A DNA stretch of 64,000 nt, from contig JARLJH010000012.1 in NCBI GenBank assembly GCA_031291305.1, forward strand, positions 62,001 through 126,000, read 5' to 3'. The DNA comes from Rhodoferax sp. Its GTDB lineage: Bacteria; Pseudomonadota; Gammaproteobacteria; Burkholderiales; Burkholderiaceae_C. The position numbers were made by a program, and so were the translations under genes. Shown one piece after another: positions 1 to 64,000 of this stretch. Under the pieces are notes generated by a model. That model did no database searches. It was not told where the DNA came from and was given only the letters and a program-made list of their open reading frames with translations. Within the stretch, counting starts at the first letter, position 1. Each line of letters starts with the position of its first letter.

Positions 1-723
1 AAGTTCATGCTCACCGAGGAAGCGCACCACATGTTTGTCGGTGAGTCCGGCATCTCGCGCATCATCCAGCGCACCTGTCAGGCCATGAACGACCTCAAGA
101 CCGACGATGTGACCAAACTGCGTGCGGCAGGTGTGATCGACCTGCCCACGCTGCAGCGCTACCTGAACTTCCACTTCAGCGTGACCATCGACCTGTTTGG
201 TGCCGACGAGTCCAGCAACGCCGCCACCTTCTACAACACCGGCCTCAAAGGCCGCTTTGAAGAAGGCAAGCGCATGGACGACCACCAGCTCAAGGGCGGC
301 ACCTACAAAGTGCTCAATGCCGTGGGTGGCCAGTTGGTGGAGAAAGAAGTGCCGATGCTCAATGCGCTGAACGAAGTGCTGCGCGACGACTACATCAAGG
401 ACTCCATCGGTGGTGTGGAACGCTGGAACAAGGTCATTGAAAAAGCGGGCATTCCGTTCAAATTGAAAGCACCACACAAGGCATTCCATCGCAACATTGG
501 TGCACTGTCGCAGGTCAAGGTGTCGCCAGATGGTCGCGTGCTCAGCGAAGCCGAGTGGAAGGCCAATGTAGACAACTGGTTGCCCAGCGAGGCGGACCGC
601 GCCTTCGTGGGCAGCCTGATGGGCCGTGTGGTGGAAACCGGCAAGTTCGCCAACTGGATTGCGCCGCCCATGTTGGGCATCAATCGCCAGTCGACGGACT
701 TCGAGTATGTGCGGTTTAACTGA
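1..723 (+). CDS. boxB: Benzoyl-CoA 2,3-epoxidase oxygenase subunit BoxB (C-terminal part)
   Basis: The reading frame is open from base 1 (Lys-Phe-Met-Leu-Thr...), so the 5' end lies outside the window; about 240 C-terminal residues are present. BoxB is the di-iron subunit that epoxidises benzoyl-CoA in the aerobic CoA-dependent benzoate pathway, using electrons from BoxA. Visible here is the di-iron motif LTEEAHHMFVGE near the start and the family C-terminus ending DFEYVRFN. It is closely similar in layout to the full-length paralogue at 9947-11443 on the other strand (shared strings include EEAHH, GVIDLPTLQ, RWNKVIEK and PHKAF). boxA follows on the same strand after a 356-bp gap filled by a large inverted repeat, so the two subunits probably share a transcript. 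Confidence 0.93.
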   Translation, partial: KFMLTEEAHHMFVGESGISRIIQRTCQAMNDLKTDDVTKLRAAGVIDLPTLQRYLNFHFSVTIDLFGADESSNAATFYNTGLKGRFEEGKRMDDHQLKGGTYKVLNAVGGQLVEKEVPMLNALNEVLRDDYIKDSIGGVERWNKVIEKAGIPFKLKAPHKAFHRNIGALSQVKVSPDGRVLSEAEWKANVDNWLPSEADRAFVGSLMGRVVETGKFANWIAPPMLGINRQSTDFEYVRFN

Positions 724-760
724 GCTTGTTTTTGCTGGCTGTTTGTGCTGAACCCGCAGC

Positions 761-992
761 GGGCCAGGGGTGCGTACCTCCGCTCATGTCCCCCGCCCTG
801 AGGCTTACACCTCAGGGCTCCTCCTTGACTTCGCTGCGGTACACGCCCCTGACCCGCTGCTAAACGGTATGGTTTGCTGGCAAGCCAAAACGCTTGCAGA
901 TCAGGTGGCTGGGGTGTACTGCGCAGTGAGGTCAAGGAGGAGGCCGAAGGCCGGGGGACACGAACGGAGCAGTGCACCCCGGCCGCCTGATC
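761..992. repeat. Large imperfect inverted repeat between boxB and boxA
   Basis: The left arm (about 761-854) and right arm (about 899-992) are reverse complements over roughly 90 bp, with scattered mismatches. Matching blocks include TCAAGGAGGAG against CTCCTCCTTGA and GGGGGACA against TGTCCCCC. The spacer is about 45 bp. No gene is supported here; open frames on both strands are by-products. It looks like one of the dispersed extragenic repeats of Comamonadaceae. On a boxB-boxA transcript it would form a very long stem. Confidence 0.8.
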
Positions 993-1079
993 CATAGTGA
1001 ACGCAGCGAACAAAGTAACGTGCACCAACAGAGCAACGCAAAACACGCAGGCTACCCAAGAAAAGAGAGAGACAACACC

Positions 1080-2345
1080 ATGACAGAAGCCGTCATCAAA
1101 CAGCACCTGATCGACCCCGAAATCTGCATCCGCTGCAACACCTGCGAGGCGATCTGCCCGGTGGCGGCTATCACGCACGACAGCCGCAACTACGTGGTCG
1201 ATGTCGACAAGTGCAACCTATGTATGGCCTGTATCTCGCCCTGCCCCACCGGCTCCATCGACAACTGGCGCAACATGCCACGTGCCAAGGCTTACAGCGT
1301 GGCAGAGCAACTGACCTGGGACGAGCTGCCCGCAGAATTGACACCCGAACAACTGGCTGAGTTGGGCGTAGCGGCTGATGCGCAACCGGTGGAAGCACCG
1401 ATGACGCAGGCCTCGTCTGCGGGCACAGAAGACAGCTTCAACAGCGCCCAGTACGGCTCCACCTTGCCACCGTGGTCAGCCGCCCACGCCTACACCAACC
1501 TCTACGGCCCCAAGGCCGCCGAGAAAACCATCACCGCCACGGTAGCCGGCAATGTGCGTGTCACCGCCGTGGGCCATGAGTACGACACACATCACATCGT
1601 GCTGGACTTTGGCAGCCTGCCGTTCCCGGTGCTCGAAGGCCAGTCGATTGGCATCATCCCGCCCGGTGTGGATGCCAGTGGCCGTGCCCACTTTGCACGC
1701 CAGTATTCGATTGCCAGCCCGCGCAACGGCGAGCGCCCCGGCTACAACAACCTGTCGCTGACCATCAAACGGGTGCTGGAAGATCATCAAGGTAACCCCG
1801 TGCGCGGTGTCGGCTCCAACTACATGTGTGACCTGAAGGTGGGCGACAAGGTGCAGGTGATTGGCCCCTTTGGTGCCAGCTTTTTGATGCCCAACCACCC
1901 ACGCTCCAACATCGTGATGATCTGCACCGGCACCGGCAGCGCCCCGATGCGGGCCATGACCGAATGGCGGCGGCGCTTGCGCCAGTCTGGCAAGTTTGAA
2001 GGTGGCAAGCTGATGCTGTTCTTTGGCGCGCGCACCAAGGAAGAGTTGCCTTACTTTGGCCCGCTGCAAAACCTGCCCAAGGATTTCATCGATATCAACT
2101 TTGCCTTCTCGCGCACACCGGGCCAGCCCAAACGCTATGTGCAGGATGTGATGCGCGAACGCGCCGCCGATCTGGCAGCCTTGCTGGCAGACCCCAACAC
2201 CTACTTCTATGTCTGCGGCCTCAAGAGCATGGAAGAAGGCGTGGTGCTGGCGCTGCGCGACGTGGCACAACAAGCCGGCTTGTCCTGGGAGACCGTAGGC
2301 GCTTCTTTGAAGGCCGAAGGCCGTTTGCATCTGGAGACTTACTGA
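1080..2345 (+). CDS. boxA: Benzoyl-CoA epoxidase reductase subunit BoxA
   Basis: This 421-residue protein is the NADPH-dependent reductase that feeds electrons to BoxB. The N-terminus carries two 4Fe-4S clusters: [16 protein letters not shown] (about residues 18-33) and [16 protein letters not shown] (about 45-60). A linker is followed by a ferredoxin-NADP reductase module from about residue 140, with the FAD-binding stretch [12 protein letters not shown], the nucleotide-binding stretch [14 protein letters not shown], and a C-terminus ending in Tyr. The ATG at 1080 is chosen because the ferredoxin motif follows at normal distance; the upstream open frame is repeat sequence. The stop overlaps the next start (TGATG), indicating translational coupling. 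Confidence 0.95.
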
Positions 2346-3238
2346 TGACGAACTTGTCCGCCCCCCAAAACGACCTTGGGTCGTCTCCCCCCCAAGGGGG
2401 CGCTGCCAGTGGCCCGGCAGAGCCGGTTCCACGGCAGTGCGCGCCTGTTTACAGCACGCTCACACTCCACCTGCGCGCACCCGGCGTGGCCCAGGTCACG
2501 ATGGCCCGCCCGGCGGTGTTCAACGCCTTTGACGAGACCATGATTGCCGAGCTGGACGCGGTGTTCACCGAGCTGGCAGACGATGCCGATGTGCGTGTGG
2601 TGGTGCTGGCCGGTGACGGCAAACACTTCAGCGCTGGTGCTGACTTGCAGTGGATGAAGCGTGCCAGCACCGCCTCTGTGGAATGGAATCTGGACGACGC
2701 CCGCCGCTTTGCCAGCATGCTGGCACGCATTGAAAACTGCCCCAAACCGACCGTGGCCCGCGTCCAGGGTGCGGCGCTGGGCGGCGGCGTGGGCTTGGCC
2801 TGTGCCTGCGACATCGCCATCGCCACCGACAACGCATCGTTTGCAGTGAGCGAAGCCAAATTTGGCATCCTGCCCGCCGTGATTGGCCCTTACCTTGTCA
2901 ACGCGGTCGGCAAACGCCAGGCCAAGCGGCTGGCGCTGACCACCACCCGCATCCACGCGACCGAAGCCCTGGCCATCGGCCTGGTGCAGCAGGTGGTGGC
3001 GGCTGACGCGCTGGACGCAGCCGTCGATGCCACGGTGAAAGAACTGTTGGCCGGTGGCCCGCTGGCCCTGGCCGAGATCAAGCAGCTCTACGCCCAGCTG
3101 GAAGTCGGCCCCATCAGCGCCGAGGTGCAGGAGCTGACGGCGCAGACCATCAGCCGCGTGCGCGGCACCGACGAGGCCCGCGAAGGCTTTGCCGCTTTTC
3201 TGGACAAGCGTCCCGCCAACTGGATTCCACAAGCATGA
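2345..3238 (+). CDS. Enoyl-CoA hydratase/isomerase (crotonase family)
   Basis: This is a 297-residue crotonase-fold protein with the CoA-binding stretch HFSAGADLQWMKR and the oxyanion-hole region GAALGGGVGLACACD, followed by SEAKFGILPA. It probably hydrates or isomerises the unsaturated C6 dicarboxylyl-CoA produced by the box pathway, upstream of the adjacent dehydrogenase and thiolase. The homologous part starts only near residue 35 (YSTLTLHLRAPG). The first ~30 residues are encoded by a CCCCCCCAAGGGGG-type dispersed repeat. No better in-frame start was found, and the ATG overlaps the boxA stop, so the extension may really be translated. It ends with a 4-bp overlap (ATGA) with the next gene. 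Exact substrate is inferred from context. Confidence 0.88.
   Translation: MTNLSAPQNDLGSSPPQGGAASGPAEPVPRQCAPVYSTLTLHLRAPGVAQVTMARPAVFNAFDETMIAELDAVFTELADDADVRVVVLAGDGKHFSAGADLQWMKRASTASVEWNLDDARRFASMLARIENCPKPTVARVQGAALGGGVGLACACDIAIATDNASFAVSEAKFGILPAVIGPYLVNAVGKRQAKRLALTTTRIHATEALAIGLVQQVVAADALDAAVDATVKELLAGGPLALAEIKQLYAQLEVGPISAEVQELTAQTISRVRGTDEAREGFAAFLDKRPANWIPQA
2358..2435 (+). repeat. CCCCCAAGGGGG-type dispersed repeat inside a coding start
   Basis: The stretch contains CGACCTTGGGTCG, a CCCCCAAGGGGG palindrome and GTGGCCCGGCAGAGCCGG. A related element lies in reverse orientation at 30749-30793 (CCCCCTTGGGGGG beside GCCGGGCCAC). It falls within the first ~30 codons of the crotonase gene and looks like an extragenic element that landed between boxA and that gene. 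Confidence 0.65.
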
Positions 3239-4740
3239 GCAAGACATTGAAAGACGCACCCGTCCTGGTAGTCGGCGCAGGCATCATGGGCGCAGGCATT
3301 GCGCAGGTGGCGGCGCAGGCGGGCCACAGTGTGCAGCTGTTTGACACCCGCGACGGCGCTGCCGAGCAGGCCAAAAACAAGCTGGCCCAGACGCTGCAAG
3401 GTCTGACGGCCAAGGGCAAGCTCAGCGCGGAGGCCGTGGCGCAAACCCTGTCACGCATCACCACCATCACCGCGCTGGAAGAAGCCGCAGGCGTGGGCCT
3501 GGTGGTGGAAGCCATCGTCGAAAAGCTGGATGCCAAACGTGGCCTGTTCCAACAACTGGAGGCCGTCGTAGCGGCAGACTGCGTGCTGGCTACCAACACC
3601 TCGTCGATCTCGGTCACGGCCATTGCCAACGGCTTGCAGTACCCTGCGCGGCTGGTGGGCATGCACTTTTTCAACCCCGTACCGCTGATGAAATTGGTAG
3701 AAGTGGTGTCGGGCTTGCAGACGGACGCGGCAGTGGCCGCGGCCATTTTTGAGTTGTCCAAAGACTGGGGCAAGGTGCCGGTGCACGCCCGCTCTACGCC
3801 GGGCTTCATCGTCAACCGCATTGCCCGGCCCTACTACGCCGAGACGCTGGCCTTGCTGCAGGAGCAGGCCGCCACGCCCGCCGTGCTGGATGCCTGTCTG
3901 CGCGCCGCAGGTTTCCGCATGGGGCCGTGTGAGCTGATGGATTTGATTGGGCACGACACCAATTTCTCGGTCACGCAGTCGGTGTTTGAGGCCAATTTTT
4001 ACGACAAGCGTTTTGTGCCCTCGCTGGTACAGCGCGAGCTGGTCGATGGTGGCCTGCTGGGCCGCAAATCGGGGCGCGGCTTTTACGACTATGCCAATGG
4101 CGTGACAACGCCTGAACTGGAGAAAGTGGCACCCGTGCAACTGCCCACCACCCAGTTGCTGCGGGTGCATGGTCAAGGGCCGGTTGCAGATCGTTGGGCC
4201 GCAGCGCTGAAGCAGGCCGAACAAGTCTTTTTGCGCGTACCCAACAGCGATTGGGTAGGCCTGGGCGTGGAAGGTGCACAGTTGCGCCTGACCGACGGGC
4301 GCACCGCGACCGAACTCGGCGTGGAAGTGGCCGTTTTTGATTTACCTTTGAACATGACATCGGGTGCAACCCTGGCCTGGGCGCCCTCGCTGCACGCCTC
4401 TGCGTCCTGGGCCAGCGGTGCGCCGCAGTGGCTTGCCGCGCTGGGGTTCAAACCACAGCGCTTGGCAGATGCGCCGGGTCTGGTGGTGGCGCGCACCATC
4501 GCCATGCTGATCAACGAAGCCGCAGATGCCGTGCAGCAAGGCGTTTGCACCCCCGATGGCGCCAATGCGGCCATGAAACTGGGCGTCAATTACCCGGCCG
4601 GTCCGTTTGAATGGTTGGCCGGCTGGAACACCAACGCGGTGGTGCGACTGCTGGACGCGCTGGACCTGCGCTACCGGGGCGAGCGCTACCGTGTGAGCCC
4701 GTGGCTGCGTCAGCGCTCGCATCAGGAGACCAGCGTATGA
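3235..4740 (+). CDS. 3-hydroxyacyl-CoA dehydrogenase (PaaH-like, 3-hydroxyadipyl-CoA dehydrogenase)
   Basis: This 501-residue protein has an N-terminal Rossmann fold [16 protein letters not shown] (about residues 12-27), the catalytic-domain signature [15 protein letters not shown], and the C-terminal 3HCDH domain around DLIGHDTN. A second short 3HCDH_C-like repeat follows ([10 protein letters not shown] near the end), giving the ~500-residue length of the PaaC/PaaH group. It should oxidise 3-hydroxyadipyl-CoA to 3-oxoadipyl-CoA with NAD+, just before the thiolase encoded three genes downstream. It overlaps its neighbours by 4 bp at both ends (ATGA), so it is part of one translationally coupled operon. 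Confidence 0.93.
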
Positions 4741-5537
4741 AACGCAGCTTGGAGATAGCGACCAATATGCAGGTCGAGATCGGTGACGACGGCGTCGCTG
4801 AACTCATTTTTGGACCCGAGGGCGGCATGCCTATGACCGATGCACTTGGCCACGCCGCGCTTGGCACCGTCTGGCGCCAACTGGAGAGCGAGCCCGGTGT
4901 GCGTTGCATTCTGGTGCGCAGTGTGGGCAAAGGTTTTTGCGCGGGCGGCGCGCCTGAGCTGGTGCAAGACATGCTCAGCAGCGAAAGCACCCGCTTGCGC
5001 GTGATGCGCGAAGGCCGCGCCATTGTGCAAGGCATGATGGATTGCGACCTGCCGATTGTGTCGGCCATCAACGGCGCAGCCGTGGGCGCTGGCGCTGCCG
5101 TGGCCTTGTTGGCTGATGTGTCCATTGCCGGGCACCGGGCCAAGATCATCGACGGCCACACCAAGATCGGCGTGGCCGCCGGAGACCACGCGGCCTTGAT
5201 CTGGCCCTTGCTGTGTGGCATGGCCCGCGCCAAATACCACTTGCTGATGTGCTCCACGATTGACGGCATTGAGGCTGAACGCATCGGCCTGGTGAGTCTG
5301 GCCGTGCCCGACGATCAACTGCTGAGCAAGGCGCGCGACATTGCCCGCACACTGGCTGCGGGCAGCCCCACCGCGCTGGCCTTTACCAAGCGCAGCCTCA
5401 ACCATTGGCTACGTGCTGCCTGGCCAGCGTTTGAACATTCACTGGCGCTTGAAATGCTTGGCTTTGCCAGTGCCGATGCCCGCGAAGGTCTGGCCGCCAT
5501 GACCGAGAAACGCCCCGCTCAATTTGGTGTCGCATGA
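4737..5537 (+). CDS. Enoyl-CoA hydratase-related protein (second crotonase)
   Basis: This 266-residue crotonase family member shows [14 protein letters not shown] (CoA/oxyanion region, about residues 58-71) and [20 protein letters not shown], and a typical C-terminus with [14 protein letters not shown]. It differs clearly from the crotonase at 2345-3238. The pathway could use one protein as double-bond isomerase and the other as hydratase; which does which cannot be read from sequence. The start at 4737 overlaps the dehydrogenase stop by 4 bp, and its own end overlaps the MaoC gene by 4 bp. Confidence 0.88.
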
Positions 5538-5983
5538 AATTTGCTGACTTTCAAACAGGCCAGATCATTGAGGCTGGCCCCTATGCACTGACCGAGGCCG
5601 AGGTGCTGCAGTTTGCCCGCGCCTACGATCCGCAGTGGTTTCATACCGACCCCGTGGCCGCAGAACATGGCCGCTTTGGTGGCCTGATCGCCAGTGGCTG
5701 GCACACCTGCGGCATCGCCATGCGGCTGGTGGCGGACGCGGCCTTGCAGGGCTCTGAGTCGTTTGCCTCGCCCGGCTTGGCCTATGTGAAATGGCCACAC
5801 CCGGTGCGCCCTGGTGATCAGCTATCGGTGCGCGCCACGGTGATTGAGGTACGCCGCTCACGTGGCCAAGGGCACATAGGCATCCTGCGCTGGCGTTGGC
5901 AGCTTTTCAACGCCGCGGGCACCGAGGTGCTTGACCTGGAAGCCACCAGCCTGTTTGACCTTTCCAAAACACCAACACCATGA
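5534..5983 (+). CDS. MaoC-like (R)-hydratase / dehydratase
   Basis: This is a 149-residue single hot-dog protein. The MaoC hydratase signature AYDPQWFHTDPVAAEHGRFG (catalytic Asp and His) is followed by GLIASGWHTCGIAMRL and the YVKWPHPVRPGD stretch, all typical of MaoC dehydratases. It probably hydrates an enoyl-CoA intermediate in the same pathway or broadens substrate range. It overlaps the crotonase upstream and the thiolase downstream by 4 bp each, so the set is expressed together. Confidence 0.9.
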   Translation: MKFADFQTGQIIEAGPYALTEAEVLQFARAYDPQWFHTDPVAAEHGRFGGLIASGWHTCGIAMRLVADAALQGSESFASPGLAYVKWPHPVRPGDQLSVRATVIEVRRSRGQGHIGILRWRWQLFNAAGTEVLDLEATSLFDLSKTPTP

Positions 5984-7182
5984 CCCACGCTTTTATTTGT
6001 GACGCCATCCGCACCCCCTTTGGCCGCTACGGCGGCGCACTCTCTGGCGTGCGTACTGACGATCTGGCTGCCATCCCGATACGCGCATTGATGGCACGCA
6101 ACCCGCAGGTGGATTGGACCGCCCTGACCGACGTGCTGCTGGGCTGCGCCAACCAGGCCGGTGAAGACAACCGCAACGTGGCGCGCATGGCCGCGCTCTT
6201 GGCCGGGCTGCCGCCAGAAGTGCCGGGCTCCACCATCAACCGCCTCTGCGGCTCCAGCCTGGACGCGGTCGGCACGGCGGCACGCGCCATCAAAAGTGGC
6301 GAGGCACAACTGATGATCGCCGGTGGCGTGGAGAGCATGAGCCGCGCCCCGTTTGTCATGCCCAAGATGGATGCCGCCTTCAGCCGCAACAACGCCGTCT
6401 ATGACACCACGATTGGCTGGCGCTTTGTCAACCAACTCATGAAAGCCCAGTACGGCGTGGACTCCATGCCCGAGACGGCAGAAAACGTGGCCACCGATTT
6501 CAAGATCGAGCGCGAGGCGCAAGACTTGATGGCCTTGCGCTCCCAGCAGAACGCGCTGCGTGCCCAGCAGAGCGGCTACTTTGACGCCGAAATCACCCCG
6601 GTAGCCATCCCGCAGAAAAAAGGCGACCCGTTACTGGTGACGCAAGACGAACACCCCCGCGCCACCACGCTGGAGTCCCTGGCCAAACTCAAAGGTGTGG
6701 TGCGCCCGGACGGCACGGTCACCGCCGGCAATGCCTCGGGCGTGAACGATGGCGCTTGCGCCCTGCTGCTGGCCAACGAGTCCGCCGCCGCACGCCATGG
6801 CCTGACACCCCGTGCCCGAATCGTTGGCATGGCCGCCGCTGGCGTGGCACCACGCATCATGGGTTTTGGCCCGGCCCCAGCCACGCGCAAAGTGCTGGAA
6901 CTCACCGGCTTGAGCCTGGCGCAGATGGACGTGATCGAACTCAACGAAGCCTTCGCCGCCCAAGGCCTGGCCGTGCTGCGCGACCTGGGCCTGGCCGATG
7001 ACGATGCCCGCGTCAACCCCAACGGTGGCGCCATCGCTTTGGGCCACCCGCTGGGAGCCAGTGGTGCGCGGCTGGTGACGACAGCTATCAACCAGCTGCA
7101 CCGCAGCGGTGGTCGCTATGCGCTGTGCACCATGTGTATTGGGGTGGGGCAAGGAATTGCACTGGTGGTTGAGAGGGTGTGA
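5980..7182 (+). CDS. 3-oxoadipyl-CoA thiolase (PcaF/PaaJ-type acetyl-CoA acyltransferase)
   Basis: This 400-residue thiolase has the acyl-enzyme Cys in NRLCGSSLDAVG (about residue 90), the His motif GGAIALGHPLGASGARL, and the second Cys in CTMCIGVGQG close to the C-terminus. The pattern fits the beta-ketoadipyl-CoA thiolase group, which cleaves 3-oxoadipyl-CoA to succinyl-CoA and acetyl-CoA, the last step of the box, phenylacetate and protocatechuate routes. It is the last gene of the operon. The next 275 bp (7183-7457) contain no gene and no clear terminator that I can see. Confidence 0.94.
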   Translation: MTHAFICDAIRTPFGRYGGALSGVRTDDLAAIPIRALMARNPQVDWTALTDVLLGCANQAGEDNRNVARMAALLAGLPPEVPGSTINRLCGSSLDAVGTAARAIKSGEAQLMIAGGVESMSRAPFVMPKMDAAFSRNNAVYDTTIGWRFVNQLMKAQYGVDSMPETAENVATDFKIEREAQDLMALRSQQNALRAQQSGYFDAEITPVAIPQKKGDPLLVTQDEHPRATTLESLAKLKGVVRPDGTVTAGNASGVNDGACALLLANESAAARHGLTPRARIVGMAAAGVAPRIMGFGPAPATRKVLELTGLSLAQMDVIELNEAFAAQGLAVLRDLGLADDDARVNPNGGAIALGHPLGASGARLVTTAINQLHRSGGRYALCTMCIGVGQGIALVVERV

Positions 7183-7457
7183 GGGGTATGCTGTGGCTTC
7201 AACTGTGCCTGCATATCTTTGTACAGTGCAAAAAGTTCAGGCCACCCAATGATTCAATTTCAATAGCGGCTTGCGGTTGATGGATAGGGGCTAGAAGCAT
7301 GTTTTTCATATAAACCTCATGCCTACTCGGTGCCGCTGCGGGTGGCACTTACTCACAATTTCATCTCACCGCGTATCTGTAAGAGCCTCACTTGTAGTTC
7401 AAGGGTAGAGGTAGGCAAAGCTTGCCGAAGTCCCCTGGAACGCCAAGCTATGCATGG

Positions 7458-8813
7458 CTAGTTCACAATGAACATGCTCAGCTTTTGACAGAAGAATGGA
7501 ATTAGCCTTTCTCGATCCACGTTGTACTGCCAAAGCGACTGCCCGAATCGCTTAATCGAATCGTTCACGTCGATTGCTTGATACTCGGATTCGGTGAGCA
7601 TTGAAAAGCGGATCCAATTCATCAGCCAAAACAACTTGCTCTTGCTTTCCTCCTCTTGATTAAGTTCTCGAAATCCAAGTTGCTCGCAAAGACCCGTGAA
7701 TGATATTCTTCCCAACATGAGACTACCGAATACGTTCGGATTGACTACCTTTACGACGGAGATGAATACGATGATAGGAACGAGTCGGAGATGATTCTCT
7801 CCAGAAGTGCTGTATATGATCGCCAAGTTGGTAAAAACCTTCTCTAACTGCCTCAGCGAAAGATTGAAATGCTGACCAAGAGGAATCAAGCAGTCAACGA
7901 TATTCCGATCATCGCCCCAAGTCGCAATTTCATGTAATTGAAGCAGCTTCTTGATGTACAACTCTATGTCGCTACTGTATCGATCGTTAACCCTCTTTTG
8001 AATAGATGTCTCAACGTTAATGAACTTTTGAAGATAGGTATGGGCATCAATGTTGCTCCCATATACGCTTCGAATAGCTTCCTCAAGTTGCTGCTTATGC
8101 ATCACAAGAAGGAAAACAATATTCTTGACGGAAAAGAGATGCTTTATCTTCTCGAGGATCTCAACCGCAAACGTGGGCTTACATCTATCCAGCTCGTCGA
8201 TAACGATAACAAGCCGACCGCTGCTGTTACCCGCCAAATTTGCTGGCAAATCAGACAGAGATTCTCGAAAGGACCGAATTAGCTCAGTCTATTTCTCGTG
8301 TGCGTTCAAACGCTCCTTGACCAATTCTGCAATTGTTTCCGAAGTATCGGCGGCAACGTCATCACCTATCTCTGACAAGGCATCAATATCGGACTCCTTA
8401 ATAATTCCGAGTGTTGCTGCTTTGATGCCGATCTTCGCTGTCCATGACAGTAGGCGAACCCCGACTTTCTTTGCTTTATCCTTAAAGTTCGAGCTCCTCT
8501 GAGTGTCGGCGGAGTGCTGATCTACGAACGAAGTGATCGCGCTCGCAATTGAGATAAATGCATCTTCCGTGTAGTCATTCTGAAACGCATCGATGTAGAT
8601 GCTCGGAATTCCCTTTTCCTTCAAAAGGCCCTGCCACATCTTTACGAATGTCGTTTTTCCTTCCCCCCACTTTCCATCAAGTGAGATTACCAACTCGTCC
8701 GTGGAGCGAGCGACTAAATTCGATAAGGCTTCCCCAAATTGTTGGCGCTGGAGAACGTCATTCCTGAATCCGTCTGAATCTTCAACCATTAAGGAGGGAG
8801 TGACGAGTTTCAT
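7458..8813 (-). pseudogene. KAP-family P-loop NTPase interrupted by an in-frame amber stop
   Basis: Reading from 8813 downwards, the protein begins MKLVTPSLMVEDSDGF and shows Walker A GKWGEGKTT. It stops at a TAG (8289-8291). The same frame then stays open to 7458 and carries Walker B VIVIDELDRC about 24 residues after the stop, followed by the KAP continuation (FLLVMHKQQLEEAI). Removing that one codon gives about 450 residues, a normal short KAP NTPase. KAP ATPases are membrane-associated or phage-defence-linked NTPases. The neighbourhood is full of mobile debris and base composition is lower in GC than the catabolic genes, so this is probably an acquired, inactivated gene. A sequencing error or stop read-through are alternatives. 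Confidence 0.8.
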
Positions 8814-9099
8814 AGATACCTCGAATGGTTATAACGATCAGCGCTTATCCGCTGCTCAGCCATGCTCAAAAAAATCATGTAGCCTCCCGCGACAAATAAA
8901 CCATGTTGGACTCAACCTCTTGCGTAAACAGGTGGCGATAGCCGATTGCAAGCTTCACCCCATTTGTGGCATCAGATCATAGCGAAGCATCAGCCTCTCC
9001 CCCCTCAGCCAGTCACCACGTGCACACACATGAAATCTTCCGCAAGGATGCCAGACAGCCCCGGATTTTTCAGCCCGCAGCGAGCTTTACCGCAGCAGC

Positions 9100-9225
9100 G
9101 CGCATTTGCGCGGCGCAAGTTCTTAAGGGCCACTCGGATGTTTCTACCACCATAATGGACACCCATGTGCTCAAGGTAACCACGGACGGCATGGCCAGCC
9201 CGCTGGATAAACTCACTAGCTCGGT
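9100..9225 (+). pseudogene. Remnant of a tyrosine recombinase (integron/phage integrase) C-terminus
   Basis: One frame reads LKGHSDVSTTIMDTHVLKV followed by TTDGMASPLDKL. This is the C-terminal catalytic signature of XerC/IntI-like integrases (normally LGHSDVSTTMIYTHVL...SPLD). The nucleophilic Tyr position (IYTH) is Asp here (MDTH), and nothing recognisable of the rest of the protein remains upstream. It is a dead fragment. The surrounding 8814-9366 holds no other gene I can support. Confidence 0.72.
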
Positions 9226-9253
9226 GGCACGACGATTTATTTACAAAAAACAG

Positions 9254-9307
9254 TCTTTAGCCCTTATCCTATTTTCTCTAAAAGCTATAACTTATATAGC
9301 AATCAAA
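9254..9307 (-). repeat. Dispersed GCTATT...ATAGC repeat, copy 1
   Basis: On the minus strand this reads TTTGATTGCTATATAAG, then TTATAGCTTTTAGAG, then GATAAGGGCTAAAG. It aligns with the copies at 24930-24987 (-), 45973-46028, 54662-54720 and 58488-58545 (+). All lie between genes. It is an AT-rich Comamonadaceae-type intergenic element. Confidence 0.65.
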
Positions 9308-9366
9308 GAATTGAAAGCAGCTCACGGCTGACCGAAGAGGCATCGCGTTATGGACTGGCAAGCAAC

Positions 9367-9654
9367 TCACGAATGGACGGGAGAAGCGGAGAGCTTTACA
9401 CCGAGCGCATGAAGAAGCTTGAGCATGGTGTCGTAGCGCGGCTTGGCGCCGGGTGTCAGCGCCTTGTAGAGACTTTCGCGCCCAAGGTCGGCATCTTTGG
9501 CGAGTTGTGCCATGCCACGTGCGCGAGACACCTCTCGCACGGCGATTAAAAATACATCGGGATTGGAATCCTCCAGCGCAGCAGTAATGTATTGCGCGAT
9601 GGTTTCTTCGTCGTTGAGGCAGTCAGCGGCATCGAATGGGGAAAACTTGGCCAT
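9367..9654 (-). CDS. HTH antitoxin of a type II addiction module
   Basis: This 95-residue protein starts MAKFSPFDAADCLNDEETIA and has a helix-turn-helix of the form GMAQLAKDADLGRESLYKAL ending with TMLKLLHALGVKL. That is the usual layout of the 'addiction module antidote' (HigA/DNA-binding prophage protein) family. The gene directly upstream on the same strand is the 3' part of its toxin, which is truncated (see 9658-9891). The antitoxin therefore seems orphaned and may survive only as a DNA-binding protein. Confidence 0.85.
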   Translation of the reverse strand: MAKFSPFDAADCLNDEETIAQYITAALEDSNPDVFLIAVREVSRARGMAQLAKDADLGRESLYKALTPGAKPRYDTMLKLLHALGVKLSASPVHS

Positions 9655-9657
9655 GAT

Positions 9658-9891
9658 TCACTCCTTATCCAAAGCCCGCGCCATCTCAACGGCACGTTTG
9701 ATGTCCCGCTTCTGCGAGGACTTGTCGCCGCCCAACAGAAGCAAATAGAGCACCTCACAACGACGGGTGAAATAGACGCGATAGCCAGGACCGAAATGAA
9801 TGCGCATTTCAGAAACTCCCTCGCCGACTGGTTCGCAGTCTCCGAAGTTGCCATGCTCGGCAGAGCGTATGCGCCATTCTGGGTTTCGCGA
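9658..9891 (-). pseudogene. 5'-truncated RelE/HigB-type toxin
   Basis: Translating the minus strand just upstream of the antitoxin gives, after a TGA at 9892-9894, a 77-residue frame. It contains GNFGDCEPVGEGVSEMRIHF, then GPGYRVYF, then LLLLGGDKSSQKRDI, and ends ARALDKE. These are the conserved C-terminal two-thirds of the addiction-module killer (phage-derived Gp49/HigB) family. The first ~35-40 residues are missing, and the remaining ~50 bp to the boxB paralogue do not encode them. The toxin stop is 3 bp before the antitoxin start, the normal toxin-first order for this family. Confidence 0.75.
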
Positions 9892-9946
9892 TCAGGGGTA
9901 AATACATGCGCTGACATGAGGGCCAGCCTCATGCCATCGCTTAACC

Positions 9947-11443
9947 TCAGGAATGCTCAATGCGCACGTACTCAAAGTCCTTGGGCTGGTTGTTGATGCC
10001 CACGCGCGGGGGCGCAATCCAGCTGGCGTATTGGCCGGGCTCCATGCAGGGTTTCATCAGCGAGTTGATGAAGGCGTGGTCGGCATCGTTGCACAGCCAT
10101 TCACCTTGGCTGGCGGCCCAAGCCTCGTCACTCAGCAACTCACCTGCCGGGCTGACATTCACCTCAGCAAATTCTCCGATCCTGCGGTTGAAAGCCTTGT
10201 GTGGCTGCTTGAACTGGAAGGCGATGCCCGACTTTTCGATCACCTTGTTCCAGCGGTCAATGCCGCCTTGGCAGTCAGTGATGTAGTCGTCCAGCAGACG
10301 GCTGTTGATAGCGCGCAGGGCGGGCACTTCTTCGGTGACGAACTTGCCGTCGATCACGCGCAGCACCGCGTAGCTGGCGTTTTCCAGTTGGTGGTCGTCA
10401 TCAATAGCGGTTTCGTTGAAACGGCCTTTGAGCCCGGTGCTGAAGGCGCTGGCGGCGTTGGACGAGATTTCGGAGCCGAACAGGTCGCGTGTGACGGACA
10501 TGTGAAAGTTGGCCTTCTTTTGCAGCGTGGGCAGGTCGATCACGCCGAGTTTGCGAATGGCTTCCTTGGCATTGGGGTCGGTGATGCCAGCAGCCTTCAT
10601 GGCCAGGCAGGTGGCCTCAATGGTGCGGCCGACACCGGTTTCACCGACGAACAAATGGTGCGCCTCTTCGGTCAGCATGAAGCGGCAGCTGCGTGACAGG
10701 GGGTCAAAGCCAGACTGCGCCAGCGCGGCGAGCTGCATCTTGCCGTCGCGGTCGGTGAAGTAGGTGAACATGAAGAAGCTCAACCAGTCGGGGGTGCGCT
10801 CGTTGAAGGCGCCCAGGATGCGCGGGTTGTCCTGCTGGCCGCTGCGGCGCTCCAGCAGGGCTTGCGCTTCTTCACGGCCATCGCGGCCAAAGTATTTGAC
10901 CAGCAGGTAGACCATGGCCCAAAGGTGGCGGCCTTCTTCGACGTTGACCTGGAACAGGTTGCGCATGTCGTACAGGCTGGGTGCCGTCGCGCCCAAAAAG
11001 CGCTGTTGCTCCACCGAGGCGGGTTCGGTGTCGCCCTGCACCACGATCAGGCGGCGCAACAGCGAGCGGTATTCACCCGGAACTTCTTGCCAGGCGGGTT
11101 CACCCTTGTGGCGGCCACAGGGAATGGTGCGCCCCTCTTCCTTGGGGGCCAGCAAGATACCCCAGCGGTATTCGGGCATCTTGACGTGGCCAAACTTGGC
11201 CCAGCCGCTGGGGTCTACGCCCACGGCGGTGCGCAGGTATACGTCGGCATTCTGGAAGCCGTCGGGCCCCATGTCTTTCCACCAGTCAATGTAGTTGGGT
11301 TGCCAGCCCTCCAGCGCGCGCTGCAACTGTTTGTCAGAGGACAAATCGACGTTGTTAGGGATCAGGTCGTCGTAGCTAACGGCCACAAAGTCGTCGCTCT
11401 GGATGGCGGCTACGTCTTCAACAAGTTCAATGGTTTCGCTCAT
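9947..11443 (-). CDS. boxB: Second, full-length benzoyl-CoA epoxidase subunit BoxB paralogue
   Basis: This 498-residue protein has both di-iron half-sites visible: NLFQVNVEEGRHLWAM (about residue 175-190) and CRFMLTEEAHHLFVGE (about 260). It ends DFEYVRIEHS. Start ATG at 11443 is preceded by AGGAGACACC, a good ribosome-binding site. No boxA accompanies it, so it would have to share BoxA from 1080-2345. It is divergent from the amidohydrolase gene at 11771, with two TGCA-N6-TGCA boxes just upstream of its start. It may be a differently induced isoform or act on a substituted benzoyl-CoA; the sequence does not decide. Confidence 0.93.
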   Translation of the reverse strand: MSETIELVEDVAAIQSDDFVAVSYDDLIPNNVDLSSDKQLQRALEGWQPNYIDWWKDMGPDGFQNADVYLRTAVGVDPSGWAKFGHVKMPEYRWGILLAPKEEGRTIPCGRHKGEPAWQEVPGEYRSLLRRLIVVQGDTEPASVEQQRFLGATAPSLYDMRNLFQVNVEEGRHLWAMVYLLVKYFGRDGREEAQALLERRSGQQDNPRILGAFNERTPDWLSFFMFTYFTDRDGKMQLAALAQSGFDPLSRSCRFMLTEEAHHLFVGETGVGRTIEATCLAMKAAGITDPNAKEAIRKLGVIDLPTLQKKANFHMSVTRDLFGSEISSNAASAFSTGLKGRFNETAIDDDHQLENASYAVLRVIDGKFVTEEVPALRAINSRLLDDYITDCQGGIDRWNKVIEKSGIAFQFKQPHKAFNRRIGEFAEVNVSPAGELLSDEAWAASQGEWLCNDADHAFINSLMKPCMEPGQYASWIAPPRVGINNQPKDFEYVRIEHS

Positions 11444-11484
11444 GGTGTCTCCTGGAATAGGGTGGATTTTTGATATCGAGCAAA

Positions 11485-11530
11485 TGCACTATGTTGCATT
11501 TATTAAGTTCGATATTTGCATTTTTATGCA
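11485..11530 (-). promoter_or_regulatory. Two TGCA-N6-TGCA boxes upstream of the boxB paralogue
   Basis: TGCA occurs at 11485-11488 and 11495-11498 (spacer CTATGT), and again at 11517-11520 and 11527-11530 (spacer TTTTTA). The two boxes start 32 bp apart in an AT-rich stretch 40-90 bp upstream of the start codon. As I recall, BzdR/BoxR-type regulators of benzoyl-CoA pathways recognise TGCA repeats with exactly this 6-bp spacing. No boxR-like gene is visible in this window. Confidence 0.6.
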
Positions 11531-11670
11531 TTTAATGCCTCAAATGTTTGATCTATCGCAAACTTAGTAGGCATAATGATGCATAACCATTCAAATACTG
11601 CTTCCTGACAAACAGGCGGGAAAAAGGTGGCTATGCTGGCCAGATGATTGACGATGAGTTTTTTGAAGGC

Positions 11671-11705
11671 GTCAATTATGGTTATAACAAATAACCATAA
11701 TTGAC
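11671..11705. promoter_or_regulatory. Perfect 15-bp inverted repeat, probable operator
   Basis: GTCAATTATGGTTAT (11671-11685) is followed by the 5-bp spacer AACAA and by its exact reverse complement ATAACCATAATTGAC (11691-11705). It sits 66 bp before the amidohydrolase start and is shared with the divergent boxB paralogue. Length and symmetry suggest a dimeric repressor such as a MarR or GntR family protein. The regulator is not identifiable here. Confidence 0.75.
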
Positions 11706-11770
11706 CTAAAATTGACTTCGTTCTTTACGTAAGAACCATCCATTGCCAATCAAAATTACAGGAGACATTC

Positions 11771-12634
11771 ATGGACGTTAAAAACCTGGTCGCCATCGAC
11801 ATTCACACCCACGCGGAGGTGAGTTGCTGGAACCCGTTTGACAACTATGGCGAGGAGTACGACCGCGCCGCTGACAAGTACTTTCGCAACAGCCGCAGGC
11901 CGACCATTGCCGAAACCATTGCTTACTACCGCGAACGCAAGATCGGTCTGATCATGTTCACCGTGGACGCTGAATCGCAGATGGGTCGCAAGCGTGTCCC
12001 CAATGAAGAGGTGGCCGAGGCCGCCAAGGCCAATTCCGACATGATGATGGCCTTTGCCAGCATCGACCCGCACAAGGGCAAGATGGGCGCACGTGAGGCG
12101 CGCAAGCTGATTGAAGAGTACGGCATCAAGGGCTTCAAGTTTCACCCCACGGTGCAGGGTTACCACCCCTACGACAAGATGGCCTGGCCGATTTACGAGG
12201 TGATTGCCGAGCACAAGATGCCTGCCATTTTTCACACCGGCCACAGCGGCATTGGCAGCGGAATGCGCTGTGGAGGCGGTCTGCGCCTGGCCTACAGCAA
12301 CCCGATGCACCTGGACGATGTGGCCATCGACTTCCCCGACATGCAGATCGTCATGGCACACCCGAGTTTCCCGTGGCAGGACGAGGCGCTGAGTGTGGCC
12401 ACGCACAAGCCCAATGTGTGGATTGACCTCAGCGGCTGGAGTCCCAAATACTTTCCCAAGCAACTGGTGCAGTACGCCAACACTTTGCTCAAAGACCGCA
12501 TCCTGTTTGGCAGTGACTACCCACTGATCACGCCGGACCGCTGGATGAAAGACTTTGAAGAAGCTGGCTTCAAACCCGAGGTAATGCCTGGTATTTTGAA
12601 AGACAACGCCGTCAGGTTGCTTGGGCTGGGCTAA
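11771..12634 (+). CDS. Amidohydrolase-2 family protein, 4-hydroxyphenyl-beta-ketoacyl-CoA hydrolase-like
   Basis: This is a 287-residue TIM-barrel metal hydrolase. Metal-binding motifs are DIHTHAEV near the N-terminus, the GIKGFKFHPTVQGYHPYD strand, FHTGHSG, VMAHPSFPWQ and FGSDYPLITPDRW (Asp ligand). Close relatives are annotated as 4-hydroxyphenyl-beta-ketoacyl-CoA hydrolase, which acts in CoA-dependent shortening of hydroxyphenyl-propenoates. That would fit the neighbouring boxB paralogue and aromatic genes, but related proteins include decarboxylases, so the reaction is inferred. Start ATG 11771 follows ACAGGAGACATTC, a good ribosome-binding site. Confidence 0.8.
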   Translation: MDVKNLVAIDIHTHAEVSCWNPFDNYGEEYDRAADKYFRNSRRPTIAETIAYYRERKIGLIMFTVDAESQMGRKRVPNEEVAEAAKANSDMMMAFASIDPHKGKMGAREARKLIEEYGIKGFKFHPTVQGYHPYDKMAWPIYEVIAEHKMPAIFHTGHSGIGSGMRCGGGLRLAYSNPMHLDDVAIDFPDMQIVMAHPSFPWQDEALSVATHKPNVWIDLSGWSPKYFPKQLVQYANTLLKDRILFGSDYPLITPDRWMKDFEEAGFKPEVMPGILKDNAVRLLGLG

Positions 12635-12642
12635 GCCATAAA

Positions 12643-12665
12643 CTCAGGGTCTCTTTGATCCTGAG
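12643..12665 (+). other. Small stem-loop before the Fe-S protein gene
   Basis: CTCAGG (12643-12648) and CCTGAG (12660-12665) can pair around an 11-nt loop, ending 6 nt before the ATG at 12672. There is no U-run, so it is unlikely to be a terminator. It could affect translation of the downstream gene. Confidence 0.35.
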
Positions 12666-12671
12666 CCCCCC

Positions 12672-13379
12672 ATGAACCCAAGCCCCCTCCTCCCGCTGGC
12701 CGATTTACTTGATCACGCCGGGCTGAACCGCCAGCATGTGTTTGATCTGGCCGCGCTACCCCCTGATCTGGTGGCACCGCTTGAACCGGCGCCGCATGAG
12801 CGGCAACTGATCCTGTTCGGCCACGCCGGGCGGCGCTTGTGGGAATGCGTGCAGGCCGAGGGCATTCACGGCGCGCACCCGATTGACGAGTACAGCGTGC
12901 GCACAGTGGAACGCTGGCTGGCGCAGGCCTTGCCACAAGCGCGCTCGCGACGGGTGTTTCCAGGTACGCAACGCATTGGATTGCAACGGCTGGGGGCCAT
13001 CGCTGGCTGGCATCGCGCCGCGCCGTTTATGGTGGGTATTGATTCGGTGTGGGGCAGCTGGTTTGCCTACCGGGTGGCCATTCTGACCGACACCGCTCTG
13101 CCCGCCTCGGCCCCGATTGACAACGGTTACCCCTGCGAAAGCTGTGTCAGCAAACCCTGTATCACCGCCTGCCCGGCTGGTGCTCTGGACAGCGGCAGCT
13201 TCAACTTGGCAGCCTGCAATGCAGGGCGACTGGCCTCTGACTCCACGTGCGCGCTGAATTGTCTGGCACGCGGCGCCTGCCCGGTAGGCGCTGAGCACCG
13301 CTACGATGAGAGCCAGATCCGCCACAGCGCGGCGGGCTCGCTGGCGACGATTCGCAGTTACTACAGCCAAACCGACTGA
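12672..13379 (+). CDS. 4Fe-4S cluster protein related to QueG-like ferredoxins
   Basis: This is a 235-residue protein. The C-terminal half has CESCVSKPCITACPAGAL (Cx2Cx4Cx3CP) and a second Cys set (CNAGRLAS, CALNCLARGACPVG, then EHRYDESQIRHS), as in epoxyqueuosine-reductase-like and reductive-dehalogenase-like Fe-S modules. QueG's cobalamin-binding N-terminal half is not obvious, and the protein is shorter than QueG (~350). It follows the amidohydrolase closely and is probably cotranscribed. Function is unknown; an electron-transfer role is inferred. Confidence 0.72.
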   Translation: MNPSPLLPLADLLDHAGLNRQHVFDLAALPPDLVAPLEPAPHERQLILFGHAGRRLWECVQAEGIHGAHPIDEYSVRTVERWLAQALPQARSRRVFPGTQRIGLQRLGAIAGWHRAAPFMVGIDSVWGSWFAYRVAILTDTALPASAPIDNGYPCESCVSKPCITACPAGALDSGSFNLAACNAGRLASDSTCALNCLARGACPVGAEHRYDESQIRHSAAGSLATIRSYYSQTD

Positions 13380-13400
13380 CCCCGACGCTCAGTGTCGGGG
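13380..13400. terminator. Possible hairpin between convergent genes
   Basis: CCCCGAC (13380-13386) pairs with GTCGGGG (13394-13400) around a 7-nt loop. It lies right after the Fe-S protein stop and 20 bp before the end of the convergent chemoreceptor gene. There is no clear U-run on either strand, so terminator activity is uncertain. Confidence 0.4.
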
Positions 13401-13419
13401 GATGAATGAGCCTTTTGCT

Positions 13420-15465
13420 TCACATGCCTCGTTTTGCCTTTGTCAACAAGGTCGCCACTTCAGTGGACACCTGGGCGAAATCGGAGCCTGAACCAATCAA
13501 CTTCTCTGCCAGCGCATACTGCCCTTGGTTGATTTGCTTGGCAACCCCGCCCGCGACCTGATGGAATTGTGCATGTTTGTCCAGCAGCGTCACAAAATTC
13601 GGCTTGCTTCCCCACTGTTGCCCACCTTCGCCATGCAGCCACTGACCCAAGGGGCATTTATCGTCACGGCAAAGGATCTCGGCATCTAAGTGGCCCTTGT
13701 CTGCAATGGCTTTGCGCAAGCGCACCTTCCACGCCCGATGGGCCTCAATGGCGTTGTCAAAATTAAAGTTTGCAACACTCGCTACAGCCAGCTCGGTGGA
13801 CGCCATGGCCGCACCGGCGGGCAATTGGAAGCGAGCGACTTCGTCAGCCAGGGTGTTCGCTTGGTCTTTCATGGCGGATGAGGCGGCCGCCGTTTCTTCC
13901 ACCAAGGCCGCATTCTGCTGGGTCATGCGATCCAGATCCTGAACGGACTGACCAATCTGCCCAATGCCCAGGCTTTGTTCGCGTGCCCCGGTTGCAATCT
14001 CGCTCAGCAATCCGCTGACCCGATGTGAGCTTTGCACAATGTCTTCGATGGTGTCACCCGCCTTTTGCACGATGTTGGAACCGCTTTCAACCTGTTCCAC
14101 GCTGGTACCGATCAAGGTTTTGATCTCGCGCGCAGCCGCTGCACTGCGTTGTGCCAGAGAACGCACCTCGGAGGCCACCACGGCAAAACCACGCCCTTGC
14201 TCACCGGCACGTGCAGCCTCTACCGCCGCATTGAGCGCCAGAATATTGGTCTGGAAGGCGATGCCGTCAATGGTGCCAATGATCTCGCCAATGCGTGCCG
14301 ATGAGCCGCGAATGTTTTCCATGGTCTGCACCACTTCACGCATGACCCGGCCACCTTGGGCTGCCGTCTCGGCATTGTTCTGGGCCACTCGCGCAGCTTC
14401 CGCAGTGTGATCAGAGGTAATCTTGACGGTGGACGAAATCTCTTCCATCGACGCAGCTGACTCCTCCAGGTTGGCGGCAGCCTGTTCGGTGCGGGCCGAC
14501 AAATCCATGGCGCCACTGGCGATCTCTGCGCTGGAATGTACGATCTCGTCGCTGGAGTGGCGTACCCGCAGAACCATATCACGCAAAGAGTTCTGCATTT
14601 GGCGAAGATCAAGCATCAGTCGTGCCGCTTCGTCATGCCCCCAAGGTGATGGCGAGGTGGTGAGGTCTCCGGCTGTCATGGCGTGAAGATGGCGGCGTGT
14701 CTCTTTCAGTCCCCCATCCATCACGCGATAAAAGCTCAGAAACAGGTAGACCGCCACCAACATGGAAATCAACACTATGAACGTATCCAGAACCAGTTGA
14801 TGCACCCACTGCTGATTCAAATCTTCCACATAAATGCCGGACCCCAGTACCCAACCCCAAGGTTCAAAACCTTGCACATACGAGAGTTTGTCCACGGGTT
14901 GCGTCGTACCTGGGCGAGGCCATTGGTAGCGCACAAAACCCTTGCCATCACGGCGCACGGTGTCTACGAACGCGCCAAACAAGGCCAGACCATTGGGATC
15001 TTTCATGCCCGACATGTCCTTGCCATCGAGCTCAGGGCTGGCCCCATGCATCACCATGTGCTGCTGCATGTCGTTGATCCAGAAATACTCGTTGCCGTCG
15101 TAGCGCATCTTGGACAGCATCAGTCGCGCTTGCTGTTGTGCTTGCTCGCGCGTGAGCGTGCCAGCCAGTTCCTGGGCTTGGGCCCAGGTCAACACGCCGT
15201 AAGCAATTTCCACATGCCCGCGGGTAGCATCCATGCGGGCTTGTTGCTGCCAATTGGCATCGGCCATCAGCTGCCAGATCAGCAGGCACAGCGTTGGCAA
15301 CACCAAAGTCAAAGAAATAACAATGGCCTTGGTGGAAAAGCGCAGTGCACGAAACAAGCGCACCCCAGGAGCCCAAAACCCGTGATATTTAAAAAAATCA
15401 GCACTGAACGTTTCAAGTTGGTGGGAGTCGCCTGACAAGGCAGATACCGGTGATTGTGGAGACAT
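13420..15465 (-). CDS. Methyl-accepting chemotaxis protein with Cache and CZB domains
   Basis: This protein has about 681 residues. Near the N-terminus is a membrane segment (AIVISLTLVLPTLCLLIWQLM), then a periplasmic Cache-type domain (EYFWINDMQQHMVMHG, GFVRYQWPRPG), a second membrane segment (VLISMLVAVYLFLSFYR), HAMP, and the signalling tip with AFQTNILALNAAVEAARAGE and GRGFAVVASEVRSLAQRS. The C-terminus is a chemoreceptor zinc-binding (CZB) domain: AHRAWK, CRDDKCPLGQWL, HAQFH. It probably senses a small organic acid or aromatic, given the neighbours, and uses CZB to read zinc or oxidants. ATG 15465 is preferred; an in-frame GTG at 15489 would add 8 residues. Confidence 0.88.
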   Translation of the reverse strand: MSPQSPVSALSGDSHQLETFSADFFKYHGFWAPGVRLFRALRFSTKAIVISLTLVLPTLCLLIWQLMADANWQQQARMDATRGHVEIAYGVLTWAQAQELAGTLTREQAQQQARLMLSKMRYDGNEYFWINDMQQHMVMHGASPELDGKDMSGMKDPNGLALFGAFVDTVRRDGKGFVRYQWPRPGTTQPVDKLSYVQGFEPWGWVLGSGIYVEDLNQQWVHQLVLDTFIVLISMLVAVYLFLSFYRVMDGGLKETRRHLHAMTAGDLTTSPSPWGHDEAARLMLDLRQMQNSLRDMVLRVRHSSDEIVHSSAEIASGAMDLSARTEQAAANLEESAASMEEISSTVKITSDHTAEAARVAQNNAETAAQGGRVMREVVQTMENIRGSSARIGEIIGTIDGIAFQTNILALNAAVEAARAGEQGRGFAVVASEVRSLAQRSAAAAREIKTLIGTSVEQVESGSNIVQKAGDTIEDIVQSSHRVSGLLSEIATGAREQSLGIGQIGQSVQDLDRMTQQNAALVEETAAASSAMKDQANTLADEVARFQLPAGAAMASTELAVASVANFNFDNAIEAHRAWKVRLRKAIADKGHLDAEILCRDDKCPLGQWLHGEGGQQWGSKPNFVTLLDKHAQFHQVAGGVAKQINQGQYALAEKLIGSGSDFAQVSTEVATLLTKAKRGM

Positions 15466-15648
15466 GATGGGATTTTTCTGGGTTAACACGTTAATGGTGG
15501 GCCAAATTAGTAGTCATAGGAGTTTTTGGCCTCCAGCGCAGTCAAGAACTGCGTCAACAGCTATTCTATTTGCAGCAAAATGCCTAAAACTGCCAAAACT
15601 TGAACGCACCACGAACGATCTGATCGGCGCTGTCTCGAATTGAAAGCC

Positions 15649-17466
15649 TCAAACCAAACCGTGCTTGCGCGCCCGAAAGGCCAGCTTGGCCCGCGTCGTG
15701 TCCAGCAGGCGCGCCGCTGCCGACAGGTTGCCTTTGCTGGCGGCAATGGCCTTGGCCAAGGTCTCTCGTTCGGTCTGCGCCAGAGATTGCGGGTTGATCG
15801 CGGGCTTGCCACTGACATGGCTACTGTCCTCCCCAACGGGGGGGACGCCACAGTCAGCCCGGTTCAAGGTGCCCGAGTTGCCTTGAAGTCGCAAGGTCAT
15901 GATGTCGCTGCTCAGCGTCTCGCCGCTGGTGAACAGGTGCTGCAGGTCAATCAAACCGTCGGCATCGGCCATGATCACCGCGCGCTCGATCAGGTTTTGC
16001 AGCTCGCGGATATTGCCGGGAAAGTCGTAGTTCAGCAGCGCCCGCACAGCGGCCTGGGTGAAACCACGGGTCTGTCCCCCGTGCTTGTGCCGGTAGTAGT
16101 TCAAAAAGTGGTTCATCAGCAAGGGAATGTCATCGCGCCGCTCGCGCAAAGGCGGCAAATGGATCGGAAACACATTGAGCCGAAAGAACAAGTCCTCGCG
16201 GAACTTGCCCTCTTGCACAGCCTGTCGCAAGGTTTCATTGGTAGCGGCCACCACCCGCACGTCCACCGCAATGCTCTGTGTGCCACCCACGCGTTCAACC
16301 TCGCCCTCTTGTAAGGCGCGCAGCAGCTTGCCCTGGGCGACAAAACTCAGCGTGCCAATCTCATCCAGAAACAAGGTGCCGCCGTTGGCCCGCTCGAAAC
16401 GGCCTGGGCGGGAGTGGTTGGCTCCGGTGTATGCACCGCGCTCCACGCCAAACAGTTCAGACTCGATCAAGGTATCGGGAATGGCAGCGCAGTTCACTGC
16501 GACGAAGGGCTGGTTTTTACGTGGACTAATTTTGTGCAACATGCTGGCAAATTTTTCCTTGCCAACGCCGGACTCGCCGGTAAAAAGTACGGTGGCCGTG
16601 GTCCGCGCCACCCGGTTCAACTGGTGGCAGGCGGCATTGAAGGCGGATGACGCCCCCACCATGGCACCGCCCGCGGCAGCTTCTGCAGTAGGCAATTCAG
16701 CCGCGTGTGAAGTGGTTTGTGCATAGGCGCCAGCGCCAACAAACTCACGCGCACTCAGGTAACGCATGTCCTCTGTGATGTCATCCCAGTTGTCCGCCGA
16801 CTTGCCAATCACCCGGCAATACGGGTCGCCCATGGAGCGGCACTGCACTTCCCGAAACACGATCAATCGGCCAAACAGCGTGCTGACATAGCCCGTGGCG
16901 TAACCCACCTGCATCCAGCAAGCCGGTGAGCCACCAATGCCGTAGGCGGCAATGTGTTCATCGTCCTCGCTGGAGTTGTGCCACAGAAACTCGCCTTCGT
17001 AAATGCCGCTGTCTGGGTCGTAGGAGGCATGCACCACTTCCACCTTGACCACGCCTTCCAGCGCATGCAGGCGCGTACCGGCAATCGCCGTGGCCGATGG
17101 GTCGGCGTCGGGCCACTGCTTGCGCACCAGTTGAGCATCACGCGCACCGCTGACATAACCGGCGCGCGTGAACAGACCGCGAGCCTGTTCGGTGCCCAGG
17201 CTGTCGATCATCTCACGCCGCATGGCGCCCAGGGCCTCGGTGTGCAGCAACACCATGCGCTGATCCTGTAGCCAGATGCGGCCATCACCAGGGGAGAAAA
17301 ACAGGCACTCGCTGATGTCACCCACTGTGGGGTGGGCATCGCCACCAATTTTTGCGCTGGCAAACCCGCCCATGGCGCTGGACACCGACTCAGCATCGAA
17401 CTTGCCCAAAGCTGCACCACTGGCACGGGCCACATCAGCCAAGGAAATACGGGGAAAACTCGACAT
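15649..17466 (-). CDS. Sigma-54-dependent activator of the XylR/DmpR type
   Basis: This protein has about 605 residues in the full XylR/DmpR order. An N-terminal XylR_N effector domain ([20 protein letters not shown]) is followed by a V4R domain ([20 protein letters not shown]; Cys-containing [11 protein letters not shown]) and an AAA+ domain with Walker A GESGVGKE and the sigma-54 contact loop GAYTGA. A Fis-type HTH ([24 protein letters not shown]) closes it. Such regulators bind an aromatic effector directly and activate -24/-12 promoters. It is divergent from the aldehyde dehydrogenase operon, whose promoter carries the matching elements. ATG 17466 is chosen; the frame extends to a weak TTG at 17478. 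Confidence 0.92.
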
Positions 17467-17525
17467 GAATTTGATCAAGGAATAAATGGAGGCTACACAT
17501 GAAATGCAGCGATTTCATCTGCAGA

Positions 17526-17566
17526 TCAAAACTTTGACGCTGATTGTGCGGATTGACATGGATCAA
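17526..17566 (+). promoter_or_regulatory. Candidate upstream activator sites for the sigma-54 activator
   Basis: Two short palindromes lie here: TCAAAACTTTGA (17526-17537) and TTGACATGGATCAA (17553-17566). They sit about 80-130 bp upstream of the -24/-12 promoter, the usual location for XylR/DmpR-type activator sites. Assignment rests on position and symmetry only. Confidence 0.4.
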
Positions 17567-17645
17567 CACAAGCTAGGGTATGTCCCTAATTCCCCTAGCG
17601 TAGAGACCCAAAAAACACCCCGCTTGGCATGGGTCTGCATCCAGT

Positions 17646-17662
17646 CTGGTACGCGCATTGCA
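17646..17662 (+). promoter_or_regulatory. Sigma-54 (-24/-12) promoter
   Basis: CTGGTACGCGCATTGCA matches the sigma-54 consensus TGGCACG-N4-TTGCA with one mismatch and the exact 10-bp spacing between GG and GC. It lies about 62 bp before the aldehyde dehydrogenase ATG at 17724 and faces away from the sigma-54 activator gene, which supports it strongly. Confidence 0.78.
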
Positions 17663-17723
17663 ATTCATTGGCATATCACACCGATGTGACGCACTGATCA
17701 AACCACTGAAAGGACCACAGCAA

Positions 17724-19178
17724 ATGGGCGCACCTGATACCACCGCATTCCTGAATTTTCCAATGTCATCGCACGCCACCCTGAGTGGCGGAACGCGTGA
17801 CGTGATCGAACCCGCCACCGGGCAGGTGCTGTCCACCGTGGGCATTGCCAACGCGGCCGACGTCGCCACCGCCACCCGCGCCGCAGCAGCCGCACAAAAG
17901 GCTTGGGTAGCTGTACCCCCGCGTGACAAGGCAGCCATCCTGCGCCGCGCCGGTGATCTGTTCCAGCTGCACTTTGACGAGCTGGCCTTGTATGTCACCC
18001 GCGAAGGCGGTGGCATTCTGCCCAAAGGCCAGCATGAAATCCGTGAGGCCATCACGATCTGCCATCTGGCATCCAGCCTGCCCATGCAGTCCCAAGGCCA
18101 TGTGCTGCCCAGCGTGCCTGGGCGCAGCAGCATTGCACGGCGTGTGCCACACGGCGTGGTGGGGGTGATCTCGCCGTTCAACTTTCCGCTGATCCTGACA
18201 CTTCGCGCGGTGGCTCCAGCCTTGGCTGCTGGCAACGCGGTAATCGTCAAACCCGACACCCGCACACCGGTATCTGGCGGCCTGATGATTGCTCGCATCT
18301 TTGCCGAAGCTGGCCTGCCCAAAGACCTGCTGCAGGTTTTGCCAGGTGATGCCGAGGCCGGTGAAGCGTTGGTGACCGACCCGCTGGTGCCGATGATTGC
18401 CTTCACCGGCTCCCCGGCTGTGGGGCGGCGCATTGGTGAACTGGCCGGACGGCATCTGAAAAAAGTCTCGCTGGAACTCGGCGGGGCCAACAATCTGATC
18501 ATCTTGGAAGATGCCGATCTGGATCTGGCCGCCAGCAATGCTGCCTGGGGCGCCTGGCTGCACCAAGGCCAGATTTGCATGGCCTCCAACCACATCTATG
18601 TGCACAGCAGCATCGCCGCCCAGCTGACACAGCGCCTGGTTGCCAAGGCCACGCACCTGCCGGTGGGCGACGGTGCCAGCGGCCAAGTGGCCCTGGGGCC
18701 GCTGATTGATGCCAAACAGCGTGACCGCGTGCACGCCATGGTGCAAGACAGCGTGAAGGCCGGGGCCAAGCTCGAAGCAGGCGGCGCGTATGACGGCCTG
18801 TTCTACAAGCCCACCGTGCTCTCTGGCGTGAAGCCCGGCATGCGTGTGTTTGACGAGGAAACGTTCGGCCCAGTGGCCAACATCATCACCTTCGACACCG
18901 ACGAAGAAGTCATTGCGCTGGCCAATAACAACACCGGCAGTCTGGCCTCGGCCATCATTTCCCCGGCCATTGGCCGCGCCATGGCGATGGGCCAGCAGCT
19001 CAAGTCCGGCATGGTGCACATCAACGACCAGACCGTCAACGACGACTGCGTCAACCCCTTTGGCGGCCCCGGCATCGCCGGCAACGGCACCAGCGTGGGC
19101 GGCCCTGCCGACCTGGAGGAATACACCCAGTGGCAATGGATCACCGTGAAAGACACGGCCCCGGCCTACCCCTTCTGA
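17724..19178 (+). CDS. NAD(P)-dependent aromatic aldehyde dehydrogenase (benzaldehyde/vanillin/coniferaldehyde type)
   Basis: This 484-residue ALDH has GVISPFNFPLILTLRAVAPA, the catalytic Glu region LELGGANNLI, the catalytic Cys in HQGQICMASNHIYV (about residue 290) and the C-terminal EEFGPV-like EETFGPVANI. It belongs to the benzaldehyde/vanillin-type branch. It is the first gene after the sigma-54 promoter. ATG 17724 is preceded by GAAAGGA at good spacing; an upstream in-frame extension is not needed, and MSSHATL at 17763 is an alternative. With the SDR downstream it would oxidise an aromatic alcohol to the acid in two steps. Confidence 0.9.
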   Translation: MGAPDTTAFLNFPMSSHATLSGGTRDVIEPATGQVLSTVGIANAADVATATRAAAAAQKAWVAVPPRDKAAILRRAGDLFQLHFDELALYVTREGGGILPKGQHEIREAITICHLASSLPMQSQGHVLPSVPGRSSIARRVPHGVVGVISPFNFPLILTLRAVAPALAAGNAVIVKPDTRTPVSGGLMIARIFAEAGLPKDLLQVLPGDAEAGEALVTDPLVPMIAFTGSPAVGRRIGELAGRHLKKVSLELGGANNLIILEDADLDLAASNAAWGAWLHQGQICMASNHIYVHSSIAAQLTQRLVAKATHLPVGDGASGQVALGPLIDAKQRDRVHAMVQDSVKAGAKLEAGGAYDGLFYKPTVLSGVKPGMRVFDEETFGPVANIITFDTDEEVIALANNNTGSLASAIISPAIGRAMAMGQQLKSGMVHINDQTVNDDCVNPFGGPGIAGNGTSVGGPADLEEYTQWQWITVKDTAPAYPF

Positions 19179-19225
19179 CCCCAAGTTGTTCGTCACTTTC
19201 ACTTCATTACAAAACAGGAGACACC

Positions 19226-19993
19226 ATGAGTTTGCAAGGAAAAACCATCGTCATCACCGGCACATCTTCCGGCATCGGCGCCGAGGTCGCCAAACTGGCC
19301 CGCTTCCAGGGGGCCAAGGTGATTGGCGTGGACCGCAACGACCCCAGCCTGACCCTCGACGGATTCGTCAAGGCTGACTTGAGCACTCCAACGTCCATTG
19401 ACGCTGCCGTGGCCCAACTGCCCGCCAACGTGGATGCGCTGTGCAACGTGGCCGGTGTGCCGGGCACAGCCGATGGCGATCTGGTGGCCCGTGTCAATTA
19501 CCTGGGCTTGCGCCACTTAAGCGAGCAGGTGCTACCCCGCATGCCGCAGGGTGCCAGCATCGTCAATGTGTCCTCCATCCTGAGTTACGAATGGCCCAAG
19601 CGTCTGGATCTGCACAAGGCATTGGCCGCCATTCAGGGCTTTGAGGCCGGTGCGCAGTGGCTGGCCGCGCATCCCGTGCCCTACGAGACCTGCTACCAGT
19701 ACTTCAAGGAAGCGTTGATTGTCTGGAGCACCACACAGTCCCAGAAGTGGTTTCTTGAAAAAGGCATTCGTATGAATTGTGTAGCACCTGGCCCAGTATT
19801 CACGCCGATCCTGGGCGATTTTGTACAAATGCTTGGAGAAGAACGGGTACAAGCCGATGCCAAGCGCATGTTGCGCCCTGGCTTTGCGGACGAGATCGCC
19901 CCGGTGATTGCCTGGCTGTGCAGCGATGCCGCCCGTTGGGTCAGCGGCGCCAATATCCCGGTGGATGGAGGCATCGCATCAACCTACCTCTGA
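19226..19993 (+). CDS. Short-chain dehydrogenase, coniferyl-alcohol dehydrogenase (CalA)-like
   Basis: This 255-residue classical SDR has the cofactor loop TGTSSGIGAEVAKLA, DALCNVAGVPG, SIVNVSSILSYEWP (catalytic Ser), and the Tyr-Lys pair in TCYQYFKEAL. It ends with VSGANIPVDGGIASTYL. The unusual insertion before the Tyr (about residues 130-155) and the overall sequence recall coniferyl-alcohol dehydrogenase CalA and 3-alpha-hydroxysteroid dehydrogenases. ATG 19226 follows AACAGGAGACACC. It lies directly after the aldehyde dehydrogenase, consistent with an alcohol-to-aldehyde step on a hydroxycinnamyl or benzyl alcohol. Confidence 0.87.
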   Translation: MSLQGKTIVITGTSSGIGAEVAKLARFQGAKVIGVDRNDPSLTLDGFVKADLSTPTSIDAAVAQLPANVDALCNVAGVPGTADGDLVARVNYLGLRHLSEQVLPRMPQGASIVNVSSILSYEWPKRLDLHKALAAIQGFEAGAQWLAAHPVPYETCYQYFKEALIVWSTTQSQKWFLEKGIRMNCVAPGPVFTPILGDFVQMLGEERVQADAKRMLRPGFADEIAPVIAWLCSDAARWVSGANIPVDGGIASTYL

Positions 19994-20047
19994 ACCCTGC
20001 GCACCCTGACAAAAAACCAATAACTCAAACCAGTAGGAGACAAAACC

Positions 20048-21763
20048 ATGAAACATCGCCGTACCCTGGTAGCGGTGGCCGCAGCGCTTGCGCTACCCGC
20101 CGTTCACGCCTTTGACATCACGGTGCCGGACCCGGATGTCAAGGTTCGCCTGGACCTGACGCCCAAGTACAGCACCGCTGTGCGCCTGAAAGACCCATCG
20201 CCCGCGCTAACCCGCCTTGATGTGGCGGTAGATCCCGGCACCGTCAATGAAGACGATGGTGACCACAACTTTCAGAAAGGCCAAATTTCCAACCGCTTTG
20301 ACTTGTTGACCGAGCTGGATGTCACGGGCAAAAATTTCGGCGGCCGCATTAGCGCAACCACCTGGCATGACGCGGTCTATCTGCGCAATAACAATTACCA
20401 AGGCACACCGGTCTACGCTGGTGGCGTGAACACCGGCGGCATCTACCCGCTGGCTAACAACAATGTCAGCACCCAGGCGCCTAACCAGTTCCTGCAAGCC
20501 ACCCGCGACCAGCAAGGCCAGGGTAGCGAAATTCTTGACGCTTTCGTCTACGCCAAGGGCGATGTCGGCAACATGAGGGGCACCGTGCGACTGGGCAAGC
20601 ACACGCTGCAGTGGGGCGAGAGTCTGTTCTTTGGGCAAAACGGTATTGCCAATGCGCAGGGGCCAGTGGACGTGGCCAAGATCGTCTCGGTGCCGGGCTG
20701 GCAGTTCAAGGAAGTCTTGTTGCCCGTCGAACAGGCTTCGGGCTCATTGCAAGTGGCTGAAGGCGTCTCGCTGGGGGCCTACTACCAATTCAAGTGGCGC
20801 CCCAGCAAGATTCCTGGCGTGGGCAGTTTCTATTCGAACCAGGACTATGTTGGTACTGGCATCGTCAACTTCGGTGCAGGTGGCAACCTAAGCTACGACC
20901 CGAGCAAAGACCTCAAGCCCAAGGATTCCGGCCAGGGTGGCGTGCAACTGCGCTGGAGCCCCACGGGCAGCGATTACGAGTTTGGCTTCTACGCCGCGAA
21001 CTACCATGACAAAACACCTGGCGCACCTGTGTTCGACTTTGTCAATGGCAATGTGCACCTCGCCTATGCCAGCGATATCCGCACCTATGGCGCCAGTGTC
21101 ACGTCGTCCATCGGCCAGTTGAACTGGGCCGTGGAAGGCTCGATCCGTGAAAACGCCCCACTCAACAGCGACCCGGCCGTTCTGGGTCTGGGCCCCATTA
21201 CCACCTGCGGCAATTCCAGTGCCGACCCCTGCTTTGCCGTGGGTCGTACCGGTCACTTGCAAGTATCAGGCATCTACGTGCTGCAACCCAATGCCTTGTG
21301 GCAAGGTGGTGCGGTACTGGGTGAACTGGCTTTCAACCGTACCCTGTCGATCACCAAAGACATCTTTGCGCCGTACGCAGGCATGGGTCTGGGTGGCCTG
21401 GACCCCAACACCACCCGGGATGCGTTTGCTTTTCGCATGCTGTTTGAGCCTCAGTACTTCCAGGTGTTTCCTGGGTTGGACCTGTCGGTGCCCATCGGCC
21501 TGGGCTACAACTTTGGGGGTCGATCTTCAGCCGTTGCCAACTTCGCTGGCGGTGCATCGAACGCGGGTGACTTCAGCATTGGCATCAAAGGCAAGTACCA
21601 GAACGCCTGGAACTTTGCACTGACCTACAGCGACTTCTTCGGCCCGGCCAAAACCTTCACCCAAACCCTGGTGGCGGGCAGCGGATCGCCGCGGCAACTC
21701 AGCTTTGGACAAACCCTGGCAGACCGCGCCAACATTTCCTTCACCGTGTCGCGCACGTTCTGA
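20048..21763 (+). CDS. DUF1302 outer-membrane protein
   Basis: This 571-residue protein has a clear signal peptide (MKHRRTLVAVAAALALPAVHA) and a beta-rich body ending in a terminal Phe (NISFTVSRTF), as in outer-membrane beta-barrels. It matches the DUF1302 family, which recurs with DUF1329, YCF48-like and RND/MMPL proteins in clusters for uptake or use of hydrophobic aromatics, steroids and terpenoids. Probable role: an outer-membrane channel for the substrate of this operon. RBS TAGGAGACAAAACC precedes the ATG. Confidence 0.87.
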   Translation: MKHRRTLVAVAAALALPAVHAFDITVPDPDVKVRLDLTPKYSTAVRLKDPSPALTRLDVAVDPGTVNEDDGDHNFQKGQISNRFDLLTELDVTGKNFGGRISATTWHDAVYLRNNNYQGTPVYAGGVNTGGIYPLANNNVSTQAPNQFLQATRDQQGQGSEILDAFVYAKGDVGNMRGTVRLGKHTLQWGESLFFGQNGIANAQGPVDVAKIVSVPGWQFKEVLLPVEQASGSLQVAEGVSLGAYYQFKWRPSKIPGVGSFYSNQDYVGTGIVNFGAGGNLSYDPSKDLKPKDSGQGGVQLRWSPTGSDYEFGFYAANYHDKTPGAPVFDFVNGNVHLAYASDIRTYGASVTSSIGQLNWAVEGSIRENAPLNSDPAVLGLGPITTCGNSSADPCFAVGRTGHLQVSGIYVLQPNALWQGGAVLGELAFNRTLSITKDIFAPYAGMGLGGLDPNTTRDAFAFRMLFEPQYFQVFPGLDLSVPIGLGYNFGGRSSAVANFAGGASNAGDFSIGIKGKYQNAWNFALTYSDFFGPAKTFTQTLVAGSGSPRQLSFGQTLADRANISFTVSRTF

Positions 21764-21794
21764 TCAGCATTTACTGAAATACGGAGTTCTATCT

Positions 21795-23150
21795 ATGTAT
21801 CGCAAATCACTTTTGACCACGGTTATCGCGGGCCTGTTCTTGGCACCTTTGGCGCAGGCCGCCGTCTCGGCTGACGAGGCTGCCAAACTCAAGACCACGC
21901 TCACACCTTTGGGTGCCGAAAAGGCTGGCAACAAAGATGGCAGCATTCCCAGCTGGGAAGGCGGCCTGACCAAGGCGCCCGCTGGCTATAAAAATGGCGA
22001 CCCGCGCCCGGATCTGTTTCCCGGTGAAAAACCGTTGCTCTCGATCAACGCCAAGAACATGGCGCAATATGACGCCAAGCTCACCGATGGTGTGAAGGCG
22101 CTGATGAAGAAGTACCCCGACTTCCGCATTGAGGTCTACCCCACCCACCGCACGGCGGCCGCACCGAAGTACTACTACGACGAGACATTCAAAAACGCTA
22201 CCCAGGCCAAGTTGGTGGATAACGGACAGGGCGTGGAAGGTGCACTGGGCGGTATCCCTTTCCCGATCCCCAAGGATGGCTATGAAGTCATTTTGAACCA
22301 CCGTTTGGCTTTTACGGGTGTGACTGTTCAATCGCCATTGCGCGTCTGGGTGATGACCTCGGACGGCAAGCGCACCATGGCCAGCGGTGGCACCCAAACT
22401 TTCCAGCGTGTCTGGGCCGAGCCCAATCTAGCCACCAGCAAGTTTGATGGTTATTACTCTTTGGGCAAGTTCACGGTCAGTGAGCCAGGCTCCAAGGCTG
22501 GGGAAGCCATTCTGGCGCACGACGGCATCAACGCCAGTACGCCACGCGGCCTGTGGCAATACCTGGTGGGCCAGCGCCGGGTGCGCAAGTCGCCCTCTGT
22601 GGGTTACGACACGCCCGACTCCGTCACCAGCGGCATTGGCCTGTTCGACGAAGCGTTCAACCTCTTTGGCCCCATCGACAAACACGAGTTGAAACTGGTG
22701 GGCAAGAAAGAGATCTACATCCCCTACAACAACAACCGGGCGGCGCTCGCCAAGGTGGCTGATCTGGTCACGCCCAACACGCTCAACCCTTCTCAGGTGC
22801 GTTGGGAATTGCACCGCGTATGGGAAGTGGAAGCCACGCTGGCACCCGGCAAGCGCCACGTGGTAGCCAAGCGCAAGTACTACATCGACGAAGACAGCTG
22901 GCAGATCATTTTGTTTGACGGCTGGGATGCCAAGGGCGACCTCTGGCGCACCAATTACACCTTGGCTCTGGTCGCACCCGACATTCCGGCCGTACTGGGC
23001 AACTTCTTCTGGGGTGGCTATGACTTGCAAACTGGCGCTTACTACCTGAACATGGCCACCAACGAGCTGCCAGTGCAAGTGAAAGTGCTTCCCACCTTGG
23101 AGCGCAGCTTCTTCAGCCCCGAAGAACTGGCCAACGAGGGCACACGCTGA
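21795..23150 (+). CDS. DUF1329 family periplasmic protein
   Basis: This 451-residue protein has an N-terminal signal peptide (MYRKSLLTTVIAGLFLAPLAQA). It is a DUF1329 protein, a LolB-like fold family, showing GGIPFPIPKDGYEVILNHRL and the C-terminal WQIILFDGWDAKGDLWR region. These always accompany DUF1302 proteins. The start at 21795 is set by the signal peptide and ACGGAG 9 bp upstream. The stop overlaps the next start by 1 bp (TGATG). Confidence 0.87.
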   Translation: MYRKSLLTTVIAGLFLAPLAQAAVSADEAAKLKTTLTPLGAEKAGNKDGSIPSWEGGLTKAPAGYKNGDPRPDLFPGEKPLLSINAKNMAQYDAKLTDGVKALMKKYPDFRIEVYPTHRTAAAPKYYYDETFKNATQAKLVDNGQGVEGALGGIPFPIPKDGYEVILNHRLAFTGVTVQSPLRVWVMTSDGKRTMASGGTQTFQRVWAEPNLATSKFDGYYSLGKFTVSEPGSKAGEAILAHDGINASTPRGLWQYLVGQRRVRKSPSVGYDTPDSVTSGIGLFDEAFNLFGPIDKHELKLVGKKEIYIPYNNNRAALAKVADLVTPNTLNPSQVRWELHRVWEVEATLAPGKRHVVAKRKYYIDEDSWQIILFDGWDAKGDLWRTNYTLALVAPDIPAVLGNFFWGGYDLQTGAYYLNMATNELPVQVKVLPTLERSFFSPEELANEGTR

Positions 23151-24244
23151 TGAAAACGGCCGTCGCCAAAACACGCCTGAACCGGGTGATGTCCCTGTGT
23201 GTGATCGTGATGGGCAGCGTGGTGGCGGCCCACAGCGCCAGCGCAGCCGAAGCGCCCGCGGCTGGCGCAACGCCACGGGTGCTCAGCGAACCCGCCTTGC
23301 AAAGCCCCAAGGCCTTGAGCGCTGCCACGCTGGCAGTGACCCGGGCGGGCAGCCGCCTGGTGGCCGTGGGTGAACGCGGCACGGTGCTGCTCTCGGATGA
23401 TGCCGGAGGACACTGGCAGCAAGCCCAGGTACCGGTGCGTGTGACCCTGACCAGTGTGCGTTTCATCAACGACCGCACCGGCTGGGCCACGGGCCACCTG
23501 GGCGTGATCCTGCGCTCGGACGATGCCGGTCAAACCTGGGTCAAGCAGCTCGATGGCCAGCTGGCAGCGACGGCCGTAGGGGCCAGCGCCGCATCATTGG
23601 GAGATGAAAAAGCCCAGCGCAATGCCCAGCGTTTCGCCGAAGACGGCCCCGACAAGCCTTTTTTTGACATCGACTTCGCCGATGCCCAGCATGGCTTTGC
23701 CGTGGGTGCCTACAACATGGCCTTTGCAACCGTTGACGGCGGCAAAACCTGGCAGCCCGCCCTGCAGCGCCTGCCCAACCCCAGGGGCTTGCACCTCTAC
23801 GGCGTGCGTTATGTGGGCAACAGGGTCTACGTGGTGGGCGAACAAGGCCTACTACTCAGGTCAGACGATGCCGGTGCCAGCTTCACGGCCTTGGCGTCGC
23901 CTTACAAAGGCAGCTTTTTTGGCTTGTTGGCCACGCGCTCAGGGGCATTGATCGCCTATGGTCTGCGTGGCAATGCCTTGCGAAGCACCGATCAGGGCGA
24001 ACACTGGGACAAGCTCGAGACCGGCCTGCCCATGAGCATCAGTGCTGGCCGCGAGTTGACCCCCGGCACCCTCGCCCTGCTGAGTCAGACCGGCGCGCTG
24101 CTGCTCAGCCATGACGACGGTGCCAGCTTCAACCGTGTTGCGCCCAGTGCTGGCCCCCTGCCCGCTTCTGGCCTGGCGCTGGCTGATGAACGCCACCTGG
24201 TTTATGCCAGCTTGCGCGGTTTGCGTCGGCAAGCTTTGCCTTGA
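23150..24244 (+). CDS. YCF48/BNR-repeat periplasmic protein
   Basis: This 364-residue protein begins with a signal-like hydrophobic segment (MSLCVIVMGSVVAAHSASA). It carries repeated Asp-box units: SDDAGGHWQQ, SDDAGQTWVKQ, VDGGKTWQPA, SDDAGASF, STDQGEHWDKL and SHDDGASF, spaced ~40-60 residues apart. That is a YCF48/sialidase-like beta-propeller. In DUF1302/DUF1329/RND clusters such proteins are thought to assist the export or uptake complex; the exact role is unknown. It is translationally coupled to the DUF1329 gene. Confidence 0.83.
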   Translation: MKTAVAKTRLNRVMSLCVIVMGSVVAAHSASAAEAPAAGATPRVLSEPALQSPKALSAATLAVTRAGSRLVAVGERGTVLLSDDAGGHWQQAQVPVRVTLTSVRFINDRTGWATGHLGVILRSDDAGQTWVKQLDGQLAATAVGASAASLGDEKAQRNAQRFAEDGPDKPFFDIDFADAQHGFAVGAYNMAFATVDGGKTWQPALQRLPNPRGLHLYGVRYVGNRVYVVGEQGLLLRSDDAGASFTALASPYKGSFFGLLATRSGALIAYGLRGNALRSTDQGEHWDKLETGLPMSISAGRELTPGTLALLSQTGALLLSHDDGASFNRVAPSAGPLPASGLALADERHLVYASLRGLRRQALP

Positions 24245-24299
24245 GTTGTTTATTGTGTTGACTGCTCGAGAAGTTATGGGATGTGAGGCAGTTGCCGGG

Positions 24300-24897
24300 A
24301 TGTGCGCCCGGCTGCGCACTCACTTTCTTTTGCTTCGCCAAAAGAAAGTAAGCAAAGAAAAAGCGACCCCACTGTCTGCGACCCTTCGCTGCGCTACGGG
24401 CAACCTGCGCCGTGGGCTTGAGGCGGGGAACCGCTCAAACTCGCTTCGCTCAGACAATCGCGGTTCTTTTTCCCGCCCCAAACCCACAGCGCAGGCGCAT
24501 ACAGAGGGGACCCAATCCATACCGCTCGTGGCGCTGCGCGTCACATTGCACAGGCTGATCCGACTCAATGCGGTTTCTGATTCCGTTCAGGTTGAGCTTG
24601 TCGAAGCCATTCGACCCTTTGACCAGTACAGGGCAAGCTCCCAGCGCTGCAATGCCCGGCGCAGCCGGGCGAGCAGTGCGGCCCCTCACGCCGTGGTGCG
24701 TCGGCGAGTAGCGCAGGGTTGGGCGGATCAGGGGACGCGATTGTTTGAGGCGATAGCCGAGTTCGAGCGGCCCCCCGCCCAGACCGAGCAACGCAGCGAA
24801 CCGGCACGCAGTGACGGCGACGCATTCGGCTCGCCTTCTCTTTGCTTACTTTCTCTTGGCGAAGCAAGAGAAAGTGAGTCGCCCGCCGGGGCGAGAC
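24300..24897. repeat. Composite inverted repeat inside the transport operon
   Basis: The outer arms at about 24300-24365 and 24831-24897 are near-perfect reverse complements over ~60 bp. Each arm contains its own hairpin (left: ACTTTCTTTTG-cttcgc-CAAAAGAAAGT). About 465 bp between them hold further palindromes, for example GGAACCGC against GCGGTTC, flanked by GGCGGGG and CCCGCC. Long open frames across it are coincidental. It separates the YCF48 and RND genes without obvious promoter signals and looks like a Comamonadaceae extragenic element. Confidence 0.75.
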
Positions 24898-24929
24898 CCG
24901 GCCTGCCACCACATCAAAAACAACAAAAA

Positions 24930-24987
24930 AGACCTGTAGCCGCTATGAATATTGCGCAAATAGCTACATCTCTAATAGCAATCAAAG
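24930..24987 (-). repeat. Dispersed GCTATT...ATAGC repeat, copy 2
   Basis: On the minus strand this reads TTTGATTGCTATTAGAG, ATGTAGCTATTTGCGC and CATAGCGGCTACAGGTC. It aligns with copy 4 at 54662-54720. It lies between the composite inverted repeat and the RND gene and overlaps no gene. Confidence 0.65.
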
Positions 24988-24999
24988 GAACCTTCAAAA

Positions 25000-27462
25000 A
25001 TGCACGCCGACTCTCCTCTTGACCATCAACCGGTCGTGGCCCAACTGGAAGACTTCGACACTGCCAGCGGCAGTGCCGTAGAGCGGGCCTTTTTCAACCA
25101 TCGCCCCTGGGTGATGGCCATTTGTCTGCTCATCACACTGCTGCTGGGTTGGCAGGCGTTGGGCCTGCGCCTGAACGCCAGCTTCGAGAAGACCATTCCC
25201 ACCCAGCACCCCTACATTGCCAACTACCTGGCTAACAAGGACAACCTGGCAGGCCAGGGCAATGCCATGCGCATCGTGGTGGAGACCACGGGCAAGTCCA
25301 TTTTTGACAAGGACTACCTCGACACGCTGCAAAAGCTCAATGACGAGATCTTCCTGCTGCCCGGTGTGGACCGGCCCTTCATGAAGTCCCTGTGGACCAG
25401 CAACACGCGCTGGATTGCGGTGACCGAAGAAGGCCTGGACGGCAACACCGTGATCGGTGACAGCTATGACGGCTCACCCGCTGCCTTGGCCGAAGTACGC
25501 GCCAATGTGGAGCGGTCGGGCGAAATTGGTCAGCTCGTGGCGGGGGACTTCAAGTCCAGCATCATCGTTGTGCCGCTGCTGGACAAGAACCCCAAGACGG
25601 GCGAGGCATTGGACTACGGTGATCTTTCGCGCAAGATCGAAGCCCTGCGCAGCAAGTACCAAAACGACCACATACGCATCCACGTGGTGGGCTTTGCCAA
25701 AGTAGTGGGCGACCTGATCCAGGGCCTGCAGCAAGTGCTGATGTTCTTTGGCCTGGCGCTGTTGATCTGCGCTGCTGTGCTGTACGGCTACACCCGCTGC
25801 GCCCGCAGCACCTCGTTGGTGGTGGCCTGCTCACTGATTGCAGTGGTCTGGCAGTTTGGCCTGCTGGCCCTGTTCCACTACGAATTGGACCCGTATTCGG
25901 TGCTGGTGCCCTTTTTGGTGTTTGCCATTGGCATGAGCCATGGTGCGCAAAAGATGAACGGCATCATGCAAGACATTGGCCGGGGCACGCACAAGGTGGT
26001 GGCCGCGCGCTACACCTTTCGCCGTTTGATCGTGGCTGGAGCCACCGCGCTGCTGTGCGATGCGGTGGGCTTTGCGGTGCTGGCCATCATCCAGATCAAG
26101 GTGATTCAAGACCTGGCCGTGATCGCCAGCATTGGCGTGGCGGTGCTGATCTTCACCAACCTGGTGCTGCTGCCCATCTTGCTGAGCTATGTGGGTGTGG
26201 GTGCTCGGGCGGCGCGGCGTAGTCTGCGGCTGGAAGCACATGACGAGCACGATGTGGTCCGCTCCAGCGGCGCGGTACAAAAGCGCACCTGGCTGTGGAT
26301 CTTCCTGGACAACTTCACACGGCGTGGCCCTGCCCTGGCCACCATCGCCTTCAGTCTGTTGCTGGCCGCTGGTGGCTATGCCGTCAGTCTCAAGCTCAAG
26401 ATCGGTGATCTGGACCCCGGCGCCCCCGAGCTGCGCGCTGATTCGCGCTACAACCGCGACAACGCTTACCTGGCCCAGCACTATGCCGCCAGCAGCGACA
26501 TCCTGACCGTGATGGTGAGCACGCCCGAGGACCAATGCACGCATTACGACACCCTGGCCAAGGTGGATCGCCTGGCCTGGCAGCTGGAGCAATTGCCGGG
26601 GGTGGAGTCCACCAACTCCATGGCGCAACTCTCCAAGCTGGCGATGGTGGGCTACAACGAAGGCAACCTGAAGTGGTATGAGCTGTTCCCCAACGCCAGC
26701 GCGCTGGGCGGGGTGCAGTCTCGTGCACCCCGCGAAATGTTCAACCAGGGCTGCTCCTTCTTGTCGCTGTATGTTTACCTGAAAGACCACAAGGCCGAGA
26801 CGCTGGACCGCGTGGTGAACGAGGTGGAAACCTTCATCCACGCCAACCCCAGCCAAGACGTGCACTTCATGCTGGCCGCCGGTTCTGCGGGCATAGATGC
26901 CGCCACCAACATCGTGGTCAAGAAAGCCATGCACGAGATGCTGCTGTGGGTCTACGGCGCGGTGCTGTTGCTGTGCTGGTTCACCTTCCGATCCTGGCGT
27001 GCGGTGCTGTGCGCGGTGCTGCCATTGGTGCTCACTTCCATCTTGTGCGAAGCGCTGATGGTCGCCTTCGGCATGGGTGTGAAAGTGGCCACGCTCCCTG
27101 TCATCGCGCTGGGCGTCGGTATTGGCGTGGACTACGCGCTGTATGTGCTGTCAGTGATGCTGACTCAGCTTCGGGCTGGTGAAAGCTTGTCCGCCGCTTA
27201 CCTGCACGCACTGCAATTCACGGGTCGGGTGGTCATGCTGACGGGCATCACGCTGGCCCTGGCGGTGGGCACCTGGGCGTTTTCACCGATCAAGTTCCAG
27301 GCCGATATGGGCATCTTGCTGGCCTTCATGTTTGTCTGGAACATGGTCGGCGCGCTGGTCTTGCTGCCAGCGCTGGCGCACTTTTTGTTGCGCCCCCATC
27401 GTCGCAGCCAGTCTGTGACAGCTCCGGCTTTCGTCACCCCCAATGCAGAGGTACTTGCATGA
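25000..27462 (+). CDS. RND-superfamily (MMPL) membrane transporter
   Basis: This 820-residue protein has a first membrane helix at about residues 35-55 (WVMAICLLITLLLGWQALGL). A periplasmic loop follows, then two blocks of five to six helices (VLMFFGLALLICAAVLYGY through LPILLSYVGVG, and LLWVYGAVLLLCWFTF through NMVGALVLLPALAHFLL). This is the duplicated MMPL arrangement, with GVGIGVDYALYVLS in the second half. In DUF1302/DUF1329 clusters it is expected to move a hydrophobic substrate across the cell envelope. RBS AAAGGAACC precedes ATG 25000. It overlaps the esterase gene by 4 bp. Confidence 0.88.
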   Translation: MHADSPLDHQPVVAQLEDFDTASGSAVERAFFNHRPWVMAICLLITLLLGWQALGLRLNASFEKTIPTQHPYIANYLANKDNLAGQGNAMRIVVETTGKSIFDKDYLDTLQKLNDEIFLLPGVDRPFMKSLWTSNTRWIAVTEEGLDGNTVIGDSYDGSPAALAEVRANVERSGEIGQLVAGDFKSSIIVVPLLDKNPKTGEALDYGDLSRKIEALRSKYQNDHIRIHVVGFAKVVGDLIQGLQQVLMFFGLALLICAAVLYGYTRCARSTSLVVACSLIAVVWQFGLLALFHYELDPYSVLVPFLVFAIGMSHGAQKMNGIMQDIGRGTHKVVAARYTFRRLIVAGATALLCDAVGFAVLAIIQIKVIQDLAVIASIGVAVLIFTNLVLLPILLSYVGVGARAARRSLRLEAHDEHDVVRSSGAVQKRTWLWIFLDNFTRRGPALATIAFSLLLAAGGYAVSLKLKIGDLDPGAPELRADSRYNRDNAYLAQHYAASSDILTVMVSTPEDQCTHYDTLAKVDRLAWQLEQLPGVESTNSMAQLSKLAMVGYNEGNLKWYELFPNASALGGVQSRAPREMFNQGCSFLSLYVYLKDHKAETLDRVVNEVETFIHANPSQDVHFMLAAGSAGIDAATNIVVKKAMHEMLLWVYGAVLLLCWFTFRSWRAVLCAVLPLVLTSILCEALMVAFGMGVKVATLPVIALGVGIGVDYALYVLSVMLTQLRAGESLSAAYLHALQFTGRVVMLTGITLALAVGTWAFSPIKFQADMGILLAFMFVWNMVGALVLLPALAHFLLRPHRRSQSVTAPAFVTPNAEVLA

Positions 27463-28445
27463 ATGCACCGATGACCCATTGCGCCCTTCTTTCCATGCCA
27501 GCGCTTGATGTGGCCCCGCTTGACCCGGCCCTGGCTGGTTTCCTGGCCCAGGCCGCCGCTCAGGGCAACCCGCCCATGGAAACCCTGCCTGCACCGGTGC
27601 AGCGGCAAATTTACCGTGACATGGCCGATGCACTGGGTCTGCCTGCGCCCGACATTGGCACCGTGACCGAGATCACCATCCCCGGCCCTGCGGGCGCACT
27701 GCGACTGCGCGTCTACCAGCCCCAACAATGTGTGCCTGGCGAGCTTCTGCCTGTCTTGCTGTTCATCCATGGGGGCGGTTTTGTGATTGGGGACATGGAC
27801 ACTCACGACAAAGTCTGCCGCACACTCTGCGCCCAAGCCCACCGACTGGTGTTGGCGTTGGACTACCGGCTGGCCCCGGAACACCCGTTTCCCGCCGCGC
27901 CTGACGACGCTGAGGCCGCCCTGCGCTGGGTACTGGCCAACGCGGCCACGCTGGGTGGCGACCCGAACCACATTGCGCTGGCAGGCGACAGCGCAGGTGC
28001 GCAGCTGGCCTTTGTAGCGGCACGGCGAGTGAAAGCGCCACCAGTGCGTGCACTCGGGTTGATCTACCCGGTGGCCCAGCACAACGACGAGCCGACTCCC
28101 TCGTACCTGGAAAACTGTGACGGCAAGTTCCTCACCGATGGGGTGATGCGCTGGTTCATCGCCTGTTACCTGGGTGGGCAGGCAGCGGCGGTAACCCACC
28201 CGGACTATGCCTTGCTGAAATCAGGCGACTTTGCCAACATGCCACCTACCTGGATAGGCACCATGGGCCATGACCCGCTGCGTGACGATGGCCATGCGCT
28301 GGCACTCAAGCTGGATCAGGCCGGTGTGTCTGTCACCCACCGCCACTATCCCAGCGCTATCCACGCATGCATCCATTTCACCGCTGTCTCACCAGTCGGT
28401 CAGCATGTCATGAATGATCTGGCGCAGTGGCTGAACATGCATTGA
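27459..28445 (+). CDS. Alpha/beta hydrolase, hormone-sensitive-lipase (HSL) family esterase
   Basis: This 328-residue protein has the HSL oxyanion motif FIHGGGFVIGD, the nucleophile elbow ALAGDSAGAQLA (Ser ~180), and the acid/His part in GHDPLRDDG and HYPSAIHACIHF. Such esterases hydrolyse short-chain or aryl esters. As the last gene of the sigma-54-controlled operon it could cleave an ester form of the aromatic alcohol oxidised by the first two enzymes. It overlaps the transporter by 4 bp and is followed by a strong terminator. Confidence 0.88.
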   Translation: MNAPMTHCALLSMPALDVAPLDPALAGFLAQAAAQGNPPMETLPAPVQRQIYRDMADALGLPAPDIGTVTEITIPGPAGALRLRVYQPQQCVPGELLPVLLFIHGGGFVIGDMDTHDKVCRTLCAQAHRLVLALDYRLAPEHPFPAAPDDAEAALRWVLANAATLGGDPNHIALAGDSAGAQLAFVAARRVKAPPVRALGLIYPVAQHNDEPTPSYLENCDGKFLTDGVMRWFIACYLGGQAAAVTHPDYALLKSGDFANMPPTWIGTMGHDPLRDDGHALALKLDQAGVSVTHRHYPSAIHACIHFTAVSPVGQHVMNDLAQWLNMH

Positions 28446-28469
28446 GCCCAGCGCAACAACGTCGTGAAA

Positions 28470-28560
28470 TTTTGAGTATTTGTCAGTGGTAGAAGGGTAA
28501 GCGATAGCACTTCAAAGTGCTTTTAATGGCCAACCTTCATCGAGGGTTGGCCATTTTTTT
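28470..28560 (+). repeat. 90-bp double-hairpin element, copy 1 (left edge of accessory region)
   Basis: This starts TTTTGAGTATTTG and contains the hairpin AGCACTT-ca-AAGTGCT (28506-28521) and then a second, terminator-like hairpin. A diverged direct copy lies at 43115-43204. The two differ at scattered, mostly transition positions, and stem bases change on both sides. The remaining ~245 bp to the NmrA gene (28561-28807) show no gene or recognisable site. Confidence 0.7.
28525..28560 (+). terminator. Rho-independent terminator of the aldehyde dehydrogenase-esterase operon
   Basis: AATGGCCAACC (28525-28535) pairs with GGTTGGCCATT (28545-28555), and a run of seven T closes it at 28560. It lies 80 bp after the esterase stop. 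Confidence 0.85.
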
Positions 28561-28807
28561 ACTACATAAAGAGTAGCTTATTATTCTTTATTCATAATGG
28601 TCTGGAGGCACTTACGGCCTTCTGACTACCGGACGCGCTCCGAAGCCAGGGCGGGGAATAACCGGAAAACCATTGCCACCATTACCCAAGCTAGGAGCGG
28701 GCGCGAGCCGGTCGGAAAATCAGGTCGTACGAGTATCCGACCATCACCGCAGGTCATCAAATGGAAACACGACCCCGCTCGGACTCGACGGGTTCGTTCA
28801 CACCTTC

Positions 28808-29641
28808 TCAGGCCCAGTAGGCCTTGAAGTCCTGCGCGTACTGTTCCAGACGGATCGGTGCCTTCCCGGTGATGCGCTGCACCGCGTCGGTGGTGCGCTC
28901 GGCATATCCAGCCTTGAAAGCACCCAGGATCGCCAACAGGAACTCGGCGTAGTCCGCCGACAGGCCTGCGCCCAGTAGACCCTGGCGCATGGCGTCTTCG
29001 GGAACGTCGGTGTAGCCAATGGTCCGGCCTGCGGCCTTCGACAGGATGGCCGCCACCTGGGTGTGGTCAAACGCCTCGCTGCCGGTCAGGTCATACGACT
29101 GGTTCACGAAGTCGTCGCTGCTCAGCAGCCTGGCGGCCACGGCTGCGATGTCGCGCGTGTCGATGAAGCTGCCCTTCGCAGCCCCCACCGGCAGGAGGAT
29201 CTGACCTTGGGTCTGGATGCCCTGCAGCCAGAAGGTGTGGAAGTTCTGCATGAACCAGTTGGGGCGGATCACGTTCCAGGCCAGACCCGAACGCTCCAGG
29301 TGCAACTCGGCGCGGCGCAATGGAATGCTGTCGTCGGCGTTGGCACCCATGGCGGACATCAGCACCACCTTGCGCACACCGGCGGACTTGGCGGCCTCGA
29401 TGGCGGGGATCAGCAACTCGTGATGGTTGGGATATCCGGAAGGTACCAACAGGAAGAACTGGTCGGCGCCGGCCAGGGCTTCGGCCAGGCCTTCGCCGGT
29501 GGCGAGGTTGAGGTGAACCTCGCCGGCTTGGGCGGGGGCGCGGCTGGTGGCGCGGCGTACCGTCTGGCCCTGGGCGGCGAGCAGGTCAACGAGGGGGGAA
29601 CCGTTCTGGCCATTGGCGCCGGTCACGAGGGTGGTGGTCAT
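28808..29641 (-). CDS. NmrA-like NAD(P)-binding protein (quinone-oxidoreductase-type SDR)
   Basis: This 277-residue atypical SDR starts with the dinucleotide motif LVTGANGQNGSPLVDLL and shows VVLMSAMGANADDS and IRPNWFMQNF, as in NmrA/QOR2/azoreductase-like proteins. The start at 29641 is supported by AGGAG upstream, although the frame runs further to 29743. It is divergent from an AraC regulator at 29743, a common pairing in which the regulator controls the oxidoreductase. It is the first gene inside the accessory region. Confidence 0.88.
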   Translation of the reverse strand: MTTTLVTGANGQNGSPLVDLLAAQGQTVRRATSRAPAQAGEVHLNLATGEGLAEALAGADQFFLLVPSGYPNHHELLIPAIEAAKSAGVRKVVLMSAMGANADDSIPLRRAELHLERSGLAWNVIRPNWFMQNFHTFWLQGIQTQGQILLPVGAAKGSFIDTRDIAAVAARLLSSDDFVNQSYDLTGSEAFDHTQVAAILSKAAGRTIGYTDVPEDAMRQGLLGAGLSADYAEFLLAILGAFKAGYAERTTDAVQRITGKAPIRLEQYAQDFKAYWA

Positions 29642-29742
29642 GCATAACTCCTGTTTGTGGTTGGAAAGGCCTCCAGTGTGCATCGCTATCAACAAAACTT
29701 GAATGCATGAAATTCCACTATTTATATCCAATCGTCCATACA

Positions 29743-30741
29743 ATGGAGATTATGGACATACTCTCAGACATTCTCCATGTCGCCGGACTGCGCCGCCGCC
29801 TGCTCGACCTGCACGCGCTCATGCCCGGGACGGCGCTGCGCTTTCCCTGCGACCGCAGCTTCGGCCTGCACGCGGTCACGCGCGGCCACGCCTTCGTGCA
29901 CGCACCCAACCTGGACGAGCCTCTGGAACTGCAGGCCGGCGACCTGGTGCTGATGGCGCGAGGCTGTGTGCACCAGCTGTCGCTGGACCGCACAACGCCC
30001 ACGCACAGCACCACCATGTCGATCGCACCATTCGCAGGCGCTTGTCTGGCAGACGGAGCACCACACTCTATGGCCGGGGCCGACGACAACCCGCCCATTC
30101 AGGCCGTCGCGCAAATCATCAGTGCGGCCTACCAGTTCTGGCACGCCCCACTGCATCCCTTCCTGCGCAGTCTGCCGCCGTGGTTCGTGGTGCGCGGCCA
30201 CTCTCTGCCCCCGCTCTCCGCCCTGCCGCTGACCATCGGCCTGCTCGACCGCGAGCTGGGCGACGAAGGACTGGGTGCCTCCTCGGCCACCCTGGGCCTG
30301 CTTGACGCACTGTTCGCCTTTGCCCTGCGCGAGATTGCACAGCGCCAAAACCCTGGTGCACCGGGCTTGCACCACGCCATCGCCGACCACCCGATTCGCC
30401 AGGTGCTCACACTCATGCACGGCAACCTTGGCCACAACTGGACACTCGAAGAACTGGGCCAGCAGGCCGGCCTGTCGCGCTCGGCGCTGGCCGAGCGCTT
30501 TCGCAGCGCCATGGGTGACACGCCGCTGAACCACCTGCGCTCCCTGCGCATGCAGAAGGCTATGCAGTTGCTGGCCGACACCCGGCAGTCGCTGGAACAG
30601 ATCGCGCAGGCGGTGGGCTACCAGGATGCCTTCGGTTTTTCCAAGGTGTTCAAGCGCACCACCGGCCAGTCGCCGCGCCAGTTCCGTGAGCAAGACGCTG
30701 CGGACCGACAGAGCCCGTACCGGGCCAAGGAGGCCTCCTGA
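29743..30741 (+). CDS. AraC-family regulator with cupin N-terminal domain
   Basis: This protein has about 332 residues. The N-terminal half is a cupin_6-type sensor domain (RFPCDRSFGLHAVTRGHAFV, ELQAGDLVLMARGCVHQL). The C-terminal double HTH has NWTLEELGQQAGLSRSALAERF and the AraC signature YQDAFGFSKVFKRTTGQSPRQFR. It probably controls the divergent NmrA gene. The start is uncertain among 29707, 29743 and 29752; 29743 gives the usual length but has no strong ribosome-binding site. Confidence 0.88.
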   Translation: MEIMDILSDILHVAGLRRRLLDLHALMPGTALRFPCDRSFGLHAVTRGHAFVHAPNLDEPLELQAGDLVLMARGCVHQLSLDRTTPTHSTTMSIAPFAGACLADGAPHSMAGADDNPPIQAVAQIISAAYQFWHAPLHPFLRSLPPWFVVRGHSLPPLSALPLTIGLLDRELGDEGLGASSATLGLLDALFAFALREIAQRQNPGAPGLHHAIADHPIRQVLTLMHGNLGHNWTLEELGQQAGLSRSALAERFRSAMGDTPLNHLRSLRMQKAMQLLADTRQSLEQIAQAVGYQDAFGFSKVFKRTTGQSPRQFREQDAADRQSPYRAKEAS

Positions 30742-30748
30742 ATTCGGC

Positions 30749-30793
30749 GCCGGGCCACCCCAAGCTGAATTCGCGCCCCCTTGGGGGGCGGCG
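30749..30793 (-). repeat. CCCCCAAGGGGG-type dispersed repeat, second copy
   Basis: On the minus strand this contains CCCCCCAAGGGGGCGC followed by GTGGCCCGGC, matching the element at 2358-2435. It lies between the convergent AraC and metallo-hydrolase genes. Confidence 0.55.
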
Positions 30794-30811
30794 AACCATC
30801 TGTACGGGGAA

Positions 30812-31675
30812 TTACGAAGGCTTCGCGGCGTTAGCGGCAGCCCACAGGGAGCCCGGATTAACCCGATCCGGGTAAAGCTCAAGCATAGCGTCATAGAGGT
30901 CGCGCGCGCTCGCCGCCGATTGCGCCGATTTGTTGAAATCGAGGAGGTATCTCCGGGTTTCCTCGATGTGTCTCGGGTCGCTATCGGGATCGAGTACACC
31001 GTGTCCAGCAACTACCGCACGGGGATGCAGCGATTCGACCTTGTCGAGTGCTGCGAGCCATTCTTCACGGGCGGCCGCATCACATTCCGCCAGATAGGGG
31101 TGCGTGTTGTTATAGACACAGTCGCCGGAGACGACGAGATCGATCGAAGGAACATGAAGACAAGTCGTGCTGACCGTATCGGTGTGTCCAAGTTGCACAA
31201 CCACCAATTTTTGCCCTTCGAGTTCCAGCTCGTTGCCCTCCAGAACATCGGGGACAACGAGTTCTTTTGGAATCAGGCCGGGGAACCGCGTTTCCCAGAA
31301 GGTCTTGATGAAATCGGGATCGACCTGCTTGCGGATACCTTCGGCGATAGCTGGAGTGGCGACCGCCTTGGCATTCGGGAACCGGTCAAGCAACAGCTTC
31401 AGGCCGAAGAAATGGTCCCCGTGGGCATGCGTCACATAGATCGTGGTGAGATTCTTGCCGCTCTCGGCAACCCAATCCACCAGTTCCTTCGACTGTTCCT
31501 CAGAGAGGAAGGTGTCGACGAGGACGGCATCCCGCTCACCATATATCAGGGTCACCGTATTGGTCACCCAGGCCAGTGCCTCTTTCCCCGGCGGAAGTCC
31601 CTGGGTTGAACTTCCGCGTTTCTTTGTCAGCAGCTTCCATTTCAGAGGAGCGTAGGCGATGTTTGTCGAGGTCAT
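30812..31675 (-). CDS. Metallo-beta-lactamase-fold hydrolase
   Basis: This 287-residue protein without a signal peptide has the zinc motif YVTHAHGDHFFGLKLL (about residues 80-95), LGHTDTVST, VVSGDCVYNN and VVAGHGV, the classical MBL ligands in order. Related proteins include lactonases and thioesterases; the substrate is unknown. It is the last gene of the minus-strand set 30812-36139, with 12 bp to the tautomerase gene upstream, and is therefore probably under HxlR control. Confidence 0.85.
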   Translation of the reverse strand: MTSTNIAYAPLKWKLLTKKRGSSTQGLPPGKEALAWVTNTVTLIYGERDAVLVDTFLSEEQSKELVDWVAESGKNLTTIYVTHAHGDHFFGLKLLLDRFPNAKAVATPAIAEGIRKQVDPDFIKTFWETRFPGLIPKELVVPDVLEGNELELEGQKLVVVQLGHTDTVSTTCLHVPSIDLVVSGDCVYNNTHPYLAECDAAAREEWLAALDKVESLHPRAVVAGHGVLDPDSDPRHIEETRRYLLDFNKSAQSAASARDLYDAMLELYPDRVNPGSLWAAANAAKPS

Positions 31676-31687
31676 GATCTGTCCTTT

Positions 31688-32101
31688 TTACTTGTTTACC
31701 CAAGGCATGGAGAGGTCGATGTCTGAGACCAGCTTTCCAGCCCCGAAACTCATGTTCTCCAAGGGAATGGCATACATCATCAAGGTGACATCGTCCTGGC
31801 TGACGCCAACTTTTTCTACTGCGTATCGGGTGACCAACTCCCCAAGCTTGCGTTTCTGCTCCACCGTCCTGCTCGTGCCGAACGTCACCGTTACGATCAT
31901 GCGTTTGTCGGATCGCTTCAAGTTGGGAAAAGTCGGATGGATGAAGAGTTCATCGTCCTTGTACTCACTGATGATGACGAAACGGTCATCCATGGGCGAA
32001 TTCATGGCTTCATGAAGTGCGAGATTCAAGGCATCCGCCAGAGCCCGCTTCTCTTCGCTTGAGAACTTTTGAGCCGGAATGTGGGCGTGAAATATTGGCA
32101 T
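31688..32101 (-). CDS. Tautomerase-superfamily protein
   Basis: This 137-residue protein starts MPIFHAHIPAQKFS, giving the N-terminal Pro that serves as catalytic base in 4-oxalocrotonate tautomerase-like enzymes. The internal RMIVTVTFGTSRTVEQKRKL matches the tautomerase_2 group of ~130 residues. It may isomerise an enol/keto intermediate. Cotranscribed with its neighbours. Confidence 0.83.
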   Translation of the reverse strand: MPIFHAHIPAQKFSSEEKRALADALNLALHEAMNSPMDDRFVIISEYKDDELFIHPTFPNLKRSDKRMIVTVTFGTSRTVEQKRKLGELVTRYAVEKVGVSQDDVTLMMYAIPLENMSFGAGKLVSDIDLSMPWVNK

Positions 32102-32124
32102 GAGTGTTTCCTCGGTTGTGTTGT

Positions 32125-33021
32125 TCAGGCTAGGTGTTCATTGAACCAGTCCAGCGCGGCGGCACTGGATTGATCGAATTTGGTGATGTACGGATCGAAA
32201 TGGCTGCCGAGGATCGTCACGAGGCGCTTCGGCTCAAGAGCGCGCTCATAGGCGGCCAGTTCGAGATCGGTCAGCGTGATCGTGTCCTGCAGCGCGACGA
32301 TCATCAGCAGCGGCGTGGGAGACACGCGCGCAATCCACGTGCCCGGTTCGTACATGCGCGCGGCGCGTGTCGAGCGCACCGTGACGCTGTTCTCCCAGGC
32401 GCCGTCGGGCACGGGCTGCAGATAGAACTCAATGGCATCCTTGGCGCGGTACGAAGCGGGGACGGCCGGGTCGGCGCTGACGATCGTCTGCCGGCGCGGC
32501 GGCTCGCCGCGTGCTTGCGCGCGCTCGTCCGCCGCGAAGGCATCCTCGATGGCGGCAACGGCGTCGGGCGGAATGCGGCGCAGTCCTTGCTCGAAGCCGC
32601 TGATCGTCGGCACCTGCGCGACGACCGCGCGCAAGCGGCGTTCGGTTGCGCCAAGCACGAGCGCGTGGCCGCCGGCATAGCTCGTGCCCCACAAGCCGAT
32701 ACGCTTCGCGTCGACGACGTCCTGGTGTTCGAGGAAGCTGATCGCGCGCCGCCAATCGGCGATCTGACGCCATGGGTCGATATCCTGGCGCGGCGTGCCG
32801 TCGCTGGCGCCGAAGTTGCGGTGATCGTGCAGGAGGACGACGAAGCCGTTGGACGCGAATTTCTCGGCGAATCGCTCCAGGCCGTGCTCCTTCACGCCGG
32901 CATAGCCATGCGCCATGGTGATGGCGGGATAGGGGCCGGTGCCGCCGGTGGGCACGTAAAGCCAGCCGCGCAGCGTGACGCCGCCCTCGGCTTCGAATGC
33001 GAAATCGGTACGTTGAAACAT
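32125..33021 (-). CDS. Alpha/beta hydrolase (dienelactone-hydrolase-like)
   Basis: This 298-residue protein has PAITMAHGYAGVKEHGLERF, HDHRNFGASDGTPRQDIDPW, the nucleophile elbow GLWGTSYAGGHAL and the C-terminal His in GSHFDPYI. It matches a common group of uncharacterised hydrolases often found beside small oxidoreductases and HxlR or TetR regulators. AAGGAG lies 9 bp before the ATG at 33021. GC is noticeably higher than in flanking genes, so it may have a separate origin. Confidence 0.85.
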   Translation of the reverse strand: MFQRTDFAFEAEGGVTLRGWLYVPTGGTGPYPAITMAHGYAGVKEHGLERFAEKFASNGFVVLLHDHRNFGASDGTPRQDIDPWRQIADWRRAISFLEHQDVVDAKRIGLWGTSYAGGHALVLGATERRLRAVVAQVPTISGFEQGLRRIPPDAVAAIEDAFAADERAQARGEPPRRQTIVSADPAVPASYRAKDAIEFYLQPVPDGAWENSVTVRSTRAARMYEPGTWIARVSPTPLLMIVALQDTITLTDLELAAYERALEPKRLVTILGSHFDPYITKFDQSSAAALDWFNEHLA

Positions 33022-33069
33022 GGAAGTTCTCCTTGTAAAAAGATGTCTGCGATCTTGCTCGACGCCCAG

Positions 33070-33690
33070 TCAATCACCCGGTCGCTCAAGCGTGAAGAGC
33101 TGCCCCGCGTCGATTTCGAAGTAGTCGGCCGGCCCACCGCCACGCAGGATCGGGCGCGCCTGCGCGGTCTGGTAAACGCCGTCCTTGATCAGCTGCCGGT
33201 CAATGTGGATCGCAACTGCTTCGCCCAACACCAGCCACGCCGGTATCGCCGCGCCGCCCTGTACCTCAAGCTGCACGATCTGGGTGACCACGCACTCGAA
33301 CTGCACTGGGCTAGCCGCAACGCGCGATGGCCGCACCTTGGCAGAGGGCAATGTCTCCAGCTTGACCAACTCGAACTCGTCGACGTGCGCTGGCACCGTC
33401 GCCGAGGAGGCGTTCATCGCCTCCGCGAGCTCTCGCGTCACCAGATTCCATACGAACTCGCCGGTGTCACGCGCGTTGGCGAGCGAGTCCTTCGCGCCCA
33501 GCGAGCAAAAGCCGATGATCGGCGGCTGGTAGTTGAACAGGTTGAAGAAGCTGTAGGGCGCAAGGTTGCGCACGCCGTCGTTAGAGACAGTGCTGATCCA
33601 GCCGATCGGTCGCGGAGCGACGATGGCGTTGAGCGGATCGTGACGCAGGGAATGCCCCTGCGCCGGTTCATAGAAATGCCAGTCTGTCAT
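33070..33690 (-). CDS. Flavin-reductase-like FMN-binding protein
   Basis: This 206-residue split-barrel protein has NAIVAPRPIGWISTVSNDG and NLAPYSFFNLFNYQPPIIGF, the FMN-binding start of the flavin reductase-like family (PF01613), and ends in a group-typical tail. It could supply reduced flavin or reduce an aromatic/enone. RBS GAAGAGGTAAAGCT precedes the ATG. Confidence 0.87.
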   Translation of the reverse strand: MTDWHFYEPAQGHSLRHDPLNAIVAPRPIGWISTVSNDGVRNLAPYSFFNLFNYQPPIIGFCSLGAKDSLANARDTGEFVWNLVTRELAEAMNASSATVPAHVDEFELVKLETLPSAKVRPSRVAASPVQFECVVTQIVQLEVQGGAAIPAWLVLGEAVAIHIDRQLIKDGVYQTAQARPILRGGGPADYFEIDAGQLFTLERPGD

Positions 33691-33780
33691 AGCTTTACCT
33701 CTTCAGAGAATGGTGTCGGATCGGAGCCACATGAGCCCCATGCCTGAGAAACGAACGAGACATCCGTTTCAAGTCAATGC

Positions 33781-34191
33781 TTAACTAAAGAAATCCTGAC
33801 CGAGTGTTTCTTCGAGCCGTTCCTTGAGGCCAGACGAGAATTCACGAACGACGGGAAACGGGCTCTGGAAGAGCTTGATGTTGTTGATGAGGCCAGACTC
33901 ATTCCGAGTGAGTAGGGTGGCGCCAGCGACCGGCTTGCCAGCGTAGATGCCCTCCCACTCAAGGTAAGTCATTGCACCGTCAACCGTCTCTGCAGTGAAC
34001 GCGATGTGTTCGTACATCGTGCTCGTCGCGGCAAAGAACGCCCCGATGCGTGTCGGGCCGACCACGGTCTTGCTGAGGGGCGAAGCCTGAAGGCTGGCGT
34101 CAGCGGTGAACGACTTCGCGAAGTCGCTCGTTCCTTTCGTCATGACGATTTGCATCCATGCCGTTCCCGGTGGGTTGGTGTCAGTAGTCAT
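33781..34191 (-). CDS. SnoaL/NTF2-like small protein
   Basis: This 136-residue protein shows FAKSFTADASLQASPLSKTV, VGPTRIGAFFAATSTMYEH and LEWEGIYAGKPVAGATLL, consistent with a cone-shaped NTF2-like fold used by small isomerases, cyclases and hydrolases. No catalytic assignment is possible. AGGAGATTGAA precedes the ATG. Confidence 0.72.
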   Translation of the reverse strand: MTTDTNPPGTAWMQIVMTKGTSDFAKSFTADASLQASPLSKTVVGPTRIGAFFAATSTMYEHIAFTAETVDGAMTYLEWEGIYAGKPVAGATLLTRNESGLINNIKLFQSPFPVVREFSSGLKERLEETLGQDFFS

Positions 34192-34253
34192 TTCAATCTC
34201 CTAGGTTAGTGTCAGTAGTCGTTTCAATATTTCAATCGCATGCCTGCATGCTT

Positions 34254-35147
34254 CTACTTCTCAAGGTGCCCGATGAGAAACTCGCCGGCTCTCTGCAGCG
34301 CGTCGTGCGCCTGAGGCAAAGAGGCTGTCTGAATGTGCCAGACGTGCGGCATCTCCGGCCAGACCTCAAGGTGCGACTTGCCGCCCGCCGCGCGCACCTT
34401 TCGGTCAATTTCAAGCGCGTCGTCAAGCAGGACTTCGTCGCTTCCGACATGGATGAGCAGTGGAGGCAAACCGTGCATGTCGGCGAACAGGGGCGAGATG
34501 CGCGGATCCTTCAAATCGTGGTTGCCAGCGTAAGCCTCGACCATCTCCCGCATCGCGCTCGCGCTGACCATTGGGTCGCGTTCGGCCAACTGCGTTAACG
34601 AGGGCAGCGTCAGCGTCAAGTCTGCCAATGGGCTGATGAGTAGCGCGGCTCGCGCGTCCTTGTGGCCCTTCGAGGAGGCGTAGGCAAGAACGTTGAGAGC
34701 CATGCCGCCGCCGCTGGAGTCTCCGGTCACGGCGAACGGCTTGCCAAGCGCACGCACTGCATCGTAGCCGCGAATGGACTCGTCGTAGGACGCCGGGAAG
34801 GGGTGCTCGGGTGCCAAGGAGTGGTCCAGGACGATGACCTGGGACTTTGCCGCGCGGGACAGCTCTCCGAGCATGCCCAGATGCGTGGTCGGAGAGCCCG
34901 CCACCCAGCCACCACCGTGCAAATGGTAGATGACTCGGTCTTTGGACGCGCCGGGAGCCGTAATCGCCGCCGCGGCGACGCCGCCGAGCTCGGTCGGCTC
35001 GACGGTCAGGTCAGCCGCCGGCGGGTTCGCTTGCGAAATTGCCTCCATGCCGACGCGCAGGGTCTCGATGCTGCGTACGGGATGCGCAATGTTGAAAGCG
35101 AACATCTCCTCGATGAGCTTGCGGGCGGAAGATGAATCGTAGGCCAT
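34254..35147 (-). CDS. HSL-family alpha/beta hydrolase (esterase)
   Basis: This 297-residue protein has the HSL motif YHLHGGGWVAGSPTTH, the Ser elbow FAVTGDSSGGGMAL, HVGSDEVLLDDAL (acid) and EVWPEMPHVWHI (His). It is a typical short-chain esterase, different from the HSL esterase at 27459-28445. Its start is 8 bp after the stop of the secreted metallo-hydrolase, so the two are cotranslated. Confidence 0.87.
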   Translation of the reverse strand: MAYDSSSARKLIEEMFAFNIAHPVRSIETLRVGMEAISQANPPAADLTVEPTELGGVAAAAITAPGASKDRVIYHLHGGGWVAGSPTTHLGMLGELSRAAKSQVIVLDHSLAPEHPFPASYDESIRGYDAVRALGKPFAVTGDSSGGGMALNVLAYASSKGHKDARAALLISPLADLTLTLPSLTQLAERDPMVSASAMREMVEAYAGNHDLKDPRISPLFADMHGLPPLLIHVGSDEVLLDDALEIDRKVRAAGGKSHLEVWPEMPHVWHIQTASLPQAHDALQRAGEFLIGHLEK

Positions 35148-35155
35148 GGTTCAGC

Positions 35156-36139
35156 TCACTTCAGGTTTTGGAAGGTTGCCGGCACCCAGTCGTAGCCAAC
35201 GCCAGTGTCGGCCTTGCGAATACGGCCCAGGCCCGGGAACGGCATGTGGGCAGCACCAATCATCGTCTTGTCCGCGGCGAGCTTCACCAGAAGGTCTTCA
35301 CGCGTTTTGACAGCCGCTGCGCTGTCTGAGTCAAAGACGATGCTAACTTCCGGGTGTGGCATCTGGACGGCGGTGACATGAGTAACATCACCCCAGACCA
35401 GCAGCGTCTGCCCCTTCGAGGAAATCATGTAGCCGGTGTGACCTGGCGTATGGCCGGAAATGGGATACGGTGTGATGCCGGAGACGATGTCGTCCATGCC
35501 TGCGTACGGTTTCCACTTGCCTGCAGCAATGTAAGGCGCGGCGGCATCTTGTGCGATTTGGAAGAAGATCTTTGCATCTTCCGGGGCCTTGGCCATGATT
35601 TCCTTCGACAGCCAGAAGTCGGCGTCAGCCTTGTTCATCATCACGGTCGCATTCGGGAAGACGCGTTTCCCGTCTTTGTAGATTCCGCCAACATGGTCGG
35701 CGTGAAGATGGGTCAGCAGCACCAGGTCAACCTGCTCCGGTTTGTAGCCGGAGGCCTTCAGGTTCTGCACGAGCTTGCCCAGCGTGGGGCCGCCCCAATG
35801 GCCGCCTGCCCCCGTATCGATGAGCACGAGCTTGGCGCCGGTGTTGACGAGGAAGCCCTGGACGGTGGCCGAGACATGCTTGGGATCGTTCTGGAAGGAG
35901 CGCGCCAGGAGGGACTGGATGAGCGCCGGATCGCCATGCAGGAGGCTGGCGTCAATGCTGCTGCTGCCGTCCTGGAGAGCGGTGACTTCATAGTCGCCAA
36001 TCATCGTGCGATAGAAGCCCGCAACCTGTTTGTGCTGCATCGGCGCTGCAGCTTGGGCCGGTGCTACAGCGACGACGGTTCCGGCGAATGCTAACGATAC
36101 CGCGAGCACGGTACGCGAAATGATGCTGGAGAGTTTCAT
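35156..36139 (-). CDS. Exported metallo-beta-lactamase-fold hydrolase
   Basis: This 327-residue protein begins with a signal peptide (MKLSSIISRTVLAVSLAFAG, then VAPAQA). The body has LLTHLHADHVGGIY, SGHTPGHTGYM and VWGDVTHVTAVQ, the zinc ligands of the MBL superfamily. It is the first gene of the minus-strand HxlR-linked set, facing the regulator at 36408 across a 268-bp region with two operator-like palindromes. Substrate unknown; lactonase or esterase activity is possible. Confidence 0.86.
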   Translation of the reverse strand: MKLSSIISRTVLAVSLAFAGTVVAVAPAQAAAPMQHKQVAGFYRTMIGDYEVTALQDGSSSIDASLLHGDPALIQSLLARSFQNDPKHVSATVQGFLVNTGAKLVLIDTGAGGHWGGPTLGKLVQNLKASGYKPEQVDLVLLTHLHADHVGGIYKDGKRVFPNATVMMNKADADFWLSKEIMAKAPEDAKIFFQIAQDAAAPYIAAGKWKPYAGMDDIVSGITPYPISGHTPGHTGYMISSKGQTLLVWGDVTHVTAVQMPHPEVSIVFDSDSAAAVKTREDLLVKLAADKTMIGAAHMPFPGLGRIRKADTGVGYDWVPATFQNLK

Positions 36140-36330
36140 AGTGTTTCCTGACTGTTGAATGTGGTTGGATATGGACGTACGTACGAAATGATCTTTAGCG
36201 GAACGCCAGTTCGTCGTGCCATGTCGTTGCCACCACCTCTTCGGCCACCCGCACTACCGAATTGCCGCTGTAACCCGTGATGAAAGCCGCACATGTTCGA
36301 TTCCTCTGTCGATCTGCCAAGACCTCTAAA

Positions 36331-36384
36331 CAACTTGCAATATGCAAGTTGTTGAATAATACCCAAACTAATTGCATAATGCAA
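36331..36384. promoter_or_regulatory. Paired TTGCA-N3-TGCAA operators for the HxlR regulator
   Basis: CAACTTGCA (36331-36339) and TGCAAGTTG (36343-36351) form a perfect 9-bp inverted repeat with spacer ATA. A second site, TTGCA-TAA-TGCAA, lies at 36372-36384. Both share the TTGCA-N3-TGCAA core, and their centres are 37 bp apart, between the divergent hydrolase operon and the regulator gene. Autoregulation plus control of the operon is the simplest reading. Confidence 0.72.
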
Positions 36385-36407
36385 GTAGCAATTTAAGGAG
36401 ATTAGCT

Positions 36408-36893
36408 GTGCCGCAAACAAGACGATCTGGCTGCCCGATCAACCTGACACTTGAGCAGATAGGCGACCGCTGGAGCCTGATCGTTATTCGCGATGTCATG
36501 TTCGCAAACCGGCGCAGCTATGGCGCTCTGCTGGAGCAAAACGAGGAAGGCATCGCCTCGAACATCCTCGCAAGTCGGCTGAAGCACTTGACCGCGTCTG
36601 GCCTGCTGACACGATCTCCGGATCCGAGTCATCAGCAGAAAGGAATCTACAGCCTCACGGAAGCTGCCATACAACTTGTACCTCTGATCGCACAGATGGC
36701 TGCCTGGGGCCTTCGGCATACGCATCCGAGCACGGAGGCGTCTTTGCGCGCGGAGCGGCTGGAAAAGGGCGGCCCTTCATTCTGGAGTGCCGTTATGGAT
36801 GAACTACGTTACCTGCATCTCGGTGCGCCGCGTCCGGCGCGCTCAGTATTGGGCGCGCTCCGCGCAGACAACGAGAAGGCAATCGCAAATTAG
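36408..36893 (+). CDS. HxlR-family transcriptional regulator
   Basis: This 161-residue protein has the HxlR winged-helix signature SGCPINLTLEQIGDRWSLIV, the conserved redox-type Cys, YGALLEQNEEGIASNILASR and the wing GIYSLTEAAIQLVP. Start GTG 36408 is chosen because AAGGAG sits 9 bp upstream and the family Cys then lies close to the N-terminus; the frame also extends to 36372. HxlR proteins often sense quinones, aldehydes or disulfide stress. A damaged second copy lies at 39421-39797. Confidence 0.9.
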   Translation: MPQTRRSGCPINLTLEQIGDRWSLIVIRDVMFANRRSYGALLEQNEEGIASNILASRLKHLTASGLLTRSPDPSHQQKGIYSLTEAAIQLVPLIAQMAAWGLRHTHPSTEASLRAERLEKGGPSFWSAVMDELRYLHLGAPRPARSVLGALRADNEKAIAN

Positions 36894-36914
36894 TACTAAT
36901 CTTTGCGTCATGGC

Positions 36915-37104
36915 ATACGTCATGTAGTGCAAAGCTATCCACACCAGGTTGGCTGGCTTTGAAGTCACCAATATCGGCAATGATCGGACGCAGTTGCACA
37001 AGATGGGCCAGGCAGCGGAAGAGGCAACGGGCAAGAGCGAACTTCAGACCTTTGCAGACCGGGGCTACTTCAATGGCCCGCAGATCAAGGCGTGCGAGGA
37101 ATAC
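36915..37104 (+). mobile_element. Transposase fragment (IS1182-like DDE transposase)
   Basis: One frame reads GFEVTNIGNDRTQLHKMGQA then TGKSELQTFADRGYFNGPQI then KACEE. This is the central part of IS1182-type transposases (EVTNIGND, ADRGYY.G.EI..CE, including the catalytic Asp region). Upstream homology continues with a frameshift and stop (VQS / IHTRLA). Both ends of the transposase are missing and its right edge runs into the 3' end of the MocR gene. Confidence 0.78.
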
Positions 37105-38569
37105 TTTGGGAAAGGTGATCGACGACGGCCATACCAAGGATATCTGCAGCCTGTTCGACATCCTTCAGTGAAAAGCCCGCGAATCCGACCACAAACGCTT
37201 CACGATCACCCTTGCTGAGCACTTGCCGCATCTCGGACAACAAGACCAGAGCTAGGCCAGAAGCGGCACGGATGCGCTGAGCGACATCGGTACCGGCGCC
37301 AGGGGGCAACCAGGCCAGCAGGTGCGATCCCTGGTCTGGCGCTGCGACGCTCAGGAGCCCTCGACTACTTTTCACCAAAACACGGACCAGCAGGTCTCTC
37401 GCACGTTTGCAGTGCCCGCGTGCGCGCCGCAGATGCCGAGCCAAGGATCCATCGGCCATCAAGTCGGCCATCGCGAGTTCCAACATCGGTGGAACGAAAC
37501 GGTCGAAGGTGCTACGTGCAGCGACTACGGCCTCCAGTACCACGTGGGGGACGACTGCGTAGGCCAGACGCAGGGCAGGATATGCACTTTTGGAGAAGGT
37601 GCCGATGTAGATGACCCGCTCGCTACGATCCAGCCCTGCCAATGCCGTCAATGGCGCACCGTGATAGCGAAATTCACTGTCGTAGTCGTCTTCCAGAATC
37701 CAGGCGTCGTTCCGGTGCGCCCATTCCAGCAGAGCCAAGCGCCTCGGTAGCGACATGACGCTGCCGGTGGGGAACTGGTGAGAAGGAGTCACATAAATGG
37801 CTTTCGCTGCCCCCAACCCTGCCGGGCACGCCAATGCAGCAATGCCATCGTGGTCGACGGCTGTCGGAAGCGGCCGCAGACCCGCAGCCACCAGCGTGCG
37901 CTGCGCCGGGGGGTAGCCGGGTTCTTCCATCCACACCACGTCCCCCGCATGCATCAGCGCCTGTGCGCACAAGCGAAGAACCTGCTGCGTGCCGGTTGCG
38001 ATGACGATCTGTTCAGGCGAACATTGCAAACCACGAGATTGCTTCAGGTCGCGGGCGATCATCACTCGCAATCTAGCGCTGCCACGAGGGTCGCCATAAC
38101 CCAGTTTCGCAAGGTCATCACTGAGCATGTGTCTGCGAACAGCAGCTGCTAGGCGTTGCTGAAATGCGGAATCCAACATGGGAACCCCGAGCGCGAACGC
38201 CGTGATGGGATCTGCGCTGGCGGATGACAACGCGGGAAGTTTGGAAAGCGCGGGTGGCTTGGCTTGGCGCAGGCCAGGCGCGACAAAGCTGCCTGCACCC
38301 ACACGCGCCACCACCAATCCATCACCTTGTAAGGACTCATACGCGCCGACAACCGCATGACGGGCCACGCGCAACCAATCTGCCAGGGTACGTGTTGGGG
38401 GCAACTGTGTGCCCGATACAAGCTCGCCCACCAGAATGGCGTCACGTAGCGCTGCATAGACACGCGCAGTTTGGCTGCCTGTGTATGCCGACAGCTGACG
38501 CTCCAAATGCAGGAACACCGCAGGTACATCTGCAAAATTGGTTGAAGGAAATGGTATGAAATTGGACAT
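37085..38569 (-). CDS. MocR-type regulator (GntR HTH fused to aminotransferase fold)
   Basis: This 494-residue protein has an N-terminal GntR winged helix (YAALRDAILVGELVSGTQLP, LADWLRVARHAVVGAYESLQ) joined to a fold-type I aminotransferase domain with EEPGYPPAQRTL, EDDYDSEFRYHG and the PLP-lysine motif YIGTFSKSAYPALRLAY. MocR regulators such as PdxR bind PLP. It is divergent, with a 60-bp gap, from a PNP-oxidase-like gene. The last ~8 residues (SQSIPRTP) are encoded by the transposase remnant, so the natural C-terminus was replaced when the element inserted. Confidence 0.9.
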   Translation of the reverse strand: MSNFIPFPSTNFADVPAVFLHLERQLSAYTGSQTARVYAALRDAILVGELVSGTQLPPTRTLADWLRVARHAVVGAYESLQGDGLVVARVGAGSFVAPGLRQAKPPALSKLPALSSASADPITAFALGVPMLDSAFQQRLAAAVRRHMLSDDLAKLGYGDPRGSARLRVMIARDLKQSRGLQCSPEQIVIATGTQQVLRLCAQALMHAGDVVWMEEPGYPPAQRTLVAAGLRPLPTAVDHDGIAALACPAGLGAAKAIYVTPSHQFPTGSVMSLPRRLALLEWAHRNDAWILEDDYDSEFRYHGAPLTALAGLDRSERVIYIGTFSKSAYPALRLAYAVVPHVVLEAVVAARSTFDRFVPPMLELAMADLMADGSLARHLRRARGHCKRARDLLVRVLVKSSRGLLSVAAPDQGSHLLAWLPPGAGTDVAQRIRAASGLALVLLSEMRQVLSKGDREAFVVGFAGFSLKDVEQAADILGMAVVDHLSQSIPRTP

Positions 38570-38629
38570 TGAATCTACCAATGATTGCAGCGAGGATAGC
38601 GCACTTGTCTTTAAACCATCAGTAAAGCG

Positions 38630-39343
38630 ATGTCCCACGAAACCTCTACCTATCCCATCGACCCCATCAATCGGGTCAAACGCCTGCACGAACGCGCTGC
38701 ATACGACCATGCAACTGTCCATGCGATCTTGGATGCCGCGGCGTTGGCGCACATTTCCTATGTCATTGACGGTCAGCCGTACTGCACCCCCACCTTGTTC
38801 TGGCGCGAAGGAACCCGTCTATATTGGCACGGCTCCAGCGCAAGCCGGATGGTGAGGCACCAAGCTGGTGGAGTACCCGTGTGCGTGACCGTTTCACACT
38901 TGGACAGCCTGGTATTGGCGCGCTGCGGCTTCAACCATTCGGTGGACTACCGTTCGGTGATGGCCTTTGGCCATGCAGAGTTGGTTACGGACATCGAAGA
39001 AAAGCAACGAGCCTTGACGATGATGGTGGATCGTTTTTATCCGCAGCGCACAGCCACCTTGCGGCCGACAACCGCGCAAGAGTTCAAGGCCACTGCGGTG
39101 ATGGTGATGGACATTGAGCGGGCGTCCGGGAAGGTTCGCAGCAAAGGGCTGGCCGATGACCCCGAAGATCAAGATTTGCCGATTTACGCAGAGCGCATAC
39201 CGGTTATGACGGTGCTTGGCGAGCCTGAGCCTTGTCCCCGACTTTCGTCAGAGGTTGTACGCCCTGAGAGTCTTCAGCCGTACCAAGCCGGGCGACGACT
39301 GGATTTAGCGCTTGCAGAAGCACATCAACAGTCATACAGGTAG
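38630..39343 (+). CDS. Pyridoxamine 5'-phosphate oxidase-related flavin protein
   Basis: This 237-residue split-barrel protein has HAILDAAALAHISYVIDGQP, TLFWREGTRLYWHGSSASRM (nucleotide-binding) and SVMAFGHAELVTD. It belongs to the PNPOx-like group that commonly sits divergent from MocR genes. It may act on B6 vitamers or another FMN/F420-type substrate. The 60-bp gap to the MocR start must hold both promoters. Confidence 0.84.
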   Translation: MSHETSTYPIDPINRVKRLHERAAYDHATVHAILDAAALAHISYVIDGQPYCTPTLFWREGTRLYWHGSSASRMVRHQAGGVPVCVTVSHLDSLVLARCGFNHSVDYRSVMAFGHAELVTDIEEKQRALTMMVDRFYPQRTATLRPTTAQEFKATAVMVMDIERASGKVRSKGLADDPEDQDLPIYAERIPVMTVLGEPEPCPRLSSEVVRPESLQPYQAGRRLDLALAEAHQQSYR

Positions 39344-39420
39344 CTTCGGTGAATGGCCGCTCCTGGTCGGTCTTGTCTGTCAGCGCCGATTGAATATTGG
39401 GCCACTCAGTTTTCGGTCGG

Positions 39421-39797
39421 CGGCAACAATGGCGCCCTGCTGGAGCAAAAACGAGGAAAGCATCGCCTCGAACATCCTCGCAAGCCGGCTGAAGCACTTG
39501 ACCGCGTTTGGCCTGCTGACACGATGTCCGGATCCGAATCATCAGCAGAAAGGAATCTACAGCCTCACGGAAGCTGCCATACAACTTGTACCTCGGCTCG
39601 AACAGATGGCTGCCTGGGGCCTTCGGTATACGCATCCAAGCGAGGAGGCGGCTTTGCGCGCGGAGCGGCTGGAAAAGGGCGGCTCTTCATTTTGGAGTGC
39701 CGTTATGGATGAACTACGTTACCTTCATCTCGGTGCACCGCGTCCGGCGCACCCAGTATTGGGCCAGCTCGCCAAGGAAGCGAAGGTCATGGAGTGA
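39421..39797 (+). pseudogene. Damaged second copy of the HxlR regulator gene
   Basis: From 39421 the DNA closely follows the intact HxlR gene at 36510-36850. Examples are the DNA for EESIASNILASRLKHLTAFG and AERLEKGG. The N-terminal ~35 codons are missing. An extra A in the run at 39447-39451 (five A versus four) shifts the frame. The last residues (QLAKEAKVME) are not from HxlR at all: they match the end of the Old Yellow Enzyme gene (TLAKEAAVAE), so a recombination joined the two. Confidence 0.82.
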
Positions 39798-39882
39798 CGG
39801 AGGGAATTGCCCGGGAATTGGCTACAAAGGCTGGCGTACGGAGTCCGTTGGGCGCAATAGAGACAGGTACGGATTGGACCCG
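39767..39882 (+). repeat. Segment A: duplicated OYE 3' end plus downstream DNA
   Basis: GCTCGCCAAGGAAGCG and the following ~100 bp, including AGAGACAGGTACGGATTG, match segment B at 42499-42613, which is the true end of the OYE gene. The copies are diverged but collinear. Confidence 0.78.
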
Positions 39883-39898
39883 GGAGTAGCTAAAAATC

Positions 39899-40066
39899 GT
39901 GCGGTCGGCCTCCCACAAAACAGGGCTGTTGCGTGCCATCGTCTCGGTTGTCCACGTGGGCCGTCAAATGGCTACGGCAGAGGCTCGTGTCGAGGACGAA
40001 AAAGGCAAGTTGTATGCACACGCGACGACCACCTGCTTTGTTTTCGATGTGCGGGGGTGGCTTGAA
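39899..40066 (+). pseudogene. Fragment of a PaaI-like hot-dog thioesterase
   Basis: The frame reads LLRAIVSVVHVGRQMATAEA then RVEDEKGKLYAHATTTCFVF. This is the C-terminal half of PaaI/YbgC-type thioesterases (VVHAGRR.A.AEARV.DE.GRLYAHATTTC). The N-terminal half with the catalytic Asp is missing. A second, more worn fragment of the same gene lies at 42811-42890, also downstream of an OYE end. The remaining bases to 40232 show nothing I recognise. Confidence 0.7.
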
Positions 40067-40232
40067 ATACAAGCGTCCGCATTCAGACTGTGTCAAAAAA
40101 ACCAGCTCGGCGAGAGCCACCTGCGACTGCTGGTACGGTGATCAGCCGGGCTTGCCGTACCAGCTGCCCCAACGTCGCAGTTACGAGGTGGTGTCAGCCC
40201 AGCTTGCCCGCGACGATGCCGAGTTGCCCCTC

Positions 40233-41156
40233 TCAGTAGCGGGGTCCGTCGCTTGCCCAGGTGGCTTCCCGCATCCGTCTGATATCACGATTGGGTGGCT
40301 CACCAAATAGTCGGCTGTATTCCCGACTGAACTGGGATGCGCTCTCATACCCGACGCGCACCGCCGCGCTGCCCGCATCCAGGTTTTCATTGAGCATCAG
40401 TTGCCGGGCATCCTGCAGGCGATGGTTCTTCAGGTACTGCAAGGGGCTCATGCCGACCACGGCACGAAAATGTTGCCGGAATGTTGATGGACTCATGTGG
40501 GCTTTAGCCGCAAGATCATCCATCGGCACGTTCTCCGTGTAGTTCTGTTTCAGCCAGGTGATTACCTTGGCAATTTGCTGGTTCGGGGAGCCAACCGCAA
40601 CGAGACGGCGCAGACAGGGGCCATGCCCACCATTCAGCAGGCGGACGACGATCTCCTGCTGGATCAAGGGGGCGAGGAGGGGAATCAGCGACGGTTCGGC
40701 CAGCAGCCGGACTAACCGGGTCAGCGCGTCCTTCAGGCCTTCATCCAGCGTCTCGACGGACATTGCTCGCGTCGTCGAAGCCTGGAGCGGCATCGCAAAC
40801 TCCATTTCTGCCGCCAACTGGGCGATGACGCGGGCATCCAATTCCAGCCACATCCCGAGGAACGGTTCTGCGGAACTGGCGCGGGTGACATACGACACAA
40901 CGGGCAAATCCACGGTTGCGATAAGCGATTGTCCAGCCCCGTAGTCGAAGATCTCATCACCCAGCGTGACCCGCTTGCTGCCCTGCACGATGAGCACAAC
41001 GCCCAGACCATAGATGCAGGGCATCGGATCGGTCGTAGAACTGCAGCGACGAAACTTCAGCGCCGGAATCGGCGTGTCGTAGTCGCCATCGTTTTGTGCA
41101 ATGTTGCCGATCAGGCCGGCAAGTTCACTGATATCCGGTTGTGCTTGAATCACCAT
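40233..41156 (-). CDS. AraC-family regulator (AraC_N type)
   Basis: This 307-residue protein has an N-terminal AraC_N domain (CIYGLGVVLIVQGSKRVTLG, SYVTRASSAEPFLGMWLELD). The C-terminal HTH pair has MDDLAAKAHMSPSTFRQHFR and AAVRVGYESASQFSREYSRL. It is divergent from the OYE gene with a 218-bp intergenic region and probably controls it. This AraC_N/oxidoreductase pairing is widespread. Confidence 0.9.
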   Translation of the reverse strand: MVIQAQPDISELAGLIGNIAQNDGDYDTPIPALKFRRCSSTTDPMPCIYGLGVVLIVQGSKRVTLGDEIFDYGAGQSLIATVDLPVVSYVTRASSAEPFLGMWLELDARVIAQLAAEMEFAMPLQASTTRAMSVETLDEGLKDALTRLVRLLAEPSLIPLLAPLIQQEIVVRLLNGGHGPCLRRLVAVGSPNQQIAKVITWLKQNYTENVPMDDLAAKAHMSPSTFRQHFRAVVGMSPLQYLKNHRLQDARQLMLNENLDAGSAAVRVGYESASQFSREYSRLFGEPPNRDIRRMREATWASDGPRY

Positions 41157-41374
41157 TCAATATCTCCGTGAAGTTGCGTGTTTAGCTTTGGACTGCAGAG
41201 CTAAAGCTTAGCATTGCCGAATATCAACAAACTCCAGTTTTGATTAAAGATCGTTGAATTAGGCAAAAGACATGGCGGTTTTGGCAAGCGGATCAGGGCC
41301 ATTCAGGGCCACACTACTTGCCATCAGTCCACAACCGACCGCGGACTTTTTTTCAACAACGGAGATTCAATTCA

Positions 41375-42529
41375 ATGACCCCAACCAAAACGAAGCTGTT
41401 CCAGCCTTTTGCTTTCAAGAACGGTGTGATCCTGCGCAACCGCGCCGTGATGGCGCCGATGACAACGTGGTCGTCCAACCCGGACGGCACCATCTCCGAC
41501 CAGGAGGTGGCTTACTACCGCGCTCGCGCCAACGGTGTCGGCATGGTGGTGACGGGCTGCACGCACGTGACACCGGACGGCATCGGCTTCACCGACGAGT
41601 TCGCCAGCCATGATGACCGCTTCATTCCCAGCCTTCGTCGCTTGGCAGAAGCAGCCAAGAGCGGCGGCGCTCCCGCCATCCTGCAGATCTTCCATGCAGG
41701 CAATAAAGCCCTTCCACATCTCGTGCCGGATGGCCGCGTTGTCAGTGCCAGCGCACTGAAGGTCCCTCCGAGCCCGTTCAATGACAATGAAGTGACCAGC
41801 CACGCCCTGACTCAGGCGGAAATTCAAGAGATCATCCAAGCTTTTGGCGATGCAACTCGCCGCGCCATCGAGGCGGGCTTCGATGGCATTGAGCTGCATG
41901 GCGCCCATGGCTTTCTGATCCAGAACTTCTTCTCGCCTTTCTCCAACCAGCGCGATGATGAATGGGGTGGCTCTCTCGAAAACCGCATGCGCTTCCCGCT
42001 GGCCGTGGTGCGCGAAGCGCAGCGGGTGATCGCCGAACACGCCAAGCGGCCTTTCCTGCTTGGCTACCGCATTTCACCAGAAGAGTCGGACGAGGGAGGG
42101 CTGCGCATTGGCGATACCTACGTGCTGATTGATCGGCTGATTGAAGCCGATGTCGATTACATCCATGCGTCGCTCTTTGACATTCCGAACGCCAAACCCG
42201 TAGGCCATAACGACGGGCACACAACCGCCGAATTGATCGTTCAACACGTTGGTGAGCGCATTCCTTTGATTGCTGCAGGTCTTATCCGAACGCCTGGGGA
42301 TGCCGAAAAAGCATTAACGACCGGCCTGTCTCTGGTCGCCATCGGGCAGGGTTTGGTGATGAACCCGAAATGGGTCGAACTCGCCAGCGAAGGCCGGGAA
42401 GCAGAAATTACCACGATGCTTGATTCTGAACGCATCCCACTGCTGGCGATCCCCGACAGCTTGTGGCATGTGATCCAGGCCATGAAAGGCTGGTTCACGC
42501 TCGCCAAGGAAGCGGCCGTTGCGGAGTGA
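41375..42529 (+). CDS. NADH:flavin oxidoreductase, Old Yellow Enzyme family
   Basis: This 384-residue FMN TIM-barrel protein has KNRAVMAPMTT-like RNRAVMAPMTTWSSN, MVVTGCTHVTPDG, LQIFHAGNKALP, GIELHGAHGFLIQNFFSPFS (substrate-binding His-Gly-Ala-His) and QGLVMNPKW. It probably reduces activated alkenes or enones. ATG 41375 is chosen for its ACGGAG and family-typical start (TKLFQPFAFKNGV). Its last ten codons and ~80 bp downstream recur at 39767-39882. Confidence 0.92.
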   Translation: MTPTKTKLFQPFAFKNGVILRNRAVMAPMTTWSSNPDGTISDQEVAYYRARANGVGMVVTGCTHVTPDGIGFTDEFASHDDRFIPSLRRLAEAAKSGGAPAILQIFHAGNKALPHLVPDGRVVSASALKVPPSPFNDNEVTSHALTQAEIQEIIQAFGDATRRAIEAGFDGIELHGAHGFLIQNFFSPFSNQRDDEWGGSLENRMRFPLAVVREAQRVIAEHAKRPFLLGYRISPEESDEGGLRIGDTYVLIDRLIEADVDYIHASLFDIPNAKPVGHNDGHTTAELIVQHVGERIPLIAAGLIRTPGDAEKALTTGLSLVAIGQGLVMNPKWVELASEGREAEITTMLDSERIPLLAIPDSLWHVIQAMKGWFTLAKEAAVAE

Positions 42530-42613
42530 ACGAGTGAATGGCCTGGGAATGGGCGACAAAGGCTGATGCACAGAGTCCGTCGGGAGCGATAGAGACAGGT
42601 ACGGATTGTCCCG
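42499..42613 (+). repeat. Segment B: source copy of the OYE-end duplication
   Basis: This covers the final codons of the OYE gene and ~80 bp of downstream DNA ending AGAGACAGGTACGGATTG. It is collinear with segment A at 39767-39882. Confidence 0.78.
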
Positions 42614-42810
42614 CGGTGAGTTGACGAACAGGAAGCGCGGGGCTTTCAGCAGGCAATTGTGGAGACGCCGCGACTTCTGCGGCCCCGTTACTGTGCACAT
42701 CCAGATGTTCAAACCGTTTCCATCGAATCGACCGGTGCCCTTAACTCGCCGGATTCGAGGAGAGGCACTTTCACCGTTCTCGAAAGTAGTTCAGTGGTTG
42801 ATGAGAGGTC

Positions 42811-42890
42811 GGCCCTTGTGTCAAAGATGAAAGTGGCAAACCGCATACCCACGCGACGACCACCTGCTTCGTTTTCGATGTGCTGGCCGC
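42811..42890 (+). pseudogene. Second fragment of a PaaI-like thioesterase
   Basis: One frame reads KDESGKPHTHATTTCFVFDV, which aligns with EDEKGKLYAHATTTCFVFDV from 39899-40066. Little else of the gene remains. The larger open frames here are in other phases. Confidence 0.62.
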
Positions 42891-42919
42891 TTGGCGCAAG
42901 TGGGGCGAAGCCGTTTTGG

Positions 42920-43120
42920 ATGATCGGAATTATTGAGACCGGCAACATCTGTGGAACGCTTGCACGCAAGCTCAGCGTGGCTGGACACGACGTACGTGTC
43001 GCGAACTCCAGCGGGATTGAAAGGGTTCGCGTATTTGCCCGCGAAATCGGAGCAGAGGCGAAGGACGTACACGGAGCGGTCGCTGACGCTCACGGTGAAG
43101 TCATCGTTCTGAGGTTTTGA
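42920..43120 (+). pseudogene. N-terminal fragment of an NADPH-dependent F420-reductase-like protein
   Basis: From an ATG at 42920 the frame reads MIGIIETGNICGTLARKLSV, AGHDVRVANSSG, FAREIGAEAKDVHGAVADAH. This is the Rossmann start of F420H2:NADP oxidoreductase-like proteins (IGIIGTGNIGGTLARKL). After 66 residues it runs into the 90-bp double-hairpin element and stops. The rest of the ~200-residue protein is absent. Confidence 0.74.
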
Positions 43121-43204
43121 GAATTTGACAGTGGTGGAAAGGTAAGCAATCGCACGCCAAAGTGCGTTTTATGGCCGTTCTCTTGGAGAGGTGGCCATTT
43201 TTTT
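43115..43204 (+). repeat. 90-bp double-hairpin element, copy 2 (right edge of accessory region)
   Basis: This direct, diverged copy of 28470-28560 starts TTTTGAGAATTTG, with hairpin CGCAC-gccaaa-GTGCG (43151-43166), then the terminator hairpin and seven T. It cuts off the F420-reductase-like fragment. From 43205 to 43440 I see nothing recognisable. Confidence 0.7.
43171..43204 (+). terminator. Rho-independent terminator in element copy 2
   Basis: ATGGCC (43171-43176) pairs with GGCCAT (43193-43198), enclosing an inner CTCT/AGAG pairing, followed by a T-run to 43204. No intact gene now reads into it from the left. Confidence 0.75.
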
Positions 43205-43440
43205 GCTATATACCTCTAGTCCAGATTTGTGCATTGTTTTGCCTCCTAGACCAGATAACATATGGGCTTTTAGCTACATATTTTGTAGTTAATTCGCAAG
43301 CTTGGCCTGTCTTCCCCGTGAAACACCGTTGGCGGTAGACCAAGCTGACATCGTTTCTGCCAGCATCACATCACAGTGCAGCAAATGAATGCAGGTGACC
43401 AAGCTGCTTCCCGTCGATTCGATATTTCGACCCCAAGGAT

Positions 43441-43930
43441 TTGGCATCCAGAGGCTTCGCGGTTTGGAATATTGAGTATCGAAGGCTGGGTGCGCCAGGT
43501 GGCGGTTGGCCAGGAACTTTTCAGGATGTTGCATTGGCAATAGACCACTTGGCAACCATGAAGACGGACGGCATTCCACTCGATTTGAGCCGCGTCACTG
43601 TGGTGTGGCATTCTGCGGGAGGTCATCTCGCACCTTGGGTAGAGGCGCGGTCACGGAGCTTTTGGGCGGGTCCCGCACTCAGTATCCCGACCGTTATGAC
43701 GTTTCCACCCGATTCACATGTTGCCGCTTGGCGTCAAGCAACTCATCATTCACGGCAAAGAAGACGATGCACTGCCCATTGATCTTTCGCAACGCTATGC
43801 ATCAGCAGCGCAAGTAGTCGGTGACAGTGTCCAATTTGTCGAACTGTCCAATGCCGGGCACATGGATTTTCTTGATCCGCACAGCAAGCACATTCCGTCC
43901 TTTGTGATTACCTCCGTTAAGCGACCCCAG
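43441..43930 (+). pseudogene. Degraded alpha/beta hydrolase
   Basis: Two frames carry collinear pieces of one hydrolase. The N-terminal piece reads GFAVWNIEYRRLGAPGGGWP, GTFQDVALAIDHL and VTVVWHSAGGHLAPW (nucleophile elbow, GHSAGGH in relatives). After a frameshift and internal loss, the C-terminal piece from about 43718 reads LGVKQLIIHGKEDDALPIDL and VELSNAGHMDFLDPHS (catalytic Asp and His). The true start and the middle are missing. It resembles kynurenine-formamidase-like and acetyl-esterase-like hydrolases. Confidence 0.76.
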
Positions 43931-43975
43931 TCAACGCCGTTGCAGTGCGTCAAAGACGGGCGGCGCGAACCGCTC

Positions 43976-45184
43976 TCAAACGCATGGCGGCTGATTGTCT
44001 GTCCTGCTGCTCATGACCATCCATCCACAACCCAGCAACGCAAAGCCCACCACGGGCAACACCAAGCCCGGCGCACCGAAGGTCGAGATCATCAGGGCAA
44101 ACAGGGGCGGGCCGAGTGTGGAGCCCAGATTGCCCATCTGTGCCACCGCACCGTTGGCGCGCGCCTGCACTGCCGGTTCGTGGCTCAGGTAAGGAATCAA
44201 GGCAAAGGATGAGCCACCCGCCAGACCCACCGAATACGTCAGCAACACCGCCACCGGCGCCATGCGCAGCCCAGCCATCAGACAGCCACCCAAACCCAAC
44301 CCGACCAGCGCCATCGCCGTGAAAGCCCCCAACACCAGTCGCCTGGGTGCGACCAGGGATTGCGCCAACCAGCCCGCAGAAAAGGTGCCGCTGATGGCGG
44401 CAAAGGGCAAGATGACCGCCACCCATGCGCGATCCGCCCCCGCGTACTGGGGCACAAAAGTCAGCAAGGCAATGGCGGTGCTGGTGTAACAAAAGAAGCA
44501 CAGACCCGGCAGGGCGGTGACCCAGTGTTGATAGAGGCGCAGGTGCAGCCTCGGCAACGCGGTCAATGCTGGCCAAGGCTGAGCCTGTGCCGCATCCTTG
44601 GGCACCATGAGCAACACCAGCACAAACATCATCGTCAGCCCCGAGGCATGCACAAGAAAAAGACCACGTAAATGAAAATGCGCCAACACCCAGCCACCTC
44701 CCGCCGCAGTCAGTGCAAAAGCGACGGTCACAAACGTGCTCCACAGCCCCATGACAAGCGAATGATGCCTCCGTGCGCTTTGGCGGATGATCAGCACGGG
44801 TGCCGCCACCACCACTGCCAACTGAGAAAAGCCCTCGAACAGACGCGTCAGCCACAACAATTCAAACGGCAGGATCAACGACTGCAGCAAGGCCAGCACC
44901 GCGCCCAGCCCCATGCCCACCAGCAACAAGCGTCGATAGCCGATGGCGGGGGCGCACAGTCCCGCTGTGACACCCAAGACCAGTCCCACCGTACCCACCG
45001 TCGACAAAATCCATCCCATGGCCGTGGGTGTGGCTTCGTAGGTGGCCTGCAGGGTCTGAAAGGCAAAGGAAATTTTCGAGAACTGCATCGCCGCCAACAC
45101 GCCACAAAGCCACAAGGTGATGACCCTGGGCCAATACGTGGTTGACAAGGACGCGAGGGCGGGATTGGCTTTTTTCTGAGGCAT
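43976..45184 (-). CDS. MFS transporter
   Basis: This 402-residue protein has 12 predicted hydrophobic segments, e.g. VITLWLCGVLAAMQFSKISF, STVGTVGLVLGVTAGLCAPA, LLLVGMGLGAVLALLQSL and LVLPVVGFALLGCGWMVM, and the MFS-type loop 2 sequence GYRRLLLVG. Start ATG 45184 is preferred; the upstream frame to 45421 is unrelated. It lies downstream of and codirectional with an XRE regulator (43 bp gap), which may control it. Substrate unknown. Confidence 0.86.
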   Translation of the reverse strand: MPQKKANPALASLSTTYWPRVITLWLCGVLAAMQFSKISFAFQTLQATYEATPTAMGWILSTVGTVGLVLGVTAGLCAPAIGYRRLLLVGMGLGAVLALLQSLILPFELLWLTRLFEGFSQLAVVVAAPVLIIRQSARRHHSLVMGLWSTFVTVAFALTAAGGGWVLAHFHLRGLFLVHASGLTMMFVLVLLMVPKDAAQAQPWPALTALPRLHLRLYQHWVTALPGLCFFCYTSTAIALLTFVPQYAGADRAWVAVILPFAAISGTFSAGWLAQSLVAPRRLVLGAFTAMALVGLGLGGCLMAGLRMAPVAVLLTYSVGLAGGSSFALIPYLSHEPAVQARANGAVAQMGNLGSTLGPPLFALMISTFGAPGLVLPVVGFALLGCGWMVMSSRTDNQPPCV

Positions 45185-45227
45185 AGGCCGATGTTCGCGT
45201 GCCGCCGCAGGTGCGTCAACGCATAAC

Positions 45228-45800
45228 TTATGCGTCACTCTGCACGGTGGTGCAAAGGCGCGCTGGAAGGCCACTGGCCAGCCAAACGCGCTCCCAAACC
45301 ATGATGCTGCGGTGAATCTGCAGGCCCACGGTCTGTGCGGTGCGCACATGCACCACCACTGGTGCGGGGGCCTCCTGTTCCCACCAACCGTTGAGGCTGA
45401 GTTGCAACTCGGCTTGGGCAATGTCCTCGGTCGCGAATTGCCAGAGCGAGGTATGCAGCAGATCGGTTTCTGGAATGCCCCATATCTGCTGACGCAAAGG
45501 CGATGCCGCCAACAACCGGTGGTCGATATCGGTAATCAAATGCGTGGGCAAAGTGCAATGCTGAACCAGCCGCTGCAAGGCGGCATCCTGTGCTGGTGAA
45601 TGAGCCAGGGCATGCCACAAAGCCTGAATGACCTCTGCTGACGGCGTGATACTGCCCCGCTCCCAGCGCGACACGGTGGCTTGATTCACTCCCGCCATGA
45701 CGGCCACAGCCTCCTGCTTCAACGCTTTGATGCGCCGCAAACGCTTGAGCCGCTTGCCAAACGATGGCAAGGAAGCAATGACTTGGATGGTGTGCGGCAT
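45228..45800 (-). CDS. XRE-family HTH regulator with a sensor-like C-terminus
   Basis: This protein has about 190 residues. The N-terminal HTH shows FGKRLKRLRRIKALKQEAVA and VNQATVSRWERGSITPSAEV. The C-terminal half (LPTHLITDIDHRLLAASPLR, VVVHVRTAQTVGLQIHRSIM) looks like a small PAS-type ligand domain. It precedes the MFS gene on the same strand. ATG 45800 (MPHTIQVI) is more plausible than the upstream extension to 45842. Confidence 0.82.
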   Translation of the reverse strand: MPHTIQVIASLPSFGKRLKRLRRIKALKQEAVAVMAGVNQATVSRWERGSITPSAEVIQALWHALAHSPAQDAALQRLVQHCTLPTHLITDIDHRLLAASPLRQQIWGIPETDLLHTSLWQFATEDIAQAELQLSLNGWWEQEAPAPVVVHVRTAQTVGLQIHRSIMVWERVWLASGLPARLCTTVQSDA

Positions 45801-45972
45801 GGCAAGTATTCTGTTAGAGATGTTCAGCCATCTCCAGTGCAAGAAGGTGGCAAGGGCTCAGGGATGGGAGGATGTAAACGATGATCATGGCCGCTTGTGA
45901 TGCAGGATGCCGCACATTATCTTTGCCCGAGGTTCGGACCGCCGACGTGTCATGAGGCGGAGCGAAAAATAC

Positions 45973-46028
45973 TCTGTTGTTGATAGCAACATACGCAGGT
46001 TATACCTGGGCTATGGGCCATTTTTGCA
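45973..46028 (+). repeat. Dispersed GCTATT...ATAGC repeat, copy 3
   Basis: This reads TTGTTGATAGCAACATACGC, AGGTTATACCTGGGCTATGG and GCCATTTTTGCA. It is aligned with copy 5 at 58488-58545 (both have GATACCTGGGCTA-like centres). The rest of 45801-46376 is AT-rich; a 63-residue minus-strand frame at 46054-46245 has no family features. Confidence 0.65.
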
Positions 46029-46102
46029 TTGATCATTGAAGCCAGAATTCAATTCATCGGCACATGCGTTCACTGTCGTTTGGTGAGCAAGTCCACGGAA
46101 AA

Positions 46103-46283
46103 ATGTATACATAAATAGCAAAGCCAAAAAACAACAGCGGTGTCACGAGGTCTTCTTTAGTCATTACCCGTTGAAATTTGGACCATGTTTGGCCTAAAAA
46201 GCTCAAATATTTGACCGGATTGGTGTTTACCCACATTGACGACATTGATATTGGCCTGTTAAATCACATCAACATGTATACAT
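46103..46283. promoter_or_regulatory. Two identical ATGTATACAT palindromes upstream of the methyl-transfer cluster
   Basis: ATGTATACAT occurs at 46103-46112 and again at 46274-46283, in the AT-rich leader before the MetV-MetF gene (start 46377). This 10-bp palindrome has the TGTATACA core seen at sites of GntR/FCD-type regulators. No such regulator is encoded in the window. They are the best operator candidates for the cluster. Confidence 0.5.
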
Positions 46284-46376
46284 CTGGTATTCATCAAGAT
46301 GTCATCCTTGGCCACATACACACCATCTATTAGCCCCGGGCATCGGGTTCAACTGACTTTGCAAGCGTAGTCACCC

Positions 46377-47792
46377 ATGCACGCCCTACGTCTCTGGTCT
46401 GTCCGTCATGCCCGTGGCCTGCGCCGGGTGTATGACCTGTTCTCGCGGTTGGCGCCGGTGGTGGCCCCGGTGGCTCGCGCCATTGGCGTGACCCGCACCG
46501 AGGCACTCTTGCGCCCGCTGGAGCGCAACGCCAAGGGCTTGCTGTTTGACTGTCGCATGTGCGGCCAGTGTGTGCTCTCGGCCACCGGCATGGCCTGCCC
46601 GATGAATTGCGCCAAGGAAATGCGCAACGGCCCCTGCGGCGGCGTGCGCGCCAATGGCCATTGCGAGGTCAAGCCCGACATGCGCTGCGTCTGGGTGGAA
46701 GCCACTGCCGGCACCAAACGCATCGCGCCCGACCACCTGGCCCACCCCACACCCTTGCTGCCCGCCATTGACCAGCGCAAACGCGGCAGCGCCAGCTGGA
46801 TTCAGGTGATCCATGGCAAGCCGAACCCGGCCTTTCAACCGCCCGTAGGTGAACGCATCACCCCCCAGGCACAGCAAGGCCCGCTGGAGCGCGCCTGCCG
46901 CTCGGGCCGTTTTGTCATCACCGTGGAAGTGGCCCCGCCGGACTCAGCCAACCCAGCCGACCTGCTGGCGCGTGCCGAAAAATTCAAGGGCCTGGTCGAT
47001 GCCATCAACATCACCGACGGCGCGGGTGGCAACTGCCACATGTCCAGCGTGGCGGCATCCGCCATCTTGACCACTCACGGCTTTGCGCCGGTCTACCAGG
47101 TGGCCTGCCGCGACCGCAACCGCATTGCGATTCAGGGCGACATTCTGGGGGCCAGCGCTCTGGGTGTGCAAAACATCTTGTGCCTGACGGGTGACGATGT
47201 CAGCCAGGGCGACCACCCGCAGGCCAAGCCGGTGTTTGACCTGGATGCCGTCTCGCTGCTGCACATTGCACGCGGCATGTGTGACCGGGGCGAATACGCC
47301 AGCGGCCGCAAGCTGCTCACTGCGCCCGACCTGTTCATTGGTGCCACCGCCAATCCTTTTGTGCCACCGTTTGGCGACCGCATTGCCAATCTGGAAAAGA
47401 AGATTGCCGCCGGTGCGCGTTTCATCCAGACCCAGTTTTGTTTTGATCTGCTCATGCTGGAAGACTTCATGCGCCTGGTGCGTGAGCGTGGCCTGCACCA
47501 ACGCGCCCACTTCATCGTCGGTGTCGGCACATTGGGCAGCGCCAAGGCCTTGGGCTGGATGGCGCAGCATGTGCCCGGCGTGCATGTGCCCCCTGCTTTG
47601 CTGGCGCGCATTGCCGCCGCACCGGATCAAAAAGCCGAAGCCAAGCAAGTGTGTATTGAAACCATCCAAGCCCTGGCACGCATTGAAGGCGTGGCCGGTG
47701 TGCATGTGATGGGCCACAAAAACGAGGACACCCTCGCCCAGATCATTTCCGAGAGCGGTTTGCGCGAGCAAACCCGTCTGCACTGCGAATGA
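46377..47792 (+). CDS. MetV-MetF fusion: methylene-tetrahydrofolate reductase with N-terminal Cys-rich domain
   Basis: This protein has 471 residues. Residues ~55-105 form a MetV/PF12225-type Cys-rich domain: C59, C62, C65 (CRMCGQC), C74, C78, C87 (NGPCGG), C96, C104. In acetogens MetV is a separate Fe-S or zinc subunit partnering MetF. Residues ~170-465 are a MetF TIM-barrel (FVITVEVAPPDSANPADLL, NITDGAGGNCHMSS, NILCLTGDDVSQGDHP, GARFIQTQFCFDLL). Placed first in a corrinoid methyltransferase cluster, it probably oxidises methyl-THF to methylene-THF, the reverse of the biosynthetic direction. The next gene follows after 26 bp. No strong RBS is visible at the ATG. Confidence 0.88.
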   Translation: MHALRLWSVRHARGLRRVYDLFSRLAPVVAPVARAIGVTRTEALLRPLERNAKGLLFDCRMCGQCVLSATGMACPMNCAKEMRNGPCGGVRANGHCEVKPDMRCVWVEATAGTKRIAPDHLAHPTPLLPAIDQRKRGSASWIQVIHGKPNPAFQPPVGERITPQAQQGPLERACRSGRFVITVEVAPPDSANPADLLARAEKFKGLVDAINITDGAGGNCHMSSVAASAILTTHGFAPVYQVACRDRNRIAIQGDILGASALGVQNILCLTGDDVSQGDHPQAKPVFDLDAVSLLHIARGMCDRGEYASGRKLLTAPDLFIGATANPFVPPFGDRIANLEKKIAAGARFIQTQFCFDLLMLEDFMRLVRERGLHQRAHFIVGVGTLGSAKALGWMAQHVPGVHVPPALLARIAAAPDQKAEAKQVCIETIQALARIEGVAGVHVMGHKNEDTLAQIISESGLREQTRLHCE

Positions 47793-47818
47793 CTTTTTTA
47801 ACAAAGAGGAGACCCCCA

Positions 47819-48481
47819 ATGAGCGACATGACCCCACAGGAACAACAGCTGGTCGAATGGCTGGCCGACATGAACGAGGACGACGCGCTGGCGCTGTCCA
47901 ACAAAATGCTGCTGGAAGAAGGCGCTGACCCGCTGCGCGTGCTCGAACTCTGTCGCACCGCCATGGACATCGTTGGCAAGCGTTTTGAGGAAGGCGAATA
48001 CTTCCTGCCCGAGTTGGTGCTGGCCGGTGAAATGCTCGACACCATCGGCAAAGTCGCCAAGCCGCTGATCAAGGCCGCGCCCGGTGAAGAGGTCAAAACA
48101 CACGGCAAGGTGCTGATCGGAACAGTGCATGGCGACCTGCACGACATCGGCAAGAACATCGTCACCTTCATGCTCGACATCAATGGCTTTGAGGTCAAAG
48201 ACATCGGCATTGACGTGCCGGTCAAGACCTTCATCAAAGAAATCAACGAGTACCAACCCGATGTGGTGGGTCTTTCAGGGTTTCTGACGCTGGCCTTTGA
48301 TTCCATGAAAGAAACCATTGCCGCTTTTGAGGCCGAAGGCATCCGTAACAAGTTCAAGATCATGATTGGCGGCGGCCAGATTGACGACACCGTGCGCGGT
48401 TACACCGGGGCCGATGCCTTCGGTGTCAACGCCGTTGAAGCCGTGCATCTGTGCAAGAACTGGATGGGGGTGGCAGCATGA
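47819..48481 (+). CDS. Corrinoid (B12-binding) methyl-carrier protein
   Basis: This 220-residue protein has an N-terminal helical cap (about 1-85, MtaC/MetH cap type: LVEWLADMNEDDALALSNKM) and a Rossmann-like B12 domain. The B12 domain carries the base-off His motif GDLHDIGKNIV (D106-x-H108-x-x-G111), VVGLSGFLT and IMIGGGQI. Such proteins carry the methyl group between methyltransferases I and II. RBS AAAGAGGAGA precedes the ATG. It overlaps the methyltransferase I gene by 4 bp, expected for tight stoichiometry. Confidence 0.93.
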   Translation: MSDMTPQEQQLVEWLADMNEDDALALSNKMLLEEGADPLRVLELCRTAMDIVGKRFEEGEYFLPELVLAGEMLDTIGKVAKPLIKAAPGEEVKTHGKVLIGTVHGDLHDIGKNIVTFMLDINGFEVKDIGIDVPVKTFIKEINEYQPDVVGLSGFLTLAFDSMKETIAAFEAEGIRNKFKIMIGGGQIDDTVRGYTGADAFGVNAVEAVHLCKNWMGVAA

Positions 48482-49782
48482 GCGCCGAGAACACCATGGC
48501 CGCCGACTCCACCATGATTGGGCCGTATGAACAAACGGCTGCCGCCAAGGCCGCCTATGACGCACGCTGGGAACGCATCCTGGCCTGCGTGCGCCTGGAG
48601 CAGCCTAAGCGCATGCCGGTGGGCTTTCAGAGCTTCTTCTTCCCGGCCACCTATGGCGGCATCACCTACAACGAGTTGATGCACGACTACGAGAAGGCCA
48701 AAAAGGTTTGCTACGACGTGGTCATGGAGTTTGAACCCGACGGCGTCTACCCCTTGCTGATGGGCACCAACCAGGGCCGCGCGTTGGAAAAGCTCGAATT
48801 CAAACAACTCCAGTGGCCCGGTCACGGCGTGGGCGACATGCAGCCCTACCAGTACCTGGACCGCGAGTACATGAGCGCCGACGAGTACGACGACTTCCTG
48901 TTCGACCCCACGGGCTTTTACATCCACAAATACCTGCCGCGCGTGGCCGGTGCTTTTGAAGGTTTTGACAAACTGCCGTCCTTCCCCGGCCTGCACTACT
49001 TCCGCCTGGTCAACGGCATTCGGTCCTTTGCCCTGCCCGAAGTGCGCGCCTCGTTTGACAAGATCGTCGCCGCTGCCGAAGAGGTCAACACCTTCTTTGG
49101 CCACCATATCGACTGGACGCAAAAGATCAACGCCGCCGGTTACCCGCTGTTCAACGGCATCAACGCCGTGTCGCCCTACGACTTCATCGCCGACTACTTC
49201 CGCGGTGCCACCGGCATGATGAAAGACCTGTACCGCCACAAAGACAAACTCAAGCAGGTGCTGGACAAGGCCGCGGTGTTCCTCACCAAGATGACCATCA
49301 CCAATGCCAAGATGTCGGGCAACCCCATTGTCTTCATCCCGATCCACTGGGCGCCGGATGCGTTCATGAGCCCGAAGCAGTTTGAAGAATTCTGGTGGCC
49401 GCCGTTTCGCAAAATGATGATGGGCATGATCGAGGCCGACCTGATCCCCATGCCGATGTGGGAGTCCGACTGCACCAAGCGGCTGGAAGTCATCAAAGAC
49501 ATTCCGGCCGGAAAATGCATCTACTGGTTTGAGCGCACCGACATGGTCAAGGCCTTTGAAGTGCTGGGCGACCGCGTGGCCTTGCGCGGCAACCTGTCAC
49601 CGTCGATGCTGACCACCGGCACACCTGCTGACGTGGACGCTGCCGTCAAGCACTTGGTGGACAACGTCTGGAACAAGGGCGGCAATTTGATTCTGGACGG
49701 CGCCTTCGGCATCCCGGACGAAACGCCCACGCCCAATGTGCGCGCCATGTTCGACGCGGCCCGCAAGTACGCCGGCGGTTAA
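48478..49782 (+). CDS. UroD-family corrinoid methyltransferase I (MtvB/CmuA-like)
   Basis: This 434-residue protein of the uroporphyrinogen-decarboxylase superfamily is longer than HemE (~350) and lies outside a haem context. It shows RMPVGFQSFFFPATYGGITY, the YGGI-type entry, FWWPPFRKMMMGMIEADLIP, PMWESDCTKRLEVIKDIPAG (likely metal-ligand region with E and C) and ALRGNLSPSMLTTGTPADVD. UroD-type methyltransferases transfer methyl groups from methoxyaromatics, methanol-derived carriers or chloromethane to a corrinoid. The substrate here is unknown; methoxylated aromatics are a reasonable guess. In CmuA this domain is fused to the corrinoid domain; here they are separate, overlapping genes. Confidence 0.85.
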   Translation: MSAENTMAADSTMIGPYEQTAAAKAAYDARWERILACVRLEQPKRMPVGFQSFFFPATYGGITYNELMHDYEKAKKVCYDVVMEFEPDGVYPLLMGTNQGRALEKLEFKQLQWPGHGVGDMQPYQYLDREYMSADEYDDFLFDPTGFYIHKYLPRVAGAFEGFDKLPSFPGLHYFRLVNGIRSFALPEVRASFDKIVAAAEEVNTFFGHHIDWTQKINAAGYPLFNGINAVSPYDFIADYFRGATGMMKDLYRHKDKLKQVLDKAAVFLTKMTITNAKMSGNPIVFIPIHWAPDAFMSPKQFEEFWWPPFRKMMMGMIEADLIPMPMWESDCTKRLEVIKDIPAGKCIYWFERTDMVKAFEVLGDRVALRGNLSPSMLTTGTPADVDAAVKHLVDNVWNKGGNLILDGAFGIPDETPTPNVRAMFDAARKYAGG

Positions 49783-49821
49783 TACGCAGGCTTAACCACG
49801 CTCACCCACCAGCTCATCACC

Positions 49822-50514
49822 ATGCCCAGCCGCACCCACATCAATCTGCTGCGCAACGTCGCCGCCATGCCTTTAAGTGGCAGGCAGTCGCCCTTGCGCG
49901 AACGCATGCGCCGTGACGCGCTGGCCCTGGCTGAACGTGAGGGCCTGGGCGAGGTGGCCTTGAGCTACTGCATCGTGCCCTTGGAGCAGCCCGTGGGCGA
50001 AACGCTGCGGCTGGCGGGTGAAACCCTGCACGCGCCCTGGCTGCTGCCCGCCAGCGGCCAGCTCACCGCGCTGGCCTGTGCCTCGTGCACGGTCGGCCCG
50101 GCACTGGAGGCGCGGGTCACCGCCTTGTTCACCGAAAAACGTGCCTCGATTGCACTGGCGCTGGATGAAGTGGGCAACGAGCTGCTGTTTGCCGCCTCAC
50201 GCCTGGTGCAAGACCGTATGCTGGCCGATGCCCAACGCCAGGGCTTGAGCTTGAGTGGTGAATTGCGCCCCGGCGATCCTGGCTTGGCCATTGACGCGCA
50301 CGCCACCGTGTTGCGCCTGGCCCAGGCTGAGTCCATTGGTGTTGTCGCCCGATATGGCCATACGCTGTACCCGCTCAAGTCCTTCTCGGTGGTGATGGGC
50401 GCTGGCATCAACTTGCCCAGAGCCAACTGGTCACGCTGTGACAGCTGCCCCACCCGCGCCAAATGCAAACTGGCCCATCGCGAACAGGCCGAGCGCGAGC
50501 TGGCATCAGCTTGA
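49822..50514 (+). CDS. MetH-activation-domain-like protein with C-terminal Cys motif
   Basis: This 230-residue protein resembles the vitamin-B12-dependent methionine synthase activation domain group found beside corrinoid methyltransferases: LACASCTVGPALEARVTALF, ALALDEVGNELLFAASRLVQ, HATVLRLAQAESIGVVA. It ends with NWSRCDSCPTRAKCKLAH, a Cx2Cx5C-type set that may bind a cluster or zinc. Probable role: keep the corrinoid in the active state or help its reductive activation. It is 40 bp after the methyltransferase I gene and 27 bp before the activator gene. Confidence 0.78.
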   Translation: MPSRTHINLLRNVAAMPLSGRQSPLRERMRRDALALAEREGLGEVALSYCIVPLEQPVGETLRLAGETLHAPWLLPASGQLTALACASCTVGPALEARVTALFTEKRASIALALDEVGNELLFAASRLVQDRMLADAQRQGLSLSGELRPGDPGLAIDAHATVLRLAQAESIGVVARYGHTLYPLKSFSVVMGAGINLPRANWSRCDSCPTRAKCKLAHREQAERELASA

Positions 50515-50541
50515 TCGACTCGCCGCCATTCATTGCCCACC

Positions 50542-52383
50542 ATGCCCCACACCCGCCCCGCCACCCACGCCGTAAGCCACACGCTTCACTTCCCCGAGCT
50601 GGATCGCTCCATCACCGCGCAAGCCGACGAGAGCGTCTTCCAGAGCGCCCGCCGCCAGGGCCTGCGCCTGGTGGGCGCTTGCGGAGGCCGTGGCACCTGC
50701 GGCACTTGCGTGGTGCGGGTGACAGAGGGCCACGTGGATGCCACACCCGCCAGCGCCATCAGTGAACCGGCGGCCATCGGCCCCAACCCCACCCACAGCC
50801 GCAAAAAGTGGCTGCGCGCCTGCCAAATCCACGCCCACAGCGACTGCAGCATCGAAGTCGCCCCGCGCTCCCTGGCCCCGGTGGTGCGGGCCGAGGCAGA
50901 CACTGCGGGCGTGCCCGAAATGCTGGCGCTCGATGCCAGCGTGCGCAGCCATGACATCACCGTGCCCGCAGCGACCTTGGCCGACAACCTCAGCGATGCC
51001 GACCGCGTGCTGCGGGCTCTGGGTGCATCCAACCTCACGCTGGATTTGAAGGCCGCCCAAACCCTGTCGCCGCTGCTGCGCAAACAATCGAACGACGAAC
51101 ACTGGTCACTGCGCGTGCGCCAGCGCGGCCAGGAGCTGATCGACTTTGCCCCCAGCGCCAGCCGCACCCTGGGCCTGGCGGTGGATCTGGGCACGACCAA
51201 CGCCGCAGCCTTTCTGGTCGACCTGGAAACCGGCGCACGCCTGGCCAGCTTGGGCATCGAGAACCCGCAAACCGCCTGGGGCGCGGACCTGATCAGCCGC
51301 ATCAACAACGCGGTGCGCAGCGACAGCACCCGTGAAGAGTTGCGCGCCGCCGCCGTGACCGCCATCAACGCCCTGGCGCACGACCTGTGCCACGCCGTGG
51401 GGGCCAGCCGCGAGCAGATTGTGGATGCCGTGGTCTGTGGCAACACCGCCATGCACCACCTGCTGCTGGGCCTGCCTGTCGTGCAATTAGGCCGTGCACC
51501 CTTTGTAGCTACTGCGCGGGCAGCTATGGATTTGAAAGCACGTGAACTGGGCCTGAGCATTGCGCCAGGGGCCTGGGTACACATCGTCGCCAATGTGGGC
51601 GGCTTTGTCGGTGGCGACCACGTCACCGCGCTGCTGGCTACCCAAGACCGTTGGCAAGGCTGCCGCACCGCCTTGGTGATGGACATTGGCACCAACACCG
51701 AAATCTCACTCGTCCACGGCGGGCGCATCTTGTCGGCCTCTTGCCCGTCTGGTCCGGCGCTGGAGGGCGGTCACATCTCTTGCGGCATGCGGGCGGCAGA
51801 AGGCGCGATTGAGCGCGTCAGCCTGGAGGCTGGCCGCATCACCGTGCGCACCATTGGCAACCTGGCCCCAGTGGGCCTGTGTGGCTCAGGCGTGCTGGAT
51901 GCGCTGGCGGTGCTGCGCAGCGCCAACATCGTCAACGCCCGGGGCCGCCTGGCTGCCGACCATCCCGACGTGCAAGAACTCAACGGCCAGCGTGTCGCCG
52001 TGCTGGCCCCCGGCGTGCACTTTTCGCAAGACGACGTGCGTGCCGTGCAACTGGCCAAAGCCGCCATCCGCACTGGCGTGGACATGCTGCTGCAACACCA
52101 GGGCTTGCATGAGCAGGACATTGACCGCTTCATCATCGCCGGAGCCTTTGGGGCCTACATCGACATCAGCAGCGGCATGGCGATTGGCCTGTTCCCCAAG
52201 CTGCCGATGGAACGCTTTGAACAGGTGGGCAACGCCGCCGGCCTGGGTGTGCGCCAGATGCTGGCCAGCCAAGCTGCCCGAGCCCGCGCCACCGAACTGG
52301 CCAGCACCTGTGAATACGTGGAGCTATCCACCCGCAGCGAATTTCAAAAAGTTTTTTTACACCATATCGGATTCCCGTCCTAA
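50542..52383 (+). CDS. RACE protein: ATP-dependent reductive activator of corrinoid enzymes
   Basis: This 613-residue protein has an N-terminal 2Fe-2S ferredoxin domain with C47, C53, C56 (ACGGRGTCGTC) and C94. A linker and middle domain follow, then a DUF4445/ASKHA ATPase: LGLAVDLGTTNAAAFLVDLE, VVCGNTAMHHLLLG, VMDIGTNTEISLVHGG, CGMRAAEGAIE, GLCGSGVLDAL and FIIAGAFGAYIDI. RACE proteins (MtvD, RamQ-like) reduce Co(II) corrinoid back to Co(I) with ATP. Its presence implies the corrinoid carrier works at low potential and is prone to oxidation, notable in an apparently aerobic host. Start ATG 50542; an in-frame TTG lies at 50533. Confidence 0.93.
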   Translation: MPHTRPATHAVSHTLHFPELDRSITAQADESVFQSARRQGLRLVGACGGRGTCGTCVVRVTEGHVDATPASAISEPAAIGPNPTHSRKKWLRACQIHAHSDCSIEVAPRSLAPVVRAEADTAGVPEMLALDASVRSHDITVPAATLADNLSDADRVLRALGASNLTLDLKAAQTLSPLLRKQSNDEHWSLRVRQRGQELIDFAPSASRTLGLAVDLGTTNAAAFLVDLETGARLASLGIENPQTAWGADLISRINNAVRSDSTREELRAAAVTAINALAHDLCHAVGASREQIVDAVVCGNTAMHHLLLGLPVVQLGRAPFVATARAAMDLKARELGLSIAPGAWVHIVANVGGFVGGDHVTALLATQDRWQGCRTALVMDIGTNTEISLVHGGRILSASCPSGPALEGGHISCGMRAAEGAIERVSLEAGRITVRTIGNLAPVGLCGSGVLDALAVLRSANIVNARGRLAADHPDVQELNGQRVAVLAPGVHFSQDDVRAVQLAKAAIRTGVDMLLQHQGLHEQDIDRFIIAGAFGAYIDISSGMAIGLFPKLPMERFEQVGNAAGLGVRQMLASQAARARATELASTCEYVELSTRSEFQKVFLHHIGFPS

Positions 52384-52400
52384 CCCCAGAGGAGACAAGC

Positions 52401-53306
52401 ATGAACATGTCAGAACCCAACAACTTTGCCATCAAGATCATTGGCGAGCGCATCAACCCCGGCTTCAAAAGCACCCGCGCGCTGTTTGACAACGAAGACC
52501 TGCCCGGCATCCAGGCCCTGGCCGTGCGCCAGGCCGAGGCCGGTGCGACTTACCAAAACGTCAACATCGGTGCCCGTGCGTTGACCGACCCGCAGTTCAT
52601 GACCCGCGTGATCCAGGCCATTCAAGAGGTGGTGAGCACCCCGCTGTCGTTCGACTTCCCCAGCAAAAAAGTGCAAGAGATTTGCCTGGCTGCTTATGAC
52701 ATTGACAAGGCCGGTGGCGAGCTGCCCATCGTCAACTCCATCACCGAACACCGCTGGGATTTGATGGAGCTGTATGGCCCCTACAAGTTCAAGGTGATCC
52801 TGATGGCCTCGGAACGGCTGGAAGAAGTGGACGGGGCCATGGTGGCCAAGGGCAACAAGACCACGCAAGAAATCTACAGCACCGCCAAACGCGCCGCGCT
52901 GCGCCTGAAGAACGACTACGGCATGCCGCTGGACCACATCTTCATCGACATGTCGGTCTCGGCCATCATTGCCGACACCGAAGGCCTGAACCGCAGCACA
53001 GTGGAAGCCATCCGCCTGATTGGCGCCGACCCCGAGCTGAAAGGCGTGCACATGATGGGTGGCCTCTCGAACATCGGCCAGCAATTGCCCCCCAAAGCCG
53101 CCGACGGCTCTGACCTGAAACACTGCCTGGAAAACGCCTTCTTGACCCTGAACGTGCCACACGGTTTTGACTACGTGCTGGGCACACCCTGGCGCGGTTA
53201 CGAGCCCCTGGCTGAAGACCACCACGTGCTCACCACCTACCGCAACTTTCTGGAGCAAACCGGCAGCAATGCCCTACGGGCGGTACGCAAGTTTTACAAG
53301 GCCTAA
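52401..53306 (+). CDS. Pterin-binding methyltransferase II (methylcorrinoid:tetrahydrofolate, MtvA/CmuB-like)
   Basis: This 301-residue DHPS-like TIM-barrel protein has IIGERINPGFKSTRALFDNE at the N-terminus, AGATYQNVNIGARAL, SFDFPSKKVQEICL, PIVNSITEHRWDLM and IFIDMSVSAIIADTEGLNRS, followed by GVHMMGGLSNIGQQLP. This matches methyl-THF:corrinoid methyltransferases (AcsE/MtvA/CmuB). It would take the methyl group from the corrinoid protein to tetrahydrofolate, giving methyl-THF for the MetV-MetF enzyme. RBS AGAGGAGACAAGC precedes the ATG; 17 bp after the activator gene. Confidence 0.92.
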   Translation: MNMSEPNNFAIKIIGERINPGFKSTRALFDNEDLPGIQALAVRQAEAGATYQNVNIGARALTDPQFMTRVIQAIQEVVSTPLSFDFPSKKVQEICLAAYDIDKAGGELPIVNSITEHRWDLMELYGPYKFKVILMASERLEEVDGAMVAKGNKTTQEIYSTAKRAALRLKNDYGMPLDHIFIDMSVSAIIADTEGLNRSTVEAIRLIGADPELKGVHMMGGLSNIGQQLPPKAADGSDLKHCLENAFLTLNVPHGFDYVLGTPWRGYEPLAEDHHVLTTYRNFLEQTGSNALRAVRKFYKA

Positions 53307-53312
53307 AGCGTT

Positions 53313-54509
53313 ATGAGCACACCCGCACAGGCCACACTGGCCCTGGTGGTGGACGGCTGGTTTGATGGCGAACAGCGCCACAGCGGCCCCACCACCTTCA
53401 CCGTCATCAACGGCCAGATCAGCGCCATCGACGCTGGTGACCACAGCGCGGCGCTGGCGGTACGCGGCCTGAGCGTGGAGCGCGGTGCCTTCCTAATCCC
53501 CGGCTTGGTCGATGCCCATGTACACCTGTTTCTGGACGGTGCACCCACCGAGCAAGCGGTGCGCTCGGCCCACCTCAAACAGCCGCTGGAGCAACTGGTA
53601 GAAGCCGCCCGCGCCAGCGCCCGCCAGTCGCTCAGCCTTGGCATCACCCAGGTGCGTGATGCGGGTGACCGCCATGGCATCAACAACCGCGTGCGTGCCG
53701 AGGCCGAATCGCCCAACAGCAACCTGGCCAAAGTGCGCTCCACCGGCCTAGGCATCAAACGCGCCAAGCGATACGGCGCCTTCATGGCCACCGACGTGGA
53801 CGATGCTCAAAGCATCCGCGACTCGATCCAGAGCCTGGCCGTAGCCAACGACGAAATCAAACTCATCCTGACCGGCATCATCGACTTTGATGCCGGGGCC
53901 GTCACCGACGAGCCCCAGTTCACGTTGGACGAAGCCCGCGTGGTGGTGGACGCAGCGCGAACCCATGGCCGCAACACCATGGTGCATTGCAGCGGCCCCA
54001 AGGGGCTGGCCATTGCGGCGGCGGCAGGTGTCGGCTCCATCGAACACGGCTTCTTCATGAGCCGCGACACCCTCGCGCTGATGGCACAGAACCAGGTGGC
54101 CTGGACACCCACCTTTTGCCCGGTGCACTTTCAGTGGGCGCAGCCCCAGGCCGTGGGCTGGAAGCCTGAGACGGTAGGCAACCTGCGTCGCATTCTGGAC
54201 CAGCACGCGCAGCACCTGTTGATGGCGCAAGAGCTGGGCGTGCCCCTACTGCTGGGCACCGATGCCGGCAGCATGGGTGTGGAGCACGGCCACGCCGTGT
54301 TTGACGAGATCGACCGTTACCTGGAGGCTGGCCTGTCCTTGCAAGACACCTTGCGTGCCGCTACATCAGCCAACCGCCGCCATTTCGGACAAACCCACAC
54401 CACTCTGCGCCCCGGCGCAGCCTGGGATGCCGTGCTGCTGGCGCGCGACCCGTTTGAGCACATTCAGGCGCTGCGCCAGGCGGTGAAGGTGTGGCGCGGT
54501 GGTGATTGA
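53313..54509 (+). CDS. Amidohydrolase (imidazolonepropionase/hydantoinase-like)
   Basis: This 398-residue TIM-barrel metal hydrolase has IPGLVDAHVHLFLDGAPTEQ (HxH), GITQVRDAGDRHG, MVHCSGPKGLAIAA, GSIEHGFFMSRDTL and LLGTDAGSMGVEHGHAVFDE (Asp ligand). It begins 6 bp after the methyltransferase II gene and is the last gene of the cluster. It could release the methylated substrate from an amide or lactam precursor, or process the demethylated product. If the methyl donor is an N-methyl compound rather than a methoxyaromatic, this gene would be the clue. Confidence 0.82.
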   Translation: MSTPAQATLALVVDGWFDGEQRHSGPTTFTVINGQISAIDAGDHSAALAVRGLSVERGAFLIPGLVDAHVHLFLDGAPTEQAVRSAHLKQPLEQLVEAARASARQSLSLGITQVRDAGDRHGINNRVRAEAESPNSNLAKVRSTGLGIKRAKRYGAFMATDVDDAQSIRDSIQSLAVANDEIKLILTGIIDFDAGAVTDEPQFTLDEARVVVDAARTHGRNTMVHCSGPKGLAIAAAAGVGSIEHGFFMSRDTLALMAQNQVAWTPTFCPVHFQWAQPQAVGWKPETVGNLRRILDQHAQHLLMAQELGVPLLLGTDAGSMGVEHGHAVFDEIDRYLEAGLSLQDTLRAATSANRRHFGQTHTTLRPGAAWDAVLLARDPFEHIQALRQAVKVWRGGD

Positions 54510-54661
54510 CGGGGATTTTGAAGGCGTGAAGAAAAATGCCTCTTGGATCACCCCGGTGCCCGGTAGCGATGGCGCAGGGATTAGCTCAATGAGCTGGTAT
54601 GCGCCTACGACGCAAGGGCATTGAGGGTGGGTGGGTGTCGCGGGGAACTAGCGAATTTATG

Positions 54662-54720
54662 TTTGCTATTGAGTTTATAGCTGTTTGTGTAATGGGTATG
54701 AGGGCTACAGGTCAAAATGG
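54662..54720 (+). repeat. Dispersed GCTATT...ATAGC repeat, copy 4
   Basis: This reads TTTGCTATTGAGTTTATAGC, TGTTTGTGTAATGGGTATG and AGGGCTACAGGTCAAAATGG. It aligns with copies 1, 2, 3 and 5. The rest of 54510-54777 shows no gene. Confidence 0.7.
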
Positions 54721-54777
54721 CATAAGTTCTCATTAAGGGAACCGAATTAATAGAAACTGGTTCAGCAGGGGGCGCCC

Positions 54778-56418
54778 TTACGTTCCAGTTTCTTCCAGTG
54801 AAACAATTAGTCGGTTCAATCTCTCCAACAGATCGTCATAGGTCACGATCTTCACGACTCTGTTTGAGTTGATGTTGAAAAGCGTTTCTTTTTGTTCATC
54901 AGAAAGTTGATTGGATCGGCCAATAACCACCAATCCCTCGGCGGTGTATTCTCCCTTCAGCCAATCCGGCATAGTCTCCGCGTTACGCCGAATCTGGACG
55001 ATCCAGTCTTCGATTTGTTGCGATGCATGCGACACCTTATCGACGAGCCGGTTGTGCCTTTTGAATATCCGGTCATCATCTCTTTCCAGTTCAATAAGCA
55101 GCACTCGTTTGTCAGACTGCCTGTACCTGAGAACAAGGTCTGCCCTGAATGCCCCTACGCGTACCTCGCTGTGCACCTGTGCAACGTGAGCATCAATCAA
55201 CATCGGATGCCTTTTCAGAAAGGCATGTAGATCGGCCTCTTTCTTTTTTCGCCTTTCCAGCAAATGACAGAACTCAAAATAGATTTTCGATAGCAATTGC
55301 ACCTGAGATGGCGCAGGTGGCGCAAGGTACTGCATGCGCTGCTCCAACATCTCCATTTCATCCAGTGCTATCTCTTTGATACGACTAGAGCGAATTTCGA
55401 CCATGATGGGTGGTATTAACTCTTCTCCTCCGCGCTCCAGGATATCAACGCCAGGGGCATGAAACTTCCCAAGAATGACAGCAGGAACGCGCTTGAAGCC
55501 CAAAGACTTGTAGGAAAGATAAGCCGAATAATCGTCGTCCATTATTAAGCGGCCACCGCGCTGATAAAGCAGCATCTCTGTGCACGCCTGAGTGCCATCT
55601 ATGTGAGAACTGCGTAGCCGCCGAACCTCCTCCAAGGGATATGCCAGGGCATGCTCCATGTCGTTCGGTACTACCGCATCCAGAGGAACAATCACACGCG
55701 TGCACTCCAGCTTTCCTTGATAAGCGAGCGCACAAAGCCTGATCAAAGTCTCATTTTCTTTCGGTGGACGGTTTGGCCCCAAGTCTGCGGTATCAATATC
55801 CTCGACGGGAATCATGCGATAGCGAAAATTGTGAAGGGCCACGAGTACCCTCAGCATCAAGAACAATTTAGGAATTTCTTGAATCTGATCGCGCGGAACC
55901 ACAATCCAGTCATCTACGGTACAAATTAACGCGAAAGGCTCTGGCTGAGAACGCGCGGCCCTGAATTCAGCACGTGCGACTTGCTTTAGCAGGTTGCTTC
56001 GTGTCATGAGCGTCACAGAATAAACTAGTCCGCCCCCTTGCAGCTCTTCACGGGCGATGTGAATGCCTCGATGGTCGTTATCCCAGAACAGTGAGGCAAA
56101 CGTATGACTACTTAGTGGTTGATGCTCCAAGCGATCAATTTTTTGGAAACACTCTTCCAAGCTGGGTAAATCTGTCTCTTCAAGCAAATGGTCTGCGCGA
56201 GTGGTCAGAAGGCCGTAATAGAACTGTGCGAGAGGACGATTATGTTTGTAGAGCTCTCGCAACGCCGATCCGACTTTTGATCGGTCTTCGCATCCCTCAT
56301 TAAGATTTTCTCTCACTAGCTTTTGCAGCGTATTGAGCATTGGAAATTCTGAAGACACTAATTTTTCCCCTTTGATATTTTGATGGACGGTGATTGGCTT
56401 TAGCCTTAATTTCTTCAA
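54778..56418 (-). CDS. Shedu-like (DUF4263/SduA) nuclease, putative anti-phage protein
   Basis: This protein has about 546 residues. The C-terminal ~150 residues match the Shedu/DUF4263 PD-(D/E)XK-like domain. It begins LHAFLKRHPMLIDAHVAQVH, then RADLVLRYRQSDKRVLLIEL (catalytic D...ExE/K strand), HNRLVDKVSHASQQIEDWI and AEGLVVIGRSNQLSDEQKET. Shedu proteins protect against phages through nuclease activity. The N-terminal ~380 residues are not recognisable and would be the sensor part. The frame starts at a TTG (56418); ATG 56340 is an alternative. It is 44 bp downstream of the DUF3800 gene on the same strand. Lower GC than neighbours. Confidence 0.8.
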   Translation of the reverse strand: MKKLRLKPITVHQNIKGEKLVSSEFPMLNTLQKLVRENLNEGCEDRSKVGSALRELYKHNRPLAQFYYGLLTTRADHLLEETDLPSLEECFQKIDRLEHQPLSSHTFASLFWDNDHRGIHIAREELQGGGLVYSVTLMTRSNLLKQVARAEFRAARSQPEPFALICTVDDWIVVPRDQIQEIPKLFLMLRVLVALHNFRYRMIPVEDIDTADLGPNRPPKENETLIRLCALAYQGKLECTRVIVPLDAVVPNDMEHALAYPLEEVRRLRSSHIDGTQACTEMLLYQRGGRLIMDDDYSAYLSYKSLGFKRVPAVILGKFHAPGVDILERGGEELIPPIMVEIRSSRIKEIALDEMEMLEQRMQYLAPPAPSQVQLLSKIYFEFCHLLERRKKKEADLHAFLKRHPMLIDAHVAQVHSEVRVGAFRADLVLRYRQSDKRVLLIELERDDDRIFKRHNRLVDKVSHASQQIEDWIVQIRRNAETMPDWLKGEYTAEGLVVIGRSNQLSDEQKETLFNINSNRVVKIVTYDDLLERLNRLIVSLEETGT

Positions 56419-56462
56419 ACGAGTGCAGCGAACGACATATTTTTATTTTCTGACATCCTGAT

Positions 56463-57593
56463 TCACAGCAAATAGGGCATCGCTGGTAGGCCGTGCAAAA
56501 AGGTTTCATCCTTCCAAGCGCTATCCATTGCAGTCGTGCGGTGAATGAATGCATTGCTGACTTCGTCTGAATGATCTATTAACCGGCGTAGCAGTTCAAA
56601 ATTGGAAATTTGAATTGCATTCCACGCTTTTTTCCGCGTCAATAGTTCCGGCAGTGAGTGCTCTTCCACGAAGCTTTGGTATTTCCCGAGAAAACCCGTT
56701 AGTACGTCCGCAATTTGGATGCCTGGCTCGGCTTTCGAATCAGAAAAGCAAAAGTCCACATGGCGAGAACCATCCATAAACTTCGTGTCCTTCAAACTCT
56801 TTTCGATTTCGGTCTCACGGTCGAAGATGTGAGTGGAGTTCTTGAAAAGCATGATTGGCCTCGTATAGAAGCCTTGAAAGCTGTCGATCAGCATGCCCTC
56901 TTCCTCATGTACCAAAAAGGCGAGTTCAGACAATGATGCGGCCTTTTTGACAATGGCATCTAGCATAAGTGCGGGGAGATTGTTGTTCTTTGGGTTGCGA
57001 TCTGCAATAAACTCGTTGACGGAGCCCATGAAAGCTGCCACCCCGCCTGGCTGGATGTCTGGATAGCGGTGTAGTTTCATCAGCGCCAAGAACTTCGGCT
57101 CATCGAGGTTTGCCAGCCGATAAAGTTCGTTTTTTATGTACTGATGATGCGGGGAATACTCCCTGAATTTATCCTCGGCCAAGATGGAGTCAATGATGTC
57201 GACAATTGACCAGTGGATGATGTTGACGCTGGAGTAATGGATCGCAATGCCATGGTCGACTAGCCAAGACAAAAAGGTCCCTAACTTTTTCGAGGTCAAA
57301 ACCTTTTCAAAGTCACCTTTGGCGACATGGCCAAATTTGATTTCAGAAGCATTTCTCTGCATTCCAAGCTTGCCTCTCAAAGCAGCGATGTCGGGCAGGG
57401 ACTGCCCCTCCGCAAGAACGATTCCGCCCAATACAAAGTTATTGTGCTCAGGGACGTTCGTGCCTTCATCCGTCAAGTAGAACTTGCGAATGTTGTTGGT
57501 CTCGTCGTAATAAAACGTGAATTTGTCGTTGACCCGCCGAAGCTGGAAGGCATTCACCATCATTTCTCGCATTTCGTTCACGTCAATTTCCAT
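56463..57593 (-). CDS. DUF3800 protein
   Basis: This 376-residue protein has the DUF3800 hallmarks: FTFYYDETNNIRKFYL near residue 25 (acidic DE pair), NNFVLGGIVLAEGQ, and the C-terminal VDFCFSDSKAEPGIQIADVL (S-D-S...Q-x-A-D), suggesting an RNase-H-like or related metal-dependent active site. DUF3800 proteins are frequent in defence and mobile islands. Upstream of, and codirectional with, the Shedu-like gene, it probably forms a two-gene defence operon. GGGA precedes the ATG weakly. The 220 bp to the next gene contain nothing evident. Confidence 0.82.
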   Translation of the reverse strand: MEIDVNEMREMMVNAFQLRRVNDKFTFYYDETNNIRKFYLTDEGTNVPEHNNFVLGGIVLAEGQSLPDIAALRGKLGMQRNASEIKFGHVAKGDFEKVLTSKKLGTFLSWLVDHGIAIHYSSVNIIHWSIVDIIDSILAEDKFREYSPHHQYIKNELYRLANLDEPKFLALMKLHRYPDIQPGGVAAFMGSVNEFIADRNPKNNNLPALMLDAIVKKAASLSELAFLVHEEEGMLIDSFQGFYTRPIMLFKNSTHIFDRETEIEKSLKDTKFMDGSRHVDFCFSDSKAEPGIQIADVLTGFLGKYQSFVEEHSLPELLTRKKAWNAIQISNFELLRRLIDHSDEVSNAFIHRTTAMDSAWKDETFLHGLPAMPYLL

Positions 57594-57819
57594 GTTTGAT
57601 CCCGGTTAATTGAGACCCGCCTGTTGGCGTATGCCCTTCATTCTGCATTGCAGACGATGTCGATGTTTCAAATATGTTGTCTGGCGTATACCTGAATGTC
57701 TTTAGTGTGCATCCAGAAGGCTATTGCTTGCGCCGCAAATCGCCTTGTCAGTGCGGGAACCGATCTACAGTCAAACGCATTCCATTCAAGACGAAAATTC
57801 ACCGTATTACTCCCACCCC

Positions 57820-58419
57820 ATGCCCCAATCCCTCACCACCCCTAGCACCAGCGAACTGCTGATCAAAAAGAGCCGCTTCATCGGCTGCGTGCAACCCGTG
57901 GCGGATCGGGCAGCGGCGCAGCAGGTGGTGGCCGCGTTGCGGGCGCAGCGCCCGGCGGCGGCGCATGTGTGCTGGGCGCTGCTGGCGGGTGGGCACTCGG
58001 CGGCGGTGGACGATGGCGAACCCAGCGGCACGGCCGGGCGGCCCATGCTCGATGTGTTGCGCCATCAGGATCTGGACGGCGTGCTGGCCACGGTGGTTCG
58101 CTATTACGGCGGCGTGAACCTGGGTGCCGGTGGCCTGGTGCGGGCCTACACCGACTGCATTGCCCAGGCGCTGCTGGGCGCTGAAAAGTCACCCATCGTG
58201 CAGCTGCTCACCCTGCGCTGCGCCATGCCCTACGCGCTGGAGGGCATGGCCCGCCGCGAGCTGCAAGCCGCAGGCGGCACGCTGGGCCAGGTGCAGCACA
58301 GCGCGCAAGTTGAAATGATCTTCTCCTTGCCGGAACCAGAGGTGGCCCCACTGGTCGCCAAGCTCAATGAGGCAGGCCATGGGCAAATGCGCTGGCTTGC
58401 GGTGGACGAGGCGGCTTAG
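57820..58419 (+). CDS. YigZ/IMPACT-family protein
   Basis: This 199-residue protein has SELLIKKSRFIGCVQPV, AHVCWALLAGGHSAAVDDGE and PSGTAGRPMLDVL followed by DLDGVLATVVRYYGGVNLGA, the UPF0029/IMPACT signature, and a C-terminal DUF1949-like domain. It is widespread and thought to bind RNA or regulate translation; the precise role in bacteria is unclear. ATG 57820 is preferred over the upstream frame from 57724. Confidence 0.9.
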   Translation: MPQSLTTPSTSELLIKKSRFIGCVQPVADRAAAQQVVAALRAQRPAAAHVCWALLAGGHSAAVDDGEPSGTAGRPMLDVLRHQDLDGVLATVVRYYGGVNLGAGGLVRAYTDCIAQALLGAEKSPIVQLLTLRCAMPYALEGMARRELQAAGGTLGQVQHSAQVEMIFSLPEPEVAPLVAKLNEAGHGQMRWLAVDEAA

Positions 58420-58487
58420 GGGCTGGTCGTGAAGGCTTTGCCGTGGCAATGCGGCTGCCCCGTGCAGTTTTCTCTGCGTGCAGTCGT

Positions 58488-58545
58488 CACTATTGAGTTG
58501 ATAGCCGCTTACCCAGTTGATACCTGGGCTAGAGGCTAAAAATGC
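58488..58545 (+). repeat. Dispersed GCTATT...ATAGC repeat, copy 5
   Basis: This reads CACTATTGAGTTGATAGCCG, CTTACCCAGTTGATACCTGG and GCTAGAGGCTAAAAATGC, aligning with copies 3 and 4. The remaining intergenic DNA from 58420 to 58829 holds no gene that I can support. Confidence 0.7.
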
Positions 58546-58829
58546 GCAGTATTCCCCTAACCCTGACCAAAAAATCCACCCAGGCAAGTGACTACGTGAA
58601 GAGCTTTTGCTTGCGTTTGGTATCACTTCGCACGCGCTGGCGATGACACTGCAGGTACTAGACTAGCGTTGCATTTCATCTTGGGCATATGATGGTGGCA
58701 CCAGGTGTTGAGCTTATTGATCATGTGGTTAGCAACCGTCTGAATCAGCGCCAACGGCGCTTACCAGACCGCCGCCGAGCCGTCATGCATCAACGCCGGT
58801 TGGAGATAAACAGAACCAGGGAAGTGGAC

Positions 58830-59987
58830 ATGTCACTGTACCAAATGCGTAAGTTCGTCGCGCCAGAGTTCATTTTCGGCGTTGGTTCACGCCGGCGAGT
58901 TGGCTACTACGCGCGCAACCTGATGGCTCGCAGAGTGCTTGTCGTGAGCGACCCAGGTGTCATTGCTGCTGGTTGGCTCAAGGATGTGCAGGCTGATTTG
59001 ACAAATGTCGGCATTGAGTCCGTCGTGTTTCACGCGCTGACACCCAATCCCAAAGATCATGAAGTCATGGCCGGGGCCGCTTTTTATGCCAGTGAGCGCT
59101 GTGATTTGATCGTTGCCGTAGGCGGTGGCAGTGTGATGGACTGTGCCAAAGGCATTGGTATCGTGCATGCCAACGGATGTCATATCCTGGCCTTTGAAGG
59201 CGTCGATCAAGTCGTTGTGCCGGGACCTCCGTTGATCTGCATTCCAACCACGGCAGGGACAGCGGCCGATATTTCCCAGTTTTGCATCGTCGTCAATACG
59301 CAAGATCGCTACAAGATGGCCATCATCAGCAAGACGATGGTGCCCGATGTGGCGTTGGTTGACCCGGAAACCACGCTGACCATGTCGCCTTATCTGACCG
59401 CCTGTACTGGGCTGGATGCTCTGACCCACGCCATTGAGGCCTATGTATCTACCGCCAGTTCACCCGTGGCCGATGTCCATGCGCTGGCCGCCGTTACGCT
59501 GATCTGGAAAAATCTGGAGATAGCCGTTGCACAGCCCAACAATTTAATGACGCGTGAGAACATGCTTCTGGGTAGTTTGCATGCCGGGTTGGCTTTTTCG
59601 AACGCCAGTCTTGGCGCTGTTCATGCTTTAGCGCATTCGTTGGGCGGTTTTCTGGATTTGCCACATGGGGAATGCAACGCTTTGCTGCTGGAGCACGTGG
59701 TGCGTTTTAATATGAATGCGGCGACTGACCGCTACGGCCAGATTGGTCAGGCGATGGGAATCGATATGCGCGGCATGACAGAAAGTGAGTGGGCCAAGAA
59801 GATCACGACCGAACTGGCAGCCTTGCGCAAACGGGTTGGCATCGTTGACAGTCTGGCCCTGCGGGGCGTTCATTCAACCGATATTCCAGAACTGGCTGGA
59901 CATGCGCTCAACGACGCCTGTCTTGTCACCAATCCTCGGTATACCCAACTGGGTGACATTAAGGCGATTTATGGCGAAGCTCTTTGA
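58830..59987 (+). CDS. ercA: Iron-containing alcohol dehydrogenase, ErcA-like
   Basis: This 385-residue group III alcohol dehydrogenase has FIFGVGSRRRVGYYARNL, DLIVAVGGGSVMDCAKGIGI (NAD-binding), IPTTAGTAADISQFCIV, ACTGLDALTHAIEAYVS and AVHALAHSLGGFLDLPHGEC (metal-binding His). The close match to ErcA-type proteins, which have a regulatory role in ethanol oxidation in pseudomonads, is from memory. The gene overlaps the PAS-GGDEF-EAL gene by 17 bp, which supports a signalling rather than bulk metabolic role. ATG 58830 gives the family length. Confidence 0.87.
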   Translation: MSLYQMRKFVAPEFIFGVGSRRRVGYYARNLMARRVLVVSDPGVIAAGWLKDVQADLTNVGIESVVFHALTPNPKDHEVMAGAAFYASERCDLIVAVGGGSVMDCAKGIGIVHANGCHILAFEGVDQVVVPGPPLICIPTTAGTAADISQFCIVVNTQDRYKMAIISKTMVPDVALVDPETTLTMSPYLTACTGLDALTHAIEAYVSTASSPVADVHALAAVTLIWKNLEIAVAQPNNLMTRENMLLGSLHAGLAFSNASLGAVHALAHSLGGFLDLPHGECNALLLEHVVRFNMNAATDRYGQIGQAMGIDMRGMTESEWAKKITTELAALRKRVGIVDSLALRGVHSTDIPELAGHALNDACLVTNPRYTQLGDIKAIYGEAL

Positions 59988-61767
59988 GTCCGGTGAGGAT
60001 TGGGAAACCCGCAAGGATCGCATCATCGGTCTGGGTGATCGCTCGTTCCATAAAAGCTATTACCCCCAATTGCGTCAGAACCTGGATCGCCTTGAGCGCT
60101 TTCGCACACTCATTGACCACACATCGGATTTCGTCATTCTCATCGCTTTGCCCGAAGGGATCGTGGTTGATGCCAACGCCGCCTTGGGGCACTTGCTTGG
60201 CGAATCTGTCGAGAAATTAATCGGCCAGCCCTTGGCATCATTAGAGTTGTTGGATGTAACAATTTTGCTGGCTGATCTGCGCCTGGACATGAGTGCGCTT
60301 AATACCAGCGTGGAAACGCCTCCCCATTTTCTGGTGACCGAGTACGGTTGTGGCGAAGCTTCCATCTGGCTGGAGTTGTCGTATCGCGTGGCCATGGTTG
60401 AACACGTCTGTTACGGTGTGCTCGTAGGGCGCGATTTCACCGAACACAAGTTAGCGCAAGATCGGATCAAGTTCCTCGTCCATCATGATGTCTTGACCGG
60501 CTTGCCCAATGTCTTGCTGGTGCAGGATCGATTGCAGCAGGCAATCAGTCTGGCTGACCGCAATCATGAAAAGCTGGCACTGTTGGTGGTTGATCTGGAT
60601 CAGTTCAAAACCGTCAATGACACCTTGGGTCGTCGCGTTGGTGATCAGGTGTTAATTACCGCGGCCAACCGTCTGCGTGAGTGCTTGCAGGGCACGGATA
60701 CTCTCTGTCGACAAGGCGGAGATGAGTTTCTGATCCTGCTTCCAAATCTGAATGATCCAGATGCCAGTGTGATAGTTCTCTCTAAGTTGATGCTTGGATT
60801 TTTGATGCCGCTTCGAGTGGATGACAAGGAGCTGACCATGACTGTTTCGGTCGGCGTGTCCATGTATCCTGACGACGGTGCTGATTTCGATACCTTGCTC
60901 AAGAAAGCCGACATGGCCATGTATCGAGCCAAGCATGACGGTGGCAACACCTATCGATTCTTCAACCAGGAGATGAACGAGGAGGCACAGGAACGGCTGG
61001 TCATGCATGTCGGTTTGCGCCAGGCACTCGAAAAGGGTGAGTTTGTGCTTCATTACCAGCCACAAATTGAACTCGATAGTGGTCACCTGGTTGGTGTTGA
61101 GGCGCTGATCCGCTGGAATCACCCGGAGTTGGGCTTGGTGCCTCCTGCTCGTTTCATCCCGGCAGCGGAAGAAAACGGTCTGATTGTCCCAATAGGGGCG
61201 TGGGTGTTGCGCGAAGCTTGCCGGGAGGCGGTGCGATTTCAGAATGCCGGTTTATCCCGCTTGGTGGTTGCCGTCAACCTCTCTGCGTTGCAGTTCAAAC
61301 GGGGTGACATTGCGCAGTCGGTGAGATTGGCTCTGGAGGAGTCTGGTCTTGCCCCCGAGTTACTTGAACTGGAGTTGACGGAATCGATCTTGATAGGCGA
61401 CACAGAGCGTGTTCTGTCGACCGTGATGGGCCTGAAGGAGATGGGAGTCAAGCTGTCCATCGATGACTTTGGAACGGGGTATTCCAGCCTCGCTTACCTC
61501 AAACGATTCAAGGTCGACAAACTCAAAATAGACCAGTCATTTATCCGCGATCTAGCCCATGATGTGGAGGATGAAGCCATCGTCCGGGCGGTCATCCAGA
61601 TGGCCCATAGTCTTGGTTTGCAAACCATTGCTGAAGGTGTCGAGAATAAGGAGGTTCTGGATCGACTAAAGCTCTATCACTGTGACGAGATTCAAGGGTA
61701 CTTCATCTCGCGGCCAATACCTGCCACTGAATTCGTTACGGCGTATGCGCCATCTCATTCTCGGTGA
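59971..61767 (+). CDS. PAS-GGDEF-EAL cyclic-di-GMP protein
   Basis: This 598-residue protein without membrane segments has a PAS domain at ~40-160 (LIDHTSDFVILIALPEGIVV), a GGDEF domain ~165-325 with an intact active-site RQGGDEFLILLP, and an EAL domain ~340-590 with GVEALIRWNHPELGLVPPAR, DDFGTGYSSLAYLKRFKVDK and AEGVENKEVLDRL (catalytic motifs intact). It can in principle both make and hydrolyse cyclic-di-GMP, with the PAS domain sensing. The start inside the ErcA gene (AAGGCGATTTATGG) indicates coupling, so it may read out the state of ErcA or its substrate. Confidence 0.92.
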   Translation: MAKLFESGEDWETRKDRIIGLGDRSFHKSYYPQLRQNLDRLERFRTLIDHTSDFVILIALPEGIVVDANAALGHLLGESVEKLIGQPLASLELLDVTILLADLRLDMSALNTSVETPPHFLVTEYGCGEASIWLELSYRVAMVEHVCYGVLVGRDFTEHKLAQDRIKFLVHHDVLTGLPNVLLVQDRLQQAISLADRNHEKLALLVVDLDQFKTVNDTLGRRVGDQVLITAANRLRECLQGTDTLCRQGGDEFLILLPNLNDPDASVIVLSKLMLGFLMPLRVDDKELTMTVSVGVSMYPDDGADFDTLLKKADMAMYRAKHDGGNTYRFFNQEMNEEAQERLVMHVGLRQALEKGEFVLHYQPQIELDSGHLVGVEALIRWNHPELGLVPPARFIPAAEENGLIVPIGAWVLREACREAVRFQNAGLSRLVVAVNLSALQFKRGDIAQSVRLALEESGLAPELLELELTESILIGDTERVLSTVMGLKEMGVKLSIDDFGTGYSSLAYLKRFKVDKLKIDQSFIRDLAHDVEDEAIVRAVIQMAHSLGLQTIAEGVENKEVLDRLKLYHCDEIQGYFISRPIPATEFVTAYAPSHSR

Positions 61768-61782
61768 CTTAACAAGACGACG

Positions 61783-62337
61783 ATGGCCCACGCACGCACC
61801 AGCCAAACCCATCCACTGCAGATTGCAGAAGTCCGCGCCAGCGCCGCCCATGGGCGCATCGGCATCACCTTCTGCCCTGGCAAGCATGACCATTTCGCGC
61901 ACACCGGTGCCTGGGAGCGCGACCTGGGCATCGACCTGGACCTGATCGCCGCATGGGGCGCCAAGCTGGTGCTGACCCTGGTGGAACCCGCAGAGCTCAT
62001 TGCATTGAAGGTGCCGACGCTTGGGGCGGAGGTCCACCGCCGGGGCATCCAGTGGTGCCACCTGCCCATTGCCGACTATTCCGTCCCGGGCAAAAAGTTT
62101 GAAGAACAGTGGCTGACACAAGGTCAGGCGGTACGTGCGATGCTGCGCCAGGGTGACGACGTGCTGGTGCACTGCAAAGGCGGGCTGGGCCGTGCCGGGA
62201 TGATGGCAGCGCGGCTGCTGGTGGAGCTGGGCATGGAGCCCGAAGCGGCGATCCACGCCGTGCGCCACGTGCGCAAGGGCGCCATCGAAACGTCGGCACA
62301 ACTCGCTCTGGTGCGCCGCACCGTGACCCAGCCCTGA
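61783..62337 (+). CDS. Dual-specificity / CDKN3-type protein phosphatase
   Basis: This 184-residue protein has the Cys-based phosphatase loop VLVHCKGGLGRAGMMAARLL (HCx5R: C-K-G-G-L-G-R). The general-acid region is WCHLPIADYSVP (Asp), and AWGAKLVLTLVEPAEL precedes it, as in CDKN3-like phosphatases. It is 15 bp after the GGDEF-EAL gene and 11 bp before a kinase-like gene, so the two may act as an antagonistic pair. Confidence 0.88.
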   Translation: MAHARTSQTHPLQIAEVRASAAHGRIGITFCPGKHDHFAHTGAWERDLGIDLDLIAAWGAKLVLTLVEPAELIALKVPTLGAEVHRRGIQWCHLPIADYSVPGKKFEEQWLTQGQAVRAMLRQGDDVLVHCKGGLGRAGMMAARLLVELGMEPEAAIHAVRHVRKGAIETSAQLALVRRTVTQP

Positions 62338-62348
62338 GTCAACCCAGC

Positions 62349-63059
62349 ATGACGATGAACACATCACCTATCGACACCACCACCCTGCAGCGCGTCGGCG
62401 GGCAACTCGGTAGCAACTACGCTGGCATCTTTCAGGATGACAGCGGACGGCGCTACTACGTCAAGACGCTGGAATCCGCCGCCCACGCACGCAACGAGAT
62501 GATCGCCGCCAGGCTCTACCAACTGGCCGGTGCGCCGACTCTGAGCTATATGCCCACCCAGGCGCCGGACCAGATCGCCACCGAGTGGGTGACGCTGGAC
62601 AAGCGCTGTGTCGCACATTTCAGCGCCAGCGAACGCCAACAGGCGCAGAAATGGTTGGGCGTGCATGCCTGGACGGCCAACTGGGATGCCGCCGGTTTCG
62701 ATGGTGCCAACCAGGGCGTCGTCAACGGCCAGGTGTTGACGCTTGACGTGGGTGGAGCCTTGGCTTTCAGGGCGCATGGCGACCCCAAGGGCCAAGCCTT
62801 CGGCACCCGCGTGGGCGAACTCGACGCCCTGCGCAACAACGATGACAACCCCCACGCAGCCAGATTGTTTGCCAACATGGGGCGCAATGAGATTCATCAG
62901 GCCATCATGAAGGTGACTCGAATCCCCGACGAATCAATACGCCAATGCATCCTCGACAACGCTGGCTCTCCATCGTTGGCCGACAAGATGATTGCCCGGA
63001 AAAATGACATGGCACAGCGCCTGCTGGCAGAGTCTGCTGCCGCCATCGCAACAACTTAA
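62349..63059 (+). CDS. Small kinase-fold protein (HipA/PI3K-like), uncharacterised
   Basis: This 236-residue protein is not a known annotated enzyme to me, but it shows the minimal marks of a kinase fold. These are a glycine-containing loop with GGQLGSNYAGIFQDDSGRRY, YYVKTLES (candidate ATP Lys), HARNEMIAARLYQLAG (candidate Glu), HAWTANWDAAGFDGANQGVV (D...N catalytic-loop-like) and LTLDVGGALAF (DxG-like metal Asp). Similar modules occur in phage-associated and effector-like proteins. It sits 11 bp after the phosphatase gene. Kinase activity is inferred from motif order only. Confidence 0.62.
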   Translation: MTMNTSPIDTTTLQRVGGQLGSNYAGIFQDDSGRRYYVKTLESAAHARNEMIAARLYQLAGAPTLSYMPTQAPDQIATEWVTLDKRCVAHFSASERQQAQKWLGVHAWTANWDAAGFDGANQGVVNGQVLTLDVGGALAFRAHGDPKGQAFGTRVGELDALRNNDDNPHAARLFANMGRNEIHQAIMKVTRIPDESIRQCILDNAGSPSLADKMIARKNDMAQRLLAESAAAIATT

Positions 63060-63088
63060 CCCAAGTGTGACAAAGCGAAAGCGTTCGC

Positions 63089-64000
63089 TCAGACCGACTC
63101 AGGCATGGGCGGCGCTTCGGCTGTGAGTCGGTTGCGCACAAAATCCACGTGCCCACGCAGGTCGTAGAACATGTCGCCAAAGGACGCCGGGATCACGATG
63201 CGATTGACGCTGGCTTCAATGGTGTCAAGATGACGCAACAAATCTGCCCGTTCTTGCGGGGTTTGCGCCATAGAGGCGTCGCGTTCCAGGTCCAGCAAAA
63301 CCTTGTACCAACGATGGATGCGCGATTCAATGCGCCAGCGGTAAATCGTCGGGGCAAACCTCAAAGCCGGAACCAATAACAAGGCCAGTGGAACAAGCAC
63401 CGCCAAGGCCCTGGCAATCAAACTCGCCAGCCAAAACGGAAAGGTGCGATAAAGATAGGTCTTGCCCGATGCGTAGTAACGCGCCGCATCCGGGCTCATG
63501 CGAAATTCATGTTCGAGTGGCACCGGGAACTCGCCGCGTTTTTTGAACAGGCCCGGGCCGCTGTGCACCTCGCGCGCGGCTTCAAGCAGCAAATCAGACA
63601 AGGCCGGGTGCAAGCTGTCTCTGGCAATCAGTTCAACCATGGGCGCCACCAGATTCAGTTCTTGCGCAGGCAGGTTCTTGCCCAAATCCAGCGACCCCAT
63701 GGGCAGCACCAGTTTGTTGAGATAGCCGATTCGCCTCGCATAAGCATCGGCCTGTGCGACGTTAAACAGGTGAATCTTTGGCGAGCGCAACAACTGGCGC
63801 ATCAATTTGGATGAGGTCGAATCGCCCATCATGAAAATGACATCCAGCCGGTTTTCATTCAAGTCTTTTTCCGGATCTTTGGCATCCACTTCTTTGAAGC
63901 TGGCCGCGCCTTTGGGTTCAATGCCATTGGCCTTGAGCATGTCCAGCGCCAAGGTTCTTGTTCCGCTGCCTGGCGCGCCAATGTCAATGCGGGCACCGGC
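63089..64000 (-). CDS. TAXI-family TRAP solute-binding protein with C-terminal membrane extension (partial)
   Basis: The frame is open to the right edge (IDIGAPGSGTRTLA at the boundary), so the N-terminus lies outside. About 303 residues are present. GAPGSGTRTLALDMLKANGI and VIFMMGDSTSSKLMRQLL followed by LNVVAPMVELIARDSLHPAL-like strings fit TAXI solute-binding proteins. It has an added C-terminal membrane helix (ALAVLVPLALLLVPAL) and a coiled-coil-like tail (AQTPQERADLLRHLDTIEAS). It probably binds an anionic solute such as an aromatic or dicarboxylic acid. It is convergent with the kinase-like gene. Confidence 0.85.
   Translation of the reverse strand, partial: AGARIDIGAPGSGTRTLALDMLKANGIEPKGAASFKEVDAKDPEKDLNENRLDVIFMMGDSTSSKLMRQLLRSPKIHLFNVAQADAYARRIGYLNKLVLPMGSLDLGKNLPAQELNLVAPMVELIARDSLHPALSDLLLEAAREVHSGPGLFKKRGEFPVPLEHEFRMSPDAARYYASGKTYLYRTFPFWLASLIARALAVLVPLALLLVPALRFAPTIYRWRIESRIHRWYKVLLDLERDASMAQTPQERADLLRHLDTIEASVNRIVIPASFGDMFYDLRGHVDFVRNRLTAEAPPMPESV

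What the first reader, a model, noticed from the sequence alone, without database searches (positions are those of the whole stretch)
46377..54509. Complete corrinoid-dependent methyl-transfer system in an apparently aerobic betaproteobacterium
Seven codirectional, closely spaced genes encode every part of a methyl-stripping route. They are a MetV-MetF fusion, a corrinoid carrier (DLHDIG), UroD-type methyltransferase I, MetH-activation-like protein, RACE activator, pterin methyltransferase II and amidohydrolase. Acetogen O-demethylases (MtvABCD) have the same parts, and chloromethane degraders have CmuA/CmuB/MetF2. Here the parts are unfused and combined with an oxidising folate branch, next to box-pathway and hydroxycinnamyl-alcohol-type genes. 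The substrate is not evident. Inference: methyl groups (perhaps from methoxyaromatics such as vanillate or syringate) go to THF and are oxidised for energy.
Basis: partly seen in the sequence, partly recalled or inferred. Interest (0 to 1): 0.9.

Follow-up and report, generated by a model that had tools for sequence, protein, structure and literature searches.

The report
Proteobacterial B12-dependent methoxy-aromatic demethylase operon
A seven-gene operon, conserved but rare among environmental Proteobacteria, looks like a vitamin-B12 machine that strips methyl groups off lignin-type methoxylated aromatic acids without oxygen and hands them to folate, a chemistry usually associated with acetogens and methanogens.

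Summary
Seven codirectional genes (46377-54509), gaps -4 to 39 bases, encode MetV-MetF, a corrinoid protein, a UroD-superfamily methyltransferase, a MetH-activation-fold protein, RACo, a pterin-binding methyltransferase and an amidohydrolase. Of 33 related loci, ten keep all seven in this order; the amidohydrolase follows the pterin methyltransferase in 18 of 19 testable loci.

VanA-type oxygenase genes lie within 16 kb of the methyltransferase gene in 10 of 29 copies (expected 0.35). LigA is in 26 of 26 methyltransferase-bearing genomes against 30 of 198 others in the order (inflated by kinship), and the window's contig carries LigAB, LigK and PobA. The closest solved protein is CdmB (chloromethane), which its authors place with aromatic O-demethylases.

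Corrections: box genes are 35-45 kb away, not adjacent; the genome has narG, so 'aerobic' is unproven; folD, the next gene in three relatives, is only a remnant here. Substrate and activity are inferred, not shown. Ten library searches listed no such cluster in Proteobacteria, but a possibly relevant Sulfuritalea paper was not held. New variant of a known kind.

The parts
46377..47792 (+). MetV-MetF fusion (DUF5981 + methylene-THF reductase), predicted to oxidise methyl-THF
   Evidence: Pfam DUF5981 84.5 bits and MTHFR 119.8 bits; the only MetV-domain match in this genome at E <= 0.001
47819..48481 (+). corrinoid carrier protein, DLHDIG motif
   Evidence: Pfam B12-binding and B12-binding_2; motif; below the cut-offs of the MtgC, MtbC and MtaC models
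48478..49782 (+). UroD-superfamily methyltransferase I, predicted O-demethylase
   Evidence: Pfam URO-D; profile of 34 homologues: CdmB 8.7e-54, next best HemE 1.9e-8
49822..50514 (+). MetH-activation-domain-like protein with three C-terminal cysteines (C-x2-C-x5-C) invariant in 24 of 24 aligned
   Evidence: alignment, model, Foldseek 1j6r
50533..52383 (+). RACo-type ATP-dependent reductive activator of the corrinoid protein
   Evidence: Pfam RACo domains and Fer2; best NCBIfam AcsV 364.9 bits, below its cut-off of 800
52401..53306 (+). pterin-binding methyltransferase II (methyl-corrinoid to THF)
   Evidence: Pfam Pterin_bind; PRK07535 98.2 bits, below its cut-off of 259
53313..54509 (+). amidohydrolase of unknown role, a core part of the block; H69, H71, K183, H225, H245, D317 kept in 18 of 18 aligned
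   Evidence: Pfam; follows the MT-II gene in 18 of 19 testable loci; residues
54508..54620 (+). remnant of the 3' end of folD, a gene found after the amidohydrolase in L005, L007 and L027
   Evidence: tblastn E 5.9e-12 (its alignment begins at 54334, inside the amidohydrolase gene, where it is weak); 58 bases at 86-90% identity to folD copies of L005

Best explanation
A corrinoid-dependent aryl O-demethylase for methoxylated aromatic acids, vanillate first choice (methoxyaromatic about 0.74, vanillate itself about 0.45). Proposed mechanism, all inferred: Co(I) on the corrinoid protein, placed by the UroD protein, attacks the aryl methyl ether and leaves protocatechuate or another phenol; the pterin protein moves the methyl to THF; MetV-MetF and FolD oxidise it, and formate can be released by the genomic PurU. 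RACo and the MetH-like protein return Co(II) to Co(I). The phenol goes to PobA and/or LigAB. The system works beside, or instead of, the O2-using VanAB.
For: All parts of a methyl-transfer route in one operon, conserved across Beta- and Alphaproteobacteria. Ten of 29 VanA_C genes lie within 16 kb of a methyltransferase gene; two of them (L006, L020) were compared with solved structures and are closest to dicamba O-demethylase, and those of L006 and L007 are 72-73% identical to the VanA-type protein of this genome. LigA in 26 of 26 methyltransferase-bearing genomes, and in G010 too, against 30 of 198 others of the order. LigAB near the block in L010, L012, L017, L018; PobA in L014, L017, L018. 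Own contig: LigA, LigK and PobA over NCBIfam equivalog cut-offs. Closest solved protein CdmB, which its authors place with MtvB, OdmB, VdmB and MtoB. PurU present in this genome.
Against: No activity data. The closest solved relative dehalogenates chloromethane and rejects methoxylated aromatics (abstract). The genomes compared are no random sample and are related, so the LigA contrast is inflated. Eight of 26 genomes have no VanA_C match at all. LigAB is about 81 kb from the block in the window and only 4 of 51 LigA copies are within 16 kb of a methyltransferase gene. Ring cleavage by LigAB needs O2 (recalled), so an O2-free demethylase is not obviously needed there. The role of the amidohydrolase is unexplained, and G010, which has a 46%-identical methyltransferase, shows no amidohydrolase match at E <= 1e-40. 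All seven proteins fall below the curated cut-offs of every NCBIfam family they match.
Confidence: 0.74

Rival explanations
1. A haloalkane (chloromethane) dehalogenase system like CdmBCA: the corrinoid protein takes the methyl of CH3Cl and passes it to THF.
For: The closest solved structure by sequence is CdmB, E 9.1e-38 for the single protein and 8.7e-54 for the profile.
Against: It does not explain the VanA-type oxygenases near 10 of 29 copies, nor LigAB and PobA near the block in some relatives. CdmB's authors found homologues mainly in anaerobic Bacillota and Asgardarchaeota and say CdmB's close kin demethylate aromatics. No MtvB-type O-demethylase appeared among the solved-structure hits, so CdmB may be nearest only by default.
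Confidence: 0.1
2. A demethylase for another methyl donor (methyl ester, quaternary N-methyl or S-methyl compound) that happens to sit in aromatic-catabolism regions.
For: The substrate of a UroD-type methyltransferase cannot be read from sequence; one to four copies per genome suggest varied substrates.
Against: Known betaine systems use MttB-type MT-I (recalled; no such domain in the seven genes). The corrinoid protein is far below the MtgC and MtbC cut-offs. The two nearby oxygenases tested are relatives of an O-demethylase.
Confidence: 0.12
3. A housekeeping corrinoid system, such as methionine synthesis or cobalamin repair, not a catabolic one.
For: A MetH-activation-like protein and MetF are present.
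Against: Only 1 of 199 other genomes sampled in the order has the methyltransferase at E <= 1e-10 and none the amidohydrolase at E <= 1e-40; no homocysteine-binding domain is among the Pfam hits.
Confidence: 0.04

Closest known systems
Acetogen and Desulfitobacterium O-demethylases (MtvABCD, OdmABCD, VdmABCD; subunit roles recalled)
   Same: Same four functional parts: UroD-type MT-I, corrinoid protein, pterin-type MT-II to THF, RACo-type activator.
CdmBCA, chloromethane dehalogenase of Acetobacterium dehalogenans (PMC13222342; abstract, sections 8 and 9, passages)
   Same: Closest solved UroD-type MT-I; unfused MT-I, corrinoid protein and MT-II; THF acceptor.
   Different: A cdmBCA cluster in an anaerobe, haloalkane substrate; no MetVF, MetH-like or amidohydrolase gene is mentioned in the parts I read.
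CmuA/CmuB chloromethane system of Methylobacterium
   Same: UroD-type methyltransferase and THF as acceptor in Proteobacteria (recalled).
   Different: CmuA is a fusion of methyltransferase and corrinoid domain (recalled); here they are separate genes and the MtaA/CmuA model scores 44.8 bits against a cut-off of 235.4.
LigM/DesA THF-dependent O-demethylases of sphingomonads (PMC8091115, passages)
   Same: O-demethylation of vanillate and syringate with THF, feeding protocatechuate or gallate cleavage.
   Different: LigM and DesA are single, corrinoid-free enzymes of the GcvT type (recalled); no such domain is found in the seven genes.
Type 1 mlp gene clusters (PMC10418091, passages)
   Same: UroD-type methyltransferase homologues, corrinoid protein and Ram/RACE activator in one cluster.
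   Different: Homologues of coenzyme M methyltransferases, several per cluster, no THF methyltransferase in the clusters described, found exclusively in anaerobes, assigned to methyl-S/Se.

Membership tests
Corrinoid-dependent aryl O-demethylase (Mtv/Odm/Vdm type) | MT-I, corrinoid protein, MT-II and activator encoded together | tested here: met
Corrinoid-dependent aryl O-demethylase (Mtv/Odm/Vdm type) | MT-I groups with MtvB, OdmB, VdmB, MtoB within the UroD superfamily | tested here: inconclusive
Corrinoid-dependent aryl O-demethylase (Mtv/Odm/Vdm type) | Demethylates methoxylated aromatics | not testable with these tools
   Only context:
Corrinoid-dependent aryl O-demethylase (Mtv/Odm/Vdm type) | MT-II methylates THF | tested here: inconclusive
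   Pterin_bind domain; best NCBIfam PRK07535 98.2 bits against a cut-off of 259
Cdm chloromethane system | CdmB-like MT-I with corrinoid protein and MT-II | tested here: met
   shared with O-demethylases, so not diagnostic
Cdm chloromethane system | Haloalkane activity | not testable with these tools
   none
Cmu chloromethane system | MT-I within the MtaA/CmuA family cut-off (TIGR01463) | tested here: not met
   44.8 bits against 235.4
Cmu chloromethane system | Methyltransferase fused to the corrinoid domain (feature recalled) | tested here: not met
   Separate ORFs 47819-48481 and 48478-49782
Uroporphyrinogen decarboxylase (HemE) | Above the HemE cut-off | tested here: not met
   39.6 bits against 302.95; a separate URO-D protein of 429 bits lies at G000:C58
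MtaA/MtbA thiol methyltransferases | HxC zinc motif (motif recalled) | tested here: not met
   No HxC in 33 of 34 aligned proteins, the window's included; L034 has one HDC
MetH activation domain | Activation-domain fold | tested here: met
   (predicted structure); by sequence only weak
MetH activation domain | AdoMet-dependent reductive methylation | not testable with these tools
   none

The most novel reading that the evidence does not exclude
The amidohydrolase is a new folate C1 enzyme (methenyl-THF cyclohydrolase or formyl-THF hydrolase of the amidohydrolase superfamily) that finishes methyl oxidation, so the operon is a self-contained methoxyl-to-formate module with which O2-respiring and nitrate-respiring Proteobacteria run acetogen-type O-demethylation ahead of oxygen-dependent ring cleavage at low O2.
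Probability: 0.15. Interest if true: 0.85.

Novelty: new variant of a known kind. Interest (0 to 1): 0.62.

Why it matters
Aryl-methoxyl groups are among the commonest C1 units released from lignin (recalled). In Proteobacteria their removal is best known through O2-dependent VanAB (recalled) and corrinoid-free LigM/DesA (PMC8091115, passages). A corrinoid route would conserve the methyl as methyl-THF, cost no O2 and release no formaldehyde. It would make O-demethylation under nitrate or low oxygen testable at the gene level, and might offer a lignin-upgrading module outside the acetogens.

Tried and rejected
HemE and MtaA/CmuA membership were rejected on curated cut-offs. My idea that the amidohydrolase is needed as the formyl-THF hydrolase was weakened: PurU is over the cut-off in 22 of 26 genomes, this one included. 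An HdrA-like electron carrier for MetVF, suggested by L007 and L024, was not general: at 70% identity or more in 3 of 26 genomes (the query's own among them); this genome has only a 37% relative with a stop inside. No NosZ match in this genome. The Foldseek search of the UroD model showed HemE and an MtaA-type methyltransferase among its 50 listed rows but not CdmB; that library ends in April 2026 and may not hold it. One promoter-like site was found against 1.8 expected in shuffles. A plasmid search gave one distant Sporomusa hit, not followed. Ten paper searches listed no paper on such a cluster in Proteobacteria; I judged by titles and the start of abstracts, and five listings were capped (20 of 39, 16 of 19, 15 of 755, 12 of 3,273, 10 of 192).

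Limits of the counts. Tallies over 200 order genomes include this genome itself. The Fisher test used 25 of 25 against 30 of 199; the strict background is 30 of 198, of which 27 are over the family cut-off. The distance test used 40 methyltransferase places (39 of the 45 rows, plus this genome); the six rows dropped were G010, not part of the VanA and LigA searches over handles, and five weaker matches (G222 C79, C101 and C111; G218 C105:73094; G217 C94). It assumes uniform placement. My simple gene caller mis-calls antisense ORFs in GC-rich DNA, so synteny is taken from tblastn. Protein alignments left out copies with unclear starts, an inner stop or a contig edge: 33 of 35 relatives kept for the UroD protein, 17 of 18 for the amidohydrolase, 23 of 25 for the MetH-like protein. 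The 18 of 19 for the amidohydrolase counts loci; in L027 the first of two tandem copies has no amidohydrolase, so by copies it is 18 of 20.
Full report
Observation. The seven ORFs are present, codirectional and nearly contiguous (gaps 26, -4, 39, 18, 17 and 6 bases). Pfam confirms MetV+MetF, a two-domain corrinoid protein, URO-D, RACo with a 2Fe-2S domain, a pterin-binding protein and an amidohydrolase. The fourth protein has no Pfam or NCBIfam hit at E <= 0.001, but its AlphaFold2 model (mean pLDDT 89.4) matches the MetH activation domain TM0269 best, and all 19 Foldseek hits with E <= 0.001 are methionine synthase entries. The corrinoid protein carries DLHDIG.

The methyltransferase. It is not HemE (39.6 bits against 302.95) and not MtaA/CmuA (44.8 against 235.4). 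A profile of 34 homologues finds CdmB of Acetobacterium at 8.7e-54, then HemE at 1.9e-8. The CdmB paper (PMC13222342; abstract, sections 8 and 9 and passages read; [quoted passage not shown] So the branch fits a demethylase, but the substrate cannot be read from the sequence.

Conservation. One scan of genome contigs gave 32 loci, all proteobacterial MAGs by title; with L004, 33 loci were compared by tblastn. Ten (L005, L006, L007, L011, L014, L015, L017, L018, L019, L025) hold all seven genes in the same order and strand. L008, L009 and L012 begin inside or at the corrinoid gene and hold the other six; L010 and L013 run from MetVF to the contig end. L016 holds the corrinoid, UroD and MetH-like genes up to the contig end but has no MetVF upstream. 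L024, L027 and L029 have MetVF after the amidohydrolase (37%, 71% and 39% identical). L031, L033, L035, L026 and L004 hold parts without MetVF in the sequence held. Nine (L020, L021, L022, L023, L028, L030, L032, L034, L036) show only the methyltransferase gene, some of them because the contig or the gene is cut. The amidohydrolase directly follows the MT-II gene in 18 of 19 loci where sequence continues (miss: L026; L013 and L035 end at the contig edge); counting the first tandem copy of L027, which lacks it, 18 of 20. It is therefore part of the system, though acetogen systems are not known to have it (recalled). In the order sample, 1 of 199 other genomes (G010) has the methyltransferase at E <= 1e-10 and 0 of 199 the amidohydrolase at E <= 1e-40, G010 included among the misses. 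A MetV domain is found in 22 of 26 methyltransferase-bearing genomes. The genomes hold 1-4 methyltransferase matches. In a tree of 34 rows the window belongs to a 16-row group, one row per locus, made of the window and L005-L019, while further copies from two of the same genomes (L020; L021 and L022) fall outside it, as expected if copies serve different substrates; 10 of 31 inner branches are drawn open and five end branches are long.

Substrate from context. (a) VanA_C (PF19112) occurs 29 times in 18 of 26 genomes and not at all in 8; 10 copies, in 9 genomes, lie within 16 kb of a methyltransferase gene, where 0.35 are expected under uniform placement. In 5 of the 13 genomes with a single VanA_C copy, that copy is the nearby one (G201, G208, G212, G213, G222). 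Two nearby oxygenases, from L006 and L020, are closest among solved proteins to dicamba O-demethylase; those of L006 and L007 are 72-73% identical to the VanA-type protein of this genome, while the others are 32-45% identical to it. The own VanA-type gene lies on another contig beside a reductase-type gene (VanB is my label). (b) LigA (PF07746) is in 26 of 26 methyltransferase-bearing genomes and in G010, against 30 of 198 other genomes of the order; kinship and sampling inflate this contrast, and not all of the 26 belong to the order. Four of 51 LigA copies lie within 16 kb of a methyltransferase gene (expected 0.61). LigAB is near the block in L010, L012, L017 and L018 (the L018 pair only 37-42% identical to that of L017), PobA in L014, L017 and L018. 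(c) The contig of the window (130,815 bases) carries, upstream of the window, two LigA copies, LigA and LigK over equivalog cut-offs, PobA over its cut-off and a benzoate-CoA ligase family protein. A BoxR-like protein (shikimate kinase + HTH) and LigJ-like and BoxD-like proteins have fitting Pfam domains; those three names are mine. An acyl-CoA synthetase of the PRK12582 kind is below its cut-off (722.8 against 777). The LigA copies are about 81 and 109 kb from the block, so this is a catabolic region, not one operon.

Lifestyle. narG is over the cut-off in 16 of 26 genomes, this one included; NosZ (TIGR04244) is over the cut-off in 8 of 26, with three more at 380-395 bits, and has no match in this one. 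Nitrate respiration is thus possible and 'aerobic' unproven. A veratric-acid labelling study of groundwater (PMC10602745, passages) saw Sulfuritalea among labelled taxa in anoxic water where nitrate fell, though its authors also suggest that it may depend on other bacteria; a Sulfuritalea MAG carries the full block (L018). This is suggestive only.

Mechanism. Shown by sequence: presence, order and conservation of the parts. Inferred: cob(I) attack on the aryl methyl ether, transfer to THF, oxidation by MetVF and FolD, release of formate by PurU (present), reactivation by RACo and perhaps by AdoMet through the MetH-like protein. In the window, folD, found after the amidohydrolase in L005, L007 and L027, is reduced to a 3' remnant, so FolD would have to come from elsewhere in the genome; that was not searched. 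The amidohydrolase keeps H69, H71, K183, H225, H245 and D317 in 18 of 18 sequences, the usual metal-site set (recalled), so it is probably active; its nearest solved kin are chains named amidohydrolase, imidazolonepropionase, Xaa-Pro dipeptidase and, further off, ochratoxinase. Its substrate is open.

Known or new. Corrinoid O-demethylases are established in acetogens and archaea (recalled, and PMC13222342), and THF-linked O-demethylation feeding protocatechuate in sphingomonads (PMC8091115, passages). None of ten literature searches listed a proteobacterial corrinoid O-demethylase cluster (five listings capped). A survey of a permafrost mire reports corrinoid methyltransferase genes, some assigned to methoxylated compounds, in 19 bacterial phyla, and in the passages I read names Proteobacteria for expressed MttB-type genes (PMC10805028); it may include relatives of this system. 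The paper most likely to hold an earlier mention (Sperfeld et al. 2018) was not available. Verdict: new variant of a known kind.

Noticed in passing
window 54508-54620: Remnant of the 3' end of folD directly after the amidohydrolase gene; the relative L005 has a folD with both Pfam domains there plus a second folD fragment downstream.
   Followed up: yes
window 54778-57593, - strand: A Shedu-type (SduA C-terminal) protein and a DUF3800 protein in locally low-GC DNA (0.46-0.52) right after the folD remnant: a possible defence insertion next to the operon.
   Followed up: partly
window 15649-19178; L006 17248-20761: A XylR_N-type sigma-54 activator next to an aldehyde dehydrogenase occurs in the window and, as homologues, just downstream of the block in L006.
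   Followed up: partly
window 9947-11443 and 1-723: Two members of one BoxB-like family (PaaA_PaaC, below its cut-off); the copy at 9947 is on the opposite strand, near an Amidohydro_2 gene (11771-12634) whose relatives lie near the methyltransferase gene in L009, L017, L018 and L022.
   Followed up: no
L007 16845-21269, L024 about 17597: A long HdrA-like flavin/FeS fusion (1475 aa in L007) follows the block; at 70% identity or more in 3 of 26 genomes.
   Followed up: partly
L027 3815-16885; L035 2747-5323: Tandem duplications: two block copies in L027 and two adjacent methyltransferase genes in L035.
   Followed up: no
L020 186-1172, L021 6489-7475: A 329-aa protein without a Pfam hit beside a VanA-type oxygenase, an ABC substrate-binding protein and a lone methyltransferase copy.
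   Followed up: no
G218:C105:73094-73861: A decayed methyltransferase copy with six stop codons, 45% identical.
   Followed up: no
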